Notes under the pieces: generated by a model
The model's database searches: none
The model's input: the letters and a program-made list of their open reading frames with translations, nothing else
What the model was told of the DNA's origin: nothing
NCBI RefSeq assembly: GCF_016894245.1
Contig: NZ_CP069792.1
Coordinates: forward strand, 1,116,001 to 1,180,000
DNA: 64,000 bases
DNA from: Corynebacterium kroppenstedtii
Lineage (GTDB): Bacteria; Actinomycetota; Actinomycetes; Mycobacteriales; Mycobacteriaceae
Direction of reading: 5' to 3'
Translations under genes and position numbers: made by a program
Part shown: positions 1 through 64,000 of the stretch, in pieces
Layout: each line of letters opens with the position of its first letter
Position numbering within the stretch: the stretch's first letter is position 1

Positions 1-1
1 A

Positions 2-712
2 TGGGCGGATCCACACACGCGCCACCCTGATTCCCCCGCCGGGATGGACCAGCCCGCGCCGGATAACCAGGCGAATGAAGAATCCACCCCTGGTGGAACT
101 TTGGTCGGTTGGCCGGAGGATAACGTTGTGTTTTACGTCGTCGATGAGAACTTGAATGAGGTTCCCGACGGCCAGTCCGGTGAACTCTGCATCGCCGGTG
201 CCCAAGTAGGCGCAGGGTATTTCAATAATCCGGAGGTCACCGCGGAGGCGTTCGTGCCGAGCCTTCATCCGGATTGCGACGGTGGGATCATGTATCGCAC
301 GGGCGACGTCATGTCGCGTGATGCGCGGGGGATGCTTCGCTTTGAAGGCCGCATCGGCGACCAGGTAAAAATTCGCGGCAACCGAGTCGAGCTGGGCGAT
401 GTGGAAACTCATTTGCGACGCCTCGACGTGGTGAGCGACGCCGCGGTGGCTGTGGAACGTGCTGGAGGAGAGGCGACACTTGTCGGCGGAATCGTTGTTG
501 CGGCGGGCGCGGCCACCGGTGACGGGAGTGACATTGCTGGTCACCCTACTATTCCGCAACAGGCGAAAGCCGAATTGGCGGCGTTGGTTCCGGAGTACAT
601 GGTGCCCAGCGTCATCGTTGTCATGACGGAACTGCCGCACAATGATCACGGGAAGATCGACAGGCGGGCGCTGATCGCCCACGTGAATGCGGTGAGCTCG
701 GGTCCGTCGTAG
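2..712 (+). CDS. C-terminal part of a nonribosomal-peptide adenylation domain (5' end outside window)
   Basis: The reading frame is open from the first bases of the window, so the start lies upstream; an internal ATG at 44 is not the natural start. The visible part is the end of an AMP-binding adenylation domain: the A7-type motif YRTGDVM, the A8 hinge region around FEGRIGDQVKIRGNRVEL, and the A10-type end NDHGKIDRRAL with the catalytic lysine. The protein stops shortly after A10, with no carrier, condensation or thioesterase domain behind it. It is therefore either a free-standing adenylation enzyme or an NRPS that ends in an A domain. It converges on dhbA with a 7-bp gap. The neighbouring NRPS (1883-9625) has a module lacking its own A domain, so trans loading of that module is a reasonable inference. 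Substrate cannot be read because the A4-A5 pocket is outside the window. Confidence 0.85.
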   Translation, partial: WADPHTRHPDSPAGMDQPAPDNQANEESTPGGTLVGWPEDNVVFYVVDENLNEVPDGQSGELCIAGAQVGAGYFNNPEVTAEAFVPSLHPDCDGGIMYRTGDVMSRDARGMLRFEGRIGDQVKIRGNRVELGDVETHLRRLDVVSDAAVAVERAGGEATLVGGIVVAAGAATGDGSDIAGHPTIPQQAKAELAALVPEYMVPSVIVVMTELPHNDHGKIDRRALIAHVNAVSSGPS

Positions 713-719
713 CGAACGC

Positions 720-1556
720 CTAGCTATCCAGCGTTGCTCCGCCGTCGACACGAAGATCATGCATGACAATGTGGCGGGCGTTGTCGGACGCGAGGTAGAG
801 GCAGGCCCCGGCGATGTCCTCCGGTTGAGCCAGTCGCTGTAGGGGGATCCCGAGGCGATAATGGTCGGGAGTACCAGCGATAACGTCAGCTGAGCGGTCC
901 TGCCCGGCCGGCCACATTCCGCGAAGCATCGGTGTATCGGTGGAACCCGGGGAGACGATATTCACCCGCACGCCATGTGGCGCGCACTCCAGACCGAGGT
1001 TGCGGGCCCACGCGGTGATCGCCGCTTTCGATGCTCCGTAGGATCCCATGCCCGCGCGCGGGGTCGTCCCTGCGTTGGAGGAAACAACAACAATGGCGCC
1101 GTGTTTCCTCTCGCACATGCGCTGGGCAACGGTCGCACAAACGTGGACAGCTCCGAACATGTTGACCTCGAAGCTCGCGCGCATGGCGTCGGTGTCGCCG
1201 TCGAGCGCGGCGTCGGCACGCAGGATCCCGGCCGTATGAATAAGCACATCGATGGGTCCCCGGTCGGCCTCGATGCGGTTGATCGTCGTGTGCGAGGCCC
1301 CCTTGTCCGTGACATCGAGGACATAATCAACGGGCAGGTCAGCGGTTATATTATCGACGCTGGCTGCGTCACCGTCCGCACCCTCGCTGTGCCCCTGAGG
1401 TACCGTGTCCACAGTGGTTACGCGATATCCCGCGCCTTTGGCTGCGGTGACGACGGCAGCTCCGATACCGCCGAGGGCACCGGTGACCACACAGTGTTGT
1501 TGAAAGGTGTCCGTTTCGGGGGCGTAGTCCTGATTAGACGTACTCATCGTCGCCAT
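720..1556 (-). CDS. dhbA: 2,3-dihydro-2,3-dihydroxybenzoate dehydrogenase (DhbA/EntA-like SDR)
   Basis: A 278-residue short-chain dehydrogenase. It has the nucleotide-binding glycine motif VVTGALGGIG near the N terminus, a VVSS segment with the catalytic serine, and the YGASK tyrosine-lysine pair. EntA/DhbA enzymes oxidise 2,3-dihydro-2,3-dihydroxybenzoate to 2,3-dihydroxybenzoate with NAD+. The family fold is clear; the substrate assignment rests on its place beside an aryl carrier protein, an NRPS, a DHB-AMP ligase and, further on, an isochorismatase. The start at 1556 is chosen because the stop of the upstream carrier gene and this ATG overlap as TGATG, with GAGGAAA about 10 bases upstream, indicating translational coupling. 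A longer start at 1589 would run into the carrier gene; another ATG at 1547 is possible. Confidence 0.85.
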   Translation of the reverse strand: MATMSTSNQDYAPETDTFQQHCVVTGALGGIGAAVVTAAKGAGYRVTTVDTVPQGHSEGADGDAASVDNITADLPVDYVLDVTDKGASHTTINRIEADRGPIDVLIHTAGILRADAALDGDTDAMRASFEVNMFGAVHVCATVAQRMCERKHGAIVVVSSNAGTTPRAGMGSYGASKAAITAWARNLGLECAPHGVRVNIVSPGSTDTPMLRGMWPAGQDRSADVIAGTPDHYRLGIPLQRLAQPEDIAGACLYLASDNARHIVMHDLRVDGGATLDS

Positions 1557-1813
1557 CACTCGTCGCTTTCCTCGAAAATGTCGACCCACGCGTCAAGAGT
1601 GGGATCCTCGATGAGGTCGGCAAACTCGGCATCCCACCCTTGGCGTCGCGCCCATTCGACGATGTCGATAATGCGCACGGAATCCAGCCCTAGGTCAGTG
1701 AGGTCCGCGTCGGTTTCGAGCCTGTCTGCGGGCACCCCGACTGCCGATGCAACGCGGGTGTGGAGTTCGTCGGCAAAGATTTGGGGGCTCAGGGGTGGGT
1801 TAGCTGCACTCAT
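1556..1813 (-). CDS. Free-standing aryl carrier protein (ArCP) for the siderophore pathway
   Basis: An 85-residue acyl-carrier-type protein with the phosphopantetheine site in DLGLDSVRIIDIVEWARRQG, where the serine carries the arm. This matches the carboxy-terminal aryl carrier domain of EntB/DhbB. In those bifunctional proteins it is fused to isochorismatase; here isochorismatase is a separate gene at 18903-19532 without a carrier domain. Its role would be to hold 2,3-dihydroxybenzoate activated by DhbE and present it to the first condensation domain of the NRPS. AAGGAG lies 7 bases before the ATG. It forms a two-gene minus-strand operon with dhbA and is divergent from the NRPS across a 69-bp region holding an iron-box-like sequence. 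Confidence 0.88.
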   Translation of the reverse strand: MSAANPPLSPQIFADELHTRVASAVGVPADRLETDADLTDLGLDSVRIIDIVEWARRQGWDAEFADLIEDPTLDAWVDIFEESDE

Positions 1814-1846
1814 GGTTGGCTCCTTAATTTCTTCTCTCTAGCTGCT

Positions 1847-1885
1847 TGTTTGTTTGTCTTTTGAGCAGTGTAGCCTAACGCTATG
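1847..1885 (+). promoter_or_regulatory. Putative leaderless promoter overlapped by a DtxR-type iron box
   Basis: The NRPS start codon has no Shine-Dalgarno sequence. A TANNNT -10-like hexamer, TAGCCT (1871-1876), lies exactly 6 bases before the ATG at 1883, and a TTGTTT-like -35 lies 18 bases further up (1847-1852). The 19-mer at 1865-1883 contains TAGCCTAAC, the core of the DtxR consensus; I count 12 of 19 matches to TTAGGTTAGCCTAACCTAA. DtxR bound here would cover the -10 and the start. Promoter and operator are inferred from sequence only. Confidence 0.5.
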
Positions 1886-4800
1886 ACCTTTGATTCGGCG
1901 CGTGCGAGTGACCTTGATAATCCAACCTCCTCGGCTGAGGTGAGAGATGGTCAGCACCCCGATGCGGCGCTTTCTGATGACCGCACTTCTTCGGGTACCC
2001 ACAGTTCCGCGGAGTGGTTCCCTTTGACTGCAGCGCAGATGGGTATTTGGAACGCGCAGTTACTGGATCCGAGTTCGCCGTATTACGTCGTGGGCGAGGT
2101 GATGGAGCTCGATCCGACGGATTCTCAGCCGGATATTTCGGTTGCCGACGTTGTTCGGGCGTTGCATCAAACGATCGTGGAAGCTGAAACGCTGCGTTTG
2201 CAGTTCCGTCAGGGGGAGAGCGTGCCGGATGTTTATGCTGACGACTCTCCGCATCAAAGGGGTATTGACGTCGCGCCGGGACAGTACATCACTATCCCCG
2301 TTCATGACCTGCGCGCTCATCCAGCTCCCGAGGCCGCCGCGAACGCCTATGTTGACGCCGCGAAAGCACGGTGCGCGGAGGCGTGGGCGGGTCTTGTCGA
2401 TCGCCCGCTGTGTCACTTTGAGGTTCTTCGCCTGGATCACCGCCGTGTGTGGATCATCCAGCTGTATCACCACCTCATAGTCGACGGCTATGCGTCCATG
2501 ATTCTGGCCCGCCGAACGGCTGCTCACTACACGGAGCTCGCGGGCGGTAAAAAAGCACGTCCGGCGAAATTTAGCGCGGTGCGCAACGTCGTTAAGGAAG
2601 ATCGCGAGTACCACGACTCAGAAAACCGGGATCGCGATGCGCAGTGGTGGCAGGAGTCGCTGGCGGGAGTTGGTAGCACGCAGTGGCGGGACGAACTCAT
2701 CGGAGGGTCGGAGAGCTCCAGCCGGACAACGGTGCTCACGGTGGACGCCGACGAACTGGACTCGTGGAAAGCCGCCTCCCAGCGCCACGGAACGACGTGG
2801 GTCGATTCCTTATTGGCGGCCTACGGCGTGTACTTGCGGCGCGTGCAGGGGGTGGACGCCGACGAATTGGTGGTGGCCATGCCGTTCGCGGCGCGAGAAA
2901 CCGCAGCTCAGCGTCGTACTCCGGCGATGATGGTCAATATGCTGCCCGTGCGGTTGCCTATCGACCTCACCATGACCCTGCCGGAGAACGCGCACGCCAT
3001 CGAAGAGACAATGCGGACCGTGCGCCAGCACCAGCGGTTCCCGGGGTCCGAGGTGGCTACGGCGTACGGCGATTCCTCGATCTTGCGCGGGATTGGTGCC
3101 AACCTGAAGGTTTTTGACGCCGCCCTCAAGTTCGGGACAACGCGAGGCTACCTCCGCAACGTAGCGGGTGGCCCGCCGGAAAACCTCGTGTTGGTTGCCG
3201 CGCCGGGCCGGTCTGGCGGTGTGGATCTGAGTTTTGAGACAGTCGCCGATGTCCCGCCGGAGGTTGTTCACCAGCGGTTATCCGATATTCGGGCTGTGGT
3301 GAATGTGGGGTTGGGGTTGGACCAGCGGCCGGAGGCCACGAGTGTCAGCGGTCATGGCGGCCCCGGCGATTCACTCGATGGCCCCACCGTGTTGCCGGAT
3401 AAAGACGCCGAGAGCGACTTACCCGCTTCGTGCGACATCAGTATCCGCCCTGAACGGATCCCGACCGAGATTCGTGACGAGTGGGACGGTGAATCATTAC
3501 TCGACGCGTCAACTGATGCTTCATCCGACGGTTCAATGCAGTCACTGGATAGTCTAATCGACTCGCTTGCGCAGCGGTGGAGTAATCGTGTTGTGCTGGC
3601 CGATGGTTCGCCGGAATCGTCGGAAACCTCCGCCAGTGAGACGGGTGCCAGTTACAACGGTTCTGAACTGGTAAAACTGTGTGATCAGCTGGCGGATGCC
3701 ATCGTGGCGGTGTGCCCGACTGGTGGCGTCGTGGCCATTGATATGCCGAAGAGCGCAGCCCAAGCTATTGCGGTTCTGGCTTCGTTGCGTGCGCACCGCC
3801 CGTTCGTGGTCATTGACGACGATGCCCCTCAGGACCGGCGTTCGTTCATCATGAAAGATAGTGCCGTGGCGGCTGTGGTGACGGGACTTGATGACGTTCA
3901 GCCTGTAGCACACCACGATAATGAGCAGCCGCCACACAGCCCCGCGCACGAAGCCGATGAGGCGGTATATTCCGACGAGTTGGCGTATATCATCTACACG
4001 TCCGGCACGACGGGACGGCCAAAGGGCGTGAACGTCAGCAGGCGCGCCGTGGAGCACTTGATCGCGGGCCACCGGATGCAGCTATTCCCAGAGACGCTCG
4101 ATCATGTTGCGGATAGCCAGCCTCAGGTGTCCGCCTCGCTGGCCCACACGGCGTCGTTCGCGTTCGATGCCGCCATCGACCAGCTTTCATGGATCTTTGC
4201 CGGCGTGCGCGTCGTGATTTATAACCGTTCCACTGTTGCCGATGGAGAGGCTTTTTATCAGAGCCTTCGCCGCGACGACATCACGATGATCGACGCCACA
4301 CCTTCACTGTTTGGTGCGCTGCTCGCCTCGGGCGTTCCCCTGCTTGACGCGAAGAAATCGCAGATCAGGGCCGTGTTGCTCGGCGGAGAACCCATGCCGC
4401 AGCAGCTGTGGGACCAGGTGGCCGCAGCGACGCACGTCATCGGATGGAACATGTATGGCCCGTCGGAAGCAACCGTCGACGCTGTGTGCGCACGAATCAC
4501 ACCGGGCACGGTGACGGTCGGTTGGCCTGTGCCGGGCATGTCACTCCGAATTTGCGACGCTTCGGGCGAGGTCGTTCCCCCGGGTGAAGAAGGCGAATTG
4601 TGGCTGATGGGAAATCAGATCGCGCAGGGGTATAGGAATAATCTGGACGCGACGGCCCACGCATTTTTTCGTGCCGACGTCACCGCTAGCCGCCCTCGTG
4701 CCGACGCAACAACCGATGCCCACGCGCTCGTCCCCGCGTATCGCACCGGCGATCGTGTCCGGTGGGTGCCGGACCGTGGAGTGGCGTTCATCGGACGCGT

Positions 4801-7800
4801 GGATAATCAGATCGAGGTGCGGGGGCATCGCGTAGAACTGGAAGAAATCGACGGTGCTCTCGTCGCGCTTCCAGGTGTTCGCGCAGCTGGCACGGTCGCA
4901 GTTGTTGGTGGCACCGGCGATGCGCCCCTTCAGGATGAGGAAAACTCTGTATCAACCGGGGACGGCCGCACGCAGGTGGGCACTGTACCTCTACATATCC
5001 GAGCAGGAGTTGTTCTTGAGGGCGTGGTTGGGGACGTGACCGCGCCCGATAGTGATTCCGGTGATCCTCAGCCGAACGTGGATGACGTCAGGCAGCGGCT
5101 TTCCGAACTGCGTGAGCACCTCTCGCGAAAACTTCCGGACTATATGGTCCCATCCACCCTTGTTGCAGTGCCCCAGATTCCGCGAACGTCAACCGAAAAA
5201 ATTGACCGACGAGCGCTCCGCGACCTGATTGAGCAGGCGGCTCTGTCTACCGGCCGTACGAGCGAGCGCCAGAGTAGCGGGGGCCACCAAACTTTAGGTA
5301 AAGACCTTCGGGCACCTGAAACACCGCGTGAGCTTGTTGTTGCTCGCGTGATCCGGGATGTGATGGGGCAGCCGGCCGACCTTGATGTGGATTTCATCAA
5401 TCAGGGTGGGGATTCCATTACCGCGCTCGTGGTTGCTGGTCGTGTGCAGCAGGAAGGCTTTGAGATCCGCCCGGCAGATATTCTTTCCGGACGTCCCTTG
5501 GGCGAGATAGCTGCTTCATTACATCGGTCGTCGTCGGGTGTATCGACCAGTTCTGCCGCGCCAGCTACGTCTCATATCTCCCCGACTAGCACAAATGGTC
5601 ATAGTGCCCCAGAGGCGCGCGGGGATATTCTGACCGACTTTGGTGTGGTGGACGCCCCGTCGGGAATGGAGCGATCAGCTTTCACTGGTCCCGAGCAGCC
5701 GGTGATGTCGGCCGTGATTCCCTCTGTCGTGAATATGGATGACGACGAGTGCCGCGCATGCGCGATAAGGCTAGCTGAGGATGTGCCGGCTCTTCGTAGC
5801 ATTGCGACGTGGGATGCTGATTCGTCCGGCTCTGAGCAGGTCATTATCCGACGCCATCCCGCCGACGATGACGTTTTTCGTACACCCATTGATCTTGCCG
5901 CAGGACGGCCATTCGCCCTCGAGCCTGTCGACGGTGGTGTGCGCCTGAGCGTACACAGTGCGGTTGTTGATGCCGACGGGTTCGGGCAGCTCATTAGCAT
6001 TGTCGAGGCGCTCGTGCAACGGGCTGGCCACGGTGGCGGACGCAGTGATTTTCATAGTGATGGCCGCCAGCATCGCTATGCCTCATGGCGGGGACACTCT
6101 GCCCCGGCACTCCCGTGGGCACACAGCCGCGCCAGTGCCGCTGCGACGATTGAACCGTCACTCGCGAAGGCTCTACTCAGTAACCTCGGAAAGAAATTTG
6201 GGCTCTCTGGCCAGGACATTCTGACCGCAGCTGCTCTGATCGCCTCGGCTGGTGACCACGACGCGCCTCTCACCGCGATGGTGGTGGGCCGTGCAGAATA
6301 TCAACCTTCTGTTCGCTCCGCTGGCCAGCCTTTGAACTTCGGAAACGTTGCTACGCGTGGGGTGGTTGGTCGGTTCGCTGCTCCGGGGTATGTCACCGTG
6401 TCGCAGTCGGGTTCGTCTTTGGATTCTCGGGCAGGGATGGAGAAGCTCCTGCTCAGTGTGAAAGAGCAACGCGCAAAACTGTGTGCGACTGATCCCACTA
6501 ATCCCCCTAATCCCACTGATCCCGCCGACAATGCGTCGGGTACTCCGGCCATCACTCTGGAACTCGGACACATTCCTGGCCCGACCATTGCGGGTTCCGC
6601 CACCCCGGATCACGATTTGCAACGCCACATTCTCATCCCACGCCGCCACACCTTACGCCCCGGCTTCCCTAATGCCCCGCATGTCACGGCGTGGGTCACG
6701 GAAGCCGACACAGCTGAGCACAGCACTGGACCCGTCGGCAATGAACCCGGTGAACCGTCGATCAGTATGACCGTTGATGCAGAAACGGATGACCGCGCGG
6801 AACAGCTCGCGGATGGCGTCGTCAATGCTCTGACAGATTTGGCCGTTTTCGGGTTGAGTGCGGAGGGCAGTGCGTCGCCCTCGGATTGTTTAGCGCCAGT
6901 GACCAGCGCGGATATCGAGCACTGGCAGCGCCGGTTCGGCCCGCTTCAAAACGTGTACGGGCTCTCACCGCTGCAAGAGGGCCTGCTGTACCAGGCGCTG
7001 GATTCCCGCGAGCGCGACCATTATGTGATCGCGGCGTCGATGACCGTCGAAGGCCTAGTGGACCCGGAACTCCTGCGTACTAGCTTCGAGGCGATGATGA
7101 ACCGTCAAGATGTGCTCAAGGCGGCGTTTGATTATGAAACACTCGACCGCCCAGTGCACGTCATTCCACGCACCCCCCGGTGGCAGTGGTCGGTGATCGA
7201 TGCTCGCGGACTTCCGTCGCGTGCGCAGTCGCCACTTATCGACGACGTTCTGGACCGGATGGCTTCCCGCCAGCTTGATGTGACGCGCGGGAACATGGTC
7301 GCGGCGAGTCTAGTGAGATTGGGCGATCGGCGCAGCCAGCTTGTATTGGGGAATCATCATATTCTTACCGATGGGTGGTCCACGACTATCCTTGTGCGTG
7401 AGCTGATGCACGTGTATAACCGCGCTGTTGAGCTTCTGAACGGCGGAAATGCCGGTCATGCGGACGAGGGAATCGCGTGCTCGGAGGTCCCCCACTCGAA
7501 GGACCCGGAGTCCGCGCGCTCACACGCCGTCGTGGCTGCTGTTGCTGAATTGCCGGCGAAGTACCCGTACGGCCAATTTGTTGAGGACATGCAGCCCCGA
7601 GTGAAGGCTGACACTGAACTGTGGATCGACCACGTGGCAGGTCTTGACCATGCAAGCCGAGTAATGGATGTCCTCACGCCCCACGTCGAGCCCGTCTCCT
7701 CCGCGGCTGATAACGATTCCGGCGAAGAACACTGCGTCGTACAGCTCTCCGACCAGCAGAAAGCTGATCTTTCCCGCTGCGCCCGCACTGTCGGCGTCAC

Positions 7801-9625
7801 CCCTAATACGCTCATTCAGACTGCGTGGGCGTGTGTCGTTGCGGCCCTGACCGGCCATGACGACGCCGTGTTTGGTGTGGTCACTTCGGGCCGGCCAAGT
7901 GAGCTCGACGGTATCGACAACACGATTGGCCTTTTTATTAACACGCTTCCAGTACGCGTGGACCTGCGCGGGGACTCGCTGGCCTCGGTCCTGCGTACCC
8001 ACGCGCGCGCCCAGGCCGAGTTGGCGGACCACACCTCTGCCTCCCTGGCCGATATCGAGCGCCGGGTGGACGATTCTCGTGGTGAGGCTCCGCTGTCGGG
8101 GCCGCTCTTCGACTCCTTGGTGGTGTACGACAATTTCCCCGACGAGTTCTCGGAAACAGATTCGCCGGCCGGCTCGCTGCCTGACTCCGACGATCACGCC
8201 CCTGCGTCCCGCGGTATCCGCATCACGGGACTGACTACTCGTGGCGAAACCCAGTACCCGTTGACGGTGATCCATCCGCCGGGCGGCCCATTCGATCTGG
8301 CACTGGCCTACCAGCGTGGAGTGGTTCCGCAGCAGGTGGCTACTATTCTTGCCGACGTTCTTCGCGCCACCTTGTCGCGGTGTGGCACTGTTGCCGACGC
8401 TGAATCGTCTGACTCGTTGCGTGTGATTCGCGATGAGATTGCGCCGATGCTTGACAATATTCGACGCCAACCGGGGCAGAACGCGGACGGCCACGCCACC
8501 CAAGACCATGAGGACGAGCCGGTGGCGGACCCCACCACCCTGGGTCTCACCAACTCAAACCAGCCCAAGGCGGACAATGAGCGCCCTGACCCGAATAGCC
8601 AGCTGTTACGCGATATTTGCGAAGACATTGCTGGTTTGCTTAACCGCCCGGAGGTGGATCCCGATGTTGCCTTTGAGGATCTAGGGGTTCACTCGCTCAT
8701 GGCTGTCCGTCTCATGGGGAAGCTCCGGAAACGTGGCCACAAGCTGGACATCCAGACGATTGTGGAGGCTGGTTCTCCTCGCGGCATTGTCCGAGCGATC
8801 GAGGGCGATTCACCCCAGCCGACCATCCCCACCGACTCGCGCGATAACCCTTCCCGCCCTCCTTGGATGATTACTTTGAAGGAAGGCAAAGGCCGCCCCG
8901 TCTTCTGCTTCCACGCAATTGACGGTTCGGTGTTCTCCTACCAGGGGCTGGCCGAGTACCTCACCACTGGCCGCCCCATCATCGGCATTCAATTCCCGGC
9001 GGACATCTCTGATCCCCTTAGCTGGAATAAGGCAGTCGACCTCTACGCGTCCGCAATCCATGACTACCAGCCCGAGGGGTCCTACACCTTCGTTGGGTTT
9101 TCCTTCGGGGCGACGATTGCCCATGCCGTTAGCGCATGCCTAAACCAACAGCGCACCACTGCCACCAGTCCCGTCGTTGATCTCCTCGTGGTCCTGGATG
9201 CCTATCCAGCCCGCGCCGGGCTGACGCCACCCCCGATCCCGGACGATCTCAACGTGGACCTTCTTTCTGATATCACCGGTTTCAGTGCCCACGATCTGCG
9301 TGCCGACGACACCCTCCGCGACCGGTCGGAGTGCTCCGTTCAGGCGTGCGCGCGATGGATGGGGGAGGTTAGCGACACCCCTGTGCGTGGCATCGTGAAG
9401 AAAGTTGTTCTTATCACGGCAGAGAAGGCGCCGATTGGGCGGAACACGTCGGGAGTAGTTGAGCGCCCGAAACCTGATCAGCAAGCCCAGTGGAACCCGG
9501 CAGAGGCTTGGGAAAACACCGGGGTGGAGTTACGCACGCACTCGGTTCCCCTGGATCATGGCGGGCTGGCCTCATTGGCGGGGTGGAAATTGAGCGCTCC
9601 TGTTATTGGGGAGGAACTGGATTAA
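1883..9625 (+). CDS. Siderophore nonribosomal peptide synthetase, C-A-T-(degenerate E/C)-C-T-TE
   Basis: A 2580-residue NRPS related to DhbF/EntF. Domains in order: condensation about 45-490 (HHLIVDG, H196/H197/D201); adenylation about 555-1115 (YTSGTTG from 705, A5 MYGPSEATVD, A10 lysine K1106); carrier with GGDSI at S1178; a region about 1260-1660 resembling an epimerisation/condensation domain but with HSAVVDA at 1358-1364 in place of HHxxxDG; a second condensation domain about 1690-2130 (HHILTDG, H1825-G1831); a second carrier with GVHSL at S2271; and a thioesterase about 2335-2580 (GFSFGA, S2407; H2559). The second module has no adenylation domain. My manual Stachelhaus reading of the A domain is roughly D-A-D-D-V-L-M-V-D-K; two acidic pocket residues suggest a basic amino acid, which is only a guess. 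It would join 2,3-DHB to amino acid(s) and release the product. dhbE follows 82 bases downstream. Confidence 0.93.
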   Translation: MTFDSARASDLDNPTSSAEVRDGQHPDAALSDDRTSSGTHSSAEWFPLTAAQMGIWNAQLLDPSSPYYVVGEVMELDPTDSQPDISVADVVRALHQTIVEAETLRLQFRQGESVPDVYADDSPHQRGIDVAPGQYITIPVHDLRAHPAPEAAANAYVDAAKARCAEAWAGLVDRPLCHFEVLRLDHRRVWIIQLYHHLIVDGYASMILARRTAAHYTELAGGKKARPAKFSAVRNVVKEDREYHDSENRDRDAQWWQESLAGVGSTQWRDELIGGSESSSRTTVLTVDADELDSWKAASQRHGTTWVDSLLAAYGVYLRRVQGVDADELVVAMPFAARETAAQRRTPAMMVNMLPVRLPIDLTMTLPENAHAIEETMRTVRQHQRFPGSEVATAYGDSSILRGIGANLKVFDAALKFGTTRGYLRNVAGGPPENLVLVAAPGRSGGVDLSFETVADVPPEVVHQRLSDIRAVVNVGLGLDQRPEATSVSGHGGPGDSLDGPTVLPDKDAESDLPASCDISIRPERIPTEIRDEWDGESLLDASTDASSDGSMQSLDSLIDSLAQRWSNRVVLADGSPESSETSASETGASYNGSELVKLCDQLADAIVAVCPTGGVVAIDMPKSAAQAIAVLASLRAHRPFVVIDDDAPQDRRSFIMKDSAVAAVVTGLDDVQPVAHHDNEQPPHSPAHEADEAVYSDELAYIIYTSGTTGRPKGVNVSRRAVEHLIAGHRMQLFPETLDHVADSQPQVSASLAHTASFAFDAAIDQLSWIFAGVRVVIYNRSTVADGEAFYQSLRRDDITMIDATPSLFGALLASGVPLLDAKKSQIRAVLLGGEPMPQQLWDQVAAATHVIGWNMYGPSEATVDAVCARITPGTVTVGWPVPGMSLRICDASGEVVPPGEEGELWLMGNQIAQGYRNNLDATAHAFFRADVTASRPRADATTDAHALVPAYRTGDRVRWVPDRGVAFIGRVDNQIEVRGHRVELEEIDGALVALPGVRAAGTVAVVGGTGDAPLQDEENSVSTGDGRTQVGTVPLHIRAGVVLEGVVGDVTAPDSDSGDPQPNVDDVRQRLSELREHLSRKLPDYMVPSTLVAVPQIPRTSTEKIDRRALRDLIEQAALSTGRTSERQSSGGHQTLGKDLRAPETPRELVVARVIRDVMGQPADLDVDFINQGGDSITALVVAGRVQQEGFEIRPADILSGRPLGEIAASLHRSSSGVSTSSAAPATSHISPTSTNGHSAPEARGDILTDFGVVDAPSGMERSAFTGPEQPVMSAVIPSVVNMDDDECRACAIRLAEDVPALRSIATWDADSSGSEQVIIRRHPADDDVFRTPIDLAAGRPFALEPVDGGVRLSVHSAVVDADGFGQLISIVEALVQRAGHGGGRSDFHSDGRQHRYASWRGHSAPALPWAHSRASAAATIEPSLAKALLSNLGKKFGLSGQDILTAAALIASAGDHDAPLTAMVVGRAEYQPSVRSAGQPLNFGNVATRGVVGRFAAPGYVTVSQSGSSLDSRAGMEKLLLSVKEQRAKLCATDPTNPPNPTDPADNASGTPAITLELGHIPGPTIAGSATPDHDLQRHILIPRRHTLRPGFPNAPHVTAWVTEADTAEHSTGPVGNEPGEPSISMTVDAETDDRAEQLADGVVNALTDLAVFGLSAEGSASPSDCLAPVTSADIEHWQRRFGPLQNVYGLSPLQEGLLYQALDSRERDHYVIAASMTVEGLVDPELLRTSFEAMMNRQDVLKAAFDYETLDRPVHVIPRTPRWQWSVIDARGLPSRAQSPLIDDVLDRMASRQLDVTRGNMVAASLVRLGDRRSQLVLGNHHILTDGWSTTILVRELMHVYNRAVELLNGGNAGHADEGIACSEVPHSKDPESARSHAVVAAVAELPAKYPYGQFVEDMQPRVKADTELWIDHVAGLDHASRVMDVLTPHVEPVSSAADNDSGEEHCVVQLSDQQKADLSRCARTVGVTPNTLIQTAWACVVAALTGHDDAVFGVVTSGRPSELDGIDNTIGLFINTLPVRVDLRGDSLASVLRTHARAQAELADHTSASLADIERRVDDSRGEAPLSGPLFDSLVVYDNFPDEFSETDSPAGSLPDSDDHAPASRGIRITGLTTRGETQYPLTVIHPPGGPFDLALAYQRGVVPQQVATILADVLRATLSRCGTVADAESSDSLRVIRDEIAPMLDNIRRQPGQNADGHATQDHEDEPVADPTTLGLTNSNQPKADNERPDPNSQLLRDICEDIAGLLNRPEVDPDVAFEDLGVHSLMAVRLMGKLRKRGHKLDIQTIVEAGSPRGIVRAIEGDSPQPTIPTDSRDNPSRPPWMITLKEGKGRPVFCFHAIDGSVFSYQGLAEYLTTGRPIIGIQFPADISDPLSWNKAVDLYASAIHDYQPEGSYTFVGFSFGATIAHAVSACLNQQRTTATSPVVDLLVVLDAYPARAGLTPPPIPDDLNVDLLSDITGFSAHDLRADDTLRDRSECSVQACARWMGEVSDTPVRGIVKKVVLITAEKAPIGRNTSGVVERPKPDQQAQWNPAEAWENTGVELRTHSVPLDHGGLASLAGWKLSAPVIGEELD

Positions 9626-9707
9626 CCGCCGACGGAAAAACCACGCGAACGCCACACCACCGCACGAACGCACCACACACAACAAAGCAGCACGAAGGAT
9701 GAGGGTT

Positions 9708-11438
9708 ATGACACATACGACAATTCCATCGCCGAACGCGAAGGAATACGCTCAGCGTGAGGGGGGTGCGGCCAACGGTTGCCCGTGGGAGGACGTGCAG
9801 CGGTACCGGGAGCTGGGGATCTATACGGGTGATACGCACTGGGCGCTACTTGAGCGCGCCCGGGATCTGTATGGAAATGCTCCCGTCGCGGTGGACCGCT
9901 ACCGCTCACTGACCTGGAGTGATGTTCGCCACTCTGCCCGCAAAGTCGGCAACTTACTGCGCGGTTTAGGTATCGCGGAGGGGGACGCCGTCATCGTTCA
10001 ACTGCCCAATGCTGCTGTCCACATGGAAGCGATTTTTGGCATCTGGAGCATTGGCGCCGTTCCCGTCTTCGCCCTTCCCGCACACGGTGCCGACGACGTC
10101 GCCCATTTCGCTCGGACCGCGCCTGCCGGTGTCCGGATCGCTGCAGTTCCGCGCGATAAACACGCCAAGCGGGTTGAGAAAGGCCTTCAGGAGGAGTGCC
10201 CAGAGCTCACGACCATTCAGATCGACCCTCGTGCCGACGACCCGTGGGGCGCCCCCGTAATCAATGGCACCGAAGTCAACGCCAACCCAGACGCCGACAC
10301 AGACCCCACCCCCTGGCCATCCCCTGAACGCGACCCGCAAGCTCTTGCCTTTCTTCAGCTTTCCGGGGGAACCACGGGCACCCCGAAGGTGATCCCTCGC
10401 AGTCACGATGACTATCTGTATTCGGTGCGCCGCTCCGATGAGGTGTGCGATATGCAGCGCGGCGATGTGTTGCTCGTGGTCATGCCGGCGTCGCACAATT
10501 TCACGATGAGCTCGCCCGGCATCTTAGGAGCGCTCCACATTGGCGCCACGGTGGTGTACGTTCCTGATCCTTCGCCCACGACCATCCGCCGCTACATTCA
10601 CGCGCACCGGGGCACGCACATGGCGCTGGTCCCGCCGCTGCTCATTAGCCTGCTCAACAGCCGCGACGAGGCCCAGACCCCCGATCCCACAATGGAGACG
10701 ATGAAAACGGTTTGGGTCGGTGGCGCGAAACTCAGCGCCTCCGCCGCGGAACGCGTCGCCCCGGAGCTAGGGATTAACCTCCAGCAAGTCTTTGGCATGG
10801 CCGAGGGGCTCGTGAATTACACCGAATTGGGCGGCAACATCGATGAGATCGTGAATACTCAGGGTGTGCCCATGAGCCCGGCCGACGAGGTCTACGTTGT
10901 TAATGACGAAGGCGCCCCGGTTGATCGTGGCACCCCAGGCCACCTGCATACTCGCGGGCCGTACACTATCCGCCGCTATCACCGCAACCCGACGGCCAAC
11001 GCGTCGTCATTCACGAATGACGGTTTCTACATCACGGGCGATATCGTCACGGTATCTGCCGACGGTGCGATCACGGTGACCGGCCGCGCTAAAGACCAGA
11101 TCAATCGCGGTGGGGAGAAGATCGCCCCGGAGTCGGTGGAGAATTGCTTACTGAAGCACCCTGCTATTCACGATGTTTCGGTGGTAGGTATTCCCGACGA
11201 TGTGATGGGCGAGAAGATTCGTGCGCTCATTATTCTTCGCGACGATTACAAGCCGGCTGCCACGGATGCCGGGGAATTTCAGGGCAGACAGGATTCCCAC
11301 CAACCCACGACGGCGATGCAGATTAAGAAGTTCGTCCGCGAATCAGGATTATCACGCTTCGCCGTACCTGATGTCGTCGAATTCGTTGATGAATTTCCAC
11401 TGACAGGCGTCGGCAAGGTGAGTAAGAAAGGCCAGTGA
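9708..11438 (+). CDS. dhbE: 2,3-dihydroxybenzoate-AMP ligase (DhbE/EntE-like)
   Basis: A 576-residue member of the ANL superfamily. It shows the phosphate loop LSGGTTGTPK, the A5-type motif QVFGMAEGLVNYTEL, YITGD, the hinge region KDQINRGGEKIAPESVE, and the C-terminal lysine in TGVGKVSKK. EntE/DhbE adenylates 2,3-dihydroxybenzoate and transfers it to the aryl carrier protein, here the free-standing one at 1556-1813. Related enzymes (YbtE, MbtA) use salicylate; the dihydroxybenzoate assignment leans on dhbA and the isochorismatase in the same window. The start at 9708 is chosen because AAGGA lies about 8 bases upstream and family similarity begins soon after. An upstream in-frame start at 9606 would overlap the NRPS gene. 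Probably co-transcribed with the NRPS. Confidence 0.9.
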   Translation: MTHTTIPSPNAKEYAQREGGAANGCPWEDVQRYRELGIYTGDTHWALLERARDLYGNAPVAVDRYRSLTWSDVRHSARKVGNLLRGLGIAEGDAVIVQLPNAAVHMEAIFGIWSIGAVPVFALPAHGADDVAHFARTAPAGVRIAAVPRDKHAKRVEKGLQEECPELTTIQIDPRADDPWGAPVINGTEVNANPDADTDPTPWPSPERDPQALAFLQLSGGTTGTPKVIPRSHDDYLYSVRRSDEVCDMQRGDVLLVVMPASHNFTMSSPGILGALHIGATVVYVPDPSPTTIRRYIHAHRGTHMALVPPLLISLLNSRDEAQTPDPTMETMKTVWVGGAKLSASAAERVAPELGINLQQVFGMAEGLVNYTELGGNIDEIVNTQGVPMSPADEVYVVNDEGAPVDRGTPGHLHTRGPYTIRRYHRNPTANASSFTNDGFYITGDIVTVSADGAITVTGRAKDQINRGGEKIAPESVENCLLKHPAIHDVSVVGIPDDVMGEKIRALIILRDDYKPAATDAGEFQGRQDSHQPTTAMQIKKFVRESGLSRFAVPDVVEFVDEFPLTGVGKVSKKGQ

Positions 11439-11660
11439 CACATGTATGGTGTCAACCTATTTCACCTGGGGGAATTGACTTCGGATGGAGCGCTCAAGAG
11501 GGGATTCCGGGAAGGGGACGGTGCTTCAGTAACGGGTAGAACATGCCGGCTTCTAAACCACTTATATATTGTGGCATCGCGGAACTTGATCCTTACCCTT
11601 AATTGGGGTAGTAAAATAGAATTTATGCAAATAAGGAAGCTGTGGCTAACTTAACTTTGT

Positions 11661-11675
11661 TAAAGTTTGTCTATG
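11661..11675 (+). promoter_or_regulatory. Putative -10 box of a leaderless transcript
   Basis: TAAAGT (11661-11666) stands 6 bases before the lipase ATG at 11673, with no ribosome-binding sequence between. The geometry matches that at the NRPS and truA starts in this window. Inference from spacing only. Confidence 0.35.
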
Positions 11676-12640
11676 CTTCTTTCAGGTATCTCTCGGAAAA
11701 AGGGTTCCCGTTTATCTGCCCGCGTAGCTTTAGCTTGTGGCGTTACCGTGGCTACACTTCTTTCTCCGCTCGGGGGCCAAGCCTTCGCCGGTGATGCCCA
11801 ACCTCCAGTAGCGTCAGATACTCCAGCGCAGGCTCCGCAGGATAACAACCCCAAAGAAAAACTACCGGTCGTTTATATTTCGGGATCGAATGAACTCCGG
11901 CCAACTGCTGACTTATTTGCCTCGATGATGAGCAAACGAAGATTTGATGTCCATCCCTTCATGGTGTGGGAGCCAACTCGTCCCGAAACAAGCCCCTATG
12001 TCACGGTGAAGGGAAATTCCGCACGAATTCCTGAGTTCATCGCGAAGGTAAAGAAAGAGACCGGTTCAGACAATGTCGACGTAGTCACCTATTCGCAGGG
12101 TGGCCTCGTCACTCGGTATTGGCTGAAGGACTTTGATGGCGCAAAAGACGTGCGCACTGTCGTGTCCTTGTCTGTTTTGATAAAGGGATCGCCGTATCAG
12201 ACGCAGGCTTTGGAAAAGGGACAGTGTCCGCCAGCTAGTGCAGATGCGCTAGTTCCACCTGGGTTTAAGAAGAATCCGACCGATGCTCTCTCGAAATGGC
12301 TGAGGGTGGGGAAGAAGTTACTCGCTTGAATACGCCAACTGAGGCTTTGCCGGGTATCCGCTATGTCAACATCACAACGCGGCAGGAGTATGATGCTGCG
12401 CCGTACCAGATCAACCTCATAAATGGACCTGGTGATTATCAGAACGTCATCACCCAGGATTTGTGCCCCAATGACGTTGTGCCTCACCTTGGGATGACGC
12501 TGCTGCCCTCGGTTCAAAGCTTGGTCGCTTCCGCCCTTGAGGGAGGGCCTCTGAAGATGGAATGTTTCATTCCTGCTCCAGAGGGCTTGCCTACTGTCGA
12601 TAGCTTGGTTCCATCACTCACCGAAGCGCCGCAAATGTAA
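11673..12640 (+). pseudogene. Secreted triacylglycerol lipase/esterase, frameshifted
   Basis: The first part, to 12329, encodes a signal peptide (basic n-region RKKGSR, hydrophobic core, FAG cleavage region) and an alpha/beta-hydrolase domain with the nucleophile motif TYSQGG, as in corynebacterial secreted lipases. The similarity continues in another frame from about 12296 (EVTRLNTPTEALPGIRYVN, then TTRQEYDAAPY and PNDVVPHLGM, where the Asp and His of the triad would lie) to the stop at 12640. The frame change between about 12290 and 12310 behaves like loss of one base near a G-rich run. The catalytic residues are thus split over two frames and the product is probably inactive. A second, partial copy of the 3' end lies at 18721-18833. 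Confidence 0.75.
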
Positions 12641-12651
12641 CGAACGATAGG
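12539..12651 (+). repeat. Copy 1 of a 113-bp direct repeat (lipase 3' end)
   Basis: This segment, covering the last codons and stop of the lipase pseudogene, recurs without gaps at 18721-18833. I count about 13 mismatches in 113 bases by eye, roughly 88% identity. The pair brackets the insertion-sequence cluster. Confidence 0.85.
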
Positions 12652-12660
12652 TACACTCGC

Positions 12661-14077
12661 TGAATTGCTCCCCGTTAGTTGGACTGAGAAATGAGACACC
12701 GACTAGCAGGGAGCAGCCCTATGAGACGACAAAGTTCCTTAAGTGAAGACCAGCGTGAGCAGCTTGTTAAACTATTTGAACACGGCCTAGGCTACACAGC
12801 AGCGGCACGACGCCTGGGTGTTGGCCTGAACGCAGCAAAAACACTTCAGCGGCGGTTCATCCTTCATGGCAGACTATGCCTCATGGAACCACCCGCCAAG
12901 CAGCATTATTCCTTCGAGCTCAAAAAGGAAGTCGTCACACGGTTCAACGCAGGCCAGTCCAAGATGGAACTGGCCGAAGAATTCGGTCTATCCTCCGACC
13001 AAACAGTCAAAACCTGGGTGAGAGCATGGCGCACCGGCGGAGATGCGGCCCTGCGCCCCAAACGACGGGCCGACCACACGGCCCGACGACCCCGAAGCCC
13101 AGCTGCGCCGCAGGATTGAACAGTCGGAAGCGGAAAACGCGTACCTAAAAACTGCGGGACTTGAGAAGCGGGCGGCGAGGATAAAAACCCAGATCATCGC
13201 CATTCTCAAGTCAGACCACCGCCTGGCCGACCTCCTGAAAGCCGCCGGCCTTGCCCGCTCCACCTACTTCTACCACCTGCAACGCCTGAACCGCCCGGAT
13301 AAACACGCCGACCTTAAAGCGGCGATACAGGCTATATTCACGGCCAACCAGCAGCGCTACGGCTACCGCCGTATGCTCGCGGTGTTACGCAACCAGGGCT
13401 GGATGGTCAACCATAAGCTGGTGTTCACACTTATGGATCAGATGGGACTAAAATCCAAGGTCAGACGGCGCACGAAGTACACGTCCTACACACGGGCCAT
13501 CACCCATAGCGCTGACAACATACTGGATCGCCACTTCGCGCCAGATCACCCCAACGCTGTGTGGGTCAGCGATGTGGCCGAATTCCGTGTAGCCGGCCGC
13601 AAGGTCTATTTATCACCGGTGATGGATCTGTATGACCGCTCCATCCTGGCCTATGAACTATCGACGTCGCCGTCAACGATGTTGACGGCGACGTCGCTGC
13701 GTACCGCCCTGGAGGGGCACCAGCCGGGACGAGGGCTGATGGTGCACACCGATCGAGGAGTCCAGTACCACCATTTCAGCTGGCGCAGGCTCATCGAACA
13801 GTCTGGTGCTGTCCAGTCCATGTCGCGTAAAGGCAACTGTTATGACAATGCTGTGATGGAGAATTTCTTCGGGCACTTGAAAGCAGAAATGTATTATGGC
13901 GAGCATTTCGCCAGCCTCGACGAGTTTTCCCTAGCTATTGACAGGTACATCGCCTGGTACAACAACGACCGAGTCCAAGAGCGGATTGCGGGCCTGGCCC
14001 CACGCAATACAGGAGTCAGGCCCTTGCAGCCCCCATCACGTAGAATTAAACCAGTCCAACTTTCAGGGGCCAGTTCA
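12661..14077 (+). mobile_element. IS3-family insertion sequence (IS150-like), 1417 bp, 3-bp target duplication
   Basis: The ends are imperfect inverted repeats: TGAATTGCTCCCCG at the left (from 12661) and, read on the minus strand from 14077, TGAACTGGCCCCTGAAAG, both continuing into AGTTGGACTG. The triplet CGC occurs directly outside both ends (12658-12660 and 14078-14080), consistent with the 3-bp target duplication typical of IS3. Inside lie overlapping orfA and orfB. The element landed just downstream of the lipase stop codon. Confidence 0.85.
12721..13119 (+). CDS. IS3-family transposase OrfA (helix-turn-helix)
   Basis: A 132-residue product with two predicted helix-turn-helix regions (AARRLGVGLNAAKTLQRRF and LAEEFGLSSDQTVKTWVRAW), as in IS150-group OrfA, which binds the element ends. 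The start at 12721 (MRRQSSLSEDQ) is preferred over 12691. The frame continues out of register past about 13060: the expected leucine-zipper tail (EAQLRRRIEQSEAENAYLK) lies in the orfB frame. The change is +1, whereas IS3 elements normally use a -1 programmed shift. An extra G in the GGG run at about 13066 would explain it, so this copy may be disabled. Confidence 0.8.
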   Translation: MRRQSSLSEDQREQLVKLFEHGLGYTAAARRLGVGLNAAKTLQRRFILHGRLCLMEPPAKQHYSFELKKEVVTRFNAGQSKMELAEEFGLSSDQTVKTWVRAWRTGGDAALRPKRRADHTARRPRSPAAPQD

Positions 14078-14131
14078 CGCTGGAGGGGGAACTCGACAAT
14101 CTATTTTGCAGTGGTTTGCCTTCAAGAGTAG
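13043..14131 (+). CDS. IS3-family transposase OrfB (DDE integrase)
   Basis: A DDE-type catalytic subunit with all three acidic positions: WVSDVAEF (first Asp), HTDRGVQY (second Asp) and NAVMENFFGHLKAE (Glu). It normally joins with OrfA by ribosomal frameshifting to give the active transposase. The frame overlaps orfA by 77 bases and its first codons really belong to the OrfA zipper. The reading frame has no stop before the right inverted repeat and runs about 54 bases into flanking DNA, so the last residues are host-encoded. Confidence 0.85.
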   Translation: MRPCAPNDGPTTRPDDPEAQLRRRIEQSEAENAYLKTAGLEKRAARIKTQIIAILKSDHRLADLLKAAGLARSTYFYHLQRLNRPDKHADLKAAIQAIFTANQQRYGYRRMLAVLRNQGWMVNHKLVFTLMDQMGLKSKVRRRTKYTSYTRAITHSADNILDRHFAPDHPNAVWVSDVAEFRVAGRKVYLSPVMDLYDRSILAYELSTSPSTMLTATSLRTALEGHQPGRGLMVHTDRGVQYHHFSWRRLIEQSGAVQSMSRKGNCYDNAVMENFFGHLKAEMYYGEHFASLDEFSLAIDRYIAWYNNDRVQERIAGLAPRNTGVRPLQPPSRRIKPVQLSGASSRWRGNSTIYFAVVCLQE

Positions 14132-15141
14132 AAAGAACCCTAATCCTAGCATCGGTCGAAAACTCATTAGCGCGTTCGTTAATATAAAACCCGTGTCGGC
14201 GTGGGGCAATTTGGGATGATAGTATTTATGCCGAAAGCGAAGCTTTCAGGCTGCCATGTTTGACTGAATATCCCTTTAGGCATAAAAAAGTTAGTCCACT
14301 GTCGGCCTCTCGGAAATGGTGGACACCAAACCTGCTCAAGACAGGAAGGGGCGGGCGGGCTGGTTATAATTTCGGTGGCAAAGATCCCCGATCCCACCAG
14401 CTGGAAACATCCCACGGAGATAAGTCTAAGTAGTTCCAGCCGTGAGGTTTGTTCCGTCTTTTTTAGTCGTAAGTGTTCAATCGGGATAACGCTCGAGAAA
14501 CCAGGTTGACACTTCCTCCAAATATTGTGAACCAGGAAACTGGGATTACCATCCTCTGCATCATTTTCGGGAATGTGGTGAAAATCTAGGATGGTGGAGA
14601 GTAAATTTAAAAGTCAACCCTGCGGCTTCGCGGATCTATTCGCATCGGCTATTTGGGCCCTCGCCACCATCACTAATTCTTTCTCTTCTACCGTGGTGCA
14701 GCTTTAAAATGCTATGCATGCTCACGTTGTGTTCACCTGCTCATATCCATAATGAGACAGGGGTGCGTCTATCTCGGGCAGGCCCAAATACGGAACGCCA
14801 CGGCGATCATATGGCCAGGTGTGTGATGCCTTGGTGTGGATTACTTTGACTAGAGGGATAATCTCAGCGATTGAGTAAAACCAACGATTGAGTAGAAAAG
14901 AACCGCGAGGTGCGTGCTAAGGTATAGGCAAATTGTGTGTTCGGTGTTGCCTATCTATAGAACGCGTTAAATGACGCTACATGTGTGAAATGCATCACTT
15001 CTTAAAGCAATCCTTGTGCTCTCTTTTTGATTGCTATACTGTCGGAATGGGATGCTCATGAGGTAGCTGGTTGGATAAACACTTCGTTGGCCAGGTTTCC
15101 TACCGTAGGAGCATTAAGTTTTAGTAAGAAAGGACATATCC
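14132..15141. other. About 1 kb without a convincing gene
   Basis: No reading frame with a start codon and family features is visible. A minus-strand frame without a start codon (about 14917-14717, ending in LPEIDAPLSHYGYEQVNTT) could be a gene remnant, but I do not recognise it. Two copies of CGATTGAGTA lie close together near 14870-14900. The 3' part must contain the promoter of the CAP-domain gene. Confidence 0.5.
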
Positions 15142-15721
15142 TTGCGCACAGGGCTACAACGATTCACCACTTATACACTCTTCGCTACCGGCGTTGTTGG
15201 GGGCGGGACTTTTCCTATCCTCGACACAGACGCAGGCCCACGCTGACGAAGTCACTTCAGATAGCGTTGCTGTTCAACCGGCAAGTGGATTCGACTTCCT
15301 CGGTAGCATTCTTAACTCCGGTAATCCGGAGCCTGTAGTTGTCCAAGGTAGCGCCCCTTCGGCCGACGCTTCGACGATTCCTATGGACCAGGGGCCAGAC
15401 TACATCATTGACCAGGCGAATAAAGATCGTGAAGCCAATGGTCTTCCAGCCTTTGAGAAAGATGCAACGCTGACGCAGAAGGCGCAGGAATGGTCCCAAC
15501 ATATGGCGGATAACCAAGATTTTAACCACTCTGATATGCCATATGCCGAAAACATTTACACAAGCAACTCTAAGGAGGCCATCGCTGAGGCAGAACAGTC
15601 ATGGATGAACTCCCCGGGTCACCGTGCCAACATTCTTGACTCTGGCAAGACTAAGATCGGTGTTGGCGTTGCTTACAGCGAGCAAAACCACTCTTTCTAC
15701 ATGACTCAGCTTTTCGAGTGA
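15142..15721 (+). pseudogene. Secreted CAP (SCP/PR-1) domain protein, frameshift in the signal peptide
   Basis: The body of the protein (frame from 15194) is a CAP domain: repeats of the family signature are visible as DQANKDREANGLPAF, AQEWSQHMADNQDFNHS, YAENIYTS and SWMNSPGHRANILDSG. A proper start is a TTG at 15142, preceded by AAAGGA, in a different frame. It gives MRTGLQRFTTYTLFATGVVG, the front half of a signal peptide, which continues as AGLFLSSTQTQAHADE only after dropping one G from the GGGGG run at about 15199-15203. As written, translation from 15142 ends early, and a TTG start at 15194 would lack the basic n-region. Either a mutation, a slippage-prone switch or a sequencing error. 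CAP proteins are extracellular; their bacterial role is mostly unknown. Confidence 0.75.
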
Positions 15722-15740
15722 TCACTCACTACAACAAAAC

Positions 15741-15775
15741 AAGAAGCTGTGCATCTCCGCGCGGCTTCTTCTTTT
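15741..15775 (+). terminator. Rho-independent terminator of the CAP-domain gene
   Basis: A 12-bp stem (AAGAAGCTGTGC pairing with GCGCGGCTTCTT, including two G-U pairs) around a 6-base loop, followed by CTTTT, 20 bases after the CAP-gene stop. Confidence 0.8.
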
Positions 15776-15858
15776 AGGCCTATACGACGTGGTGCTTCTT
15801 TGGTCAAAAGCGGGGTTATACGACAAAAGTGTGTTTCCTCGGCGTGTCGCCCCGGGGG

Positions 15859-17037
15859 TTAAATTTGTCCTTTTTGGATGCCGATTGAGTGGGTGTACTC
15901 GATGTCGATACCCTTGTCGTAGAGGGCTGGTCGTCCTGTGTGGTAGTCGGCGTGGTTCTCGTTGCAGGTCCGGGCGGATACTTTGGTGAGTTGATCCTGG
16001 CCGAAATTGCAATGCCTGGCGATCTGTATAGGGTCGTCAGGCAGATGCGTATTCAGATACAACCACCAGTTGAGCATGTGGCGCTGGTGTTCACCGATCG
16101 GCCGCGGTGGGCGCGGGCTAAGTGTTTGAGTTGGGAGTTGATCCCTCCTTCCAGACTGTTGGTTGCGGATTTAATCCGCTCAGGGTCAAGCACACCTTCG
16201 GGCTGGGGCAGGTAGACAAACAGCAGGTCATGGCGCCACAGGTAGTTCAGACTGTTGTAGGCCTTGCGGATGGCCGCGTGTGTCCATGTGCGAGTCCAGC
16301 TGCCGGTTGTGGGGTCTTTGATAAAGGTTTTTTCGTCTAGCCAGTCGTGGTTAGGCGGTGGAGAATTCATGCAGCCTCACACCCCAGTCGGCGGCCTGAT
16401 CAAGGGTGGTTATCCGGGTGAGTGTCAACGCCAGCCGGTAGAGGATACGCCCGGCATCGGTGCGGGGCCGGGTGGTGGTGTAGCGGCAGACCACCCGTTG
16501 GGGGTGGACGAGGCAGCGCTGGATTTTTGTTTCTGGCCAGCACGTTGTGATCGCGGCGGTGGCCCCTCGTCCGCCGTCGATGACGGCAATTATCGGGGCG
16601 GGGATAGGTTCGATCAGTCGCCGGTAGTCGTTGGTGGTTTCGCGTGTGCACCACCGCCAGGCGATGACGTGGTCGATGCTGGCGGCGATGATTAAACACC
16701 CGCCGGCGGTGTAGGTGCCGTCAAGGAAGATTTGGTCGGAGACCCTCGCGGTGTGACCGGTGGTGGGCTCCGGGATGTCGATGAGCCAAAAGGGGGTGAA
16801 CCGGCGTTGCAGAGTGCGTGGTGAGCACCCCATCTGGTCGGCGAGTGTGGTCAGTGTGGCTTCGGTGGTGACATGCTCAATAAACGCGGTAAATGCTTGA
16901 ACGTTGGTGATATCGGGGCGGCGGTTGGTTGTGGAGGCTCCGCAGGTGGTGCATCGCCATCGTGTGGTGCCTGCCTTGGTGGTCCCGTTGCGTTTCATGG
17001 TGGCGTTGCAGTGACAGCGTGGTCGGTTTTTGGGCAT
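15859..17037 (-). pseudogene. IS1249-like transposase with two frameshifts
   Basis: The N-terminal part (17037 to 16351) has a zinc-finger-like start (RCHCNATMKRNG...RWRCTTCG), a helix-turn-helix and the catalytic-domain segments IFLDGTY and VIDGGRGA. It resembles IS1249-family transposases known from corynebacteria. The protein then continues in a second frame (16370-16053: PPPNHDWLDEKTFIKDP, NSLEGGINSQLKHLARAHRG) and a third frame (16077-15859: MLNWWLYLNTHL ending KGIDIEYTHSIGIQKGQI). Two frameshifts make it inactive. I could not identify terminal inverted repeats with confidence. Confidence 0.75.
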
Positions 17038-17107
17038 GGGGCCACGAGATCATTGCCCCATACCACAGGTAAGGTGCAACACCGTGTATTTCCAGTTAAA
17101 GAGGCAG

Positions 17108-17134
17108 ATATATGCCCGCCGAGCATATATTTTC
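17108..17134 (+). terminator. Possible hairpin terminator between two insertion sequences
   Basis: A perfect 8-bp inverted repeat (ATATATGC / GCATATAT) around a 7-base loop is followed by TTTT. It is A+T-rich and weak, and could equally be part of an IS end. Confidence 0.35.
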
Positions 17135-17212
17135 CGTCTTTTCCCAGATCAAGGGTCAGAAATCACCGGTCTGGGACACACTTTAGGCGGTGTGGACTCT
17201 TTTTTGGACAGG

Positions 17213-18013
17213 TTATGCCGTCATCATACGGTGGTGTTCTTCGGTAGTCAGTCCGCCTAGCGTGTTGGTGATGTGTTCGGTGTTGTAGAACTTCAGATAG
17301 TCTTCGACCGTGGCCGCTAACTCGGTCTTACGATGCCAGTGGTAGTCGTGGAACATCTCAACTGTCATCCGGCCGAAAAAGGCTTCACATGCAGCATTAT
17401 CCGGGCTGCACCCCCGCCGTGACATGGGCTTGTGGAAACCGACTGTGGTGGCAGCGTTACACCAGTTCCGACTGCGGTATTGGCAGCCCGGATCAGAGTG
17501 GATCACCAGTTGCGAGGGATCATCGGGCGGGTTCGTAGTCAGCGCATGTCGAAGGCTGGCATCCACGAGTTGCTGGTTCGGGTTGAAGCCGACTGCCCAG
17601 CCCACCACTGAGGAATCAAAGCAGTCAATCAGGGCCGACAAATAGACTTTCCCATCGTCAGCAGCCATGTCGGTGACATCCGTTAGCCACAATCGGCCCG
17701 GATAGTCCGCGTGAAAAATCCGTTTAACCAGGTCGTGGGCTGCCGGTGCGATCTCTCCTTTGTAGCTTGAGTAGCGGGCCTTGGTTCGTTTGTATCGCAC
17801 GAGGATGCCGTCTTCTTTAGTGATGCGGCGGATGACTTTCTCGCTAACGACGACACCGTCGCGGGCCAGTGAGTACTTCAACCTGCGGTACTCGTAGGTA
17901 AGGGCGTGCTCAGCCACAGTCCGGCGTAGCCCGGCATATTTATCCGGCCTGCGGGATGCCTGGAGTTGATAGTAGAAACTCGACGGCGCCAGACCCGCGA
18001 CGTCCAGCAGCAT
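17213..18013 (-). CDS. IS3-family transposase OrfB
   Basis: A 266-residue integrase-type transposase. The DDE residues lie in WLTDVTDM, HSDPGCQY and NAACEAFFGRM. The N-terminal region LLDVAGLAPSSFYYQLQ is the usual start of the OrfB-specific part. The open frame is intact, but its OrfA partner is broken, so the element is probably not self-mobile unless complemented. Confidence 0.85.
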   Translation of the reverse strand: MLLDVAGLAPSSFYYQLQASRRPDKYAGLRRTVAEHALTYEYRRLKYSLARDGVVVSEKVIRRITKEDGILVRYKRTKARYSSYKGEIAPAAHDLVKRIFHADYPGRLWLTDVTDMAADDGKVYLSALIDCFDSSVVGWAVGFNPNQQLVDASLRHALTTNPPDDPSQLVIHSDPGCQYRSRNWCNAATTVGFHKPMSRRGCSPDNAACEAFFGRMTVEMFHDYHWHRKTELAATVEDYLKFYNTEHITNTLGGLTTEEHHRMMTA

Positions 18014-18070
18014 CGCTAGTGGTAACTGTGTGCGTAACGCGTCGGGTGTCTCGCGTTGTATGCCGATGAC

Positions 18071-18584
18071 TCAGCTCGCCGGGGGTGAGGCTGTCGTCTT
18101 TTTTACTAGTTTCAGCTCCTTGCCGACGAGAGCTTTCTCAACGGTGAGCTTGGCTAGTTGTCGTTTAAGCTTGTCGACATCATCAGGAAAGGATACTTCC
18201 AGGCTTGCCCGGGTGGGGAAACCGGCTCGGGTCTCTCGTTCGCGTTTACACGTTGAGGCCCACTCTGGTTTGTCGCGGTAGGTCTGGGCCCCAACGATCA
18301 AACACTCACCTTCGGACGCAGGCCGAACTTCTCCGCAATGAATTGCGGGCTGTAGCCTTCCTTATATATCTTTGCCGCAGCCAACTTGGCGGAAAACGGG
18401 TAGCGGTCAGCTTCTCATGGCGAAACGGTGTCGGCTCTGTGGTGTGCCGCTCCCGAAGCCACGTGTGCAATGTCCAGCTACCGGGATAGCCGAGGGTGCG
18501 TACCGTTTCGTCGCCGACTGGATCTGGTCAAACTTCTTTAAAGCAGCCCTTTTTCTCTTCCGGGGTGTATTTACGGTTAGCCAC
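18071..18584 (-). pseudogene. IS3-family OrfA remnant with several frameshifts
   Basis: From a GTG at 18584 the start MANRKYTPEEKK is typical of IS3-group OrfA, but the frame stops after about 17 codons. Further pieces appear in other frames: a tryptophan-rich segment near 18500-18420 and a coiled-coil tail (DDVDKLKRQLAKLTVEKALV) at about 18180-18120, ending at 18071. At least two frameshifts. Confidence 0.65.
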
Positions 18585-18711
18585 GGGATCAAATCCTCCA
18601 GGATTCCGTCCACACCGCCTTATGTCGTATCAGCCGGAAATTCTGACTCCCTCTAGATTAAGTTGCGACAAACGGTCACCTCAGCATGTCGGCCCCGGGC
18701 AGTGTGTCGCC

Positions 18712-18833
18712 TTTGTTCTCGAGAGAGGACCCCTAAAGATGGAGTGTTCTATTCCTGCTCCAGAGGGCCTGCCTACTGTCGATAGCTTGGTTCTGCCACT
18801 CACCGAAGCGCCACAAATGTAACGACCGATAGG
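18712..18833 (+). pseudogene. 3' remnant of a second lipase gene (copy 2 of the 113-bp repeat)
   Basis: The segment 18721-18833 matches the end of the lipase pseudogene (12539-12651) in the same reading direction, encoding GPLKMECSIPAPEGLPTVDS and ending ...LTEAPQM with the same stop position. With about 12% divergence it looks like the tail of a formerly tandem paralogous lipase whose front part was lost when insertion sequences accumulated, rather than a recent copy. Confidence 0.65.
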
Positions 18834-18902
18834 GCAACCCGCTCCTGTCGCGTCCGGGGTTGCGGGGCGCTAGCCCGGGGGCTCGACCAGCTCAAACACC
18901 CC

Positions 18903-19532
18903 TCACCCCTCCAGCACGTCCACCACCTCCTCAGCATCAACCACGCGTCCGCACCGTCGCGCCACCCAATCAATGGTCGCGGCGTGGTCGTCGCGGGTGA
19001 AGTCGGCAATGGCATCGCGAACAAGGAACGGCTGGATGTCGTTCATGAATGCGTCCACCGCACTCACCCCGCATCCCATGTGGCCGTAAACCCCGGTGAT
19101 GATCAGTTGGTCGCGCTTTGCAAACGCTAAGGATTCTCGAAGGTCTGTTCGGGCGAACGCCGAGTACCTCCACTTGGTGATCACATGGTGGTGCTTCTGC
19201 GGTGTCAACTCCGGGATAATGTCCGCGTCCGCGTCGGTTTGAATACCTTGCCCCCACAATTCGCGGAGCAGCCCTCGGCGGTATTTCTTCTGTTCCGGCG
19301 GTTGGGCCGTGTAGAAGACGGGGATGTTGGCCTTGTCGGCACGAGCAACGAGTTGTTGAATGTTGGCCACCATCGCGGACGCTGGCTCTTTGTCGGGGGT
19401 ATACGCAGAGATGAAGTAGTTCTGCATGTCGTGAACCAAGAGAGCCGCGCGATCGGCATGAAGTGCCCAGTTGACAGCGGGTTTCGCCGAGAGGGTGGGG
19501 ATGGTGTACGGCGCGATGGGTGGGATTGCCAC
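18903..19532 (-). CDS. Isochorismatase (EntB/DhbB N-terminal domain only)
   Basis: A 209-residue isochorismatase-like hydrolase. Typical landmarks are the N-terminal IPPIAPYTIPT, the catalytic Asp in LLVHDMQNYF, the Lys in ITKWRYSAF, and the nucleophile region VYGHMGCGVSAVDAF. It hydrolyses isochorismate to 2,3-dihydro-2,3-dihydroxybenzoate and pyruvate, the substrate for DhbA. EntB and DhbB are near 290-310 residues because they carry a C-terminal aryl carrier domain; this one stops where that domain would begin, and the carrier is encoded at 1556-1813. Start is a GTG with AAGGAG 9 bases upstream. It is divergent from the siderophore-binding lipoprotein across a region with a DtxR-like box. 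No isochorismate synthase gene is visible in the window. Confidence 0.9.
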   Translation of the reverse strand: MAIPPIAPYTIPTLSAKPAVNWALHADRAALLVHDMQNYFISAYTPDKEPASAMVANIQQLVARADKANIPVFYTAQPPEQKKYRRGLLRELWGQGIQTDADADIIPELTPQKHHHVITKWRYSAFARTDLRESLAFAKRDQLIITGVYGHMGCGVSAVDAFMNDIQPFLVRDAIADFTRDDHAATIDWVARRCGRVVDAEEVVDVLEG

Positions 19533-19620
19533 TGGTAAGTTCTCCTTGGGGGTGAATTGTGGGGGACGTTCCCTTATAGGTGTTGTCTAGGGAAGTTCCG
19601 CACGCTATCGTGTCAGTAAA

Positions 19621-19639
19621 TTAGGCAAGCCATACTGAA
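19621..19639. promoter_or_regulatory. DtxR-type iron box between isochorismatase and siderophore-binding gene
   Basis: TTAGGCAAGCCATACTGAA matches 13 of 19 positions of the DtxR consensus TTAGGTTAGCCTAACCTAA (my count), including the TTAGG half-site and the central AGCC. It sits in the divergent intergenic region and could repress both genes when iron is sufficient. Confidence 0.6.
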
Positions 19640-19749
19640 TGGTAGACGGATCGCGGGTTGGTGGTCATCCTGGCCCCCAACCAGATGATTGTCAGCCTCT
19701 GCCACAGCCTCGTGGCCTGCATTGTTCATACTTATGTATTGGAGTTTCC

Positions 19750-20808
19750 GTGAAGCGTTCACTTGTTCGCCCAATGCCCTTGATCGCTCTGACGTTAGCC
19801 GGTTCGTTGGTTCTGGGTGCGTGCTCGAATGATGACGACAGTTCCAGCGATTCCACTGCCGCAGATTCAACCAGCCAGAGCGCGTCTGAGGGTGCGAAGG
19901 ATTCGTCGGATGCCAAGGAAGTCACGATTAAGCACGCGTGGGGTGAAGATACGTACCCGGTGAAGCCGAAGAAGGTTGTGGCGATGGGTACGTCGGTTGA
20001 TAACCTCCTTGCCTTGGGCATTACCCCCGATGTTGTTGTTCAGAGCCCGGATGATGCCCAAAACGCCACGTGGAAGAACGACAAGCTGAAAGACGTCAAG
20101 AAGATTGACGCCGATCCTCGCGAACTGCCGGTAGAGAAGATCGCGGCCGAGAAGCCCGACTTTATCGTTGGTGACTTCTACCGCATTAATGAGGATGCTT
20201 ACAACAAGCTGAAGGACGTTGCGCCGACCCTTCCGGGTATGGGCCAGGATCCGCAGCTGATCGGCTGGAAGCCACAGCTGGAGGCCTTGGGCAAGATTTA
20301 CCAGGATGAGGACAAGGTCAAGGACGTCGAGAAGAAGGACTCGGAAGCCTTCGAGAACGCGAAGAAGGACTTGAAGGGGCTGGAAGGTAAGTCGGCGTTG
20401 GTGGTTCAGCACCGCAGCGGGAACTTCGGTGTGATTACCGATGAGGCCAACCCGGCCAACCAGTTCTTCACCGACCTGGGGATGAAGCTGCCTGCCGGGT
20501 ACACGGATGGTTCGATTCCGACTCAGCAGGGCCGGGCCATGATTTCTCCGGAGAACATTGACAAGTTGACTGCGGACTTCATGGTTCTTTTCGCTGCCGA
20601 CGGGATGGACGCGGTTCGCGCTGTTCCGGGTTACAACGATCTGAAGCAGGTCAAGAGCGGTGCCACGGTTGAGGATAATAAGGCTGTGTCCTCGGCGCTG
20701 TATGTTCCGTCCTCATTGTCCCGTGAGTGGGCTTTGAAGGAAATCAAGCCGGAGTTGAAGAAGGTGTCGGATAACAAGTCTGATTCGAAGGATGACTCCG
20801 ATAAGTAA
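19750..20808 (+). CDS. Ferric-siderophore-binding lipoprotein (FepB/FecB-like)
   Basis: A 352-residue lipoprotein: positively charged n-region MKRSLVRPMP, hydrophobic core and lipobox LVLGAC, then a low-complexity Ser/Asp linker. The mature part has the class III periplasmic-binding fold markers PKKVVAMGTSVDNLLALG and EKIAAEKPDFIVGD, and the late segment PGYNDLKQV. It would capture the ferric siderophore at the cell surface for an ABC importer. No permease or ATPase partner is in the window. The GTG at 19750 is chosen because GGAG lies 5 bases upstream and it gives a normal signal peptide; the longer frame from 19639 overlaps the iron box. A terminator follows at 20876. Confidence 0.9.
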   Translation: MKRSLVRPMPLIALTLAGSLVLGACSNDDDSSSDSTAADSTSQSASEGAKDSSDAKEVTIKHAWGEDTYPVKPKKVVAMGTSVDNLLALGITPDVVVQSPDDAQNATWKNDKLKDVKKIDADPRELPVEKIAAEKPDFIVGDFYRINEDAYNKLKDVAPTLPGMGQDPQLIGWKPQLEALGKIYQDEDKVKDVEKKDSEAFENAKKDLKGLEGKSALVVQHRSGNFGVITDEANPANQFFTDLGMKLPAGYTDGSIPTQQGRAMISPENIDKLTADFMVLFAADGMDAVRAVPGYNDLKQVKSGATVEDNKAVSSALYVPSSLSREWALKEIKPELKKVSDNKSDSKDDSDK

Positions 20809-20875
20809 GGCTGTTTACTTACTTCATTGCCGACGCTGCTCTGTAGCTGTGGGGTGGCGTATCGGATGATGGTTT

Positions 20876-20910
20876 CCCGGGTGTGCTGTGTGGCATGCCC
20901 GGGTTTTCTT
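20876..20910 (+). terminator. Rho-independent terminator after the siderophore-binding gene
   Basis: An 11-bp stem, CCCGGGTGTGC with GCATGCCCGGG (two G-U pairs), closes a TGTGTG loop and is followed by TTTT. Confidence 0.75.
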
Positions 20911-20974
20911 GTACCGTACGGGCGGGATGGGTGCCCGTGGAACGTTAAACCCAAATATTTAAAGGATTGAGCAT

Positions 20975-22888
20975 ATGAAACGCAATAGCCGTCACCACGA
21001 CATTTTCCCGATTTCTCTGCGCGAGATTACGGTGAGTCGTGTTGTAGACATCACCCCGGGAATGCGACGCATTACGTTCACCAGTGACGAATTTGACGCC
21101 CACCAACAGGGCGACGTGCAGGTCCCCGAGATGATAAGCACAGGTTTTGACGACGACGTGCGTTTGATTTTCCCCCACCCGGAGACAGGGGAGCGGCCGG
21201 CCCCCAGGGCGTTGGGTGATGGTCGTTTGGAGTGGACTGCGGAAATCAACGAGTTGTTCCGCACGTACACAGTGCGCCGATGGGATGCCGGGACCGGTGA
21301 AGTGGATATTGATTTCGCCCGTCATGGGTCTGGCTTGGCCGAATCGTGGTCGGAGTCCGCGGCTCCTGGTGACAGTATTTATATGGCCGGTCCGAAGAAT
21401 TGTGGCGCTCTTCCCGAGGGGGTGGATTGTTTGCTCCTGGCGGGGGACGAGACCGCGTTGCCGGCCATCGGCCGGTGCGTGGAGAGCTACCCCTCATTAA
21501 AAGCGGTCGCGGTCATTGAGGTCACCACGCCGGACCGTATTCAGAAGTTGAATATTTCATCCCCCGACGTGGAACTGCATTGGGTGGTGAGGTCCCAGGG
21601 TCAGTCTCTTGGCAGCGCGCTCGAATCCCTGGACTGGCCCGAGGGCACGCCGTACGTCTGGTGCGCTGGGGAGGCCGGCCAGCTCCGCGGCATTCGCAAG
21701 CTGGTTAAGGAACGCGGCGTGAAGCCGGAGAACACCCAGATCGTGGGCTATTGGCGTGACGGCAACGCCTCCACCAGCAAGGCCACCAGCACCATCGCCG
21801 CCTACAACCGCTTGGCGGAGATGGCAGATATTGCCCCGGCCTTCGCCGTCCGAGCTGGCGCCGAGGCCGGCATATTCGCAGCCATCGACGCCGGCTTGAC
21901 CACCCCGGAGCCCCTGGCCGAGAAGACTGGTATTGCCTCTGATCGCTTGGTGAGGTTTATGCGGTATCTAGCCGCCTTGGAGCTGGTGACTATCGAGCAT
22001 GAAGAAAGCCCGTCCTCAGATCAGCCTTCTGACGGCGCGGTGACGTATGGGCTCACTCCGGTGGGTATGGAGTTGGCGGACCCGACCTCTCCAGCGGGTG
22101 GCTACCTATCGGGCTTCGGTTCCATGCCCGCCATGTCCTTTATCCACGTGGGCCGCGGTTTGCGTACCGGGAATCCCGTCCAGCTAGGCACATCCGGTCG
22201 CACAATGTCCGAGTGGCAGGACGCGAAGCCGGAGCTGGATAGCCATATGGCGGTGGGTGCGAACCTCCGCATGAGTTGGGTTGCGCCCGCTGTGGTGGCG
22301 GGCTTGGACCTAGGTGGTGCCTCCTCGGCGCTGACGCTGGGCCCTGGTGCCGCTGTTCTCGCCGATGAGCTCACCCGCACCAATCCGTCCTTGTCGGTTA
22401 CGATTGTGGATCGTCCGGAGCATGAAGAGCTCAACATGGCGGAAGTCAATGATTCTCGACGCTCTCGGGTCTCCCATGTCCACGCGTCGGATCCTGCGTC
22501 TGTCCCGTCGGATCAGTTCGATATCCCTCGGGCCGATGTTGCCGTCGTTCATGATCCGTGGGGCGGTGCCGTGGCCGGAATGGACTCGAATATGGGTTCG
22601 GGAAGTCCCGATTCCAGTTCCGATGGTTCAGTCAGCGGTGCTGGTGTTATAGCTCATCTTTCAGACACTGTGTCGTTAATCGTCATTGTTACCCAGGTTC
22701 TGGCCGACGACGGCTCCGGTGATGAAGAAGACTACGAGGCGGACATCCAACGCATGCTTGTCTCGGGGGCGTCGATTCCGACTGAGCGGGACGTTCGGGT
22801 TGCGTTACGCGATGCTGGCTTTGAAGTGGAGAGCCGGCAGCCGGTGGGATGGGGGCCTATCCGTTTTGTTGCTCGCAGGGTTGGATGA
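20975..22888 (+). CDS. Siderophore-interacting flavoprotein fused to an O-methyltransferase-like domain
   Basis: Residues 1 to about 258 form a siderophore-interacting protein (SIP) reductase: an FAD-binding RTYTVRRWD motif, GDETALPAIGR, WCAGEAGQLRGIRKL and the family-typical end VGYWRDG. Such enzymes release iron from ferric siderophores by reducing it in the cytoplasm. From about residue 275 the protein continues with a winged-helix region as in O-methyltransferases (AEAGIFAAIDAGL..LAEKTGIASDRLVRFMRYLAAL) and then a Rossmann-like domain. Its SAM-binding loop reads LDLGGASSALTLGP, with a poor match to the usual GGGxG, so catalytic activity is doubtful. Length 637 is more than twice a normal SIP (about 270). 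AAAGGA lies 8 bases before the ATG. It follows the binding lipoprotein gene but sits behind a terminator. Confidence 0.88.
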   Translation: MKRNSRHHDIFPISLREITVSRVVDITPGMRRITFTSDEFDAHQQGDVQVPEMISTGFDDDVRLIFPHPETGERPAPRALGDGRLEWTAEINELFRTYTVRRWDAGTGEVDIDFARHGSGLAESWSESAAPGDSIYMAGPKNCGALPEGVDCLLLAGDETALPAIGRCVESYPSLKAVAVIEVTTPDRIQKLNISSPDVELHWVVRSQGQSLGSALESLDWPEGTPYVWCAGEAGQLRGIRKLVKERGVKPENTQIVGYWRDGNASTSKATSTIAAYNRLAEMADIAPAFAVRAGAEAGIFAAIDAGLTTPEPLAEKTGIASDRLVRFMRYLAALELVTIEHEESPSSDQPSDGAVTYGLTPVGMELADPTSPAGGYLSGFGSMPAMSFIHVGRGLRTGNPVQLGTSGRTMSEWQDAKPELDSHMAVGANLRMSWVAPAVVAGLDLGGASSALTLGPGAAVLADELTRTNPSLSVTIVDRPEHEELNMAEVNDSRRSRVSHVHASDPASVPSDQFDIPRADVAVVHDPWGGAVAGMDSNMGSGSPDSSSDGSVSGAGVIAHLSDTVSLIVIVTQVLADDGSGDEEDYEADIQRMLVSGASIPTERDVRVALRDAGFEVESRQPVGWGPIRFVARRVG

Positions 22889-23018
22889 TTGCCCTGATGT
22901 ATGCAATACTGTCCGGGTTGTCTGAGGCAAGTGGTTAACCTGCCCGAATGTGGTAACGTCGCTATCCTTTTCTGCGATATAGCAAGCGGAAGGCGTGATT
23001 CTCACCTGGTCAGCGCAC

Positions 23019-23056
23019 TAATTGCGTGTGGCAGGGTTAATTGCGTGTGGCAGGGT
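23019..23056 (+). repeat. Tandem 19-bp duplication upstream of rplN
   Basis: TAATTGCGTGTGGCAGGGT occurs twice in direct succession (23019-23037 and 23038-23056), about 160 bases before the rplN start, in the presumed promoter/leader region of the rplN operon. Confidence 0.9.
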
Positions 23057-23214
23057 GCAGTTACCACCAGCTGTTCAGTGCTCATGTCGCCCTGGTTTTG
23101 GGTGAGGATGAGTGCTGAAGGATCGGGCTAACCATCTCAAAACAGACAAGACCAGGTGCGTTCGGGTCGGAAATCCGGCGCACGAAGCAACAACCCCAGG
23201 TCTAGGAGACTCTA

Positions 23215-23583
23215 GTGATTCAGCAGGAATCGCGTTTGCGAGTCGCCGATAACACGGGTGCGCGGGAAATCCTGTGCATCCGTGTGCTCGGTGGTTCCAC
23301 ACGCCGCTTCGCTGGTATTGGTGATGTCATCGTTGCCACCGTGAAGGAAGCAACCCCCGGCGGAAATGTTAAGGCCGGCGACATCGTCAAGGCTGTTATC
23401 GTCCGCGCGAAGAAGGAAACCCGCCGCCCGGATGGCTCGTACATTCGTTTCGACGAGAACGCTGCCGTTCTTATCCGTAACGACAATGAGCCACGTGGTA
23501 CGCGTATTTTCGGGCCTGTTGCCCGCGAGTTGCGCGACAAGAAGTTCATGAAGATTGTCTCGCTCGCCCCGGAGGTGCTCTAA
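23215..23583 (+). CDS. rplN: Ribosomal protein uL14
   Basis: A 122-residue protein matching uL14 throughout, from [17 protein letters not shown] to the end [20 protein letters not shown]. It sits in the large subunit near the uL3 contact and bridges to the small subunit. The start is GTG with AGGAG about 8 bases upstream. It is followed directly by rplX, three bases after its stop-codon start, indicating co-translation. In this genome the operon part upstream of rplN (rpsQ, rpmC and others) is not adjacent; the siderophore genes are. Confidence 0.98.
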
Positions 23584-23898
23584 ATGAAGATCCATAAGGG
23601 CGATACCGTCATCGTCATCTCTGGCCCGGACAAAGGTGCGAAGGGTAAGGTCATTGAGGCTTATCCGAAGCGTGAGAAAGTCCTGGTTGAGGGTGTTAAC
23701 CGCATCAAGAAGCATGTCGCTAATTCAGCACCGGAGCGTGGCGCGGAGTCGGGTGGAATTGTCACCCAGGAAGCTCCCATCCACGTCTCTAACGTGATGA
23801 TCATCGATGCTGACGGTAACCCGACGCGTGTTGGGTACCGTTTCGACGAGAACGGCAAGAAGGTCCGTATCTCCCGACGTACCGGGAAGGACATTTAA
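23584..23898 (+). CDS. rplX: Ribosomal protein uL24
   Basis: A 104-residue uL24 with the KOW motif region [20 protein letters not shown] at the N terminus and the conserved [10 protein letters not shown]. It initiates large-subunit assembly on 23S rRNA. It starts immediately after the rplN stop and is followed by rplE after two bases, so the three genes form one unit. Confidence 0.98.
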
Positions 23899-23900
23899 CC

Positions 23901-24455
23901 ATGAGCGAGAACTACACCCCCCGTTTGAAGACTCGGTACCGCAGCGAGATTCGCGAGACTCTGAACAAAGAGTTCGAGTACGAGAATGTCATGCAGATCC
24001 CGGGTATCACCAAGGTCGTTGTCAACATGGGTGTTGGCGACGCCGCTCGTGACTCCAAGTTGATCAACGGCGCACTGAACGACCTCACTTTGATCACGGG
24101 TCAGAAGCCACAGATCCGCCGCGCGAAGAAGGCTATTGCTAACTTCAAGCTGCGCGAGGGCATGCCGATTGGTGCTCGCGTCACCCTACGTGGCGACCGT
24201 ATGTGGGAATTCCTCGACCGTCTTCTGACGGTTGCTCTCCCGCGTATTCGTGACTTCCGTGGTCTGTCGGATAAGCAGTTCGATGGACACGGTAACTACA
24301 CCTTCGGTCTGGCCGAGCAGTCCATGTTCTACGAGCTGGACGTAGACAAGATTGACCGTCCCCGCGGTATGAATATCACTGTGGTGACGTCCGCAACAAA
24401 TAACGAAGAGGGCCGCGTGCTGCTGCGCGAGCTGGGCTTCCCATTCAAGAAATAG
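23901..24455 (+). CDS. rplE: Ribosomal protein uL5
   Basis: A 184-residue uL5, which binds 5S rRNA. Conserved segments include [45 protein letters not shown] and the C-terminal [13 protein letters not shown]. In many bacteria rpsN (uS14) and rpsH follow; here a strong terminator follows, and rpsH appears only at 42174 after an accessory block of about 17.7 kb. No rpsN is present, as in other corynebacteria. Confidence 0.98.
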
Positions 24456-24490
24456 AGGACTCTAAGTAGTACCTCTTATTGTCTCTGCAT

Positions 24491-24530
24491 AGGGGCGAGT
24501 AGTGGTTGATAACCATTGCTCGCCCCTTTT
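24491..24530 (+). terminator. Strong terminator of the rplN-rplX-rplE operon
   Basis: GGGGCGAG and CTCGCCCC flank an inner stem (TGGTT / AACCA) and are followed by TTTT. This is one of the clearest hairpins in the window. Confidence 0.9.
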
Positions 24531-24961
24531 CGTGTGCCCTATAAAAATTATTTGTATAACAATCCGTTAACACTGAGAACCAATTGGGGGTGGGCGGTTC
24601 GTATTTTTAAAAACAGCTATAAAGCGGCGTTAACGTAAGCTGAAAACTTCATGTGCAGCGTATGCGCCATATTCTAGGATGTCTGACCTTCGATAATGGG
24701 GGTAGCTCGATGTGGTAGCGATCAAGCGTAAAAGACTGCAGTCCTGATTTAATACCTCATACGGAGGCAATTTTGTACAGCGTGCAGCATTTGGTTTACG
24801 GACCAGTAGCCACTATTTCCTGTGACCATGTCACTTACGTTGTAGAAGTCCCTGTATTTTCAGGAAACTTTGATTGGTGCTCGGTGACAGTGGATACGTT
24901 ATTGCTGCTCTGCAACATAGGGGCCATAGGTACTGTTGTTTTACCTCTATGGAGTTTTGAG
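24531..24961. other. Intergenic region upstream of the adhesin
   Basis: No supported gene. It is A+T-richer than its surroundings and should contain the adhesin promoter; the leader ends with GGAG 7 bases before an ATG at 24962. Confidence 0.5.
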
Positions 24962-25236
24962 ATGCATAACCACAGGCGCGCAAGCGCCGTAATAGCCAGG
25001 GAGGTGAGTCGCGCGCACGCGTGGTCTACGCCATCATCGGCGCAATGGCCCTGCTGTTGGGAGTCGCACGGTTTGCACCATCCGACATGACACCAACCGC
25101 TTACGGAGCGTCCGATATTGGCGATCCCAGTGCAAGTGCGACTGGCAAGATCGACCCCGAGGAAGCAGGCGAGTTAGCTGCTCCCGGAGGCTCTAATAGA
25201 GCGCTATCGTTAATGGGCTCTATCAGTATTACGTAG
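24962..25236 (+). pseudogene. Detached 5' part (signal peptide) of the TQXA/VaFE adhesin
   Basis: An ATG at 24962 with GGAG 7 bases upstream begins MHNHRRASAVIA, a plausible signal-peptide n-region. The hydrophobic core VVYAIIGAMALLLGVARFA and the following mature N terminus PTAYGASDIG lie in the next frame (from about 25021). That frame ends at 25236, whereas the continuation AIVNGLYQYYVADELPET is in the frame of the large open reading frame. Two single-base losses, near 25000-25021 and near 25200-25215, would explain it. As written, the adhesin has no export signal. Confidence 0.6.
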
Positions 25237-25283
25237 CCGACGAGCTTCCCGAAACTTCCCCCGACGATTACGTCGACGAAAAT

Positions 25284-28200
25284 GTGTACGGGACGTTCGC
25301 CGTGGCGGGGGACACTCCCGCGGTCTGTGTAGGCCTTGCCGGCGATGATTCCAGACATGCCAGCGCCTATGTAGTGGCGGATAGTAACACGACACCTTCG
25401 CACCAGCGTGACGGACGGACGTTTACTGTAGACACCGATCTTGCTCGGAAGTTTGCTGCAAAGTGGGGCGAGGCTATTAGCTCCCAAGACTGGCAAACAA
25501 TCGCTAGCCAGTCTGGCGTTTCGGATGCAAATGCTACGAATGCCCAGTTAGCTGCATCTATGGCGGTATGGAGCCTGCAAGGACGTCCTATTGATCGTCA
25601 GGTGGTCCGTGGACACCTGGCCAACGCTCGCGCCCACGGCGTCGATAAGGACAGAACTGAAAAAGTTCGCAAGATCGCTCATGCAATGGTCTCTCAAGCG
25701 GAAAACTACTCCGCTTCTTCAGACGAAGCTGAGCCGGCAACTGTGAAGATCTCTCAGGGCAACCGTACTGAAAACGGTGACGGAACTGTTATCCCGATTT
25801 CGGTATCTGGTAACTCTGACAACGACAAGGCGGCCATCAAGGTTGACGGTCTTCCCTCAGGAGCGAAGCTCACTGACGCTAACGGCAAGACCGTGAATAA
25901 CGGTGATGAAGTCGCCGTTCCGTCTGAGCTGAAGCTGACGGTTCCGAGCGGAACTGACCCTGGCCAGGCTAAGGTCTTCGCTACTACCACGAAGACGTCA
26001 AAGCTCCCGGCAGGTACTTTGCTCAAACCAGTTGGAAATGACGATTCCCAGTGGATCATCACTCTGAAGCCCAGCAAGGACGTTCCGTCGAACGCTACTG
26101 CTGGCATTAACGTGAAGTGGGATAAGGAGACCCCGTCGTCTTCGTCCTCTTCCTCTTCGTCGTCCGCTTCGTCCTCGACTTCTGCTAGTACCTCGGCTCC
26201 GAAGCCGGTCGTTCCGACTTCGTCTGGTTCAGAGTCCTCCACGACGTCGTCTTCACGTGTAACGTCGACTAGCTCGTCGACCTCGAGCGATAAGCCGTCG
26301 TCAAGCACCTCGGCGTCTGAGTCGAGCACGTCGGCATCGTCGACCGCTAAGGTCCCGGAGAACCACAACCCGAAGATTTCGACCACTGTCGATGTTGACG
26401 GCAAGAAATCTGCCGAGGGTAACCCGGTCAAGGTTGATGCGTCCAAGCTCCATGAGGGCATTAACGTTAAGGACCACATCGACTACGAGGGCCTTGCTCC
26501 GAAAACGAAGTACGAGTTCACCGGTACCTTGATGAAGGTTGAAAATGGCAAGGCCAAGCCGGTTTCCGGTGTCAAGCCTGCCTCAGTCGTCGAGTCTGTT
26601 GATGACAGCGGTAAGGGCACTGCCACCGTTGACTTCGGCACGATTACTGACTTGAAGCCGGATATGCAGTACGTCGTCTTTGAGAAGGCTGTCCCGGTTG
26701 ACAAGAGCGAAAACCCGACAGTCAAGGATGACGGAACCCCGAAGAACCCCGATGAGGACAACCGGGAGACCGTGACTCACGAGGATGCGGATGATGATTC
26801 CCAGACCTTCGTTGCTGGTGAAGAATCCTCTACCTCCTCTACTTCCTCTTCGGTGACCTCGACCTCCTCGAGCACTGCTCCGCAGCCGTCAACCTCGTCA
26901 CCGACGTCGTCGACCACGCCGAAGCCAGTTCAGCCGTGGGTTCCGGACAGCGCGACATCCACGACGTCGCCGTCCGAAGCTCCAAACGACAAACCGAAGA
27001 TTTCGACCACGGTTGAGGTTGACGGTAAGAAGTCGAATGATGTTGATCCGTTGATGGTTGATGCTCAGAAGGCTAAGGATGGTATCTCGGTCAAGGACAA
27101 TATTGACTACCAGGGCATGAAGCCGGGTACGAAGTACAAGTTCGTTGGTACCTTGATGAAGATTGAGGATGGCCAGCCGGCTCCTGTGTCTAACGTGAAG
27201 CCTGCTTCGGTTGTTGAGACCATTGGTGATAGCGGTAAGGGCACTGCGGTTGTTGACTTCGGTACGTTGACCAACATGAAGGCTGATACGCAGTACGTTG
27301 TCTTTGAGAAGGCTATTCCTGTTGATGACAACGGAAAGCCGACTGTCAAGGATGATGGGACGCCTAAGAATCCGAGCAAGGATGATCGCGAGACCGTCAA
27401 GCACGAGGATTCTAACGATATGGCGCAGACGTTTGTGACTGAGCCGGATGATGAGGATGCGTCGAGTACGCCGTCGCCGTCGTCGACCTCGGCTCCGAAG
27501 CCGGTTGCGCCAGTCGAGCCGACTAAGCCGTCGACGTCGGCGGATAAGCCGGATGAAACTCCAAACGGCACGCCGAAGATCTCGACAACAGTGGATGTTG
27601 ACGGGGAGCGCGCGTCCGAAGGAAACCCGGTTCAGGTTGACTCCGCTAAGGCTCTTAAGGGCATCACTGTGAAGGATCACATTGATTACCAAGGCCTGGA
27701 GCCGAACACCACGTACCGCTTCACCGGTACGCTCATGAAGGTGGAGAACGGAAAGGCCACCCCGGTCTCTGGCGTTGAACCTGCTTCTGTCCTTGAGAAC
27801 GTTGATGGCAGTGGTAAGGGCACAGCAACCGTCGATTTCGGTACCTTGACCCGCATGAAGCCGGGTACCAAGTACGTCGTTGTCGAGAAGGCTATTCCTG
27901 TTGATGACAACGGAAAGCCGACGGTCAAGGATGATGGGACGCCGAAGAATCCGAGCAAGGATGATCGCGAGACCGTCAAGCACGAAGACGCCAATGACTC
28001 TGCGCAGACGTTCGTAACGTCGCCAGAAGGTAAGCCGGTTCCGTCTGACTCTCGCCAGCCTGGTGAATCCGGAACCCACCCGACCCCCGGTAAGCCTGGT
28101 TCGGACAACTCGAGTGAAACCCCGGGCAAGCCTGGTCAGAGCGGTACCACCTCATCTGAGTCCCCCGCCCCGTCTACGGACAATGGCAAGCCTGGCGACT

Positions 28201-28493
28201 CTGAAGGTTCCGACAATGGTTCCGGTAACGGCTCAAACGGATCAGATAATGGCTCCAATGGTGCTGGCCACGGCTCTGATAACGGATCTGGCAGCGGTTC
28301 CGATAACGGCTCCGGTAACGGGTCCGACAATGGTTCCGGTAATGGATCTGGCAGCGGCTCCAGCCACGGAGTAGGTGGAGCGCTAGCTTCCACCGGTGCA
28401 AACGTGATCTGGTTGGCACTGCTGGCTATGGTCTTGATAGCCACGGGCGCAGGCGTTGTTCTCTGGAACCGTCGCCGCTCCCAGGAAGGATAG
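25284..28493 (+). CDS. Surface-anchored adhesin: TQXA domain, three VaFE repeats, LAxTG sorting signal
   Basis: A 1069-residue open frame, missing its signal peptide. The N-terminal third resembles a TQXA (thioester-type) domain: a Cys in TPAVCVGLAG and the AASMAVWSLQG motif, where the usual TQ of TQxAxW reads AS. Low-complexity Ser/Thr stalks separate three VaFE repeats (about 26370-26810, 26990-27440 and 27570-28020), each with KISTTV(D/E)VDG, a FxGTLMK strand and YVV(F/V)EKA; such repeats commonly form isopeptide bonds. A Gly/Ser/Asn-rich stalk leads to the sorting signal: LASTG, a hydrophobic helix and the tail WNRRRSQEG. The protein would be sortase-linked to peptidoglycan and project outward. 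The GTG at 25284 is only the first start in this frame; the natural start lies upstream in another frame. Confidence 0.85.
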   Translation: MYGTFAVAGDTPAVCVGLAGDDSRHASAYVVADSNTTPSHQRDGRTFTVDTDLARKFAAKWGEAISSQDWQTIASQSGVSDANATNAQLAASMAVWSLQGRPIDRQVVRGHLANARAHGVDKDRTEKVRKIAHAMVSQAENYSASSDEAEPATVKISQGNRTENGDGTVIPISVSGNSDNDKAAIKVDGLPSGAKLTDANGKTVNNGDEVAVPSELKLTVPSGTDPGQAKVFATTTKTSKLPAGTLLKPVGNDDSQWIITLKPSKDVPSNATAGINVKWDKETPSSSSSSSSSSASSSTSASTSAPKPVVPTSSGSESSTTSSSRVTSTSSSTSSDKPSSSTSASESSTSASSTAKVPENHNPKISTTVDVDGKKSAEGNPVKVDASKLHEGINVKDHIDYEGLAPKTKYEFTGTLMKVENGKAKPVSGVKPASVVESVDDSGKGTATVDFGTITDLKPDMQYVVFEKAVPVDKSENPTVKDDGTPKNPDEDNRETVTHEDADDDSQTFVAGEESSTSSTSSSVTSTSSSTAPQPSTSSPTSSTTPKPVQPWVPDSATSTTSPSEAPNDKPKISTTVEVDGKKSNDVDPLMVDAQKAKDGISVKDNIDYQGMKPGTKYKFVGTLMKIEDGQPAPVSNVKPASVVETIGDSGKGTAVVDFGTLTNMKADTQYVVFEKAIPVDDNGKPTVKDDGTPKNPSKDDRETVKHEDSNDMAQTFVTEPDDEDASSTPSPSSTSAPKPVAPVEPTKPSTSADKPDETPNGTPKISTTVDVDGERASEGNPVQVDSAKALKGITVKDHIDYQGLEPNTTYRFTGTLMKVENGKATPVSGVEPASVLENVDGSGKGTATVDFGTLTRMKPGTKYVVVEKAIPVDDNGKPTVKDDGTPKNPSKDDRETVKHEDANDSAQTFVTSPEGKPVPSDSRQPGESGTHPTPGKPGSDNSSETPGKPGQSGTTSSESPAPSTDNGKPGDSEGSDNGSGNGSNGSDNGSNGAGHGSDNGSGSGSDNGSGNGSDNGSGNGSGSGSSHGVGGALASTGANVIWLALLAMVLIATGAGVVLWNRRRSQEG

Positions 28494-28904
28494 GCATTAC
28501 GCGGTATGAGCGGTCGGCCCCTTTAGGGGGCCATCGTAGCCCGCGGTTCTAGGTCCAAACCCAGAACACCTAACCCTCAGACTTTCCTGACCACCAACGC
28601 GAATTTTCGTCCTCAATGGTTCCCTATGTGGAACACGAGGGCGGTGATTCGGCGTCACAGTGACGTGGCGTCATAGTGACGTAAAAATGGCCTAGAGCTG
28701 GGCTATGAGACCAAGCTCTCAGCAAATTTCGTGTGGTCGGGAACCCTTTTCCTCGTCCTCATTTGTGAGCGACAGCATTTCTTTGAAGGCTCCGAGGGGT
28801 GGTGAACGTCGCGCGAGCCTGGTGGCACACAGTAAAGAGTGTGCTATGAGGTCGCGTGAATGTCACCGTTCCCCATATGGCCATTACCAATAGGAGACAA
28901 ATCA
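28494..28904. other. Intergenic region with a short hairpin and paired palindromes
   Basis: GGCCCC-TTTA-GGGG just after the adhesin stop may be its terminator, though no T-run follows. Two 13-base palindromes lie at 28653 and 28669 (separate entry). No gene is supported. Confidence 0.5.
28653..28681. promoter_or_regulatory. Two tandem palindromes, possible operator
   Basis: CGTCACAGTGACG (28653-28665) and CGTCATAGTGACG (28669-28681) are near-perfect palindromes repeated with a 16-bp period, about 225 bases upstream of the next gene. Such pairing suggests a binding site for two dimers of a transcription factor; the factor is unknown. Confidence 0.45.
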
Positions 28905-29375
28905 ATGGGACTCACCAAAAAAATTGGTGCCCTAGCGCTTAGCGGAGCTATCGCGTGTGGTTTAGCAACTGTATCGGCAGGTGTTGCGCCAGCAGCAAGT
29001 GCAAAGCCTTCGTGTGAAGGTCAAACTGCGTTGACCTCGATGGCCGAGCCTCTCGATCGCATTTTCACGGCCGATGGTAAAGAGATAACTATTTCGAATA
29101 AGCGCAACGTGCAGCAATTCGTTTATCTCAGTAGCTGCGATGCAGAGAAGCTAGCCAACTTGATCAGCGATCTCGGTAAGGGCGATGACGTCAAGAAAGA
29201 GATTGTGAAAGCAATCCCTGGCATTGATAAGTTCGCCGACCAGGTTGCTAAAGGTGTTAAGGATAAGAAGGTTCTAACCGCCCAAAATTTGAAGGACCAG
29301 TCGAGCGACTTCAATAGTGGAGTCATTCTTGACCTCAAGAATGGTACTGTCGCGCTAATTGCTAAGCAGCTTTAG
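28905..29375 (+). CDS. Small secreted protein of unknown function
   Basis: A 156-residue protein with a clear signal peptide (MGLTKKIGALALSGAIACGL...AASAKP, cleavage likely after ASA). The mature part has two cysteines (PSCEGQ and SSCDAEK), probably one disulfide, and is Lys/Asp-rich with predicted helices; no family recognised. The start at 28905 is chosen over 28860 because GGAG lies 9 bases upstream and it gives the signal peptide directly. It stands alone between the adhesin and the protease, in a row of exported proteins. Confidence 0.75.
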   Translation: MGLTKKIGALALSGAIACGLATVSAGVAPAASAKPSCEGQTALTSMAEPLDRIFTADGKEITISNKRNVQQFVYLSSCDAEKLANLISDLGKGDDVKKEIVKAIPGIDKFADQVAKGVKDKKVLTAQNLKDQSSDFNSGVILDLKNGTVALIAKQL

Positions 29376-29693
29376 CGCTAGACAAATACAGGAGTTGGAA
29401 TCGGCTTTAGACAGTTGAGTTATCGCCGGAGAAAGGCTACTGGCCTATCCGTGGACAACTTCGCAGTGTGGAGCAAAATTTCAATTCCATCCAATCACCC
29501 CGACATCTGGTGGATTTCCGTCATCGTATGCCGGGGTGCTTTTATACTGATGTACAAAACTGTGCAAGTTATCACAGTGCCCGGGGCACGTCACTATGTG
29601 AAAGGACAACCACACACCCTCGCACCGCGTAGTGCGTGGTGAGCATGAAGTGCACGTGCCCACGTGAAACTCGACCACAGAAAGTGATCCATC

Positions 29694-30419
29694 ATGCGCT
29701 TTATGCCTCACGACCACGTATCTCAGCACACTCAAGTATCGGGGACTCGAACAGACCTGCATCGTAACCATCGACGATTTGCGACGGCCGTGATGTCTAT
29801 GGCGGTGTCGGCAGCTCTGCTTGTTGCTCCTGGTACTAGCCCATCCGCTCACGCTAATGAACAGAATGGGCAGGATAATTCGGCCGAACAATGCGAGGAA
29901 GCTCATCAGGCAGTTGAACAGGGCCGGCCCCTTCCGAAGTTGGAGCTTTTCCGTAAAGGCCACGGGGCCGTGCACGATGGGAAAGTCGTTATTTTCGACG
30001 ATAGTGCTCGGTATTCGGATGAAATTAAGGCCGCAGCCAGTTCGTGGACCAAAGCTACAAATGGGGCAATCACGTTTGACGTCGTGGATAAGGAAACGAC
30101 GAATTCGGTTCGCGTTTTTGATGTCAAGCGTGATGACGCTACGTGGGTGGGTTGGACACGACACGATCCGTACCGCGTGTTACTGAATGCTGATTATTTG
30201 GATGGAATGTCACAAAGTGCTCGCCAGGGAACGATCGCTCATGAATTTGGCCACCTGGTGGGGCTAAAGCATGGGTGTCCTGGAGACTTAATGCATGCAA
30301 TATCGGATTATCAGCAGCCGACAGCCCCTCAGGCCACTGATATTCAGGCTGCTCTTCAAGACGATAACGACACCACGGCGGTAACGACCACGCGGTCCTT
30401 CCCCGATTATTCTGTATAG
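29694..30419 (+). CDS. Secreted zinc metalloprotease (snapalysin/metzincin-like)
   Basis: A 241-residue exported protein. A long basic n-region (about 32 residues) precedes a hydrophobic core (VMSMAVSAALLVAPGT) and a cleavage region SAHA. The catalytic part has the metzincin zinc motif HEFGHLVGLKH followed by GCPGDLM, where the methionine could be the Met-turn. The preceding region (IKAAASSWTKATNGAITFDVV) is typical of small matrixin or snapalysin-type proteases. It would act outside the cell on host or environmental proteins. A terminator follows at about 30580. Confidence 0.82.
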   Translation: MRFMPHDHVSQHTQVSGTRTDLHRNHRRFATAVMSMAVSAALLVAPGTSPSAHANEQNGQDNSAEQCEEAHQAVEQGRPLPKLELFRKGHGAVHDGKVVIFDDSARYSDEIKAAASSWTKATNGAITFDVVDKETTNSVRVFDVKRDDATWVGWTRHDPYRVLLNADYLDGMSQSARQGTIAHEFGHLVGLKHGCPGDLMHAISDYQQPTAPQATDIQAALQDDNDTTAVTTTRSFPDYSV

Positions 30420-30579
30420 CCTCCGCATTATTAGTTTTTGAGTAAATATAAGATGTAGGCGTTGATGGTGTAACGCTTTGTCGCTATCCAACGATTACAT
30501 AGGTGTCACAACGTGCGGAGTCGGCAAGGCGAGCTAGGGCACAGCTCCGTGGCCACTTGACGCGGTGTGATGAGAGATG

Positions 30580-30614
30580 AAAGTGCGGGTGTGTAAGCAC
30601 CCGCACTTTCTTAT
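30580..30614 (+). terminator. Rho-independent terminator downstream of the protease
   Basis: AAGTGCGGGTG pairs perfectly with CACCCGCACTT around TGTAAG and is followed by TCTTAT. It lies about 160 bases after the stop. Confidence 0.75.
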
Positions 30615-31261
30615 ACCTGCTGGCATATTCAACTACCCAGATATAAATGTGATCGATATCACCTTAATTATTACGGAATTTTTAACTTTATGTCTCAAGA
30701 GGGTAATAATGAGCTGGTCTGACATCCATTTGCGATCTCATAACTAGTTCGTTGTCCAGTGAAGATGATGCGTTTCCAGTGTGCGAGTGATGGCGTTCAT
30801 CGGGGGGTACTAAGCGGACATGGAAACAAAAATACTCGCCATCTACCCATAAAAACGCACAAATGAAGCCCTATGTGTTTGATAATTGTGTGATTTCCAT
30901 TAGCCAGAGTTTAGAGTTCTCTGTAAGCTTCACCACTGGTTATTTTGACATTGGAACTGCGAGTTCTAGCAACAAGCACACCCCCGTGCTGGGTTCCTAC
31001 TTCCCCCGTGAATAGCACATGCAAACGTAGCGGTAACACGTTGTTTTCATGCCATTCCCGGTGATGTGCCCGAAGTTAATGCCCGGGGAACGCTGATGGC
31101 CCTCCATCACATACATGTGCCCACTTCGTATGTGGTCGGTTTATGGCGTCAACGGTGTCCGTTTGTCACGGTTGAGGGGGTGTTATTGGGTTAGGGCCGC
31201 TTTTCACGTGTCGTAACAGTGCCTTCATCTCTCATCACGCTCTGCCAGGAGTGATTTTTTC
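30615..31261. other. Intergenic region upstream of pgsB, no gene seen
   Basis: About 650 bases, A+T-rich in its first half, with no supported reading frame or RNA gene. It should hold the pgsB promoter; GGAG lies about 11 bases before the ATG at 31262. Confidence 0.5.
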
Positions 31262-32722
31262 ATGATTACCTTCGCCGCGCTCGCAGGAACGGCTGGGATC
31301 GCCGGAATGTACGCGTTCCGTCGTAAAGAAAATGCGCACCGTTCGCGCATGTCAAAACTTGATTACAACATCCATGTCAACGGTATCCGCGGTAAATCCA
31401 CCATCACCCGCATGCTGGGTAGTGTCCTCCGCGAAGCCGGGGTATCCACCGTGTCAAAAACCACGGGTACCTACGCGTGCGTCATCGACCCCCAAGCGGG
31501 CGAACACCCCATTCAGCGCACCGGCCCGGCGAATATCAACGAGCAGTACGATTTCTTGAAAGAATAGCTCGACGGCTCCGTCAACGGCCTCGTCGTCGAA
31601 TGCATGGCGGTCAAGCCGAAATACCAGAATCTGTGCCAAAACGTCATCCTTCGTTCCCCCATCTCCGTGATCACCAACGTCCGACTGGACCACCAGGAAG
31701 AAATGGGGGACACGGTCGAGGAAATCGCCGACTCCCTGTGTAACACTGTCCCCGAACACGGGCTGGTTATCACCGGTGAGCGCAACGAAAGCGTTCTTAA
31801 CGTTATCCGAAAGAACTGTGAGGCCCGGAACTCCAGGTTGATTGTCGCCGAAGAGAGCGAGCTTTCCCGGAGCCTCGTCGACAAGTTCGCGTACCAGCAG
31901 TTCGAAGAAAATGTCGCTGTGGTGTTGACCCTGGCTGAGGCTCTCGATATCGACACCGACGTCGCTGTCCGAGGAATGCTCAAGGCCGAACCTGACCCGG
32001 GCACAACCAAGGTCATCAAGGTCGAGGAAGAAAACAATTCCCTCTTCTGGGTCCCCATGTTCGCCGTCAACGACTGGGAATCCACCACCAAGGTCTACAA
32101 CTCTGTACACGATGGCCGCCTCCCAGAGGGAACTAAGCATGTCATCGCGATGAACAACCGCGCTGACCGCACCGACCGCGCATCCATGTTCGTCGATGTC
32201 ATCACAAAGGACCTCAAAGGGCAGTTCGACAAGATCGTGCTCTACGGAGATATCCAAGACGCCGTGTATCAGAAGCTGGTTGCTGGCGGCGTGCCCGAAA
32301 GCAACATTTTGACCACGACAGACATCGAGGAAACCGACGGCAAAGCGCTGGTGGCCCGTGCCCGCGAGTCCTTCGACAATGACGCCGAGGTTGCCGTCTA
32401 CGGGATGGTCAACATCCACACACAGCACGTCCAGTCCATGGAAAAGTACATCTCCACGTTGAAGTCCGAGAACGCGCTTGCTCCCATGGAGGAACTGACA
32501 GGTTCGGTGGAAGCTACCGCCCCTGAAGAGGCCGTGACAACCACCAACACGGACGTGGCTGCGCGAGGCAAAGACGTGGCTGCTGACGACGCAGAGGGCG
32601 CTTCGGGGGATACCGATATCGCTGAAGGTTCGGACGCAGCTGCGCATGACAAAGACGCCGATATCGATAACGAAATCGGCGCAGTATCACGTAAAGACGA
32701 GCATGTAGAGGTCATGGCGTAG
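31262..32722 (+). pseudogene. pgsB: Poly-gamma-glutamate synthase subunit PgsB/CapB, interrupted by an in-frame amber codon
   Basis: One frame of 487 codons contains a Mur-ligase-like PgsB: the P-loop NGIRGKSTITRML near residue 40, KTTGTYACVIDP, GPANINEQ, VVECMAVKPKYQ and the late ligase motif NVRLDHQEEMG. In PgsB/CapB this ATP-dependent amide ligase polymerises glutamate. A TAG at 31565-31567 follows codon 101; the flanking sequence (YDFLKE before, LDGSVNGLVVECMAV after) is collinear, so a single substitution, perhaps of Trp or Gln, is likely. Restart at an ATG at 31604 would lack the P-loop. The last 70 residues are an acidic Ala/Asp-rich tail. The TAGTG overlap with pgsC shows coupling. 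Confidence 0.8.
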
Positions 32723-33732
32723 TGAACCTGCTGGAATCTCAGGGATATAGTTTCCTCTGCGACTACATTCACCTCACCTTCCTCATTGGGGTGATGGTCA
32801 GCTATCTGTACTTCCGCGCGTATCGCGTATCGATCGGCGGAACGCTGGCCGTTGGGTATTTGGCAGCATCCCTTTATGCGCCATTGAACTCCCTGGTCAC
32901 AGTCCTTGTGTCCATGTTCGCCTTCGTGCTCATCAGGTTCGTCGTCCTCAAAATCTTCCTTCCCCGCCCGCGACAAATTTTCGCCATCGGTCTCGGTATC
33001 GGTGTGATCTGCGGATTGGCCTGGCTGGGGCTTTCCGAGTTCCTGTTTTACAGGACCAAGGAACAGTACGGCCTGGCCCTCGTCGGCGTGATCGTCCCCG
33101 GTATGATCACCAACTCGCTGAATAAACAAGGGCTCAAGAAGACCCTCTTGCCCATGCTGTGGATGGTGCCCCTCGCAGGCGCTGTCGGGTGGGCGCTGAC
33201 GTACGTGACCGTCAAGTGGCTAAACATCTCGATTTCTGATCAGCTTTTCGACGCGTCCATCGAACGTCTTCCCCTCGTGTTCGCCCTATCGGCCACCTCT
33301 GTGCTGATGGCGCTGATCATTCAGGAACAAACTGTTCGTACGTTCAAACTCCGCACTGGCGGGTACGTGACCGTCGGCTTCCTGTGGGCGGCGGCAGTGG
33401 CGAACACCTGGTATCTCCTGATCCTCGGCTTGTCCGTGGCGGCCGTGTACCTGATCTATCACGCGTACGAAGCGCGTGTGCCACTCTTCGGCAAAGACCG
33501 GTTCGTGGTGTTGATCTTCACGTCCTTCGCGGTCACGATCATGATTGAATACATATTCTCGCTGGTTGAAGGCGCGAAACTCGCGGGGCCACAGAATATC
33601 GTTCTCTGCGTCCTCCCCGCGATTATCGCCAATGACCTCATCCAGTACGGGTTCAAACGTACCGGTGGAGGAATGGGGATTTCTCTTATCGGCACTAGCC
33701 TGGTGGCAGCACCCCTCGTGGCTTTCCTGTAG
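32722..33732 (+). CDS. pgsC: Poly-gamma-glutamate biosynthesis membrane protein PgsC/CapC, double length
   Basis: A 336-residue, strongly hydrophobic protein with about ten predicted membrane segments. PgsC of Bacillus is about 150 residues; here two PgsC-like halves are fused. The motif region LALVGVIVPGMITNSLNKQG near residue 125 has a counterpart NIVLCVLPAIIANDLIQYG near residue 295, and each half starts with a similar helical pattern. It partners PgsB in the membrane synthase. It starts with a GTG overlapping the pgsB stop. No pgsA/capA gene follows; the next gene is convergent. The frame is intact even though pgsB is interrupted. Confidence 0.82.
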   Translation: MNLLESQGYSFLCDYIHLTFLIGVMVSYLYFRAYRVSIGGTLAVGYLAASLYAPLNSLVTVLVSMFAFVLIRFVVLKIFLPRPRQIFAIGLGIGVICGLAWLGLSEFLFYRTKEQYGLALVGVIVPGMITNSLNKQGLKKTLLPMLWMVPLAGAVGWALTYVTVKWLNISISDQLFDASIERLPLVFALSATSVLMALIIQEQTVRTFKLRTGGYVTVGFLWAAAVANTWYLLILGLSVAAVYLIYHAYEARVPLFGKDRFVVLIFTSFAVTIMIEYIFSLVEGAKLAGPQNIVLCVLPAIIANDLIQYGFKRTGGGMGISLIGTSLVAAPLVAFL

Positions 33733-33803
33733 AAGAGCCGCCTAGCCAGAGGCGACCGTGAGGGGCTCCGCCGTGTAAGGCGTGGGCCCTTCAGAGTCCC
33801 GCT

Positions 33804-34937
33804 CTAGTCCTCATCGGATGAGCGCCGCGAAGGCTCCCGATCAGAGTCCGCGTGGTTCGACGCGCGTGAACTCTTAGACTTCTTCTTCGTCGACGTTGAC
33901 GATCGTTGTGACGACTTCGACGTCGACCGCTGAGACGACGAGCTCTCTGGCTCAGGCTCCAGGCTCGTCGAATTCTTCTTACTCGACGGCTTTTCCTTCT
34001 CGGACTCACGAACCTTGTCAATATTCGGCGCCGGTGCGTCCTGTTCACGAGTCGGCTTCGTATCCAACGTCGGCAAATCAGTCAATGCCTCACGGAAAGC
34101 CGTTGATAATCGGGCAATGGTGGTCGGAGTCTGCCCCTGTTTAGGATCCCGAATCGCGTGATTCATCTCAATCTGCATCGCGGAATGCCCCCGCTTCTGC
34201 ATAAAATCGGTCACCGTGTAGGAAGCCTGGGCATTAAATCCCGCATCAATATCCACCTGTCCGTGGAGAGTTTCCGATAAACGCCGGACAATATCGTCGG
34301 TCATAGGCGATGGACGATCACCCGTTCCGACGGAAACAGGCTCTTCGGATGAGGAATCATCCATACCATGCAGCTCGACGACGATGGCGTTGTCTGGGAG
34401 ACCCTTGAGGACGCGCGTGAACTTGTCATCGCGCGTTTTCCAATTATCGTGCCAGTCTGACACTTTCCCCGTTGTGGTGAGCGCAGATACGTTGAGTTTA
34501 TCGGCCACCATCTCAGTGATCCCGCCGGTGTATAAATCAGCAACCTTAGGTTGACCCCTGCGGTGGTGATTCGTCGCGTGCGGGGCCACGAGGATTAGGG
34601 GAGAAGTCTTTGTGCGGTCTACCCACCGAATCGAATCATTGGGCCCGGAGCCGTCATTGTTATGCGCAGAATACTTGGCATTGCGCTCCTTGAACTCTGA
34701 CATTTGCTTCTCGGACTCCGACTCCTTCTCATCATGATGAGAAATCGTGCAGCCCTGTAAGAAGACGACGCCGGACATAGTGATTGCAACCCACGTGCCA
34801 AGCCGTCGCGACCGAGGAAGTGTGTTTTCCCTGGCACGCGATGTGGGTCGTGATTCGTTGGACGGTGTGGCGGTGGTAGCGCGATGGGGTGTGCGCTTCG
34901 AAGAAAGCACTCGTGTTTTACTCCAATACTCGCTCAA
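33804..34937 (-). CDS. N-formylglutamate-amidohydrolase-like lipoprotein with charged tail
   Basis: A 377-residue protein. A basic N-terminal region leads to a hydrophobic stretch ending in the lipobox VVFLQGC, so it is likely a lipoprotein. The middle (about 110-290) resembles N-formylglutamate amidohydrolases: APHATNHHRRGQPKVADLYTGG with metal-binding histidines, IVVELHGMDD and MQIEMNHAIR. From about residue 300 it is a low-complexity Ser/Lys/Glu/Arg tail. It converges on pgsC. An exported hydrolase of glutamyl compounds beside PGA synthase genes suggests processing of poly-gamma-glutamate; this is inference. The start (TTG at 34937) has no good ribosome-binding site; a GTG at 34913 is an alternative. 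Confidence 0.65.
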   Translation of the reverse strand: MSEYWSKTRVLSSKRTPHRATTATPSNESRPTSRARENTLPRSRRLGTWVAITMSGVVFLQGCTISHHDEKESESEKQMSEFKERNAKYSAHNNDGSGPNDSIRWVDRTKTSPLILVAPHATNHHRRGQPKVADLYTGGITEMVADKLNVSALTTTGKVSDWHDNWKTRDDKFTRVLKGLPDNAIVVELHGMDDSSSEEPVSVGTGDRPSPMTDDIVRRLSETLHGQVDIDAGFNAQASYTVTDFMQKRGHSAMQIEMNHAIRDPKQGQTPTTIARLSTAFREALTDLPTLDTKPTREQDAPAPNIDKVRESEKEKPSSKKNSTSLEPEPESSSSQRSTSKSSQRSSTSTKKKSKSSRASNHADSDREPSRRSSDED

Positions 34938-35126
34938 AGGAAGGCTTGTGGCCTTTTTGGATCTCGGGGCCGACCGAAGGGCCTAAAGGTCGTGGGCCTT
35001 GTCGGCCGACCGAATCATATAGATCGCGGTCGCCCGCGTGCATATTGAAAAGTATAACCACACAAAGCTAACCGTGCTTTCGTGAGTTTTTGGTGAGCCT
35101 GGGTTTCGTCGGGATGGTAGACCGAG

Positions 35127-36485
35127 CTAAGCCCTATCCGACGAGCGCGTGAGCGTGACACACCCCACGATGGCGATAATCGAACACACCAGCATGCACA
35201 ACGCCATGGACAGCGACGGGTCAGAGCCGATCCCCACGAGAGGAGACACAATCCCGGCCGCCAGAAACTGCAGAGCACCCATCGCACCAGAGCCCGCACC
35301 CGCGCCGATATCGCGGACGGCCTCAACACCCAAGGCAGTCGCATTACCCAGCAACAGCCCCGTCGCTGACGTCATGACAAAGAGACAAATGAGCGTCGGC
35401 CAGAGCCACGGGCCCAGCAGAGCGTCGATAAGCAAAATTGCGGAGGTCGCGACGTAGAGGATGAGCCCAAAGACCAGTACAGAGCGCACCTCAAACCGTC
35501 CGACGAGTGTGCCATTGAGGGCCGACATTCCCGCGATCGCGAGCGAGTTGATAGCGAAGGTAATCGAGTAGACATGCGTCGGTAATCCAAGTTGGTCTTG
35601 GAGAACAAACGGTGAGGCCGAGATGTAGGAAAAGAACGTGCCGAACCCGACCGCGAAAGCGAAGCAGTAGCCGATGAAAGCCGGGCGGCCGAAACAACGG
35701 AAAATGGTGGGCAAGAGGTTGCGGATGGCGCCCGGAGTGCGACGGTCAGCCGGCAGGCTTTCGGGCACCACGAAGCGGGACACCACGACCATAATCACGT
35801 TAAACGCGGCGAGCACCCAGAAAATGCCACGCCACCCGATGAGAGGAGAAAGAAAACCACCCAGCAGCGGAGCAATCGCCGGCGCGAGCCCCTGGATCGC
35901 CATCAGCGCGGAGAACGCAGACGCCGCAGCCCTGCCATGCGCGACGTCAGGAATGACGGAACGAGCGACGACGACGGTAGTCCCGCCCGCTATACCTTGA
36001 AGCAATCGGAAGGCAATCAGTAAACCGATCGACGGGGTGAGGGCACACCCGGCGGAGAAAACGAAGAACAATAACGAGCCGATCACCAGGGGCCGACGCC
36101 GCCCCACCCCGTCAGAAATAGGACCCGCGAACAACTGGCCCACGGCTAAGCCGATCATGAACGCAGATAGCGTGAGCTGCACCGACGAGGCCGTCGTTGA
36201 CAGATCCTTCGCGATGTCGATAAACGTGGGCAAATACATGTCGGTGCCCAGCGGCCCCGCCGCGGAAAGTAGCGCGAGCGACGTGAGAACCGCAGCGGTG
36301 AGCTGGTTTTTCTTCGGCACCGTGGTGGAAGACGTACCCGTGGCAGAGGATGTAGCGGACGCGGCGTTGGGATCCGCCGAGTGGACGTCGACACGTTCGA
36401 CCTTGCCCACTGACGACGAACGCCCCCGGTCAGGGGACGAGGATGACGGAGGATTCGAGGATGATGAGTTCGGATCAGTGCTCAC
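35127..36485 (-). CDS. MFS drug/metabolite exporter, Bcr/CflA type
   Basis: A 452-residue transporter. After a Ser/Pro-rich N-terminal extension of about 60 residues there are 12 predicted membrane helices. The first helix reads LTSLALLSAAGPLGTDMYLPTF, diagnostic of the Bcr/CflA subfamily, followed by the loop motif GPISDGVGRRRP between helices 2 and 3. Members export drugs or small peptides by proton antiport. Given two siderophore-binding genes in this window, siderophore export is conceivable but unproven. Start is GTG; a later start removing the extension is possible. Confidence 0.85.
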   Translation of the reverse strand: MSTDPNSSSSNPPSSSSPDRGRSSSVGKVERVDVHSADPNAASATSSATGTSSTTVPKKNQLTAAVLTSLALLSAAGPLGTDMYLPTFIDIAKDLSTTASSVQLTLSAFMIGLAVGQLFAGPISDGVGRRRPLVIGSLLFFVFSAGCALTPSIGLLIAFRLLQGIAGGTTVVVARSVIPDVAHGRAAASAFSALMAIQGLAPAIAPLLGGFLSPLIGWRGIFWVLAAFNVIMVVVSRFVVPESLPADRRTPGAIRNLLPTIFRCFGRPAFIGYCFAFAVGFGTFFSYISASPFVLQDQLGLPTHVYSITFAINSLAIAGMSALNGTLVGRFEVRSVLVFGLILYVATSAILLIDALLGPWLWPTLICLFVMTSATGLLLGNATALGVEAVRDIGAGAGSGAMGALQFLAAGIVSPLVGIGSDPSLSMALCMLVCSIIAIVGCVTLTRSSDRA

Positions 36486-36750
36486 TCGATGTACCTACAG
36501 GGTGACCTTTCTGTGTGACAACAATGCACTCCATCGTATTACGTGCTGGTTGCGGGCTTGTGATGTGTCCACGACAGGGCTTCTGTGGCGGGTCCGTTCA
36601 CCCAAAGTTCACACAGTGTTGGTGCGGGCGACACCTGAGTGTCGACACCACGTCGCTATGGTCACACACGATAAATGGAGCTACCAGTGACCTCTACCCG
36701 CGTCATTGGACCAGCGAGCTCTTACCACACGTTTTGAAAGGTACGCCTGG

Positions 36751-38073
36751 ATGCCCCAGCCTGAATTGTTTTCCTCCCGCCCACAATCGGTTCGCTCCCC
36801 GCAGAAACCCCCACGCGACCGCGGAATAACCGCGCGACGATTCTCACGTGTCGCCGTCGCCTCGCTTGTTCTCGGAGCCACCGTCTCCACCGGTGGAATT
36901 ACGCCGTCGAACACAGTTCCCCAGGCCGCAGCCGCCACGGACATCACCGCCACCATCCCGTACCTTCACCCACCTGTTCAGCACGAGGGAGCCCCCACAC
37001 CCCAGGCATTCCCACCCGAGGAATACAACTGGTACCTCTCTGACCTCAGCTCTCACCCCTTCGGTATCTACGCGGATGTCATCGGTTCGTACCCGGACCT
37101 CAAAGCCCACCATCCCGAGGTTCAAGACACGAACCTTGCGACGCTCACCCGCATTAATCACGACGCCGCGACGAATCCGACCGCGATCTCGCGGGCACAA
37201 AACGATGCACGCGCCGACAAAGAGGGCGTCCTCCAGCTGTTCTCCGATGCATTCGGTGGCCGGTTAGGCGAAGAATTCCGCCAGGCTCTCAACGAGAATC
37301 GCCTCCCCAAGACAGTAATGCTCTTCGGCGGAATTACCGCGCGGGCGGGTGGCCTCGCGAGCAGCACCATCGTCGAAAAGATCGGATTTAACGAGACCCG
37401 CCCTTATGACGAGCACCCGGACCAGATCAACAAGTACGAAGTCCCCGGTGAAGACCTGTATGGGCATTCCAAAGCATTCCCGTCCGGTCACACGAACCAA
37501 GCAACATGGACGACGACGCTGCTGGCGGCCATGCTTCCCGAACTCTCAGATCAGCTACTCGCCCGCGGATCAGAAGCCGGGTACAACCGCGTGGTCCTCG
37601 GTGTTCACTATCCCCTCGATGTGATGGGTGGCCGGATGACAGGGTTGGCCGCGGCGGCGGACCGATGGAATGACCCACGCATGAGGAATAACCTCATGGC
37701 GGCAGCGCAGGAAATCCGCGCTGAACTGGAGTGGCGATGCGGCGACACCTTGGCCAATTGTGTGGCTGCCGACAGTAAATACGACGACAACGCGCTCGAC
37801 AACTACGCCTACCGGATGAATTACGACTTCGCACCGGTCAGCGACCCTAATGCTGCCATGATCGTGCCCCAGGCTGCTCCCGACCTCTTGGCCAACGCCT
37901 TCCCCAACCTTACCTATGAGCAGCGCGCCCAAGTGATCCAACAAACCGCTGGTCCTGCGGGAATGCCGTTGGATGACCAATCGCCACGCGGATCCTGGGA
38001 GCGAATCAACCTTGCGGCGGCCATGAAAGCCGACGTGACCGTCAAAGACGACGGCAGCGTTCATGTGAATTAA
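36751..38073 (+). CDS. Exported PAP2-family acid phosphatase
   Basis: A 440-residue protein with the three PAP2 motifs: KIGFNETRP, AFPSGHTN and NRVVLGVHYPLDV, supplying the Lys/Arg, the His and the Arg-His-Asp of the active site. The N terminus has basic residues (RRFSRVAV) and a hydrophobic core ending QAAAATD, so it is exported. It resembles class A bacterial acid phosphatases, which hydrolyse phosphomonoesters outside the membrane. GAAAGG stands 9 bases before the ATG at 36751; an earlier start at 36706 is less likely. The PhoD phosphatase gene follows about 100 bases later, suggesting a joint role in phosphate scavenging. Confidence 0.85.
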   Translation: MPQPELFSSRPQSVRSPQKPPRDRGITARRFSRVAVASLVLGATVSTGGITPSNTVPQAAAATDITATIPYLHPPVQHEGAPTPQAFPPEEYNWYLSDLSSHPFGIYADVIGSYPDLKAHHPEVQDTNLATLTRINHDAATNPTAISRAQNDARADKEGVLQLFSDAFGGRLGEEFRQALNENRLPKTVMLFGGITARAGGLASSTIVEKIGFNETRPYDEHPDQINKYEVPGEDLYGHSKAFPSGHTNQATWTTTLLAAMLPELSDQLLARGSEAGYNRVVLGVHYPLDVMGGRMTGLAAAADRWNDPRMRNNLMAAAQEIRAELEWRCGDTLANCVAADSKYDDNALDNYAYRMNYDFAPVSDPNAAMIVPQAAPDLLANAFPNLTYEQRAQVIQQTAGPAGMPLDDQSPRGSWERINLAAAMKADVTVKDDGSVHVN

Positions 38074-38177
38074 GTCTGCGTGCCCCTGGTTGCCCAGTGA
38101 GGATGACCACCTCATGAAACGGCCGAAGAACACAACGGCCGAAGAACAGAAAAAGCACGGTAGAGGAGAGGACTGTT

Positions 38178-40031
38178 ATGACGAACAAGGAACGTAAGAA
38201 CACACAGCGACAAGTAACCACGTCGTCCGAATCGACGAAGCCGGAGGGCCCTTATCGTGAAGCCGAACGGCCCGCTGGCCGGCACTCGTACACGCGCCGC
38301 AGTTTCTTGCGATCGTCGTTAGCAGCGGGCGGAACCATCGCTGCTGGTAGTGCCCTCGCCGGACGGTACCCTCGTGCCTACGCAGGTGACGCGCCGGGAC
38401 CAAATACCGCCCCGCAGGAAGAATCCGTCGACACTGATCTCTTCCGCCACTCCGTCGCGTCGGGAGATCCACAACCGGACAGCGTCATCATCTGGACACG
38501 TGTGACCCCCTCGCCTGAGGCCACACCGGGATCGGAAAAAGGTGCCGACACCCGGGTCAGCTGGGAGGTATCTACGTCGCCAGATTTTACAAAAATCGTT
38601 CGAAGTGGCTACGAAACCTCTTCGGCAAGGAAAGATCACACGATCAAAGTCGATGTCAAAGACCTGCAGCCCGACACCCAATACTTTTATCGTTTTGCTG
38701 TTGAGCGCGACGGCAGGCCGCACTTTTCCCGCGTCGGCCGGACCCGAACCGCACTCGGTAGAGGTGGGGAGCGAACTGTTCATTTCGGTGTGGTCTCATG
38801 CAGTAATTACGAAGCCGGATACTTTCGGTCCTACCGCGACATCGCTGGACGTGACGACCTCGAATTCGTTCTGCACCTGGGTGACTACACCTACGAATAT
38901 GAAACAGGCGGGTACAACGGTGCCTACGATTCGCAAGTTCGCGTCGTGCAACCGCCGGAGCGCACCACAACCTTGCAGGATTATCGCATCCGCCAGGGCT
39001 GTTACCACGAAGACCCTGACCTGGCCGATTGCCATGCAGCCAAGCCCTTCATCTGCATTTGGGATGATCACGAATTTGCCGACAACAACTGGCGTGAGGG
39101 GGCCGCGGGAAACTCAGCTGAACCCGATGACAACTATCAAGCCATTAAAGCCGCCGCGATGCAGGCCTATTTTGAATGGCTACCAGTGCGAGTGAGCGCG
39201 GGGAACCAAGGCTCACATCTGTACCGGAAGCTGCAATACGGAAACCTGATGGAATTCATCATCCCGGATTTGCGCACGTACCGCGATTATGAATTGGTTT
39301 ATACCAATAAAAAGATGTTCCTTAAGACGGATCCGGATTTCATCCGCGCCGCCGGCAAGGATGATCGCTCCATGATGGGGCAGACCCAGTTTGAGTGGTT
39401 CGGGAACGTACTGTCCAGTTCTCCGACCACGTGGCAGATAGTTGCCAATGAAGTGATGTTCGCGCCCATGACTCTTCCCGACGGCCTTGACCAGCGCACC
39501 CATGATTGGTTAGTCACACAAATTGGGCTGCCGGACCAGGGTATCCCCCTCAACACTGACCAGTGGGATGGCTACATGGCCGAACGGCAAAAGATTATTG
39601 ACCTCATCGCCGACACTAAGAAAAACGTTGTGTTCCTGACTGGCGATATTCATTCTTCATGGGCCAACGACATTCCGCGAGACATTCAAAAGTATCGTAC
39701 CGGAGCATCTAAGGACGTTGTCGCCACGGAGTTTGTGACGCCATCCATCACAGCCAACGGGCTCTTTGAGACCGTTGCGAAATCGCGAGCATTGGACCAG
39801 CCAGCGCGGCAGGTCTCTACCACAACCGCCGACGTATTACGTCAGACCAACGCATGGTTCAAGTGGATAGATTTTATTCATCACGGATATATGGCAGTTA
39901 GCGTGTCTCCCGACGCTGTGGCGTGCGAGTGGTGGCACGTCGATAATGTTCTCTCGCCGCAAACTCCGTTTATGTCTGCTCGAAAATGTACGGCATTTAA
40001 AGGTAAGCCCGGCGTACATACTGACGCCTAG
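38178..40031 (+). CDS. phoD: PhoD-like alkaline phosphatase (Tat-exported)
   Basis: A 617-residue phosphodiesterase/alkaline phosphatase. The twin-arginine signal RRSFLRSSLAAGG begins near residue 37. The N-terminal domain (SGDPQPDSVIIWTRV) and the catalytic domain with CSNYEAGYFRSYR, LHLGDYTYEY, WDDHEFADNNW and GDIHSSW match PhoD, which binds Fe3+ and Ca2+ in the active site. It releases phosphate from organic esters outside the cell. AGAGGAG precedes the ATG. It follows the PAP2 phosphatase gene. The iron cofactor gives a loose link to the adjacent iron-uptake gene. Confidence 0.93.
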   Translation: MTNKERKNTQRQVTTSSESTKPEGPYREAERPAGRHSYTRRSFLRSSLAAGGTIAAGSALAGRYPRAYAGDAPGPNTAPQEESVDTDLFRHSVASGDPQPDSVIIWTRVTPSPEATPGSEKGADTRVSWEVSTSPDFTKIVRSGYETSSARKDHTIKVDVKDLQPDTQYFYRFAVERDGRPHFSRVGRTRTALGRGGERTVHFGVVSCSNYEAGYFRSYRDIAGRDDLEFVLHLGDYTYEYETGGYNGAYDSQVRVVQPPERTTTLQDYRIRQGCYHEDPDLADCHAAKPFICIWDDHEFADNNWREGAAGNSAEPDDNYQAIKAAAMQAYFEWLPVRVSAGNQGSHLYRKLQYGNLMEFIIPDLRTYRDYELVYTNKKMFLKTDPDFIRAAGKDDRSMMGQTQFEWFGNVLSSSPTTWQIVANEVMFAPMTLPDGLDQRTHDWLVTQIGLPDQGIPLNTDQWDGYMAERQKIIDLIADTKKNVVFLTGDIHSSWANDIPRDIQKYRTGASKDVVATEFVTPSITANGLFETVAKSRALDQPARQVSTTTADVLRQTNAWFKWIDFIHHGYMAVSVSPDAVACEWWHVDNVLSPQTPFMSARKCTAFKGKPGVHTDA

Positions 40032-40086
40032 GTTATGAAATAACGAGTGTGTGTAACCACAGGCCGATATCCCTAGACTCCCACTG

Positions 40087-40105
40087 TAAGGCTTAGCTAA
40101 AGTGA
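40087..40105. promoter_or_regulatory. Weak DtxR-like sequence upstream of a siderophore-binding gene
   Basis: TAAGGCTTAGCTAAAGTGA matches 11 of 19 consensus positions by my count. It is about 100 bases before the gene at 40208. Weak on its own; the target's function supports it. Confidence 0.25.
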
Positions 40106-40207
40106 TATGTGTTCCGTGACCGAGACCTACGTATGCGGTCAACATATCGCGTGAATGAGGCCCACGTGGGATTTCGATCGCCTCATCCCACAGTGAAAGG
40201 GGTATTC

Positions 40208-41161
40208 GTGCCAACCAGTCGTCGTAACTTTTTGAAATCTTCCCTCGCTATTGCTGCATTGGCCACCACAGCCGGCGTCGTCAGTGCATGTAGCAACGAC
40301 GATGATGATAAGAGTAGCGATAATTCAAACGACAACGACCGCATCGCCGCTATCGGATGGGGGGATTACTGCACGCTCCTAGCGATGAACATCACGCCGA
40401 CCTTCATCTTGACCCCTATGGGGATGGATGAGAAGAAAGACAATGGTGTTGGCCCCTGGGCAAGCGACAAAGTCCAGGGGAAAGATATCACTATCATGGC
40501 GGCGACTTCCCAGGAAATTGGCAACGACGTATTGGAAAAAATTGCCGCCGCAAAGCCGTCGAAAATTATCGCCGTTAATTCCGGGCTGAAAGATGATGAA
40601 AAGAAGCGGCTCAACGATATTGCGCCGACGACTGTTCATTCCGATCAGTACGCTGACTACCAGGTGCCGTGGGATGCTCAAGTCAAAGAAATCGCCAAGG
40701 CCGTAGGAAAGAAATCCGACGGCGACAAGCTCGTCAGCGACACGAAGAAAAAATTTGACGATTTCTCATCGTCACACCCGGATCTAAAAGGTAAGAAAGC
40801 CGCCACAGTTATTGCCATGCAAGGTCAATTTGCTGTGTATATCAGTGGCGATGGACGCGGACAGTTTATTAAGGACCTGGGATTCGTCATTCCGGACGAA
40901 CTTAATAAGGGAGATAACGGCCAGTTCTATAAATATCTCTCGGCCGAAAACCTCTCACAGCTCGACGAACTCGACTACCTCTTCCTGCTTGATTACGCCG
41001 GGAGCAATGAGGAAGCGAAGAAAAACCCACTGTTCCAGAACGTTAAAGCTGTTAAAGAAGGGAAAATGCGGGAGATTTCTCAGGACACCGCAACGGCCAT
41101 GAGCCTTCCCAACCCGCTGACCATTCCGTGGGCGATTAAGCAGTTTGACAAGGCTATTTAG
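40208..41161 (+). CDS. Tat-type ferric-siderophore-binding lipoprotein
   Basis: A 317-residue substrate-binding lipoprotein with both a twin-arginine motif (RRNFLK) and a lipobox (VVSAC), followed by an Asp/Ser linker. The fold resembles class III binding proteins: IAAIGWGDYCTLLAMNITP, EKIAAAKPSKIIAVNSG, and the C-terminal NPLTIPWAIKQFDKAI. Compared with the first binding protein (19750-20808) the sequence is only distantly similar, so it may handle another ferric chelate. The GTG at 40208 has GAAAGGGG 5 bases upstream; the longer frame from 40109 would hide the signal peptide. No ABC permease or ATPase follows. Confidence 0.85.
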   Translation: MPTSRRNFLKSSLAIAALATTAGVVSACSNDDDDKSSDNSNDNDRIAAIGWGDYCTLLAMNITPTFILTPMGMDEKKDNGVGPWASDKVQGKDITIMAATSQEIGNDVLEKIAAAKPSKIIAVNSGLKDDEKKRLNDIAPTTVHSDQYADYQVPWDAQVKEIAKAVGKKSDGDKLVSDTKKKFDDFSSSHPDLKGKKAATVIAMQGQFAVYISGDGRGQFIKDLGFVIPDELNKGDNGQFYKYLSAENLSQLDELDYLFLLDYAGSNEEAKKNPLFQNVKAVKEGKMREISQDTATAMSLPNPLTIPWAIKQFDKAI

Positions 41162-41179
41162 CGGAGAAGTGGGGCCGAG

Positions 41180-41608
41180 CTACTTTTCGAAGGGAAGTTT
41201 CTCGGCTCTCCCCGAGTGTCCTTGGTACCCCTCGTGATCACCAGTGTGCAGTGTGAGCTGCATGATCGCCCCATTCTTCGATGTCACATGGTGAACGACA
41301 AAAGCTGGAACATAGTGCACCATCCCCGGCGTCAACGTGGTCGTTGTGAACTCCTTATCATCGACGTCTGACGGATCGGAAGCTTTCCTAGCGACAGCGA
41401 ATTCGACTTCGCCGTCGATCACCTGAACGGAGATCGGATGTGGGGCATGATGCGAATCAAGCCGCTGACCTGGAGCAAAGTGGAATGCGACGATAGTCGC
41501 CCCGTCTGCTGTGGCTAAGCGCTGCGCGGCGGGGAAATCGCCCTCCTTGGCGGCCGGGGCCTCGTCAATAATATTGAGAACAAATGGAGCATGCGGTGCG
41601 AAGGGCAT
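41180..41608 (-). CDS. Cupin-domain protein
   Basis: A 142-residue single-domain cupin. Metal-binding positions are visible in HFAPGQRLDSHHAPHPISVQVIDGE and in the second motif PGMVHYVPAFVVHH. The function is unknown; small cupins act as metal-dependent enzymes or binding proteins. It is convergent with the siderophore-binding gene, 18 bases between stops. Confidence 0.8.
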   Translation of the reverse strand: MPFAPHAPFVLNIIDEAPAAKEGDFPAAQRLATADGATIVAFHFAPGQRLDSHHAPHPISVQVIDGEVEFAVARKASDPSDVDDKEFTTTTLTPGMVHYVPAFVVHHVTSKNGAIMQLTLHTGDHEGYQGHSGRAEKLPFEK

Positions 41609-42173
41609 GGCGTGGCTCTTCCTTCTATATCGGGCTATATCGGATTGCGATATCTGATGGATGATCTGGTGACCTCATCGTAACCCCGAGCGTGCGCGGG
41701 GTGTAGCCCCCTTTGGGGTGCATAAGTACAGCGCGTTGCGCGGAAAGATTCATCGCATTCACCGGCGTCGGCAAGCGATTTTGAAAGAAATACCCTGGTT
41801 GTTAGACTGCTTGAGTCTTTGTACATCTACTTTGTTGTAGGCCCACCCGCCTCACAGCGTCCCTCGAAGACAAGCAGCGAGCCGATCAGTTACTGAGCTG
41901 GTACGGCGCCCCTGAGTGGTTCACCTGAACCCTCGGCAATAATCCTGTCACTCTGGCTAACTGGAGAAGGATAAAACCCCAGCTAGATGGATTAGTTGCG
42001 TGCGCGGAATCGTGTAGCACCTAATGCGCAGACAGCGATAGTGACATTGCCGGGGGATTTTCTGCGGTCATAGTCATTATGGTCAGCACCGGGAACCCAT
42101 CAGTCGCTTGCCCGAAACGGGGATAACGCGTGGTGGAAGGGAACCGCAGCGAGAAAGGCACTAGGTCACATCC
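41609..42173. other. Leader region of the rpsH operon, no gene seen
   Basis: About 560 bases without a supported gene or tRNA. It contains a short direct repeat CTATATCGGG near 41626 and should hold the rpsH operon promoter. Confidence 0.5.
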
Positions 42174-42572
42174 ATGACCATGACAGATCCTATCGCCGAC
42201 ATGCTGTCGCGCGTGCGCAACGCAAGTAATGCGTACCACGACACTGTCTCGATGCCTTCGTCAAACCTCAAGGTCCACATCGCAGAGATCTTGAAGCAAG
42301 AAGGCTACATTGCTGACTTCACCGTTGAGGACGCCAAAGTCGGTAAGACCCTGACCATCGAGCTGAAGTACGGCTCCACCCGCCAGCGTTCGCTGTCCGG
42401 TGTGCGCCGCGTGTCCAGCCCTGGTCTGCGCGTCTATGCAAAGTCCACCAACCTGCCTCAGGTCCTGGGTGGCCTGGGCGTGGCTATCATTTCCACGTCC
42501 CAGGGTCTGCTCACTGACCGTCAGGCTTCTGAGAAGGGCGTAGGCGGAGAAGTTCTCGCCTACGTCTGGTAG
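42174..42572 (+). CDS. rpsH: Ribosomal protein uS8
   Basis: A 132-residue uS8, starting [17 protein letters not shown] and ending [12 protein letters not shown]. It binds the central domain of 16S rRNA, and in enterobacteria it is the translational repressor of its operon. First gene of the second half of the split spc operon; rplF follows after 17 bases. A nearby second ATG (42180) is an alternative start. Confidence 0.98.
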
Positions 42573-42589
42573 GGGAGGAGTGAACACAC

Positions 42590-43126
42590 ATGTCGCGTAT
42601 TGGTAACTCACCAGTGGCGGTTCCATCCAACGTCACCGTCACCATCAATGGGCAGAACGTTGAGGTCAAGGGTCCGAAGGGCACCCTGGCTATCGACGTT
42701 CCGGAGCCCATCTCCATTGCTCAGGAAGGCGACGAAATCGTCGTCTCCCGCCCCGACGATCACCGCAAGAGCCGCTCTCTGCACGGCTTGTCGCGCTCGC
42801 TGATCAACAACATGGTTGTCGGCGTGACTGAGGGCTACACCATCAAGATGGAAATCTTTGGTGTTGGCTACCGTGTGCTGGCTAAGGGCAGCGACTTGGA
42901 GTTCTCCCTCGGCTACAGCCACCCGATCCTGATTAAGGCACCGGAAGGCATCACCTTCGCCGTGGACGGACAGACCAAGTTCTCTATCAGTGGTATCGAC
43001 AAACAGCAGGTGGGGCAGCTCGCCGCGAATATCCGTCGTCTGCGCAAGGACGACCCCTACAAGGGCAAGGGTATCCGCTACGAAGGTGAGCAGATCCGCC
43101 GCAAGGTCGGAAAGACGGGTAAGTAA
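42590..43126 (+). CDS. rplF: Ribosomal protein uL6
   Basis: A 178-residue uL6 with two similar alpha/beta domains: [17 protein letters not shown] at the start, [10 protein letters not shown], and the C-terminal [21 protein letters not shown]. It is near the factor-binding site of the large subunit. GGGAGG stands upstream of the ATG. Its stop TAA overlaps the ATG of rplR as TAATG, indicating coupling. Confidence 0.98.
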
Positions 43127-43521
43127 TGAGCAACGACAACAAGCGTCTCCCTATCGGTAAAGACATTGCCACTCGCCGTCGCGTGGCTCGTAAGGCTCGC
43201 CACTTCCGCATTCGCAAGAACCTCCGTGGCACCGCTGAGACCCCGCGCCTCGTCGTGCACCGGACCTCACGGCACATGCACGTCCAGGTTATCGACGACA
43301 CCATTGGCCACACCCTGGCCGCTGCGTCGTCCATCGAGCCTGAAGTCCGCGCCATGGAAGGCGACAAGAAAGCTCGTGGTGCAAAGGTTGGCGAGTTGAT
43401 CGCCGAGCGCGCCAAGGCGAAGGGCATTGAGACTGTCAAGTTTGACCGCGGTGGCTACAAGTACCACGGTCGCGTCGCCGCACTGGCCGACGCCGCACGT
43501 GAAGGTGGTCTGAAATTCTAA
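43126..43521 (+). CDS. rplR: Ribosomal protein uL18
   Basis: A 131-residue uL18, which binds 5S rRNA with uL5. Conserved parts are [37 protein letters not shown] and [24 protein letters not shown]. Its ATG overlaps the rplF stop. Confidence 0.98.
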
Positions 43522-43564
43522 TGGCCACGCATAGCACCGCACTCAACAACGGAAGGATCGCGTA

Positions 43565-44203
43565 ATGCCGGGACGTGAACGGCGTGACGGCGGACGCTCC
43601 GCCGACAAGAACGACAACAACAAGGGCCGCAACGACCGCGGCCGCAATGATCGCAACAACCGCCGCGGACGCGGCCGTGACGACGACCGCAACCAGTACA
43701 TCGAGCGCGTCGTCACCATTAACCGCGTCTCCAAGGTTGTGAAAGGTGGTCGTCGCTTCAGCTTCACCGCCCTCGTCATCGTCGGTGACGGACAGGGCAT
43801 GGTTGGCGTCGGCTACGGCAAAGCAAAAGAAGTTCCCGCCGCAATCCAGAAGGGTGCCGAAGAGGCTCGCAAGAACTTCTTCCGCGTGCCCATGATTGCC
43901 GGAACCATCACCCACCCGGTCCAGGGCGAGGCTGCCGCGGGCATCGTGATGCTCCGCCCAGCTGCCCCCGGTACCGGTGTGATCGCTGGTGGCGCCACCC
44001 GTCCGGTTCTCGAATGCGCGGGAATCCAGGACGTTCTGTCGAAGTCCCTCGGCTCCGACAACGCCATCAACGTTGTCCATGCAACCGTGGATGCCCTCAA
44101 GCAGCTCGTGCGCCCCGAAGAGGTCGCCGCCCGTCGTGGCAAGTCTGTCGAAGAGGTCACCCCGACTCGTATGCTGCGCGCTCGCGCAGGGCAGGGGGCG
44201 TAA
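43565..44203 (+). CDS. rpsE: Ribosomal protein uS5, with a basic N-terminal extension
   Basis: A 212-residue uS5. The core starts at about residue 44 ([22 protein letters not shown]) and includes [15 protein letters not shown] and the second domain ending [13 protein letters not shown]. The first 43 residues are an Arg/Asn/Gly/Asp-rich extension, likely disordered, as in other actinobacterial uS5. The protein shapes the decoding site and mRNA entry. GGAAGG precedes the start. Confidence 0.98.
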
Positions 44204-44206
44204 ACC

Positions 44207-44392
44207 ATGGCACTGAAAATCACACAGGTTAAAGGCACCGTCGGTACCAGGAAGAAGCAGAAGGACAATCTTCGGTCCCTCGGCCTCAAGCGCATTCGTC
44301 ACTCAGTCGTCCAGCCCGACACCCCTCAGGTGCGCGGGATGATCAACGTGGTTCGCCACTTGGTCACGGTCGAAGAAGTGGCGGGGGAGTAG
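44207..44392 (+). CDS. rpmD: Ribosomal protein uL30
   Basis: A 61-residue uL30: [36 protein letters not shown] and [15 protein letters not shown]. It lies three bases after rpsE and six before rplO, within one transcript. Confidence 0.97.
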
Positions 44393-44398
44393 GAAAAT

Positions 44399-44848
44399 AT
44401 GAGCGAACCCATCAAGCTTCATGACCTGCGCCCAGCGAAGGGCGCGAACAAGCCCAAGACCCGCGTAGGCCGCGGTGAGGCATCGAAAGGTAAGACCGCT
44501 GGTCGCGGTACCAAGGGCACCAAGGCACGCAAGCAGGTCTCTGCTGCGTTCGAAGGTGGCCAGATGCCGATCCACATGCGTCTGCCTAAGTTGAAGGGCT
44601 TTAAGAACCCCAACAAGGTCACCTACCAGGTGGTCAACGTTGCGGACCTCCAGAAGCACTTCGAAAACGGTGGCGACGTCACCATCGCCGACCTCGCCTC
44701 TGCCGGCCTGGTCCGCGCAAAGCAGCCGGTCAAGGTTCTCGGCGACGGTGAGATCACCGCGTCGGTCAACGTGACCGCAACAAAGTTCTCGGCCTCTGCA
44801 AAGCAGAAGATCGAGGCTGCCGGTGGATCCGTCACCGAAACCAAGTAA
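44399..44848 (+). CDS. rplO: Ribosomal protein uL15
   Basis: A 149-residue uL15. The N-terminal glycine-rich, basic tail ([20 protein letters not shown]) threads into 23S rRNA; the globular C-terminal domain ends [17 protein letters not shown]. Last gene of this operon before a strong terminator; secY follows from its own transcript start. Confidence 0.98.
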
Positions 44849-44964
44849 TCAAGCGATCATCATCGCTGGGCCCCGACCCCGTGGCTGTTCGTGAGACTCT
44901 TTACGCAGCGTCGTAATGGAAATCACAGCCAACGTGGTCGGGCAAGTCTGAACTGATAGGAAAA

Positions 44965-45007
44965 GAGGGCGGCCTTCACCTAAGTAGGTGAAAGGGTCGC
45001 CCCTTTT
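44965..45007 (+). terminator. Terminator of the rpsH-rplO operon
   Basis: An extended hairpin, with GGGCGGCCTTCACCT pairing imperfectly with AGGTGAAAGGGTCGCCC, is followed by CTTTTT. It separates rplO from secY. Confidence 0.85.
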
Positions 45008-45126
45008 TGCTCGAACAGGCCTTTTCCTAGTCTGAACGGATAGGTCTTCAACCGCCGGTGCTGCTAGAGTGTGTTAGTCGTTGGCCTGCGCCTAAAAATT
45101 TATGCCTTACTGTCTCAGGAGGATAT

Positions 45127-46455
45127 GTGTCCGCTTTCCTCTCGGTATTCCGGGACCCTGACCTTCGCAAGAAGATCTTGTTCACCGTAACAATGATCAT
45201 CTTGTACCGGATCGGTTCCCAAATTCCCACACCAGGAGTCGATTATTCGAGTATTACTGATCGCTTACATGATCTGAACCAAGATCAAAGCTCCGTGTAC
45301 TCGATGATCAACCTGTTCTCGGGTGGGGCGCTCCTTCAACTATCCATTTTCGCCATCGGCATCATGCCGTACATTACGGCCTCGATTATCGTTCAGCTGC
45401 TCACAGTGGTCATTCCAAAATTTGAGCAGTTGAAGAAGGAAGGCCAATCCGGCCAGGCCAAGATGACCGAATACACCCGTTACCTGACGGTAGGCTTAGC
45501 CCTCCTCCAGTCGGCGGGCATCGTTGCACTGGCCGATCGCCAGCAACTCTTGGGTGAAGGCGTCCAAGTTTTGGATTCCGACGTTGGCACCTTCGGTGTC
45601 ACCATGATGGTTCTCGTTATGACAGCGGGTGCGGTCCTCGTCATGTGGCTCGGCGAACTCATCACGGACAAAGGCATCGGCAACGGCATGTCGCTGCTTA
45701 TTTTCGCTGGTATCGCCACCAGGCTTCCTGCCGACGGTGCCGCCATCCTCCGTGGCTCGGGCGGGCTGGCTTTCGCCCTCGTTGTCGTCGGGGTCCTCAT
45801 CCTGGTCATCGGGGTTATCTTCATCGAGCAAGGGCAGCGGCGTATCCCTGTTCAGTACGCCAAGCGCATGGTGGGGCGTCGTCAATACGGAGAGACATCT
45901 ACGTATTTGCCGCTGAAGGTAAACCAGGCGGGTGTTATTCCGGTCATCTTCGCTTCGTCACTGATCTACGTGCCGGTGTTGATTACGCAGATCGTCAACT
46001 CTTCGCAGACGAACGTCAAGAACAACTGGTGGCAGCGAGATGTCATTCAGTATCTGCAGAACCCGGCCAGCTGGCAGTACATCATCTTGTATTTCGCCCT
46101 CATCATCTTCTTCAGCTTCTTCTACGTGTCCATCCAGTATGACCCGTATGAGCAAGCGGACAACATGAAGAAATATGGTGGCTTCATTCCTGGCGTTCGC
46201 CCGGGCCGGCCGACAGCGGAGTATCTTGGTTACGTAATGAATCGTCTGCTGTTCGTCGGTTCGCTTTACCTCGGTGTCATCGCTGTGTTGCCGAATATCT
46301 TGATCGATATGGGTATTTCCTCGTCAGGAGGAACCCACGGTTCGCTCCCATTCGGTGGTACTGCGATTCTGATTCTCGTGAGCGTGGGCCTGACAACAGT
46401 TCAGCAGATCGAATCACAATTGATGCAGAGCAACTACGAAGGGTTCTTGAAGTAA
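45127..46455 (+). CDS. secY: Preprotein translocase channel subunit SecY
   Basis: A 442-residue SecY with ten predicted membrane helices. Landmarks are the N-terminal [19 protein letters not shown], the plug/TM2 region [22 protein letters not shown], and the cytoplasmic loop FTKGQR-equivalent [15 protein letters not shown]. It forms the Sec channel used by the many exported proteins here. The GTG at 45127 is preferred over 45058 because AGGAGG sits 4 bases upstream and SecY similarity starts there. adk follows after one base. Confidence 0.97.
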
Positions 46456-46456
46456 T

Positions 46457-47011
46457 ATGCGCCTCGTTCTACTTGGCCCTCCCGGTGCTGGTAAAGGCAC
46501 CCAGGCAGCCATTCTTTCCGACAAGCTCGGCGTTCCCCACGTGTCCACCGGTGACTTGTTCCGGGAAAATATCGGTAACAACACCGAATTAGGCCAGGAA
46601 GCAAAAAGCTACATCGACGCAGGTAAGCTTGTGCCCACGTCTGTCACCGTCAAAATGGTCAAGGACAGGCTCAGCCAGGACGACGCTGCCGACGGATTCC
46701 TCCTCGACGGATTTCCGCGAACAGTGGAACAGGGCGATGAACTCAAGGGCATCCTCGACGGCCTTGGAACCAAGCTAGATGCGGTTGTCCAGTTCGACGT
46801 TTCCGAAGACGTCGTTGTGGAACGCATGTTGGCCCGTGGACGCGCAGATGACACCGAAGAAGTGATTCGCACGCGCCTCAAGGTGTACCGCGATGAAACC
46901 GCGCCGCTGCTGGAGTACTACAAGGACTCCATTATCCGCATCGTGGCCGAAGGATCCGTCGAAGACATTAATCAGCGGACCATGGAAGCCCTCAAGGCTT
47001 TGGATTCCTAA
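46457..47011 (+). CDS. adk: Adenylate kinase
   Basis: A 184-residue adenylate kinase interconverting ATP, ADP and AMP. The P-loop [13 protein letters not shown] is at the N terminus, followed by STGDLFR and the conserved DGFPRTVEQ. It is the short form without the long LID insert, normal for Actinobacteria. Translationally linked to secY (one base apart). A terminator follows. Confidence 0.97.
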
Positions 47012-47020
47012 TTTGCTTCC

Positions 47021-47067
47021 CTCCCCGTCGGTTTAACTGCCTGGAGCAGTACACCACGGGGAGTTTT
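47021..47067 (+). terminator. Hairpin terminator between adk and map
   Basis: CTCCCCGT and ACGGGGAG enclose a second stem (ACTGC / GCAGT) and are followed by TTTTG. It suggests that map is at least partly transcribed on its own. Confidence 0.7.
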
Positions 47068-47101
47068 GTTATATCTGTCCCCACATCGTAAAGGCATCAC
47101 C

Positions 47102-47947
47102 ATGGCTTTTCGTCGCCGGAAGAAGAAAATCGCTGCAAAAACACCGGAAGAACTCGACCAGATGGAACGCGCCGGCGCGATCGTCGGCAATGCTCTCGTT
47201 GCCGTGAAAGAGGCGGCTAAACCGGGAGTCAGCTTGCTCGAGCTTAATGCGGTGGCCGAACGGGTTATCAGGAATGCAGGAGCCACACCCACCTTCTTAG
47301 GATACGGGGGCTTCCCCGCGTCTATTTGCGCGTCGCGCAACGACGTCGTTGTCCACGGAATCCCCACTTCCGAGGAAATAGTGGAAGCAGGGGATTACAT
47401 CTCTATCGACTGTGGCGCCACCCTCAACGGCTGGGTCGGCGACAGTGCCTGGTCATTCGGTATCGGCGAAAATGGTGCGTTGCAGGGCGACGAGTTGCCG
47501 GACGACCCCGAATCCGCTGCCGGTGGCTCGCTACGCTCCTTGGATAAAGCCACCCAGGACGTACTTGCTGCCGGCATACGCGCCATGGTGCCGGGAGCCC
47601 ATCTCACAGACGTATCTCACGCCCTGGAAAAGGCCACACGCGAGGCTGAAAAGAAATACGGCGTCTCACTGGGGATTGTCGATGGCTATGGCGGGCACGG
47701 AATCGGCCACGAAATGCATGAAGATCCTTATCTCGCGAACGAGGGCCCAGCAGGCCGCGGCCCACTAATCCAAGAGGGATCCGTATTGGCGATCGAGCCG
47801 ATGCTGACACTAGGGACCTATGACACTGCCGTCCTTGACGACGATTGGACAGTGATCACCACCGACGGAACATGGTCCTCACACTGGGAACACACAGTGG
47901 CAGCCACGGCGGGCGGACCACGGATCTTGACACCACGGCCGGAGTAG
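47102..47947 (+). CDS. map: Methionine aminopeptidase, type I
   Basis: A 281-residue aminopeptidase that removes the initiator methionine. The metal ligands are in [19 protein letters not shown] (the two Asp), [12 protein letters not shown] (His), VLAIEPML (Glu) and HWEHTV (Glu). The start at 47102 (MAFRRRKKK) has AAAGG 7 bases upstream; the longer frame from 47066 is unlikely. The secY-adk-map order is typical of Actinobacteria. Confidence 0.96.
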
Positions 47948-48085
47948 AGCACCCGGAATAGAACGCCCGGAAGTGATCGTGGCGCACCCATACAAGTGGG
48001 CACACTGATAGAGAATCGAAGGCCGATCACCCCTGACAAAGCCTTTGTCCTCACATAGTCCGTGCCCGCGGAGGAGGAAAACTTA

Positions 48086-49456
48086 ATGTCCTCGCATTTA
48101 TCATCATCTGAAGAGTCCAACCGTGAAGGGCCCAACCGCAGCGTTCATCATGCCCTCGGAACGGCCGCAACCACGACTAAGGGCATCCCCGCAGCAGAGG
48201 ACCCGTCGGACGGAAAACCAACAATCGGTGCATGGTCAGAGGTCGGTACTCTCCGTGAGGTACTCGTATGCGCACCCGGCCTTGCTCATCAACGGCTGAC
48301 ACCACGAAATTGCCACGACCTCCTTTTCGACGAGATGCTGTGGGTAGATCGTGCCCGCCACGACCACCACGACTTTGTGGAGCAAATGCGCGACCGTGGC
48401 GTCACCGTCTTAGAGCTTCATGATTTGCTGCGTGAAACCGTGGAGATCAATGAGGCCAGGGAGTGGATTCTGGAGCGATGGTTGACACCGAACTCGGTGG
48501 GTCTGGGGCTGGCCGAAGAACTACGCGGGTGGTTTTCGTCGCTCCCCGCAGAGAGGCTAGCCACTCTATTAATTGGCGGGCTTGCGTTCACGGACTTGCC
48601 GAAGGAATTTAACCGGTCAGTGACTAGTGCGCTGTTTGGGCATCGTGGGGAGCTGGAATTTATTCTGCCACCGCTGCCGAATACCCAGTTCACACGGGAT
48701 ACCACGGCATGGATATACGGCGGTGTGTCTATCAACCCGATGCATTGGGCGGTCCGCGAGCGTGAAACAATCCTATTGACCGCAATTTATCGCTTCCATC
48801 CACGTTTCGTGTCACGAGATTTCACCGTGTGGTACGGCGATCCGGACGAGAAAAACGCATTGGCCACCCTGGAAGGTGGCGACATTATGCCGCTAGGGTC
48901 GGGCATAGTTCTCATTGGCATGGGGGAGCGGTCGTCGTGGCAAGCGATTTCGCAGCTCGCGCGCAGTTTATTCCTCCAGGGTGCCGCAAAGCGGATTATC
49001 GTAGCGGAGATGGCTCCCGCCCGCGCCAGCATGCACTTGGATACAGTCTTTACGTTTTGCGACCGAGACGTCGCGACAGCATTTATGAATGTGGTGGAGG
49101 CGATTCGGCCATTCACCCTGCTGCCGTCGGATAAGCCCCGTGGCTTCCAGATTTACCGCGAGGAGCGGTCATTTATTGACACCGTGACCAGCGCTTTGGG
49201 GCTGGATGAGCTCCGCATCGTGCCAACGGGTGGCGAGGCTTTCGCCGCCGAGCGCGAACAGTGGGACGACGGCAATAACGTGGTGGCCCTGGAGCCGGGT
49301 GTTGTTATGGGATACGACAGGAACGTGCACACCAACGCGCTTCTGCGGGAAGCCGGCGTGGAAGTGTTGACCATCAATTCCGCGGAGCTTGGTAGGGGGC
49401 GAGGCGGAGGACATTGCATGACGTGTCCGATTCTGCGCGACCCCGTGGAGTACTAA
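48086..49456 (+). CDS. arcA: Arginine deiminase
   Basis: A 456-residue enzyme converting arginine to citrulline and ammonia. Family motifs in order: [47 protein letters not shown] and the nucleophile cysteine in [10 protein letters not shown] near the end. The first 45 residues are a variable extension. The start at 48086 has the strong GGAGGAGG 8 bases upstream. The other arginine-deiminase genes (arcB, arcC, arcD) are not adjacent, so it may serve acid resistance or nitrogen release rather than the full ATP-yielding pathway. Confidence 0.95.
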
Positions 49457-49480
49457 GGCCCTAGCCGGGGAAGGCCTTAG
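49453..49480. terminator. Stem-loop between convergent arcA and acetyltransferase genes
   Basis: CTAAGGCC and GGCCTTAG form a perfect 8-bp stem; the arcA stop codon lies in its left arm. Without a T-run it may act weakly in either direction. Confidence 0.45.
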
Positions 49481-49499
49481 CGAGGGTTCCCGGATACTT

Positions 49500-50057
49500 T
49501 TAGATTTCGCGTTTGATGCGAGCCGGATTCCCCGCGGCGAACGTGTGCGAGGGGATGTCTCGCGTGACGACGGAACCTGCGCCGATAACAGCATTGTCGC
49601 CGATCGTGACATTGGGGCAGATGATAACGCCGCCGCCGAGCCACACGTTATTCCCTATTGTGATGGGCCCAGCACTTTCGACGCCGGCCTTCCGCGCGTC
49701 GTGATCCTCCATGGGGTGAAGCGGGGTGAGTAACTGGCAGCGTGGCCCGATTTGAACGTGATCGCCCAGCGTGATGGGGGCGGGGTCAAGAAATATGGCG
49801 TCAAAGTTGATGAAGCACCCGTCGCCGATGGTGATGTTGAAACCGTAATCGCACCAAAACGGGTGTTGGATAAAGGACTTTCCGAAGCTTTTAAAAAGGT
49901 TGCTGTAGAGGCCATGGCGCTGCGTGATGTCGAGAAGACTTTGGTCATTTATTTCGGCGAGTGTGCCCAAACAGTCCAGGTGGGCCTGGACGAGTTCAGG
50001 GTCGCTGGCGTCATAGTTCTGCCCGGCAATCATCTTGTCATGGTTGCTTGCAGTCAC
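49500..50057 (-). CDS. Sugar O-acetyltransferase (maltose/galactoside acetyltransferase type)
   Basis: A 185-residue left-handed beta-helix acyltransferase. The N-terminal cap (HDKMIAGQNYDASDPELVQAH) is typical of the maltose O-acetyltransferase (Maa) group, followed by hexapeptide repeats (ITIGDGCFINFDAIFLD, ITIGNNVWLGGGVIICPNVTIGD) and the end GNPARIKREI. It transfers acetyl from acetyl-CoA to a sugar hydroxyl, perhaps for detoxification. It lies downstream of the decaying bgl genes on the same strand. Confidence 0.9.
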   Translation of the reverse strand: MTASNHDKMIAGQNYDASDPELVQAHLDCLGTLAEINDQSLLDITQRHGLYSNLFKSFGKSFIQHPFWCDYGFNITIGDGCFINFDAIFLDPAPITLGDHVQIGPRCQLLTPLHPMEDHDARKAGVESAGPITIGNNVWLGGGVIICPNVTIGDNAVIGAGSVVTRDIPSHTFAAGNPARIKREI

Positions 50058-50223
50058 GTGTCCTCACCTCGTCGTTGTGCGCGGATTCTGGTGCTGAGAT
50101 GCACGGTTGCTTACATGCATGGTGTATTTAAGCATGCGGTGCTTCTAATGGAGCTGCTCCACACTAGTGGAGGCCAGTGTAGCTGGGGATTCGGCTGAGT
50201 GTTGCTCCGCTGTAACGGAGAAT

Positions 50224-50765
50224 TCAGGGGTTAATGGGGCCAATTTCCGCACTAAGCCGAGTGACGTGGAGCGCGAGGTACGCTCGTTCATCGTCGGTAA
50301 GCTCTGTGTCCAGCCGCAATTCCAGGACACTAGCCAGCCGGTCAGCGCACAATACTGCGTCGGGGTGTGACTGTTCAAGGCTTTCGCGAAGAAGTGACAT
50401 TCCTTCGTTCAGCTGATTGCCATTGCGCACGCGGACGAAGAAATATCGCATGTGGGTAATAAACCGGGCGGCGTTAACGGACGTCCTATCCATCGCTATC
50501 CCCAGCGAGGAGTCCACGATGTTGAAAAGCTGAGAGAACAACCCAGTCATAGTGTACGTATCACTGAGGTCATCGGTATGGAAAGCCGCGTTAACCACAT
50601 GCAGGGTTATTGCTGTGGCCTCGGCATGGGGGAGTGGAGGCTGGTGCCGACGCGCTGCCCGGCTTTCATGCCGAACCCCACGCCCCCCCCGGTGAGAACA
50701 ACCTCCCCGCCATCGTCGCGCGTGGCCAGCACGACATTGTTGTTCAGTACCCTTACGATTTTCAC
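50224..50765 (-). pseudogene. BglG/LicT-type antiterminator, internal deletion and frameshift
   Basis: From a GTG at 50765 (AGGAG 5 bases upstream) the RNA-binding CAT domain starts normally: MKIVRVLNNNVVLATRDDGG, then VVLTGGGVGFGMKAGQRV. The frame stops soon after. In another frame the end of PRD1 (EATAITLHVVNAAFHTDDL) leads straight into an intact PRD2 (RFITHMRYFF, ELTDDERAYLALHVTRL), ending at 50224. Compared with about 280 residues in LicT, some 100 residues covering most of PRD1 are missing. Loss of function is likely. It lies downstream of bglA, as in bgl operons. Confidence 0.75.
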
Positions 50766-50831
50766 GGTAGCTCCTGTACCTGGCGTGCTTTATTTCCTCA
50801 GTGGCCTTATCTCCTTAGCGCCTCTGTTGTT

Positions 50832-52394
<1,563 letters not shown>

Positions 52395-53168
52395 TTATGG
52401 AGTGACGGTAAATAACACGTCATGGCTGACGGAACGACCAGCAGAGACGTTCGGTGAAACATTGGCAAGCTTCCGTGAATTGGTGACTACAACCACAGTC
52501 CTGTCGTCGTAGCCGGCTTGAGTGATGGCCCCAAGGTCTGCCGTTCCCAAAGGCTGCCCGGTTGTCACATGGTCCCCCCTTGACACAAATGTTGTGAAAG
52601 CTTCACCGTTCATTTTTACCGTATCGACGCCGACATGAATAAGAACCTCGACGCCCGATGCTGACCGGATTCCGTACGCGTGACCTGAACGCGGAGCCGC
52701 AATCACGGTGCCTTCCACGGGAGAAGTGATGACGCCGGAAGACGGCTTAATGCCAACGCCCGTTCCAATCGCGCCCGAGGCGAATACTGTGTCCGGAACA
52801 TCCTTGAGGTCTATGACAGTTCCTTCGATGGGAGACACCACTATTGCCGACGCTGCACGGCCGGTGGTGGGGGACTCCGCGGGAGCTATGGGAGACGTCT
52901 CGGAGCCTGTGTGTTCCGTCGGCTTTATTTCGCGCTTATCTTCGTGACCTGCGTGCGTAGTAGATCCCTGGGCGGGCGACTGTGATTCATGTCCTGGGAT
53001 TGCGATGGCCTGATCGGTTTTCTTCTCCGCGTAAGGAACAAGGAACCAGCTGGTGATGAACGCAATCACGATTGCCGTTCCGGAACCGATGAGCTGAGCC
53101 GCGAAGGAACCGATAAAAGGAGGGTATTCGGTGGGCTTGGGGATGACATCGTCATGAGCGTCGTTGAA
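52395..53168 (-). pseudogene. Truncated beta-glucoside PTS permease: end of EIIC plus EIIA
   Basis: The frame is open from 53168 to the stop at 52395. It begins inside the last part of the EIIC domain (EYPPFIGSFAAQLIGSG, then AFITSWFLVPYAEKKTD), followed by a Gly/Ser/Thr-rich linker and a complete glucose-family EIIA domain: SPIEGTVIDLKDVPDTVFASG and the phosphohistidine region VLIHVGVDTVKMNGEAF. EIIB and most of EIIC are gone; the 5' side ends next to the infA leader. A start within the remnant (for example near 53069) could still yield a soluble EIIA, but the permease is lost. Confidence 0.75.
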
Positions 53169-53339
53169 CTAGACGTTTTCGCAGGTGATGTGTATTATTT
53201 CTGAACGGTGTCTTTCAACGACATGAGAGACATTGAAATCTGCCTCGTCGGCCGGTGAGAAAAGGCCAGACAAGGCAGTTTTACCTGCATAAACGTAGTC
53301 AACCAGATGCTTGCCGAAGCATCGGGAAACGTGGAGGAT

Positions 53340-53561
53340 ATGGCCAAGAAGGAAGGCGCCATCGAGGTCGAAGGTCGTATTGTCGAGCCTTTGCCCAACG
53401 CGATGTTCCGTGTAGAGCTGGATAACGGGCACAAGGTGCTCGCTCATATTTCCGGCAAAATGCGGCAACACTACATCCGTATTCTTCCCGAGGACCGTGT
53501 CGTGGTGGAGCTCTCTCCCTATGACCTGTCCCGTGGACGTATCGTCTACCGCTACAAGTAA
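53340..53561 (+). CDS. infA: Translation initiation factor IF-1
   Basis: A 73-residue S1-like OB-fold protein, [20 protein letters not shown] to [10 protein letters not shown], near-identical to actinobacterial IF-1. It occupies the ribosomal A site during initiation. The ATG at 53340 matches the conserved start; the longer frame from 53307 is not conserved. GGAGG is only two bases from the ATG, an unusually short spacing. Confidence 0.97.
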
Positions 53562-53840
53562 GCAGATTTAGACCTATCAGCCTCCTCATCTCCGTAGGGC
53601 GGTAGAGCTTCCATGGCCCACCATTTAGCGGCCATCGCACAGTTTGAAAGACAATTGTCTGGTTAACAGTTTGATTGACCAGGCTTGTTTCCGCCCCACG
53701 AAACAGCCTCTGGCCACGGTGGCCGGAGCCTTGTCACAAGCTTCATTGCGCTACTCGGCGCCGACCGAGCACCATTGATGACCAATCGTCAAGGACGAAT
53801 GGGGAGAAAACCACCGTGACAACCGGAAGGATTTTGCCAT

Positions 53841-54209
53841 ATGGCACGCCTTGCAGGAGTTGACCTCCCGCGCAACAAGCGCATGGAAGTCGCTCTTACT
53901 TACATCTATGGCATTGGACCAACCAGTGCTAAGCAGCTTCTTGAGAAGACAGAAATCTCTCCTGACCTGCGTACCGACGCTCTGACCGACGATCAGGTCG
54001 CGAAGCTTCGTGACGCTATCGAGGCCGAGTACACCGTCGAAGGTGACCTCCGCCGCCAGGTTCAAGCCGACATTCGTCGGAAGATTGAAATCGGCAGCTA
54101 CCAGGGTCTCCGCCACCGTCGTGGCCTGCCCGTCCGTGGTCAGCGCACCAAGACGAACGCTCGTACCCGTAAAGGCCCGAAGAAGACGATCGCAGGAAAG
54201 AAGAAGTAA
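53841..54209 (+). CDS. rpsM: Ribosomal protein uS13
   Basis: A 122-residue uS13 ([50 protein letters not shown]), in the head of the small subunit contacting the P-site tRNA. First of the rpsM-rpsK-rpsD-rpoA series; rpsK follows three bases later. Confidence 0.98.
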
Positions 54210-54212
54210 TAT

Positions 54213-54617
54213 ATGCCTCCGAAGACTCGTTCCGGCGCACGCCGTTCTGGCCGTCGCGTCGTCAAGAAGAATGTGGCCAACGGCCACGCCTACATCAAGT
54301 CCACTTTCAACAACACCATCGTGTCCATCACGGACCCCAACGGTGCTGTTATCTCTTGGGCTTCCTCCGGACACGTCGGGTTCAAGGGATCCCGTAAGTC
54401 CACCCCCTTCGCCGCACAGATGGCCGCAGAATCCGCAGCTCGTAAGGCTCAGGAGCATGGCCTGAAGAAGGTTGAAGTTTTCGTCAAGGGCCCGGGGTCA
54501 GGTCGCGAGACCGCCATCCGTTCCCTGCAAGCAGCCGGCTTGGAAGTCAATTCCATCTCCGACGTCACGCCACAGCCACACAATGGCTGCCGTCCGCCGA
54601 AGCGTCGCCGCGTTTAA
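54213..54617 (+). CDS. rpsK: Ribosomal protein uS11
   Basis: A 134-residue uS11 with a basic N terminus ([16 protein letters not shown]), the core [19 protein letters not shown] and the end [15 protein letters not shown]. It lines the mRNA exit channel of the small-subunit platform. Confidence 0.98.
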
Positions 54618-54637
54618 GGGAAGAGGAGAGATAAACA

Positions 54638-55243
54638 ATGGCCCGTTATACCGGTCCCGCAACACGTAAATCCCGCCGTCTCCGCGTCGATCTTGTCGGT
54701 GGAGACGCCAACTTTGAGCGCCGCCCCTACCCTCCGGGACAGGCTGGCCGCGCCCGGATTAAAGAATCCGAATACCTGCTCCAGCTGCAGGAGAAGCAGA
54801 AGGCACGCTTCACCTACGGCATCATGGAAAAGCAGTTCCGCCGGTACTACGCCGAAGCGCACCGTCGCCCCGGCAAAACCGGTGACAACCTGATGGTCCT
54901 TCTGGAGTCCCGTCTGGACAACGTCGTGTACCGTGCTGGTCTTGCCCGCACGCGTCGCCAGGCACGCCAGTTGGTTTCCCATGGTCACTTCACCGTCAAT
55001 GGTAAGAAGGTCAACGTTCCGTCCTTCCAGGTTTCCCAGTACGACATCATCGACGTGCGTGAGAAGTCTCGGAAGATGGTCTGGTTCGACGAAGCACAAG
55101 AAGCTCTTGCCGACGCCGTTGTGCCCGCATGGCTTCAGGTTGTTCCGTCAACCTTGCGCATCCTCGTGCACCAGCTGCCCGAGCGCGCTCAGATCGAGGT
55201 TCCGATCCAGGAACAGCTGATCGTCGAGTTCTACTCGAAGTAA
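54638..55243 (+). CDS. rpsD: Ribosomal protein uS4
   Basis: A 201-residue uS4 (MARYTGPATRKSRRLRVDL; S4 RNA-binding segment SRLDNVVYRAGLARTRRQAR; end EQLIVEFYSK). A primary 16S rRNA-binding protein. It has no N-terminal zinc cysteines, the zinc-free form. GAGGAGAG precedes the ATG. Confidence 0.98.
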   Translation: MARYTGPATRKSRRLRVDLVGGDANFERRPYPPGQAGRARIKESEYLLQLQEKQKARFTYGIMEKQFRRYYAEAHRRPGKTGDNLMVLLESRLDNVVYRAGLARTRRQARQLVSHGHFTVNGKKVNVPSFQVSQYDIIDVREKSRKMVWFDEAQEALADAVVPAWLQVVPSTLRILVHQLPERAQIEVPIQEQLIVEFYSK

Positions 55244-55370
55244 CAGCATCGCCGCTGTCGGCCATGTCGCTGTGGCCTTTATCGGTTACAGCGTTCATCG
55301 TCGCCACGGTTTATTCCACTTGTCCCTTCCAGGCGTCATATAGCGGTCGCCACCAGGAGGAATTACATCC

Positions 55371-56384
55371 ATGCTCATTTCACAGCGTCCACAGTTGACC
55401 GAGGAATACATTGACTCCTCGCGCTCACGGTTCGTCATCGAGCCGCTCGAGCCAGGTTTTGGTTACACCCTTGGCAACTCGTTGCGTCGTACGCTGCTGT
55501 CATCCATCCCGGGTGCAGCGGTCACTAGTGTCCGCATCGAGGGCGTCCTTCACGAATTCACGACGGTTCCCGGCGTGACTGAAGATGTCTCCGACATCAT
55601 CCTGAACATCAAAGGTTTGGTCCTCTCGTCGGATTCCGACGACCCGGTAACCATGTACATTCGCAAAGAAGGACCGGGCGAGGTCACCGCGGGTGACATC
55701 ATGCCTCCGGCCGGTGTGGAAATCCACAACCCGGACATGCACATCGCCACGCTGAATGAGCAGGGCAAACTCGACATCGAGCTCGTCGTTGAGCGTGGGC
55801 GCGGATACGTTCCCGCTGCCCAGGCGACCGGTGAGATCGGGCGTATTCCCGTCGACCAGATTTACTCACCTGTTCTCAAGGTGAGCTACAAGGTTGAAGC
55901 AACGCGTGTTGAACAGCGTACGGACTTCGACCGCCTGGTCATCGACGTCGAGACCAAGAACTCCATCACCGCCCGCGATGCGATGGCATCCGCTGGCGGA
56001 ACCCTGGTCGAGCTTTTCGGACTCGCCCGCGAACTGAACACCGCCGCCGAAGGTATCGAGATTGGCCCCTCCCCGCAGGAGAGTGAGCACATCCAGGCCT
56101 ACGGCATGCCTATTGAGGATTTGAACTTCTCCGTGCGCAGCTACAACTGCTTGAAGCGCGAAGAAATCCACACGGTCGGTGAATTGGCATCGCGTACCGA
56201 GTCCGATCTTCTGGACATCCGCAACTTCGGACAGAAATCCATCAATGAAGTCAAGGTCAAACTTGCTGGCCTGGGGCTCGCGTTGAAGGATGCGCCCGAA
56301 GGCTACGATGTATCGGAAATCGAAGGCTATGACGCCGAAACAGGCGAGTGGATAGACACCGAAGGCGAAGACATCGCCGAGTAA
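55371..56384 (+). CDS. rpoA: RNA polymerase alpha subunit
   Basis: A 337-residue alpha subunit. The N-terminal domain for dimerisation and assembly ([31 protein letters not shown]) is followed by a linker and the C-terminal helix-hairpin-helix domain ([37 protein letters not shown]), which contacts UP elements and activators. AGGAGG lies before the ATG. The last 30 residues are acidic, as in other corynebacteria. Confidence 0.98.
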
Positions 56385-56519
56385 CTAGCGGTATCGCCTA
56401 CTCTGACCTCCGCAGCGTCGGCAAACGGTTGTTCCGGGTTCGTCCTGGAGTAGCGCTTATGCCTGAGGCGGACGAGTAGAAAAGTCGCTCACAATTTATC
56501 GTCACGAGGAGAATATTCC

Positions 56520-56960
56520 ATGCCTACCCCTAAGAAGGGAGCCCGGCTCGGAGGATCCCCATCCCACCAGCGGAAGATCCTCTCTAACCTGGCAGCCCAA
56601 CTTTTCGAACACGGCGCTATCCGCACGACAGACGCCAAAGCTAAGTTGCTGCGGCCCTACGCCGAGAAACTCATCACGAAGGCGAAGTCCGGCACCCTCG
56701 CTGATCGTCGCAACGTCGCGAAGTTGATCCCGAACAAAGAGATCATTTCCGTGCTTTTCGACGACATCGCTCCGAAGGTGGCCGACCGCAATGGTGGCTA
56801 CACCCGCATCATCAAGCTGGAGAACCGCAAGGGCGATAACGCCCCCATGTCGCAGATCTCCCTGGTGACTGAGGAACTCGTCTCCAGCGAAGCCAGCCGC
56901 GCCACCCGCGCAGCAGCTTCCAAGAAAGCTGAAGAAGACGCAGCTTCTGAGGCGGAGTAA
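56520..56960 (+). CDS. rplQ: Ribosomal protein bL17
   Basis: A 146-residue bL17: [35 protein letters not shown] and [20 protein letters not shown], then an acidic tail (EEDAASEAE). It lies near the peptide exit. In many corynebacteria truA follows directly; here about 4.3 kb of other genes intervene. Confidence 0.97.
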
Positions 56961-57021
56961 AACACGCCAAGGGCTTGCCGTGGCGTCTTCGCGGTGAGTC
57001 TGATACAGCGCCTAATACAGC

Positions 57022-57064
57022 AGTGACCTGCATGGATGCGACTCCACGCAGGTCACTTTGTTAT
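57022..57064 (+). terminator. Terminator after rplQ
   Basis: AGTGACCTGC pairs perfectly with GCAGGTCACT, with a partial inner stem (TGGA / TCCA) and a following TTGTTAT. It lies 61 bases after the rplQ stop and could also serve the convergent glycosyltransferase gene. Confidence 0.8.
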
Positions 57065-57076
57065 ATCTACACTATG

Positions 57077-58531
57077 TCAGTTTTCTCGATCATTCTTGCG
57101 GGTTGGTCTCGTCCAATTATTTTCATTCCTGCGGAGTGGTCTCGATCTCACGTGTCTACTAACGTGGGCGGGCCTCGCTCGATCTTTTCCGTCACGCGTC
57201 GATGACCAATAATTTTTCCCACCAATTAACAGGGTGCCGATAAGCAACATAACCCACGACAACATGGTCCAGGAGAATAAAATTACTCCCAGCACGTGAT
57301 TAGGTGAAAAAATAAAAGGATTCATTGGGAGAATAGACGCGAATCCCGCGCCCAGAACCACTCCGTCGGCCCTACCCCAATATTTGATCGTAGTTAGAAC
57401 AGGAATAAAAAATAACGTGTAGTACTGCTGCCCTAAACTTCCTGCCAAGATTGCAGCGAGTAAAAGCGCGGTTGACGCCGTTGGTATAAAGACCTGTGGC
57501 TTAGCAGCGTAATACTTCCACGCTAGAAAAACAGCCAGGAGTGCGGTGGCCACAACGATCACCCGGAGCACAAAGACCACGAACCCTGGCCAGTGCTGAG
57601 CTAAACCCACCCCGACTATGGATAAGTTCGCATAGTCCCGGGGCGTCCTTATGTACGGAACCAATGTTGTGCGGTATGTGTCAGCATCTTTGACAAGGAG
57701 ATAGCCTAGGAGATTGAAGACAATAGGCACCCCAGCCGCTAGTCCGAGGGACTTCCACATTCGTCGAATACCAATAAGTAGAACGAGGACAAAGAAAAAT
57801 GGTTTAATTAACCCAAGGAAGCCGATAGCAGCTCCCGTGCGAATTGACTGACGTTTAATAAGGCCGTTTATCGCTACCGCGAGGAGAAAGAAACAAATTC
57901 CGTTAACGTTGGAAAAGGTCAGTGTATTAGTGACGTTTTCGGTGAAGTATGCAACAGTAACTGTTGCTGGAAAAAGAAAACCACCCAATGAGTGCCCCGC
58001 GACGCGGAATAGAAGAGCTATTCCGATGATGATGGCGATGGAATTTACTAAGATAAACCACCATCGAGAGGTTTCCACATCACTAGATATCCATCCCACG
58101 GGCGAAAGAAGAACTGTGGCACCGGGGGAATATAAATAATGAGGATCCCGTGTTGATAAATCTTCAATAAAAACCGGGTGACCGTGAACGAAATTGACTA
58201 AGGCTCGGTGGAGGTTAGAGAAGTCGTCCACTCGGTCGGGAGTATTGAATGGCCTAATAAAAGTCCGCCACAGTACTGTGACCAAGCAAAACGCCCACGC
58301 CGCGACTGTCGGACCCCGGTCGCGTTGAAGTGAATGATGGCGGTGAGGTGGAGCCCCGGTTTTCCAGTCATAGTTGGAATGGCGTGGAGGACGGCGTGGC
58401 TGTCCCGAGTGTTGTTGGTTCGCCCTGTGATCAATATTTGCCCCGCGAGACACATGATTTGCCCCGCGAGACACATGCCTCGTATGAGTTGACGCGCGGG
58501 ACATCGATTCTGTTGGAACATACCGGGGCAT
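57077..58531 (-). CDS. GT87-like (DUF2029) membrane glycosyltransferase
   Basis: A 484-residue polytopic membrane protein with about ten hydrophobic segments. Early segments read DRVDDFSNLHRALVNFVHGHPVF and HYLYSPGATVLLSPVGWIS, typical of the C-superfamily GT87 group, which uses polyprenyl-phosphate sugars on the outer membrane face. In mycolata this group includes the arabinosyltransferase AftC and mannosyltransferases. Which sugar is used here cannot be read. The first 75 residues are His/Arg-rich and contain a tandem heptapeptide HVSRGAN coded by a perfect 21-bp repeat. Similarity starts after this region, so the true start may be downstream. Confidence 0.75.
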   Translation of the reverse strand: MPRYVPTESMSRASTHTRHVSRGANHVSRGANIDHRANQQHSGQPRRPPRHSNYDWKTGAPPHRHHSLQRDRGPTVAAWAFCLVTVLWRTFIRPFNTPDRVDDFSNLHRALVNFVHGHPVFIEDLSTRDPHYLYSPGATVLLSPVGWISSDVETSRWWFILVNSIAIIIGIALLFRVAGHSLGGFLFPATVTVAYFTENVTNTLTFSNVNGICFFLLAVAINGLIKRQSIRTGAAIGFLGLIKPFFFVLVLLIGIRRMWKSLGLAAGVPIVFNLLGYLLVKDADTYRTTLVPYIRTPRDYANLSIVGVGLAQHWPGFVVFVLRVIVVATALLAVFLAWKYYAAKPQVFIPTASTALLLAAILAGSLGQQYYTLFFIPVLTTIKYWGRADGVVLGAGFASILPMNPFIFSPNHVLGVILFSWTMLSWVMLLIGTLLIGGKNYWSSTRDGKDRARPAHVSRHVRSRPLRRNENNWTRPTRKNDREN

Positions 58532-58691
58532 TGTCCAGTCTCCTTACTCCGGGCGGTGCTGGATTTCCGCACATCAGTCGTCGATTTTTAACGGCGAGTT
58601 TTATTCTCCTATCCTTTATATTCTTTACTGATGACCTACTATTACAGCGATCCAGGGTCGCCTTATTTATGGTCTGCGGAATTACGCGTGT

Positions 58692-59291
58692 TTATGCTCC
58701 ACATTCATTTTGGTCACTGTGCGTCGACGTATACGCGGGTGAGTTGTAGTCACAAACCGTCGTCTGGATTACTGAATCTGTCGCAACGCCGTCCTTCACA
58801 GTGAATGTTATTGGCGTCCCGGGCTTTAACATGTCATCGTATTTATTCCCTTGGGGCTCGACGTCTTTAATAGTCGCCGTGATGGTTCCGTTTGACGCGT
58901 CGCCTGTTGCCGAATCCACTGTGACGGTCGCATCGTAATCCTTCCCCATCGCGCCATAGTAGCCGACGAAGTTCCCAGTCCCATCCGGCTGAATCTTTAG
59001 GCTGCGACCATGCCCAACCCAACTGCCAACAGCCCATCCGGCGGGTCCGCCGGCCGCCCCGGCTCCTTCGTCTTTCGCAGCCTGGGAATCCTGTGCGCTC
59101 GGAGTTGCGGCTTTGTCGTTGGAAGTGGGTTCGGCACTGGTCGACGTCGTCGATGATGATGTTGCTGAATTAGAGTCAGCGGCCGAAGACTCGTCACTCG
59201 AACATGCTGCCAGGCTCAAACTAGCGGCAGCGATGACGCCGATTGTGGCACAACGCGTGAAACCTGAAAAACGGCGATGAGTATTGTGCAT
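58692..59291 (-). CDS. Lipoprotein, paralogue 1 of a three-gene family
   Basis: A 199-residue lipoprotein: signal peptide with lipobox SLAAC, a Ser/Thr/Ala/Glu linker to about residue 83, then a compact domain starting GWAVGSWVGHGRSLKIQPDG and ending TSTHSDQNECGA. The domain has two cysteines near the C terminus (TTVCDY and NECGA), probably paired. It is about 70-80% similar by eye to the next paralogue upstream. Function unknown; the domain suggests a small beta-rich extracytoplasmic module. The ribosome-binding site is weak (GGGGG) compared with AGGAGG of its paralogue. Confidence 0.85.
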   Translation of the reverse strand: MHNTHRRFSGFTRCATIGVIAAASLSLAACSSDESSAADSNSATSSSTTSTSAEPTSNDKAATPSAQDSQAAKDEGAGAAGGPAGWAVGSWVGHGRSLKIQPDGTGNFVGYYGAMGKDYDATVTVDSATGDASNGTITATIKDVEPQGNKYDDMLKPGTPITFTVKDGVATDSVIQTTVCDYNSPAYTSTHSDQNECGA

Positions 59292-59409
59292 GAAGATGTG
59301 TCCCCCTTGGAAAAATAGCAGTGATGGGTCACGGCATCACATAGGCATGATAGCTAGGGCTTTCGGGCTAGCCTTTTGGTGATTCCATTGGAGTTCAGTA
59401 CTGCCCGCG

Positions 59410-59427
59410 TTAATTATGGCATCGTGG
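59410..59427 (-). promoter_or_regulatory. Conserved upstream element, copy 1
   Basis: TTAATTATGGCATCGTGG lies about 120 bases upstream of lipoprotein 1 and recurs identically at 60338-60355, about 120 bases upstream of lipoprotein 2. On the coding strand it contains CATAAT, a plausible -10 hexamer. A TTGTGA sequence sits 23 bases upstream in both cases. Confidence 0.5.
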
Positions 59428-59537
59428 AGGGGACCACAGGGTCACAATTAATCATAATGAGCTTGGGTGCAATCAACTCAGGGGCGGGGCCGGGCGCATG
59501 AGTTAACGCACGCATCAGTCGTCAGAAGTACGTTCGT

Positions 59538-60218
59538 CTATACTCCGCATTCACTTTGATCACTGTGTGTCGACGCGTATGCGGGTGAGTCGTAGTTGCA
59601 GACTGTCGTCTGGATGACTGAGTCTGTCGCAACGCCGTCCTTCACGGTGAACGTGATCGGCGTCCCCGGCTTGAGCATGTCATCGTATCGGGTTCCTTGG
59701 GGTTCACTGCTATCCACTGTGGCAGTGATGGTGCCGTTCGACGGATCACCTGTCGCCGAATTCACAGTCACTGTTGCGTCGAAATCCTTCGCGACAGCCC
59801 CGTCGCGACCGATAAATCGGCCAGTCCCATCCGGCTGAATCTTTAGGCTGCGACCATGCCCAACCCAACTGCCAACAGCCCATCCGATCCCTTCGCCAGT
59901 AGCGGCAGCGGCTCCACCAGCGTCACCTTCTGCCTCATTCGCAGCAGGAGGTTGCTGTGCCTGTGGATTGTTCGCCCGGTCGTCGGGAGTGGGTTCGGCA
60001 CTTGTCGACGTCGCCGTCGTTGATGCCGACGAAGTGCTGGATGACGAACTCGATGAGGATGATGATGACGAGCTACTCGACGATGATGAGACAGAGCTGG
60101 AGTCAGTGGATGAAGAATCGTCATCTGAACATGCTGCCAGGCTAAAACCAGCGGCAGCGATGACGCCGATAACGGCGAAACGTTTGAACCCCGTTACGTG
60201 GCGACGAGTGGTGAGCAT
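59538..60218 (-). CDS. Lipoprotein, paralogue 2
   Basis: A 226-residue paralogue of the previous gene, with lipobox SLAAC, a longer Ser-rich linker (a run of about 15 serines) and the same C-terminal domain (GWAVGSWVGHGRSLKIQPDG; THSDQSECGV). AGGAGG stands 10 bases before the ATG. The shared promoter-like element and parallel orientation point to tandem duplication, after which the linkers diverged in length. Confidence 0.85.
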   Translation of the reverse strand: MLTTRRHVTGFKRFAVIGVIAAAGFSLAACSDDDSSSTDSSSVSSSSSSSSSSSSSSSSSSTSSASTTATSTSAEPTPDDRANNPQAQQPPAANEAEGDAGGAAAATGEGIGWAVGSWVGHGRSLKIQPDGTGRFIGRDGAVAKDFDATVTVNSATGDPSNGTITATVDSSEPQGTRYDDMLKPGTPITFTVKDGVATDSVIQTTVCNYDSPAYASTHSDQSECGV

Positions 60219-60337
60219 GAACCTGTGTCCTCCTTGGAAGACCTAGCAGAGATGGGACAAGACACCACACAGCCACATAGCCTCGGCCATTGGTTTAGTT
60301 TGGGTGATGTCCATGGCACGTTGAATACTATGTTCTG

Positions 60338-60355
60338 TTAATTATGGCATCGTGG
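60338..60355 (-). promoter_or_regulatory. Conserved upstream element, copy 2
   Basis: Identical 18-bp match to 59410-59427; see that entry. Confidence 0.5.
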
Positions 60356-60459
60356 GGGCTTTGTCGAGGTCACAATCCGATCACAAATGGGGAGCAGGGG
60401 AGGGGTCGAGTGGTGTAGTGCCCACCCACAGCGCACCTTGTGCACTGGTAATTCGACCG

Positions 60460-61143
60460 TTAAGCACCACACTCGGGCACTGTCCCGTACGCTGCCCTAT
60501 ATTCAGGTAGTTCCGAGTTGCAGAAGGGCTCCGATCCTCGCTCACTCGCTATACCGTTTTCTACTTCGAAGGAGTAGATCTTTCCGGTAGTATCCCCGCC
60601 GGCATTTTGGCTACTAACCACCTTCACAGTTATGGTCCCTTTTCCACCATCTCCGGAGGAATCGATGAGTTGAAGAGTTTCCTTAGTAGCTCCCACTCCC
60701 GTGGGGGGATCGGCTACTAGTTTTCCAGAGCCATCCGGATTTATTTCCAGGAGTCGTCGGTGTCCCTCCCAGTGACCAACTACCCATGAAGGGACATCAA
60801 CGGCCGCTTCATTCTCAGTGTTCGCTTTGTTTTCTTCTGCCTGTGAGTCAGCGTCTGAGCTATCAACATCGGGATTGGGCTGATTGTTCCCAGAATTGTC
60901 AGCAGTTGGGGACATCGAATTGCTAGTGGCGCTGCTGCGGGTACTCGATGGAGCAGAAGTTGTCTTTGTCGACGTGGTTGTCGACGTTGTTGATGAGCTG
61001 TTATTATCGTCACCATTCGAGTTACAGCCGACGAGTACCGTGCCCAGGGCAGCGCCCAAACAGAGCGTGGCGACCTGTTTACGCATGCCGAACTTTTGTT
61101 GAGTGGGAAGCAATGATTCGGGGAGCAACGAGGGGAACTTCAT
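60460..61143 (-). CDS. Lipoprotein, divergent paralogue 3
   Basis: A protein of about 227 residues with lipobox VLVGC, a Ser/Thr/Asn/Asp linker and a C-terminal domain related to the two neighbours (SWVVGHWEGHRRLLEINPDGSG; end GTVPECGA with the same last cysteine). It lacks the 18-bp upstream element. The start is uncertain: 61161 (GTG), 61143 and 61086 are possible and none has a good ribosome-binding site; 61143 gives a long n-region before MRKQVATLCLG. Confidence 0.75.
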   Translation of the reverse strand: MKFPSLLPESLLPTQQKFGMRKQVATLCLGAALGTVLVGCNSNGDDNNSSSTTSTTTSTKTTSAPSSTRSSATSNSMSPTADNSGNNQPNPDVDSSDADSQAEENKANTENEAAVDVPSWVVGHWEGHRRLLEINPDGSGKLVADPPTGVGATKETLQLIDSSGDGGKGTITVKVVSSQNAGGDTTGKIYSFEVENGIASERGSEPFCNSELPEYRAAYGTVPECGA

Positions 61144-61274
61144 AGTTTTATCTTGACGCACTTAGTGAGTAGACGTGAAGGAATAGAAGATATGAGTTCG
61201 GGCACGAAGACTCATCGTCAAGGCTCATCCGCGCTGCTTTATGAAGCATCTAACAGATTGCAGCCTTTAACAGC

Positions 61275-61289
61275 TACAGTGTCAGCGTG
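61275..61289 (+). promoter_or_regulatory. Putative -10 box of a leaderless truA transcript
   Basis: TACAGT (61275-61280) lies 6 bases before the GTG start, with no Shine-Dalgarno sequence. Same geometry as at 1871 and 11661. Confidence 0.35.
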
Positions 61290-62186
61290 ATTCCGAATGA
61301 CAACGCCCCAGCACAACCGGGACCGGAGCATCCCCAGGGCACCACGAACGCCCTGGTTCGTTTACGCCTCGACATCGCCTATGACGGCACCGATTTTCAT
61401 GGTTGGGCCCGTCAAAATGATGTTCGCTCGGTTCAGGGGGACATTGAGCAGGCTTTCCAGACGGTGGTGCGCCAGCCAGTCCAGCTCGTTGTCGCTGGTA
61501 GAACCGATGCGGGGGTTCACGCCTCGGGCCAGGTGGCACATGTCGATGTTCCGCGCGACATCCTGAACACACGGAGTATCCATAATGATCCGTCGACATT
61601 GGTTTCACGCTTCGCCCGACTGCTGCGCCCGGACGTCCGCATCCGCGCGTGTTTTTTCGCGCCCGTTGGATTTGACGCGCGGTTTTCCGCGCTCCGACGT
61701 CACTACGTGTATCGCGTGACGACGAATCGCGCCGGGGCCTTGCCGACGCGAGCCCGTGACACCGCCGTGTGGGGCAGACCAGTGGATATAGATGCGATGA
61801 ACAACGCGGCTGAGGTCCTCGTTGGCCTTCACGATTTCGCTGCGTTTTGCCGTGCACGTCCCCATGCCACAACCATCCGTGACCTGCAGCATTTCTCATG
61901 GCATGAAGTGTCCACGGCAGCTGAACCGGATGTCTATGAGGCACACGTGACGGCCGACGCGTTTTGCTGGAACATGGTGCGCTCTATCGTCGGAGCGTCG
62001 TTAGCCGTGGGGGAGGGGAAACGGCCGGATGGATTCATGGAGGACATGCTGAACCACGATTCGCGACACCCTATGGTTCCTGTCGCTCCGGCGCACGGAC
62101 TGACATTAACGGGCGTCGATTACCCTGCCGACGGTGAGTTAGCCGCCCGTGCGGAGCAGACTCGGGGTATCCGATCGCTCGATTAA
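61287..62186 (+). CDS. truA: tRNA pseudouridine synthase A
   Basis: A 299-residue TruA that modifies positions 38-40 of the tRNA anticodon arm. Core motifs: LRLDIAYDGTDFHGWARQ, the catalytic aspartate in VAGRTDAGVHASGQVAH, and SALRRHYVYRV. The first 25 residues are variable. The gene overlaps the convergent gene at 62139 by 48 bases. It is the usual companion of rplQ in corynebacteria, here separated from it by an insertion. Confidence 0.96.
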   Translation: MIPNDNAPAQPGPEHPQGTTNALVRLRLDIAYDGTDFHGWARQNDVRSVQGDIEQAFQTVVRQPVQLVVAGRTDAGVHASGQVAHVDVPRDILNTRSIHNDPSTLVSRFARLLRPDVRIRACFFAPVGFDARFSALRRHYVYRVTTNRAGALPTRARDTAVWGRPVDIDAMNNAAEVLVGLHDFAAFCRARPHATTIRDLQHFSWHEVSTAAEPDVYEAHVTADAFCWNMVRSIVGASLAVGEGKRPDGFMEDMLNHDSRHPMVPVAPAHGLTLTGVDYPADGELAARAEQTRGIRSLD

Positions 62187-63167
62187 CCGCAGGAGGTCGG
62201 ACGCGTCCATAACGGTGTGGGCTTCCCGCCACCGTCGCGAATCGCGTCGTCGAACAATATCAATAATCGTCTCCGCCGAACCGTGGGTGATCGCCCACGT
62301 GATAGAGGCATCACTGCAATCCCAAATCTCCAGGTCAGCGTCACCTGGTGATTTAAGAACGCTCATTCCTGCCGACGATTGACGCTGTGTGGCGTCGGCA
62401 ATCGAATTGAGACCACGTTTCCCATCGTTACTATCGGACGTTGCTTCACCTTCAGGAGGAACGACGATCGTGAATGCGGTTGATACCCACTCGCCGGGTG
62501 AATCAGTGATGACAGTGACGCGACGGCCAGCTGTTCGAACGCAGTCGGCCAAACGCCGCGCAGCCCTACACTGTAGCGAACGATCATTAGTCTCTTCGAC
62601 ACTGCTGGAGATGATGGCAATTCGTCCCGACGAATCCGGGAGGGCCACAGAACCAGTCGCTACCCTAGCCGGATTTTGTAGAGGCTGGTCGTCTGGACTG
62701 GTCCAGCCATCCTCAGCTTGTGAGTGGACGTCACGAAGGTAGCCATCCCATCCAGGTTCCTGACCAGCGTCGGGAGAAACCCAGGCTTGCCATCCACAAC
62801 TGCGAATATATGAGATGGCCTGGGACGGATCTGCGGTGGATAGCTCCACAAACAGTCGCCTGGTGGTGATGGTTGGCTTAGCGGAGGAGTGATTGTCCCA
62901 GCTAGCGATAACGTCGGCGCCAGTATGGGCCGTCGATGTCAGCATGATCGGGCACCGCATAACACGGTGGAGGACTGCGAGCATCATGGGAGCGGGATAC
63001 GCATGAGTGAGGGGATAGAGCTCGACGATCGTTGAGCGCTGGCTGAGAGTGTTAGATGTGCCTTCTCTTGCACGCGTTGAACCGGTGGTTGAGCCCCATG
63101 GCCATCGCCAAAGCAATCCGATAAATATCGGGCCGACGCAGGCGATGACGACGAAAAAATCCCCCAT
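62139..63167 (-). CDS. Possible type VII secretion protein EccE
   Basis: A 342-residue protein with one N-terminal hydrophobic helix (FFVVIACVGPIFIGLLW) and a soluble remainder without motifs I can name. In corynebacteria an eccE-like gene commonly lies next to truA at the end of a type VII secretion cluster, which is the main reason for this call; the sequence alone does not prove it. The next gene leftwards is convergent truA, overlapping by 48 bases. The neighbour on the right encodes a membrane permease rather than mycP or eccB, which weakens the assignment. Confidence 0.35.
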   Translation of the reverse strand: MGDFFVVIACVGPIFIGLLWRWPWGSTTGSTRAREGTSNTLSQRSTIVELYPLTHAYPAPMMLAVLHRVMRCPIMLTSTAHTGADVIASWDNHSSAKPTITTRRLFVELSTADPSQAISYIRSCGWQAWVSPDAGQEPGWDGYLRDVHSQAEDGWTSPDDQPLQNPARVATGSVALPDSSGRIAIISSSVEETNDRSLQCRAARRLADCVRTAGRRVTVITDSPGEWVSTAFTIVVPPEGEATSDSNDGKRGLNSIADATQRQSSAGMSVLKSPGDADLEIWDCSDASITWAITHGSAETIIDIVRRRDSRRWREAHTVMDASDLLRLIERSDTPSLLRTGG

Positions 63168-63248
63168 AGATACCCCTTAAAAATAAGAAAGGTGGCCGCC
63201 GCTGGGCGACCACAGCAATCTTATAAGAGATTGTGGAAAGCGGAAAGA

Positions 63249-64000
63249 CTATAAGAACTTTCGGACTTTCGCGAAAATCTCGGGATAGTGCGAATCGATT
63301 CGCTTTGAGGATAGAATAAAAGACCCTGCTAGCATCGCCATGCCCACAATCAGGGAGTACACGGCGGCGAACCAAGCACCGGTGAGGCCGATAAGTGGAA
63401 TAGCAACGGCCGGTCCAAGAATAATGGTGAATGCGACCAGGGCAATAAGCATGGCCACGAAGGCTGGGCCGGATTGTCGTCCGTTGTTCCTCATTGTGTT
63501 AACGCCGGGTTTGACAGCGGGAAAGGGGTTATAGGCGGAGAGGAATAATCCGACCGCTGGACCAGCAAAAACCCCACCGAGGCACGCGCCCGCCATAATC
63601 GCTTTTTGGTTAGTGGTGAAGTCCGCGAAAAGCACCATGATGATCAGGCAGGGAACCAGCAACAGAACATTGAAGATAATGACCGCAATAGCGCGAGCCG
63701 TAACGATGTCTTTACCCCGTGTTCCAGCTGCCATATGAACCCAGTTAGCTGGCCCATCCATACCGAAATCATTCGACGCGAAGTTAGAGCTACCGATAAT
63801 TGCAATATAGAGAGCACCGATAATTAAACTATTGTTTCCGGTGGCAATCCCCATAATCAAGAATATAAGTGCCATGATCGGAAAACTCAATATGGCATAT
63901 TTGAATCGGATATCTCTTACCCAATATTTCAACTGACGTGAAAATAATGCGCCGACGACAGTATGCGGAACGCCACGGAGGTAAAAAGAGTCTCGAGCCG
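63249..64000 (-). CDS. Integral membrane permease-like protein (5' end outside window)
   Basis: The frame is open to the window edge (VVGALFSRQLKYWVRDIRFKYA is the first visible part), so the start lies beyond 64000. About six hydrophobic helices follow. The layout, with SRQLKYWVRD before the first helix, resembles ABC-2-type permeases, in which an ATPase subunit is usually encoded upstream. Substrate unknown. The gap to the next gene (63167) is about 80 bases and same-strand, so co-transcription is possible. Confidence 0.6.
   Translation of the reverse strand, partial: ARDSFYLRGVPHTVVGALFSRQLKYWVRDIRFKYAILSFPIMALIFLIMGIATGNNSLIIGALYIAIIGSSNFASNDFGMDGPANWVHMAAGTRGKDIVTARAIAVIIFNVLLLVPCLIIMVLFADFTTNQKAIMAGACLGGVFAGPAVGLFLSAYNPFPAVKPGVNTMRNNGRQSGPAFVAMLIALVAFTIILGPAVAIPLIGLTGAWFAAVYSLIVGMAMLAGSFILSSKRIDSHYPEIFAKVRKFL

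What the first reader, a model, noticed from the sequence alone, without database searches (positions are those of the whole stretch)
1883..9625. NRPS with a second condensation-carrier module that lacks an adenylation domain
The order C-A-T-(E/C-like)-C-T-TE is visible from motifs: there is one A domain (A3 at residue 705, A10 lysine at 1106) but two phosphopantetheine sites (S1178, S2271). The carrier before the thioesterase has no cognate A domain in the protein. Known DhbF-type synthetases have an A domain in every module. Either T2 is loaded in trans, or the single A domain feeds both carriers, or C2-T2 works as a stalled relay or oligomerisation module. This could give an undescribed catecholate siderophore architecture.
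Basis: partly seen in the sequence, partly recalled or inferred. Interest (0 to 1): 0.75.

Follow-up and report, generated by a model that had tools for sequence, protein, structure and literature searches.

The report
Siderophore synthetase with separate loading enzyme
A bacterial iron-scavenger assembly enzyme that seems to lack one of its loading domains most likely gets that domain from a separate gene just upstream, and it also carries an epimerase-type domain that has lost its catalytic motifs.

Summary
In detail: the 2580-aa NRPS is C-A-T-(E)-C-T-TE with one A domain, two carriers (S1178, S2271) and no A domain in module 2. It is not a frameshift: three close orthologues share the layout.

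A free-standing NRPS-type A domain (622 aa) lies directly upstream on the same strand; the window holds only its last 712 bases. Such a gene precedes the NRPS in 29 of 29 genomes of the genus that carry it, with a conserved specificity code. Near it lie an amino acid N-hydroxylase and an acyltransferase-type gene. In four further species the locus is reduced to hydroxylase, free A with the identical code, and a free T-TE protein. So T2 is most likely loaded in trans with an (acyl-)N-hydroxy lysine or ornithine, and the product here is a mixed catechol-hydroxamate siderophore.

The 'E/C-like' part is an epimerization-domain homologue that has lost both catalytic motifs. Loss and retention are two sides of one branch of the tree, yet the dead domain is kept under purifying selection.

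A-less modules served by trans A domains are known; I found no description of this cluster or its dead E domain in ten text searches. New variant of a known kind.

The parts
1883..9625 (+). NRPS, 2580 aa: C1 (41-480), A1 (556-1125), T1 (1141-1215, GGDSI), degenerate E (about 1246-1690), C2 (1691-2200), T2 (2236-2312), TE (2331-2579); borders are mine
1..712 (+). 3' part of a free-standing NRPS-type A domain (whole gene G000:C1:1114844-1116712, 622 aa, window -1156 to 712); proposed trans-loader of T2; A3 at residue 182, A10 lysine at 604, no carrier domain
720..1589 (-). EntA/DhbA-like 2,3-dihydro-2,3-dihydroxybenzoate dehydrogenase
   Evidence: TIGR04316, 1.3e-81, 273.9 bits (below its cut-off of 300)
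1556..1813 (-). Free-standing carrier protein, 85 aa (GLDS motif), proposed aryl carrier for 2,3-dihydroxybenzoate
   Evidence: PF00550, 6.4e-12
9606..11438 (+). DhbE/EntE-like 2,3-dihydroxybenzoate adenylating enzyme (true start probably inside this frame)
   Evidence: TIGR02275, 4.5e-151, 503.7 bits (below its cut-off of 723.55)
18903..19532 (-). Isochorismatase-superfamily protein, 209 aa, without a carrier domain (proposed EntB role)
   Evidence: PF00857, 1.8e-40; one search gave no isochorismatase equivalog
19639..20808 (+). Siderophore-type substrate-binding lipoprotein (PF01497)
20975..22888 (+). Siderophore-interacting protein (PF04954/PF08021) with a C-terminal part that matches a methyltransferase dimerisation domain
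5618..6952 (+). Degenerate epimerization domain (residues about 1246-1690): HSAVVDADG in place of HHxxxDxxSW, no ExHGR

Best explanation
The NRPS is the core of a mixed catechol-hydroxamate siderophore pathway, and its module 2 is loaded in trans. Proposed steps: (1) 2,3-dihydroxybenzoate is made, activated by the DhbE-like enzyme and placed on the small free carrier. (2) C1 joins it to the amino acid on T1 that A1 selects, probably a cationic residue such as arginine. (3) A lysine (or ornithine) side chain is N-hydroxylated by the flavoenzyme and probably N-acylated by the PF13523 protein. (4) The free-standing A domain activates that residue and loads T2. (5) C2 joins the two halves and TE releases the product. 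The E domain between T1 and C2 no longer epimerizes, so the first residue should stay L here and be D in relatives with an intact E. Shown by computation: domain layout, gene neighbourhood, conserved codes, loss of E motifs, purifying selection. Inferred: all substrates, the loading event, the product.
For: (a) Free-standing A directly upstream on the same strand in 29 of 29 genomes that carry the NRPS (the reverse search, finds it in all 29). (b) Its code is DV[AG]S[LI]GLMD in 23 of 23 loci where my script read it (of 29); A1 is DADD[LIV]G[MVA]VD in 21 of 21 read (of 29). (c) A homologue of the window genome's PF13523 protein is present in 27 of 29 loci; the two misses lie at contig ends. The N-hydroxylase is found in 25 of 29 loci; the own one matches the L-Lys monooxygenase 4D7E at 8.5e-114. 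(d) Four species with no NRPS match at 1e-60 keep, in the same ribosomal-protein gap, hydroxylase, free A with the identical code and a free T-TE protein, so this A goes with a T-TE carrier. (e) T2 has on average the lowest dN/dS of the domains (0.02-0.11; six pairs of four sequences), so it is a working carrier. (f) DHB-type genes and a small carrier lie in the cluster, and an isochorismate synthase gene is elsewhere in the genome.
Against: No loading or product data exist. The substrates are inferred from pocket codes read by analogy; neither code was found in the papers searched. The best solved relatives of the free A's pocket region are serine-activating domains, so serine is not strictly excluded. 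No MbtH-like gene was found in the genome, although the trans A domains of WS9326A biosynthesis depend on one (abstract of PMC7539972). The hydroxylase was not found in the fetched stretch for four loci (two at contig ends; in G173 a strong and in G206 a weak Pfam match lies further out). No strict DtxR box was found in the window or the upstream stretch. EntA and the carrier lie on the opposite strand between the free A and the NRPS, so these are not one transcript. Relatives in other genera have an A-less module 2 without any free NRPS-type A nearby, so an A-less C-T can manage otherwise. The EntA-, EntE- and EntB-like genes do not reach curated equivalog cut-offs.
Confidence: 0.78

Rival explanations
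1. The single in-cis A1 loads both T1 and T2, as CmnA-A1 does for CmnI and as in fungal SidD-type synthetases, giving a product with the same residue twice.
For: Precedent in bacteria and fungi (passages of PMC12400406). Relatives in other genera (L087, L088, G401, G542) have an A-less C-T module with no free NRPS-type A in the stretch examined.
Against: A free A is conserved beside the NRPS in 29 of 29 genomes, and in four species it accompanies a T-TE protein in a locus where A1 was not seen. Neither point is expected if A1 did both jobs.
Confidence: 0.08
2. Module 2 is not loaded at all: C2-T2-TE only relays or oligomerises the DHB-aminoacyl intermediate, and the free A serves another pathway.
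For: A-less C-T units occur in other actinobacterial NRPSs, and EntF/DhbF-type TEs oligomerise (recalled).
Against: It leaves the free A, hydroxylase and acyltransferase next to the NRPS unexplained although they are conserved with it. The hydroxylase-A-T-TE loci pair the A with this carrier type.
Confidence: 0.07
3. The free A loads an unmodified residue such as serine, and hydroxylation or acylation happens later or on another molecule.
For: The pocket region is closest in the PDB to Txo1/2, EntF and FscH, which a review table lists as serine-activating (PMC11253843, passage).
Against: Its code differs at four or five of nine positions from the codes of the DVWH[LIF]SL[VI]D type (recalled as serine codes) read in the same comparisons, and hydroxylase and acyltransferase genes lie near it.
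Confidence: 0.12

Closest known systems
Trans A domains of WS9326A biosynthesis (Cal22, Cal23; PMC7539972, abstract and outline seen)
   Same: Free-standing A domains essential for a modular NRPS
   Different: Not a siderophore (recalled); MbtH-dependent, whereas no MbtH gene was found here
CmnI/VioI A-less modules (PMC12400406, passages seen)
   Same: C-T module without its own A, loaded in trans
   Different: There the A belongs to another module; here a free A gene is conserved with the NRPS
Fuscachelin and cellulochelin pathways (PMC13251462 and PMC8097023, passages seen; the 2008 fuscachelin paper is not held)
   Same: Actinobacterial siderophores with 2,3-DHB and a hydroxamate residue (N-hydroxy-ornithine in cellulochelin)
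   Different: More modules and residues; FscH is listed as a serine-activating A domain (PMC11253843, passage)
Heterobactin-type NRPSs of other actinobacteria (the name is recalled, not tested; loci L087, L088, G401, G542)
   Same: C-A-T-E-C-T start with an A-less second module; A1 code DADD[LV]GMVD in the three of four that were read, identical to the window's in L088
   Different: Two further C-A-T modules before the TE, the last A with code DMEN[LM]GLIN; no free NRPS-type A found in the stretch examined
DhbF/EntF (features recalled)
   Same: DHB starter, C-A-T units and C-terminal TE
   Different: A in every module and no E domain; the window has one A and an E-type domain
Corynebacterium variabile nrpS cluster (PMC3219685, passages seen)
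   Same: C. variabile locus L086 has the same set: hydroxylase, free A, carrier, A-less NRPS, DhbE-like gene
   Different: In the passages seen the paper describes catechol siderophore genes; the word adenylation does not occur in it

Membership tests
NRPS with an A-less module served by a trans A domain | A module with C and T but no A | tested here: met
NRPS with an A-less module served by a trans A domain | A free-standing A gene linked to the NRPS and conserved with it | tested here: met
   29 of 29 genomes
NRPS with an A-less module served by a trans A domain | The free A acylates that carrier | not testable with these tools
   needs a loading assay
DhbF-type dimodular synthetase | An A domain in each module (recalled definition) | tested here: not met
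Epimerization (E) domain, sequence family | Homology to E domains and position between T (GGDSI) and C | tested here: met
   hhalign of 15 degenerate domains against eight intact ones of the genus 1e-24 over 346 columns (both profiles end in the first residues of C2) and against canonical E 2.3e-11 over 234 columns; the intact ones against canonical E 1.6e-35. The structure model (mean pLDDT 65.9, built with E domains in its alignment) finds the C/E fold; five of the six best chains have an E domain in their title
Active epimerization domain | HHxxxDxxSW and ExHGR motifs | tested here: not met
   both absent in the window
2,3-DHB siderophore cluster | EntA-, EntB-, EntE-like genes and an aryl carrier | tested here: inconclusive
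   All four are present as homologues, and the DHB models are the best NCBIfam hits for the EntA- and EntE-like proteins, but below their cut-offs; the isochorismatase is placed by Pfam only
Hydroxamate siderophore cluster | Amino acid N-hydroxylase plus PF13523 acyltransferase | tested here: met

The most novel reading that the evidence does not exclude
The dead epimerization domain has been kept since a single loss event because it has a new non-catalytic role, such as a gate or scaffold that passes an L-configured intermediate from T1 to a condensation domain of the D-accepting type, or recruits a partner as X domains do. Relatives with intact and dead E that share the A1 code would then make the stereochemistry switch directly testable.
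Probability: 0.25. Interest if true: 0.65.

Novelty: new variant of a known kind. Interest (0 to 1): 0.45.

Why it matters
It explains an apparently incomplete siderophore synthetase and predicts hydroxamate-containing siderophores in 29 of the 242 genomes of this genus that were examined, with 2,3-dihydroxybenzoate as the likely cap in the 17 that have the small carrier beside the NRPS. It gives a compact trans-loading system (one free A, one carrier, and natural free T-TE versions) for studying how free A domains find their carriers. The split between relatives with intact and dead E domains offers a natural test of how a condensation domain copes when upstream epimerization is lost.

Tried and rejected
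Frameshift or misread A domain: rejected; three orthologues share the layout and the gap between C2 and T2 is about 36 residues by my borders.

ORF 975-1841 (+) as a gene: rejected; it lies antisense to EntA and the carrier and has no Pfam match.

Single-sequence searches with the E-like segment found only the C2 start in the PDB and nothing in NCBIfam, and a four-row profile gave only probability 7.8 against E domains; the wider family profile resolved it.

Literature search for the two specificity codes: no paper. Statements that something is not in print rest on the ten searches in an open-licence library only.

Strict DtxR box, up to 3 mismatches: none in the window or the upstream stretch. 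No tool named the window's own organism. G233, which the tool calls same genus, has a contig of the same length (126375) as the C. variabile record L086, so the genus is very probably Corynebacterium.

An apparent short acyltransferase match (26 bits) next to the hydroxylase in L195 and L198 was set aside as an effect of antisense overlap in my query, which begins antisense to the hydroxylase.
Full report
Observation. The frame at 1883-9625 encodes 2580 aa. Pfam gives condensation (three stretches), one AMP-binding, two carrier and one thioesterase domain. A comparison with the protein's own domains as queries gives C1 41-480, A1 556-1125, T1 1141-1215, a middle domain, C2, T2 2236-2312 and TE 2331-2579.

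What lies next to it. The window is G000:C1:1116001-1180000 of a one-contig genome of 2,483,614 bases. A search of the whole genome for AMP-binding domains found one that begins before the window: a free-standing NRPS-type A domain, C1:1114844-1116712, whose last 712 bases are window 1-712. It matches the amino acid adenylation family (TIGR01733, 322 bits, over the cut-off of 317.4), ends 18 residues after its A10 lysine and has no carrier. Upstream of it lies a lysine/ornithine N-monooxygenase (PF13434, 4.7e-13; only solved relative the L-Lys monooxygenase 4D7E, 8.5e-114), and divergent from that a PF13523 acetyltransferase. Between the free A and the NRPS, on the other strand, are an EntA-like dehydrogenase and an 85-aa carrier. 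Downstream are a DhbE-like enzyme, an isochorismatase-family protein, a siderophore-type binding lipoprotein and a siderophore-interacting protein. The EntA- and DhbE-like proteins have the DHB models as best NCBIfam hits but below their cut-offs. An isochorismate synthase gene is elsewhere (C1:1729459; TIGR00543 over its cut-off). No MbtH gene was found in the genome.

Relatives in the genus. Of 242 genomes, 29 including the own one match the NRPS at 1e-60. I fetched the surroundings of the other 28. In 28 of 29 the NRPS is one frame; in G163 it is split over three overlapping frames. With the window's domains as queries (not Pfam), all 29 show one A domain and the order C-A-T-x-C-T-TE. A free A in a frame of 523-696 aa lies directly upstream on the same strand in 29 of 29. 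The N-hydroxylase is in the fetched stretch in 25 of 29; of the four misses, L061 and L064 lie at contig ends (L064 has a fragment), and in G173 and G206 a PF13434 match lies further out (strong in G173, weak in G206). A homologue of the PF13523 protein is present in 27 of 29, the misses being the two contig-end loci. A DhbE-like gene lies beside the NRPS in the own genome and 14 others, and 3.8 kb away in G240. Codes read against PheA positions 235-331: A1 DADD[LIV]G[MVA]VD in 21 of 21 read, free A DV[AG]S[LI]GLMD in 23 of 23 read; the script's motif filter did not catch the others of the 29.

Control and natural dissection. Searching the 242 genomes with the free A alone gave 49 with a match at 1e-30: all 29, seven more better than 1e-70, and 13 weaker ones in frames of 2179-5180 aa. 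Four of the seven (G114, G140, G008, G103) carry, in the same gap between the ribosomal genes for S3 and L14 as in the window's genome, the set hydroxylase - free A - free T-TE protein - siderophore-interacting protein. Pfam confirms T-TE in the two tested of four and the A domain in the one tested. Their code is DVASLGLMD in four of four; T-TE is about 30% identical to the window's T2-TE. I saw no condensation domain in that gap, but with limits: my queries also missed the condensation domain that Pfam finds, in part, in a C-A-T-TE protein beyond L5 in G103 (code DVWHISLID), and the gene listing for two of the four was cut. In the three others (G071, G056, G070) the A is embedded in a larger NRPS, with code DVGSLGLMD in the two read. 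So this A type goes with the T-TE carrier when it stands free. This is the strongest evidence for trans loading of T2.

The middle domain. It sits between a T with the GGDSI motif and C2. In 24 loci of the genus examined, nine have both E motifs (HHxxxDxxSW and ExHGR) and 15 have neither; none has only one (three near-copies of the intact type, one near-copy of the degenerate type and the split G163 were left out). As a yardstick, of 87 E domains picked by the first motif from the 78 loci, 85 also have the second. The profile of the 15 degenerate domains matches that of eight intact ones of the genus at 1e-24 over 346 columns (both profiles end in the first residues of C2) and canonical E domains at 2.3e-11 over 234 columns. 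The AlphaFold2 model is of moderate quality (mean pLDDT 65.9) and was built with E domains in its alignment; Foldseek finds the condensation/epimerization fold, five of the six best chains having an E domain in their title, with C domains close behind. On a tree of C1-A1-T1 (28 rows, G163 left out), intact (12) and degenerate (16) are two sides of one branch, support 100/99. The program warned of long branches (G166, G173, G240, G206) and of unequal residue make-up (own, G088, G126, G137, G166, G206), and the root is drawn at the midpoint, so the direction, a single loss, is my reading. Outside the genus, of five related NRPSs with this layout three (G542, G401, L087) have both motifs and two (G546, L088) only ExHGR by the strict pattern. 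Among the window and its three close orthologues, dN/dS of the degenerate domain is 0.21-0.31, against 0.08-0.12 for C1, 0.17-0.23 for A1, 0.15-0.20 for C2 and 0.02-0.11 for T2 (six pairs each). It is therefore constrained, only a little less than A1 and C2. The small carrier directly beside the NRPS on the opposite strand goes with the degenerate type (17 of 17, G163 counted here) and with 0 of 12 of the intact type; one of these (G240) has a carrier 3.5 kb away.

Relatives outside the genus. A search of 397 genomes of the order found the best matches to C2-T2-TE after the own one in G542 and G401. These and the named loci L087 (Pseudonocardia halophobica) and L088 (Nocardia vulneris) have C-A-T-E-C-T followed by two C-A-T modules and TE, with an A-less second module and no free NRPS-type A within the stretch examined. 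G546 has an A in its second module. The A1 code of L088 and G546 is identical to the window's, that of G542 and G401 differs at one position, that of L087 was not read; the last A of L087, L088, G401 and G542 reads DMEN[LM]GLIN. I recall that as the N-hydroxy-ornithine code of coelichelin; a search that included that code found no paper printing it. The name heterobactin for such clusters is recalled, not tested.

Mechanism. Best supported: the free A loads T2 in trans with an (N-acyl-)N-hydroxylated lysine or ornithine; C2 condenses it with the DHB-aminoacyl chain from T1; TE releases. Two acidic residues in the A1 code suggest a cationic residue, perhaps arginine (inference). The D-accepting type of C2 is judged by eye from its first motifs and its similarity to tyrocidine synthetase 2. 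The substrates, the loading and the product are not shown.

Known context. A-less modules and trans A domains are described (WS9326A, abstract of PMC7539972; capreomycin and fungal SidD-type, passages of PMC12400406). Mixed DHB/hydroxamate siderophores are known from actinobacteria (passages of PMC13251462). C. variabile, a member of this family (L086), was reported to have catechol siderophore genes (passages of PMC3219685), and a survey of respiratory corynebacteria lists NRPS clusters (passages of PMC12188740); the word adenylation occurs in neither paper's main text. I therefore call this a new variant of a known kind.

Noticed in passing
L195-L198 (genomes G114, G140, G008, G103): Reduced loci in the same ribosomal-protein gap: N-hydroxylase, free A domain, free-standing T-TE protein, siderophore-interacting protein, with no condensation domain seen in the gap. 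A possible condensation-free hydroxamate assembly.
   Followed up: partly
window 1-22888 and upstream: The siderophore cluster sits between ribosomal protein genes (L2, S3 upstream; L14, L5 from 23215). The three close orthologues share this place, and eight more distant loci lie near the S3 or L2 genes.
   Followed up: partly
window 12691-14131 and 17213-18013: Two integrase-core transposase loci (IS3 type, label recalled) lie between the DhbE-like and isochorismatase genes; these genes are 7.5 kb apart here but about 1.2 kb in G126.
   Followed up: no
window 20975-22888: Siderophore-interacting protein with an extra C-terminal part that matches an O-methyltransferase dimerisation domain; similar long versions occur with the cluster in other species.
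   Followed up: no
window 25284-28493: Large surface protein with three T-Q ester bond stretches and an LASTG sorting-type end (motif read by eye).
   Followed up: no
L062 (G163): The NRPS is split over three overlapping frames, either an assembly error or a decayed gene.
   Followed up: no
L192-L194 (G071, G056, G070): An A domain with nearly the same code (DVGSLGLMD in the two read) is embedded in a larger C-A-T-E-C NRPS, so this A type occurs both in cis and free.
   Followed up: partly
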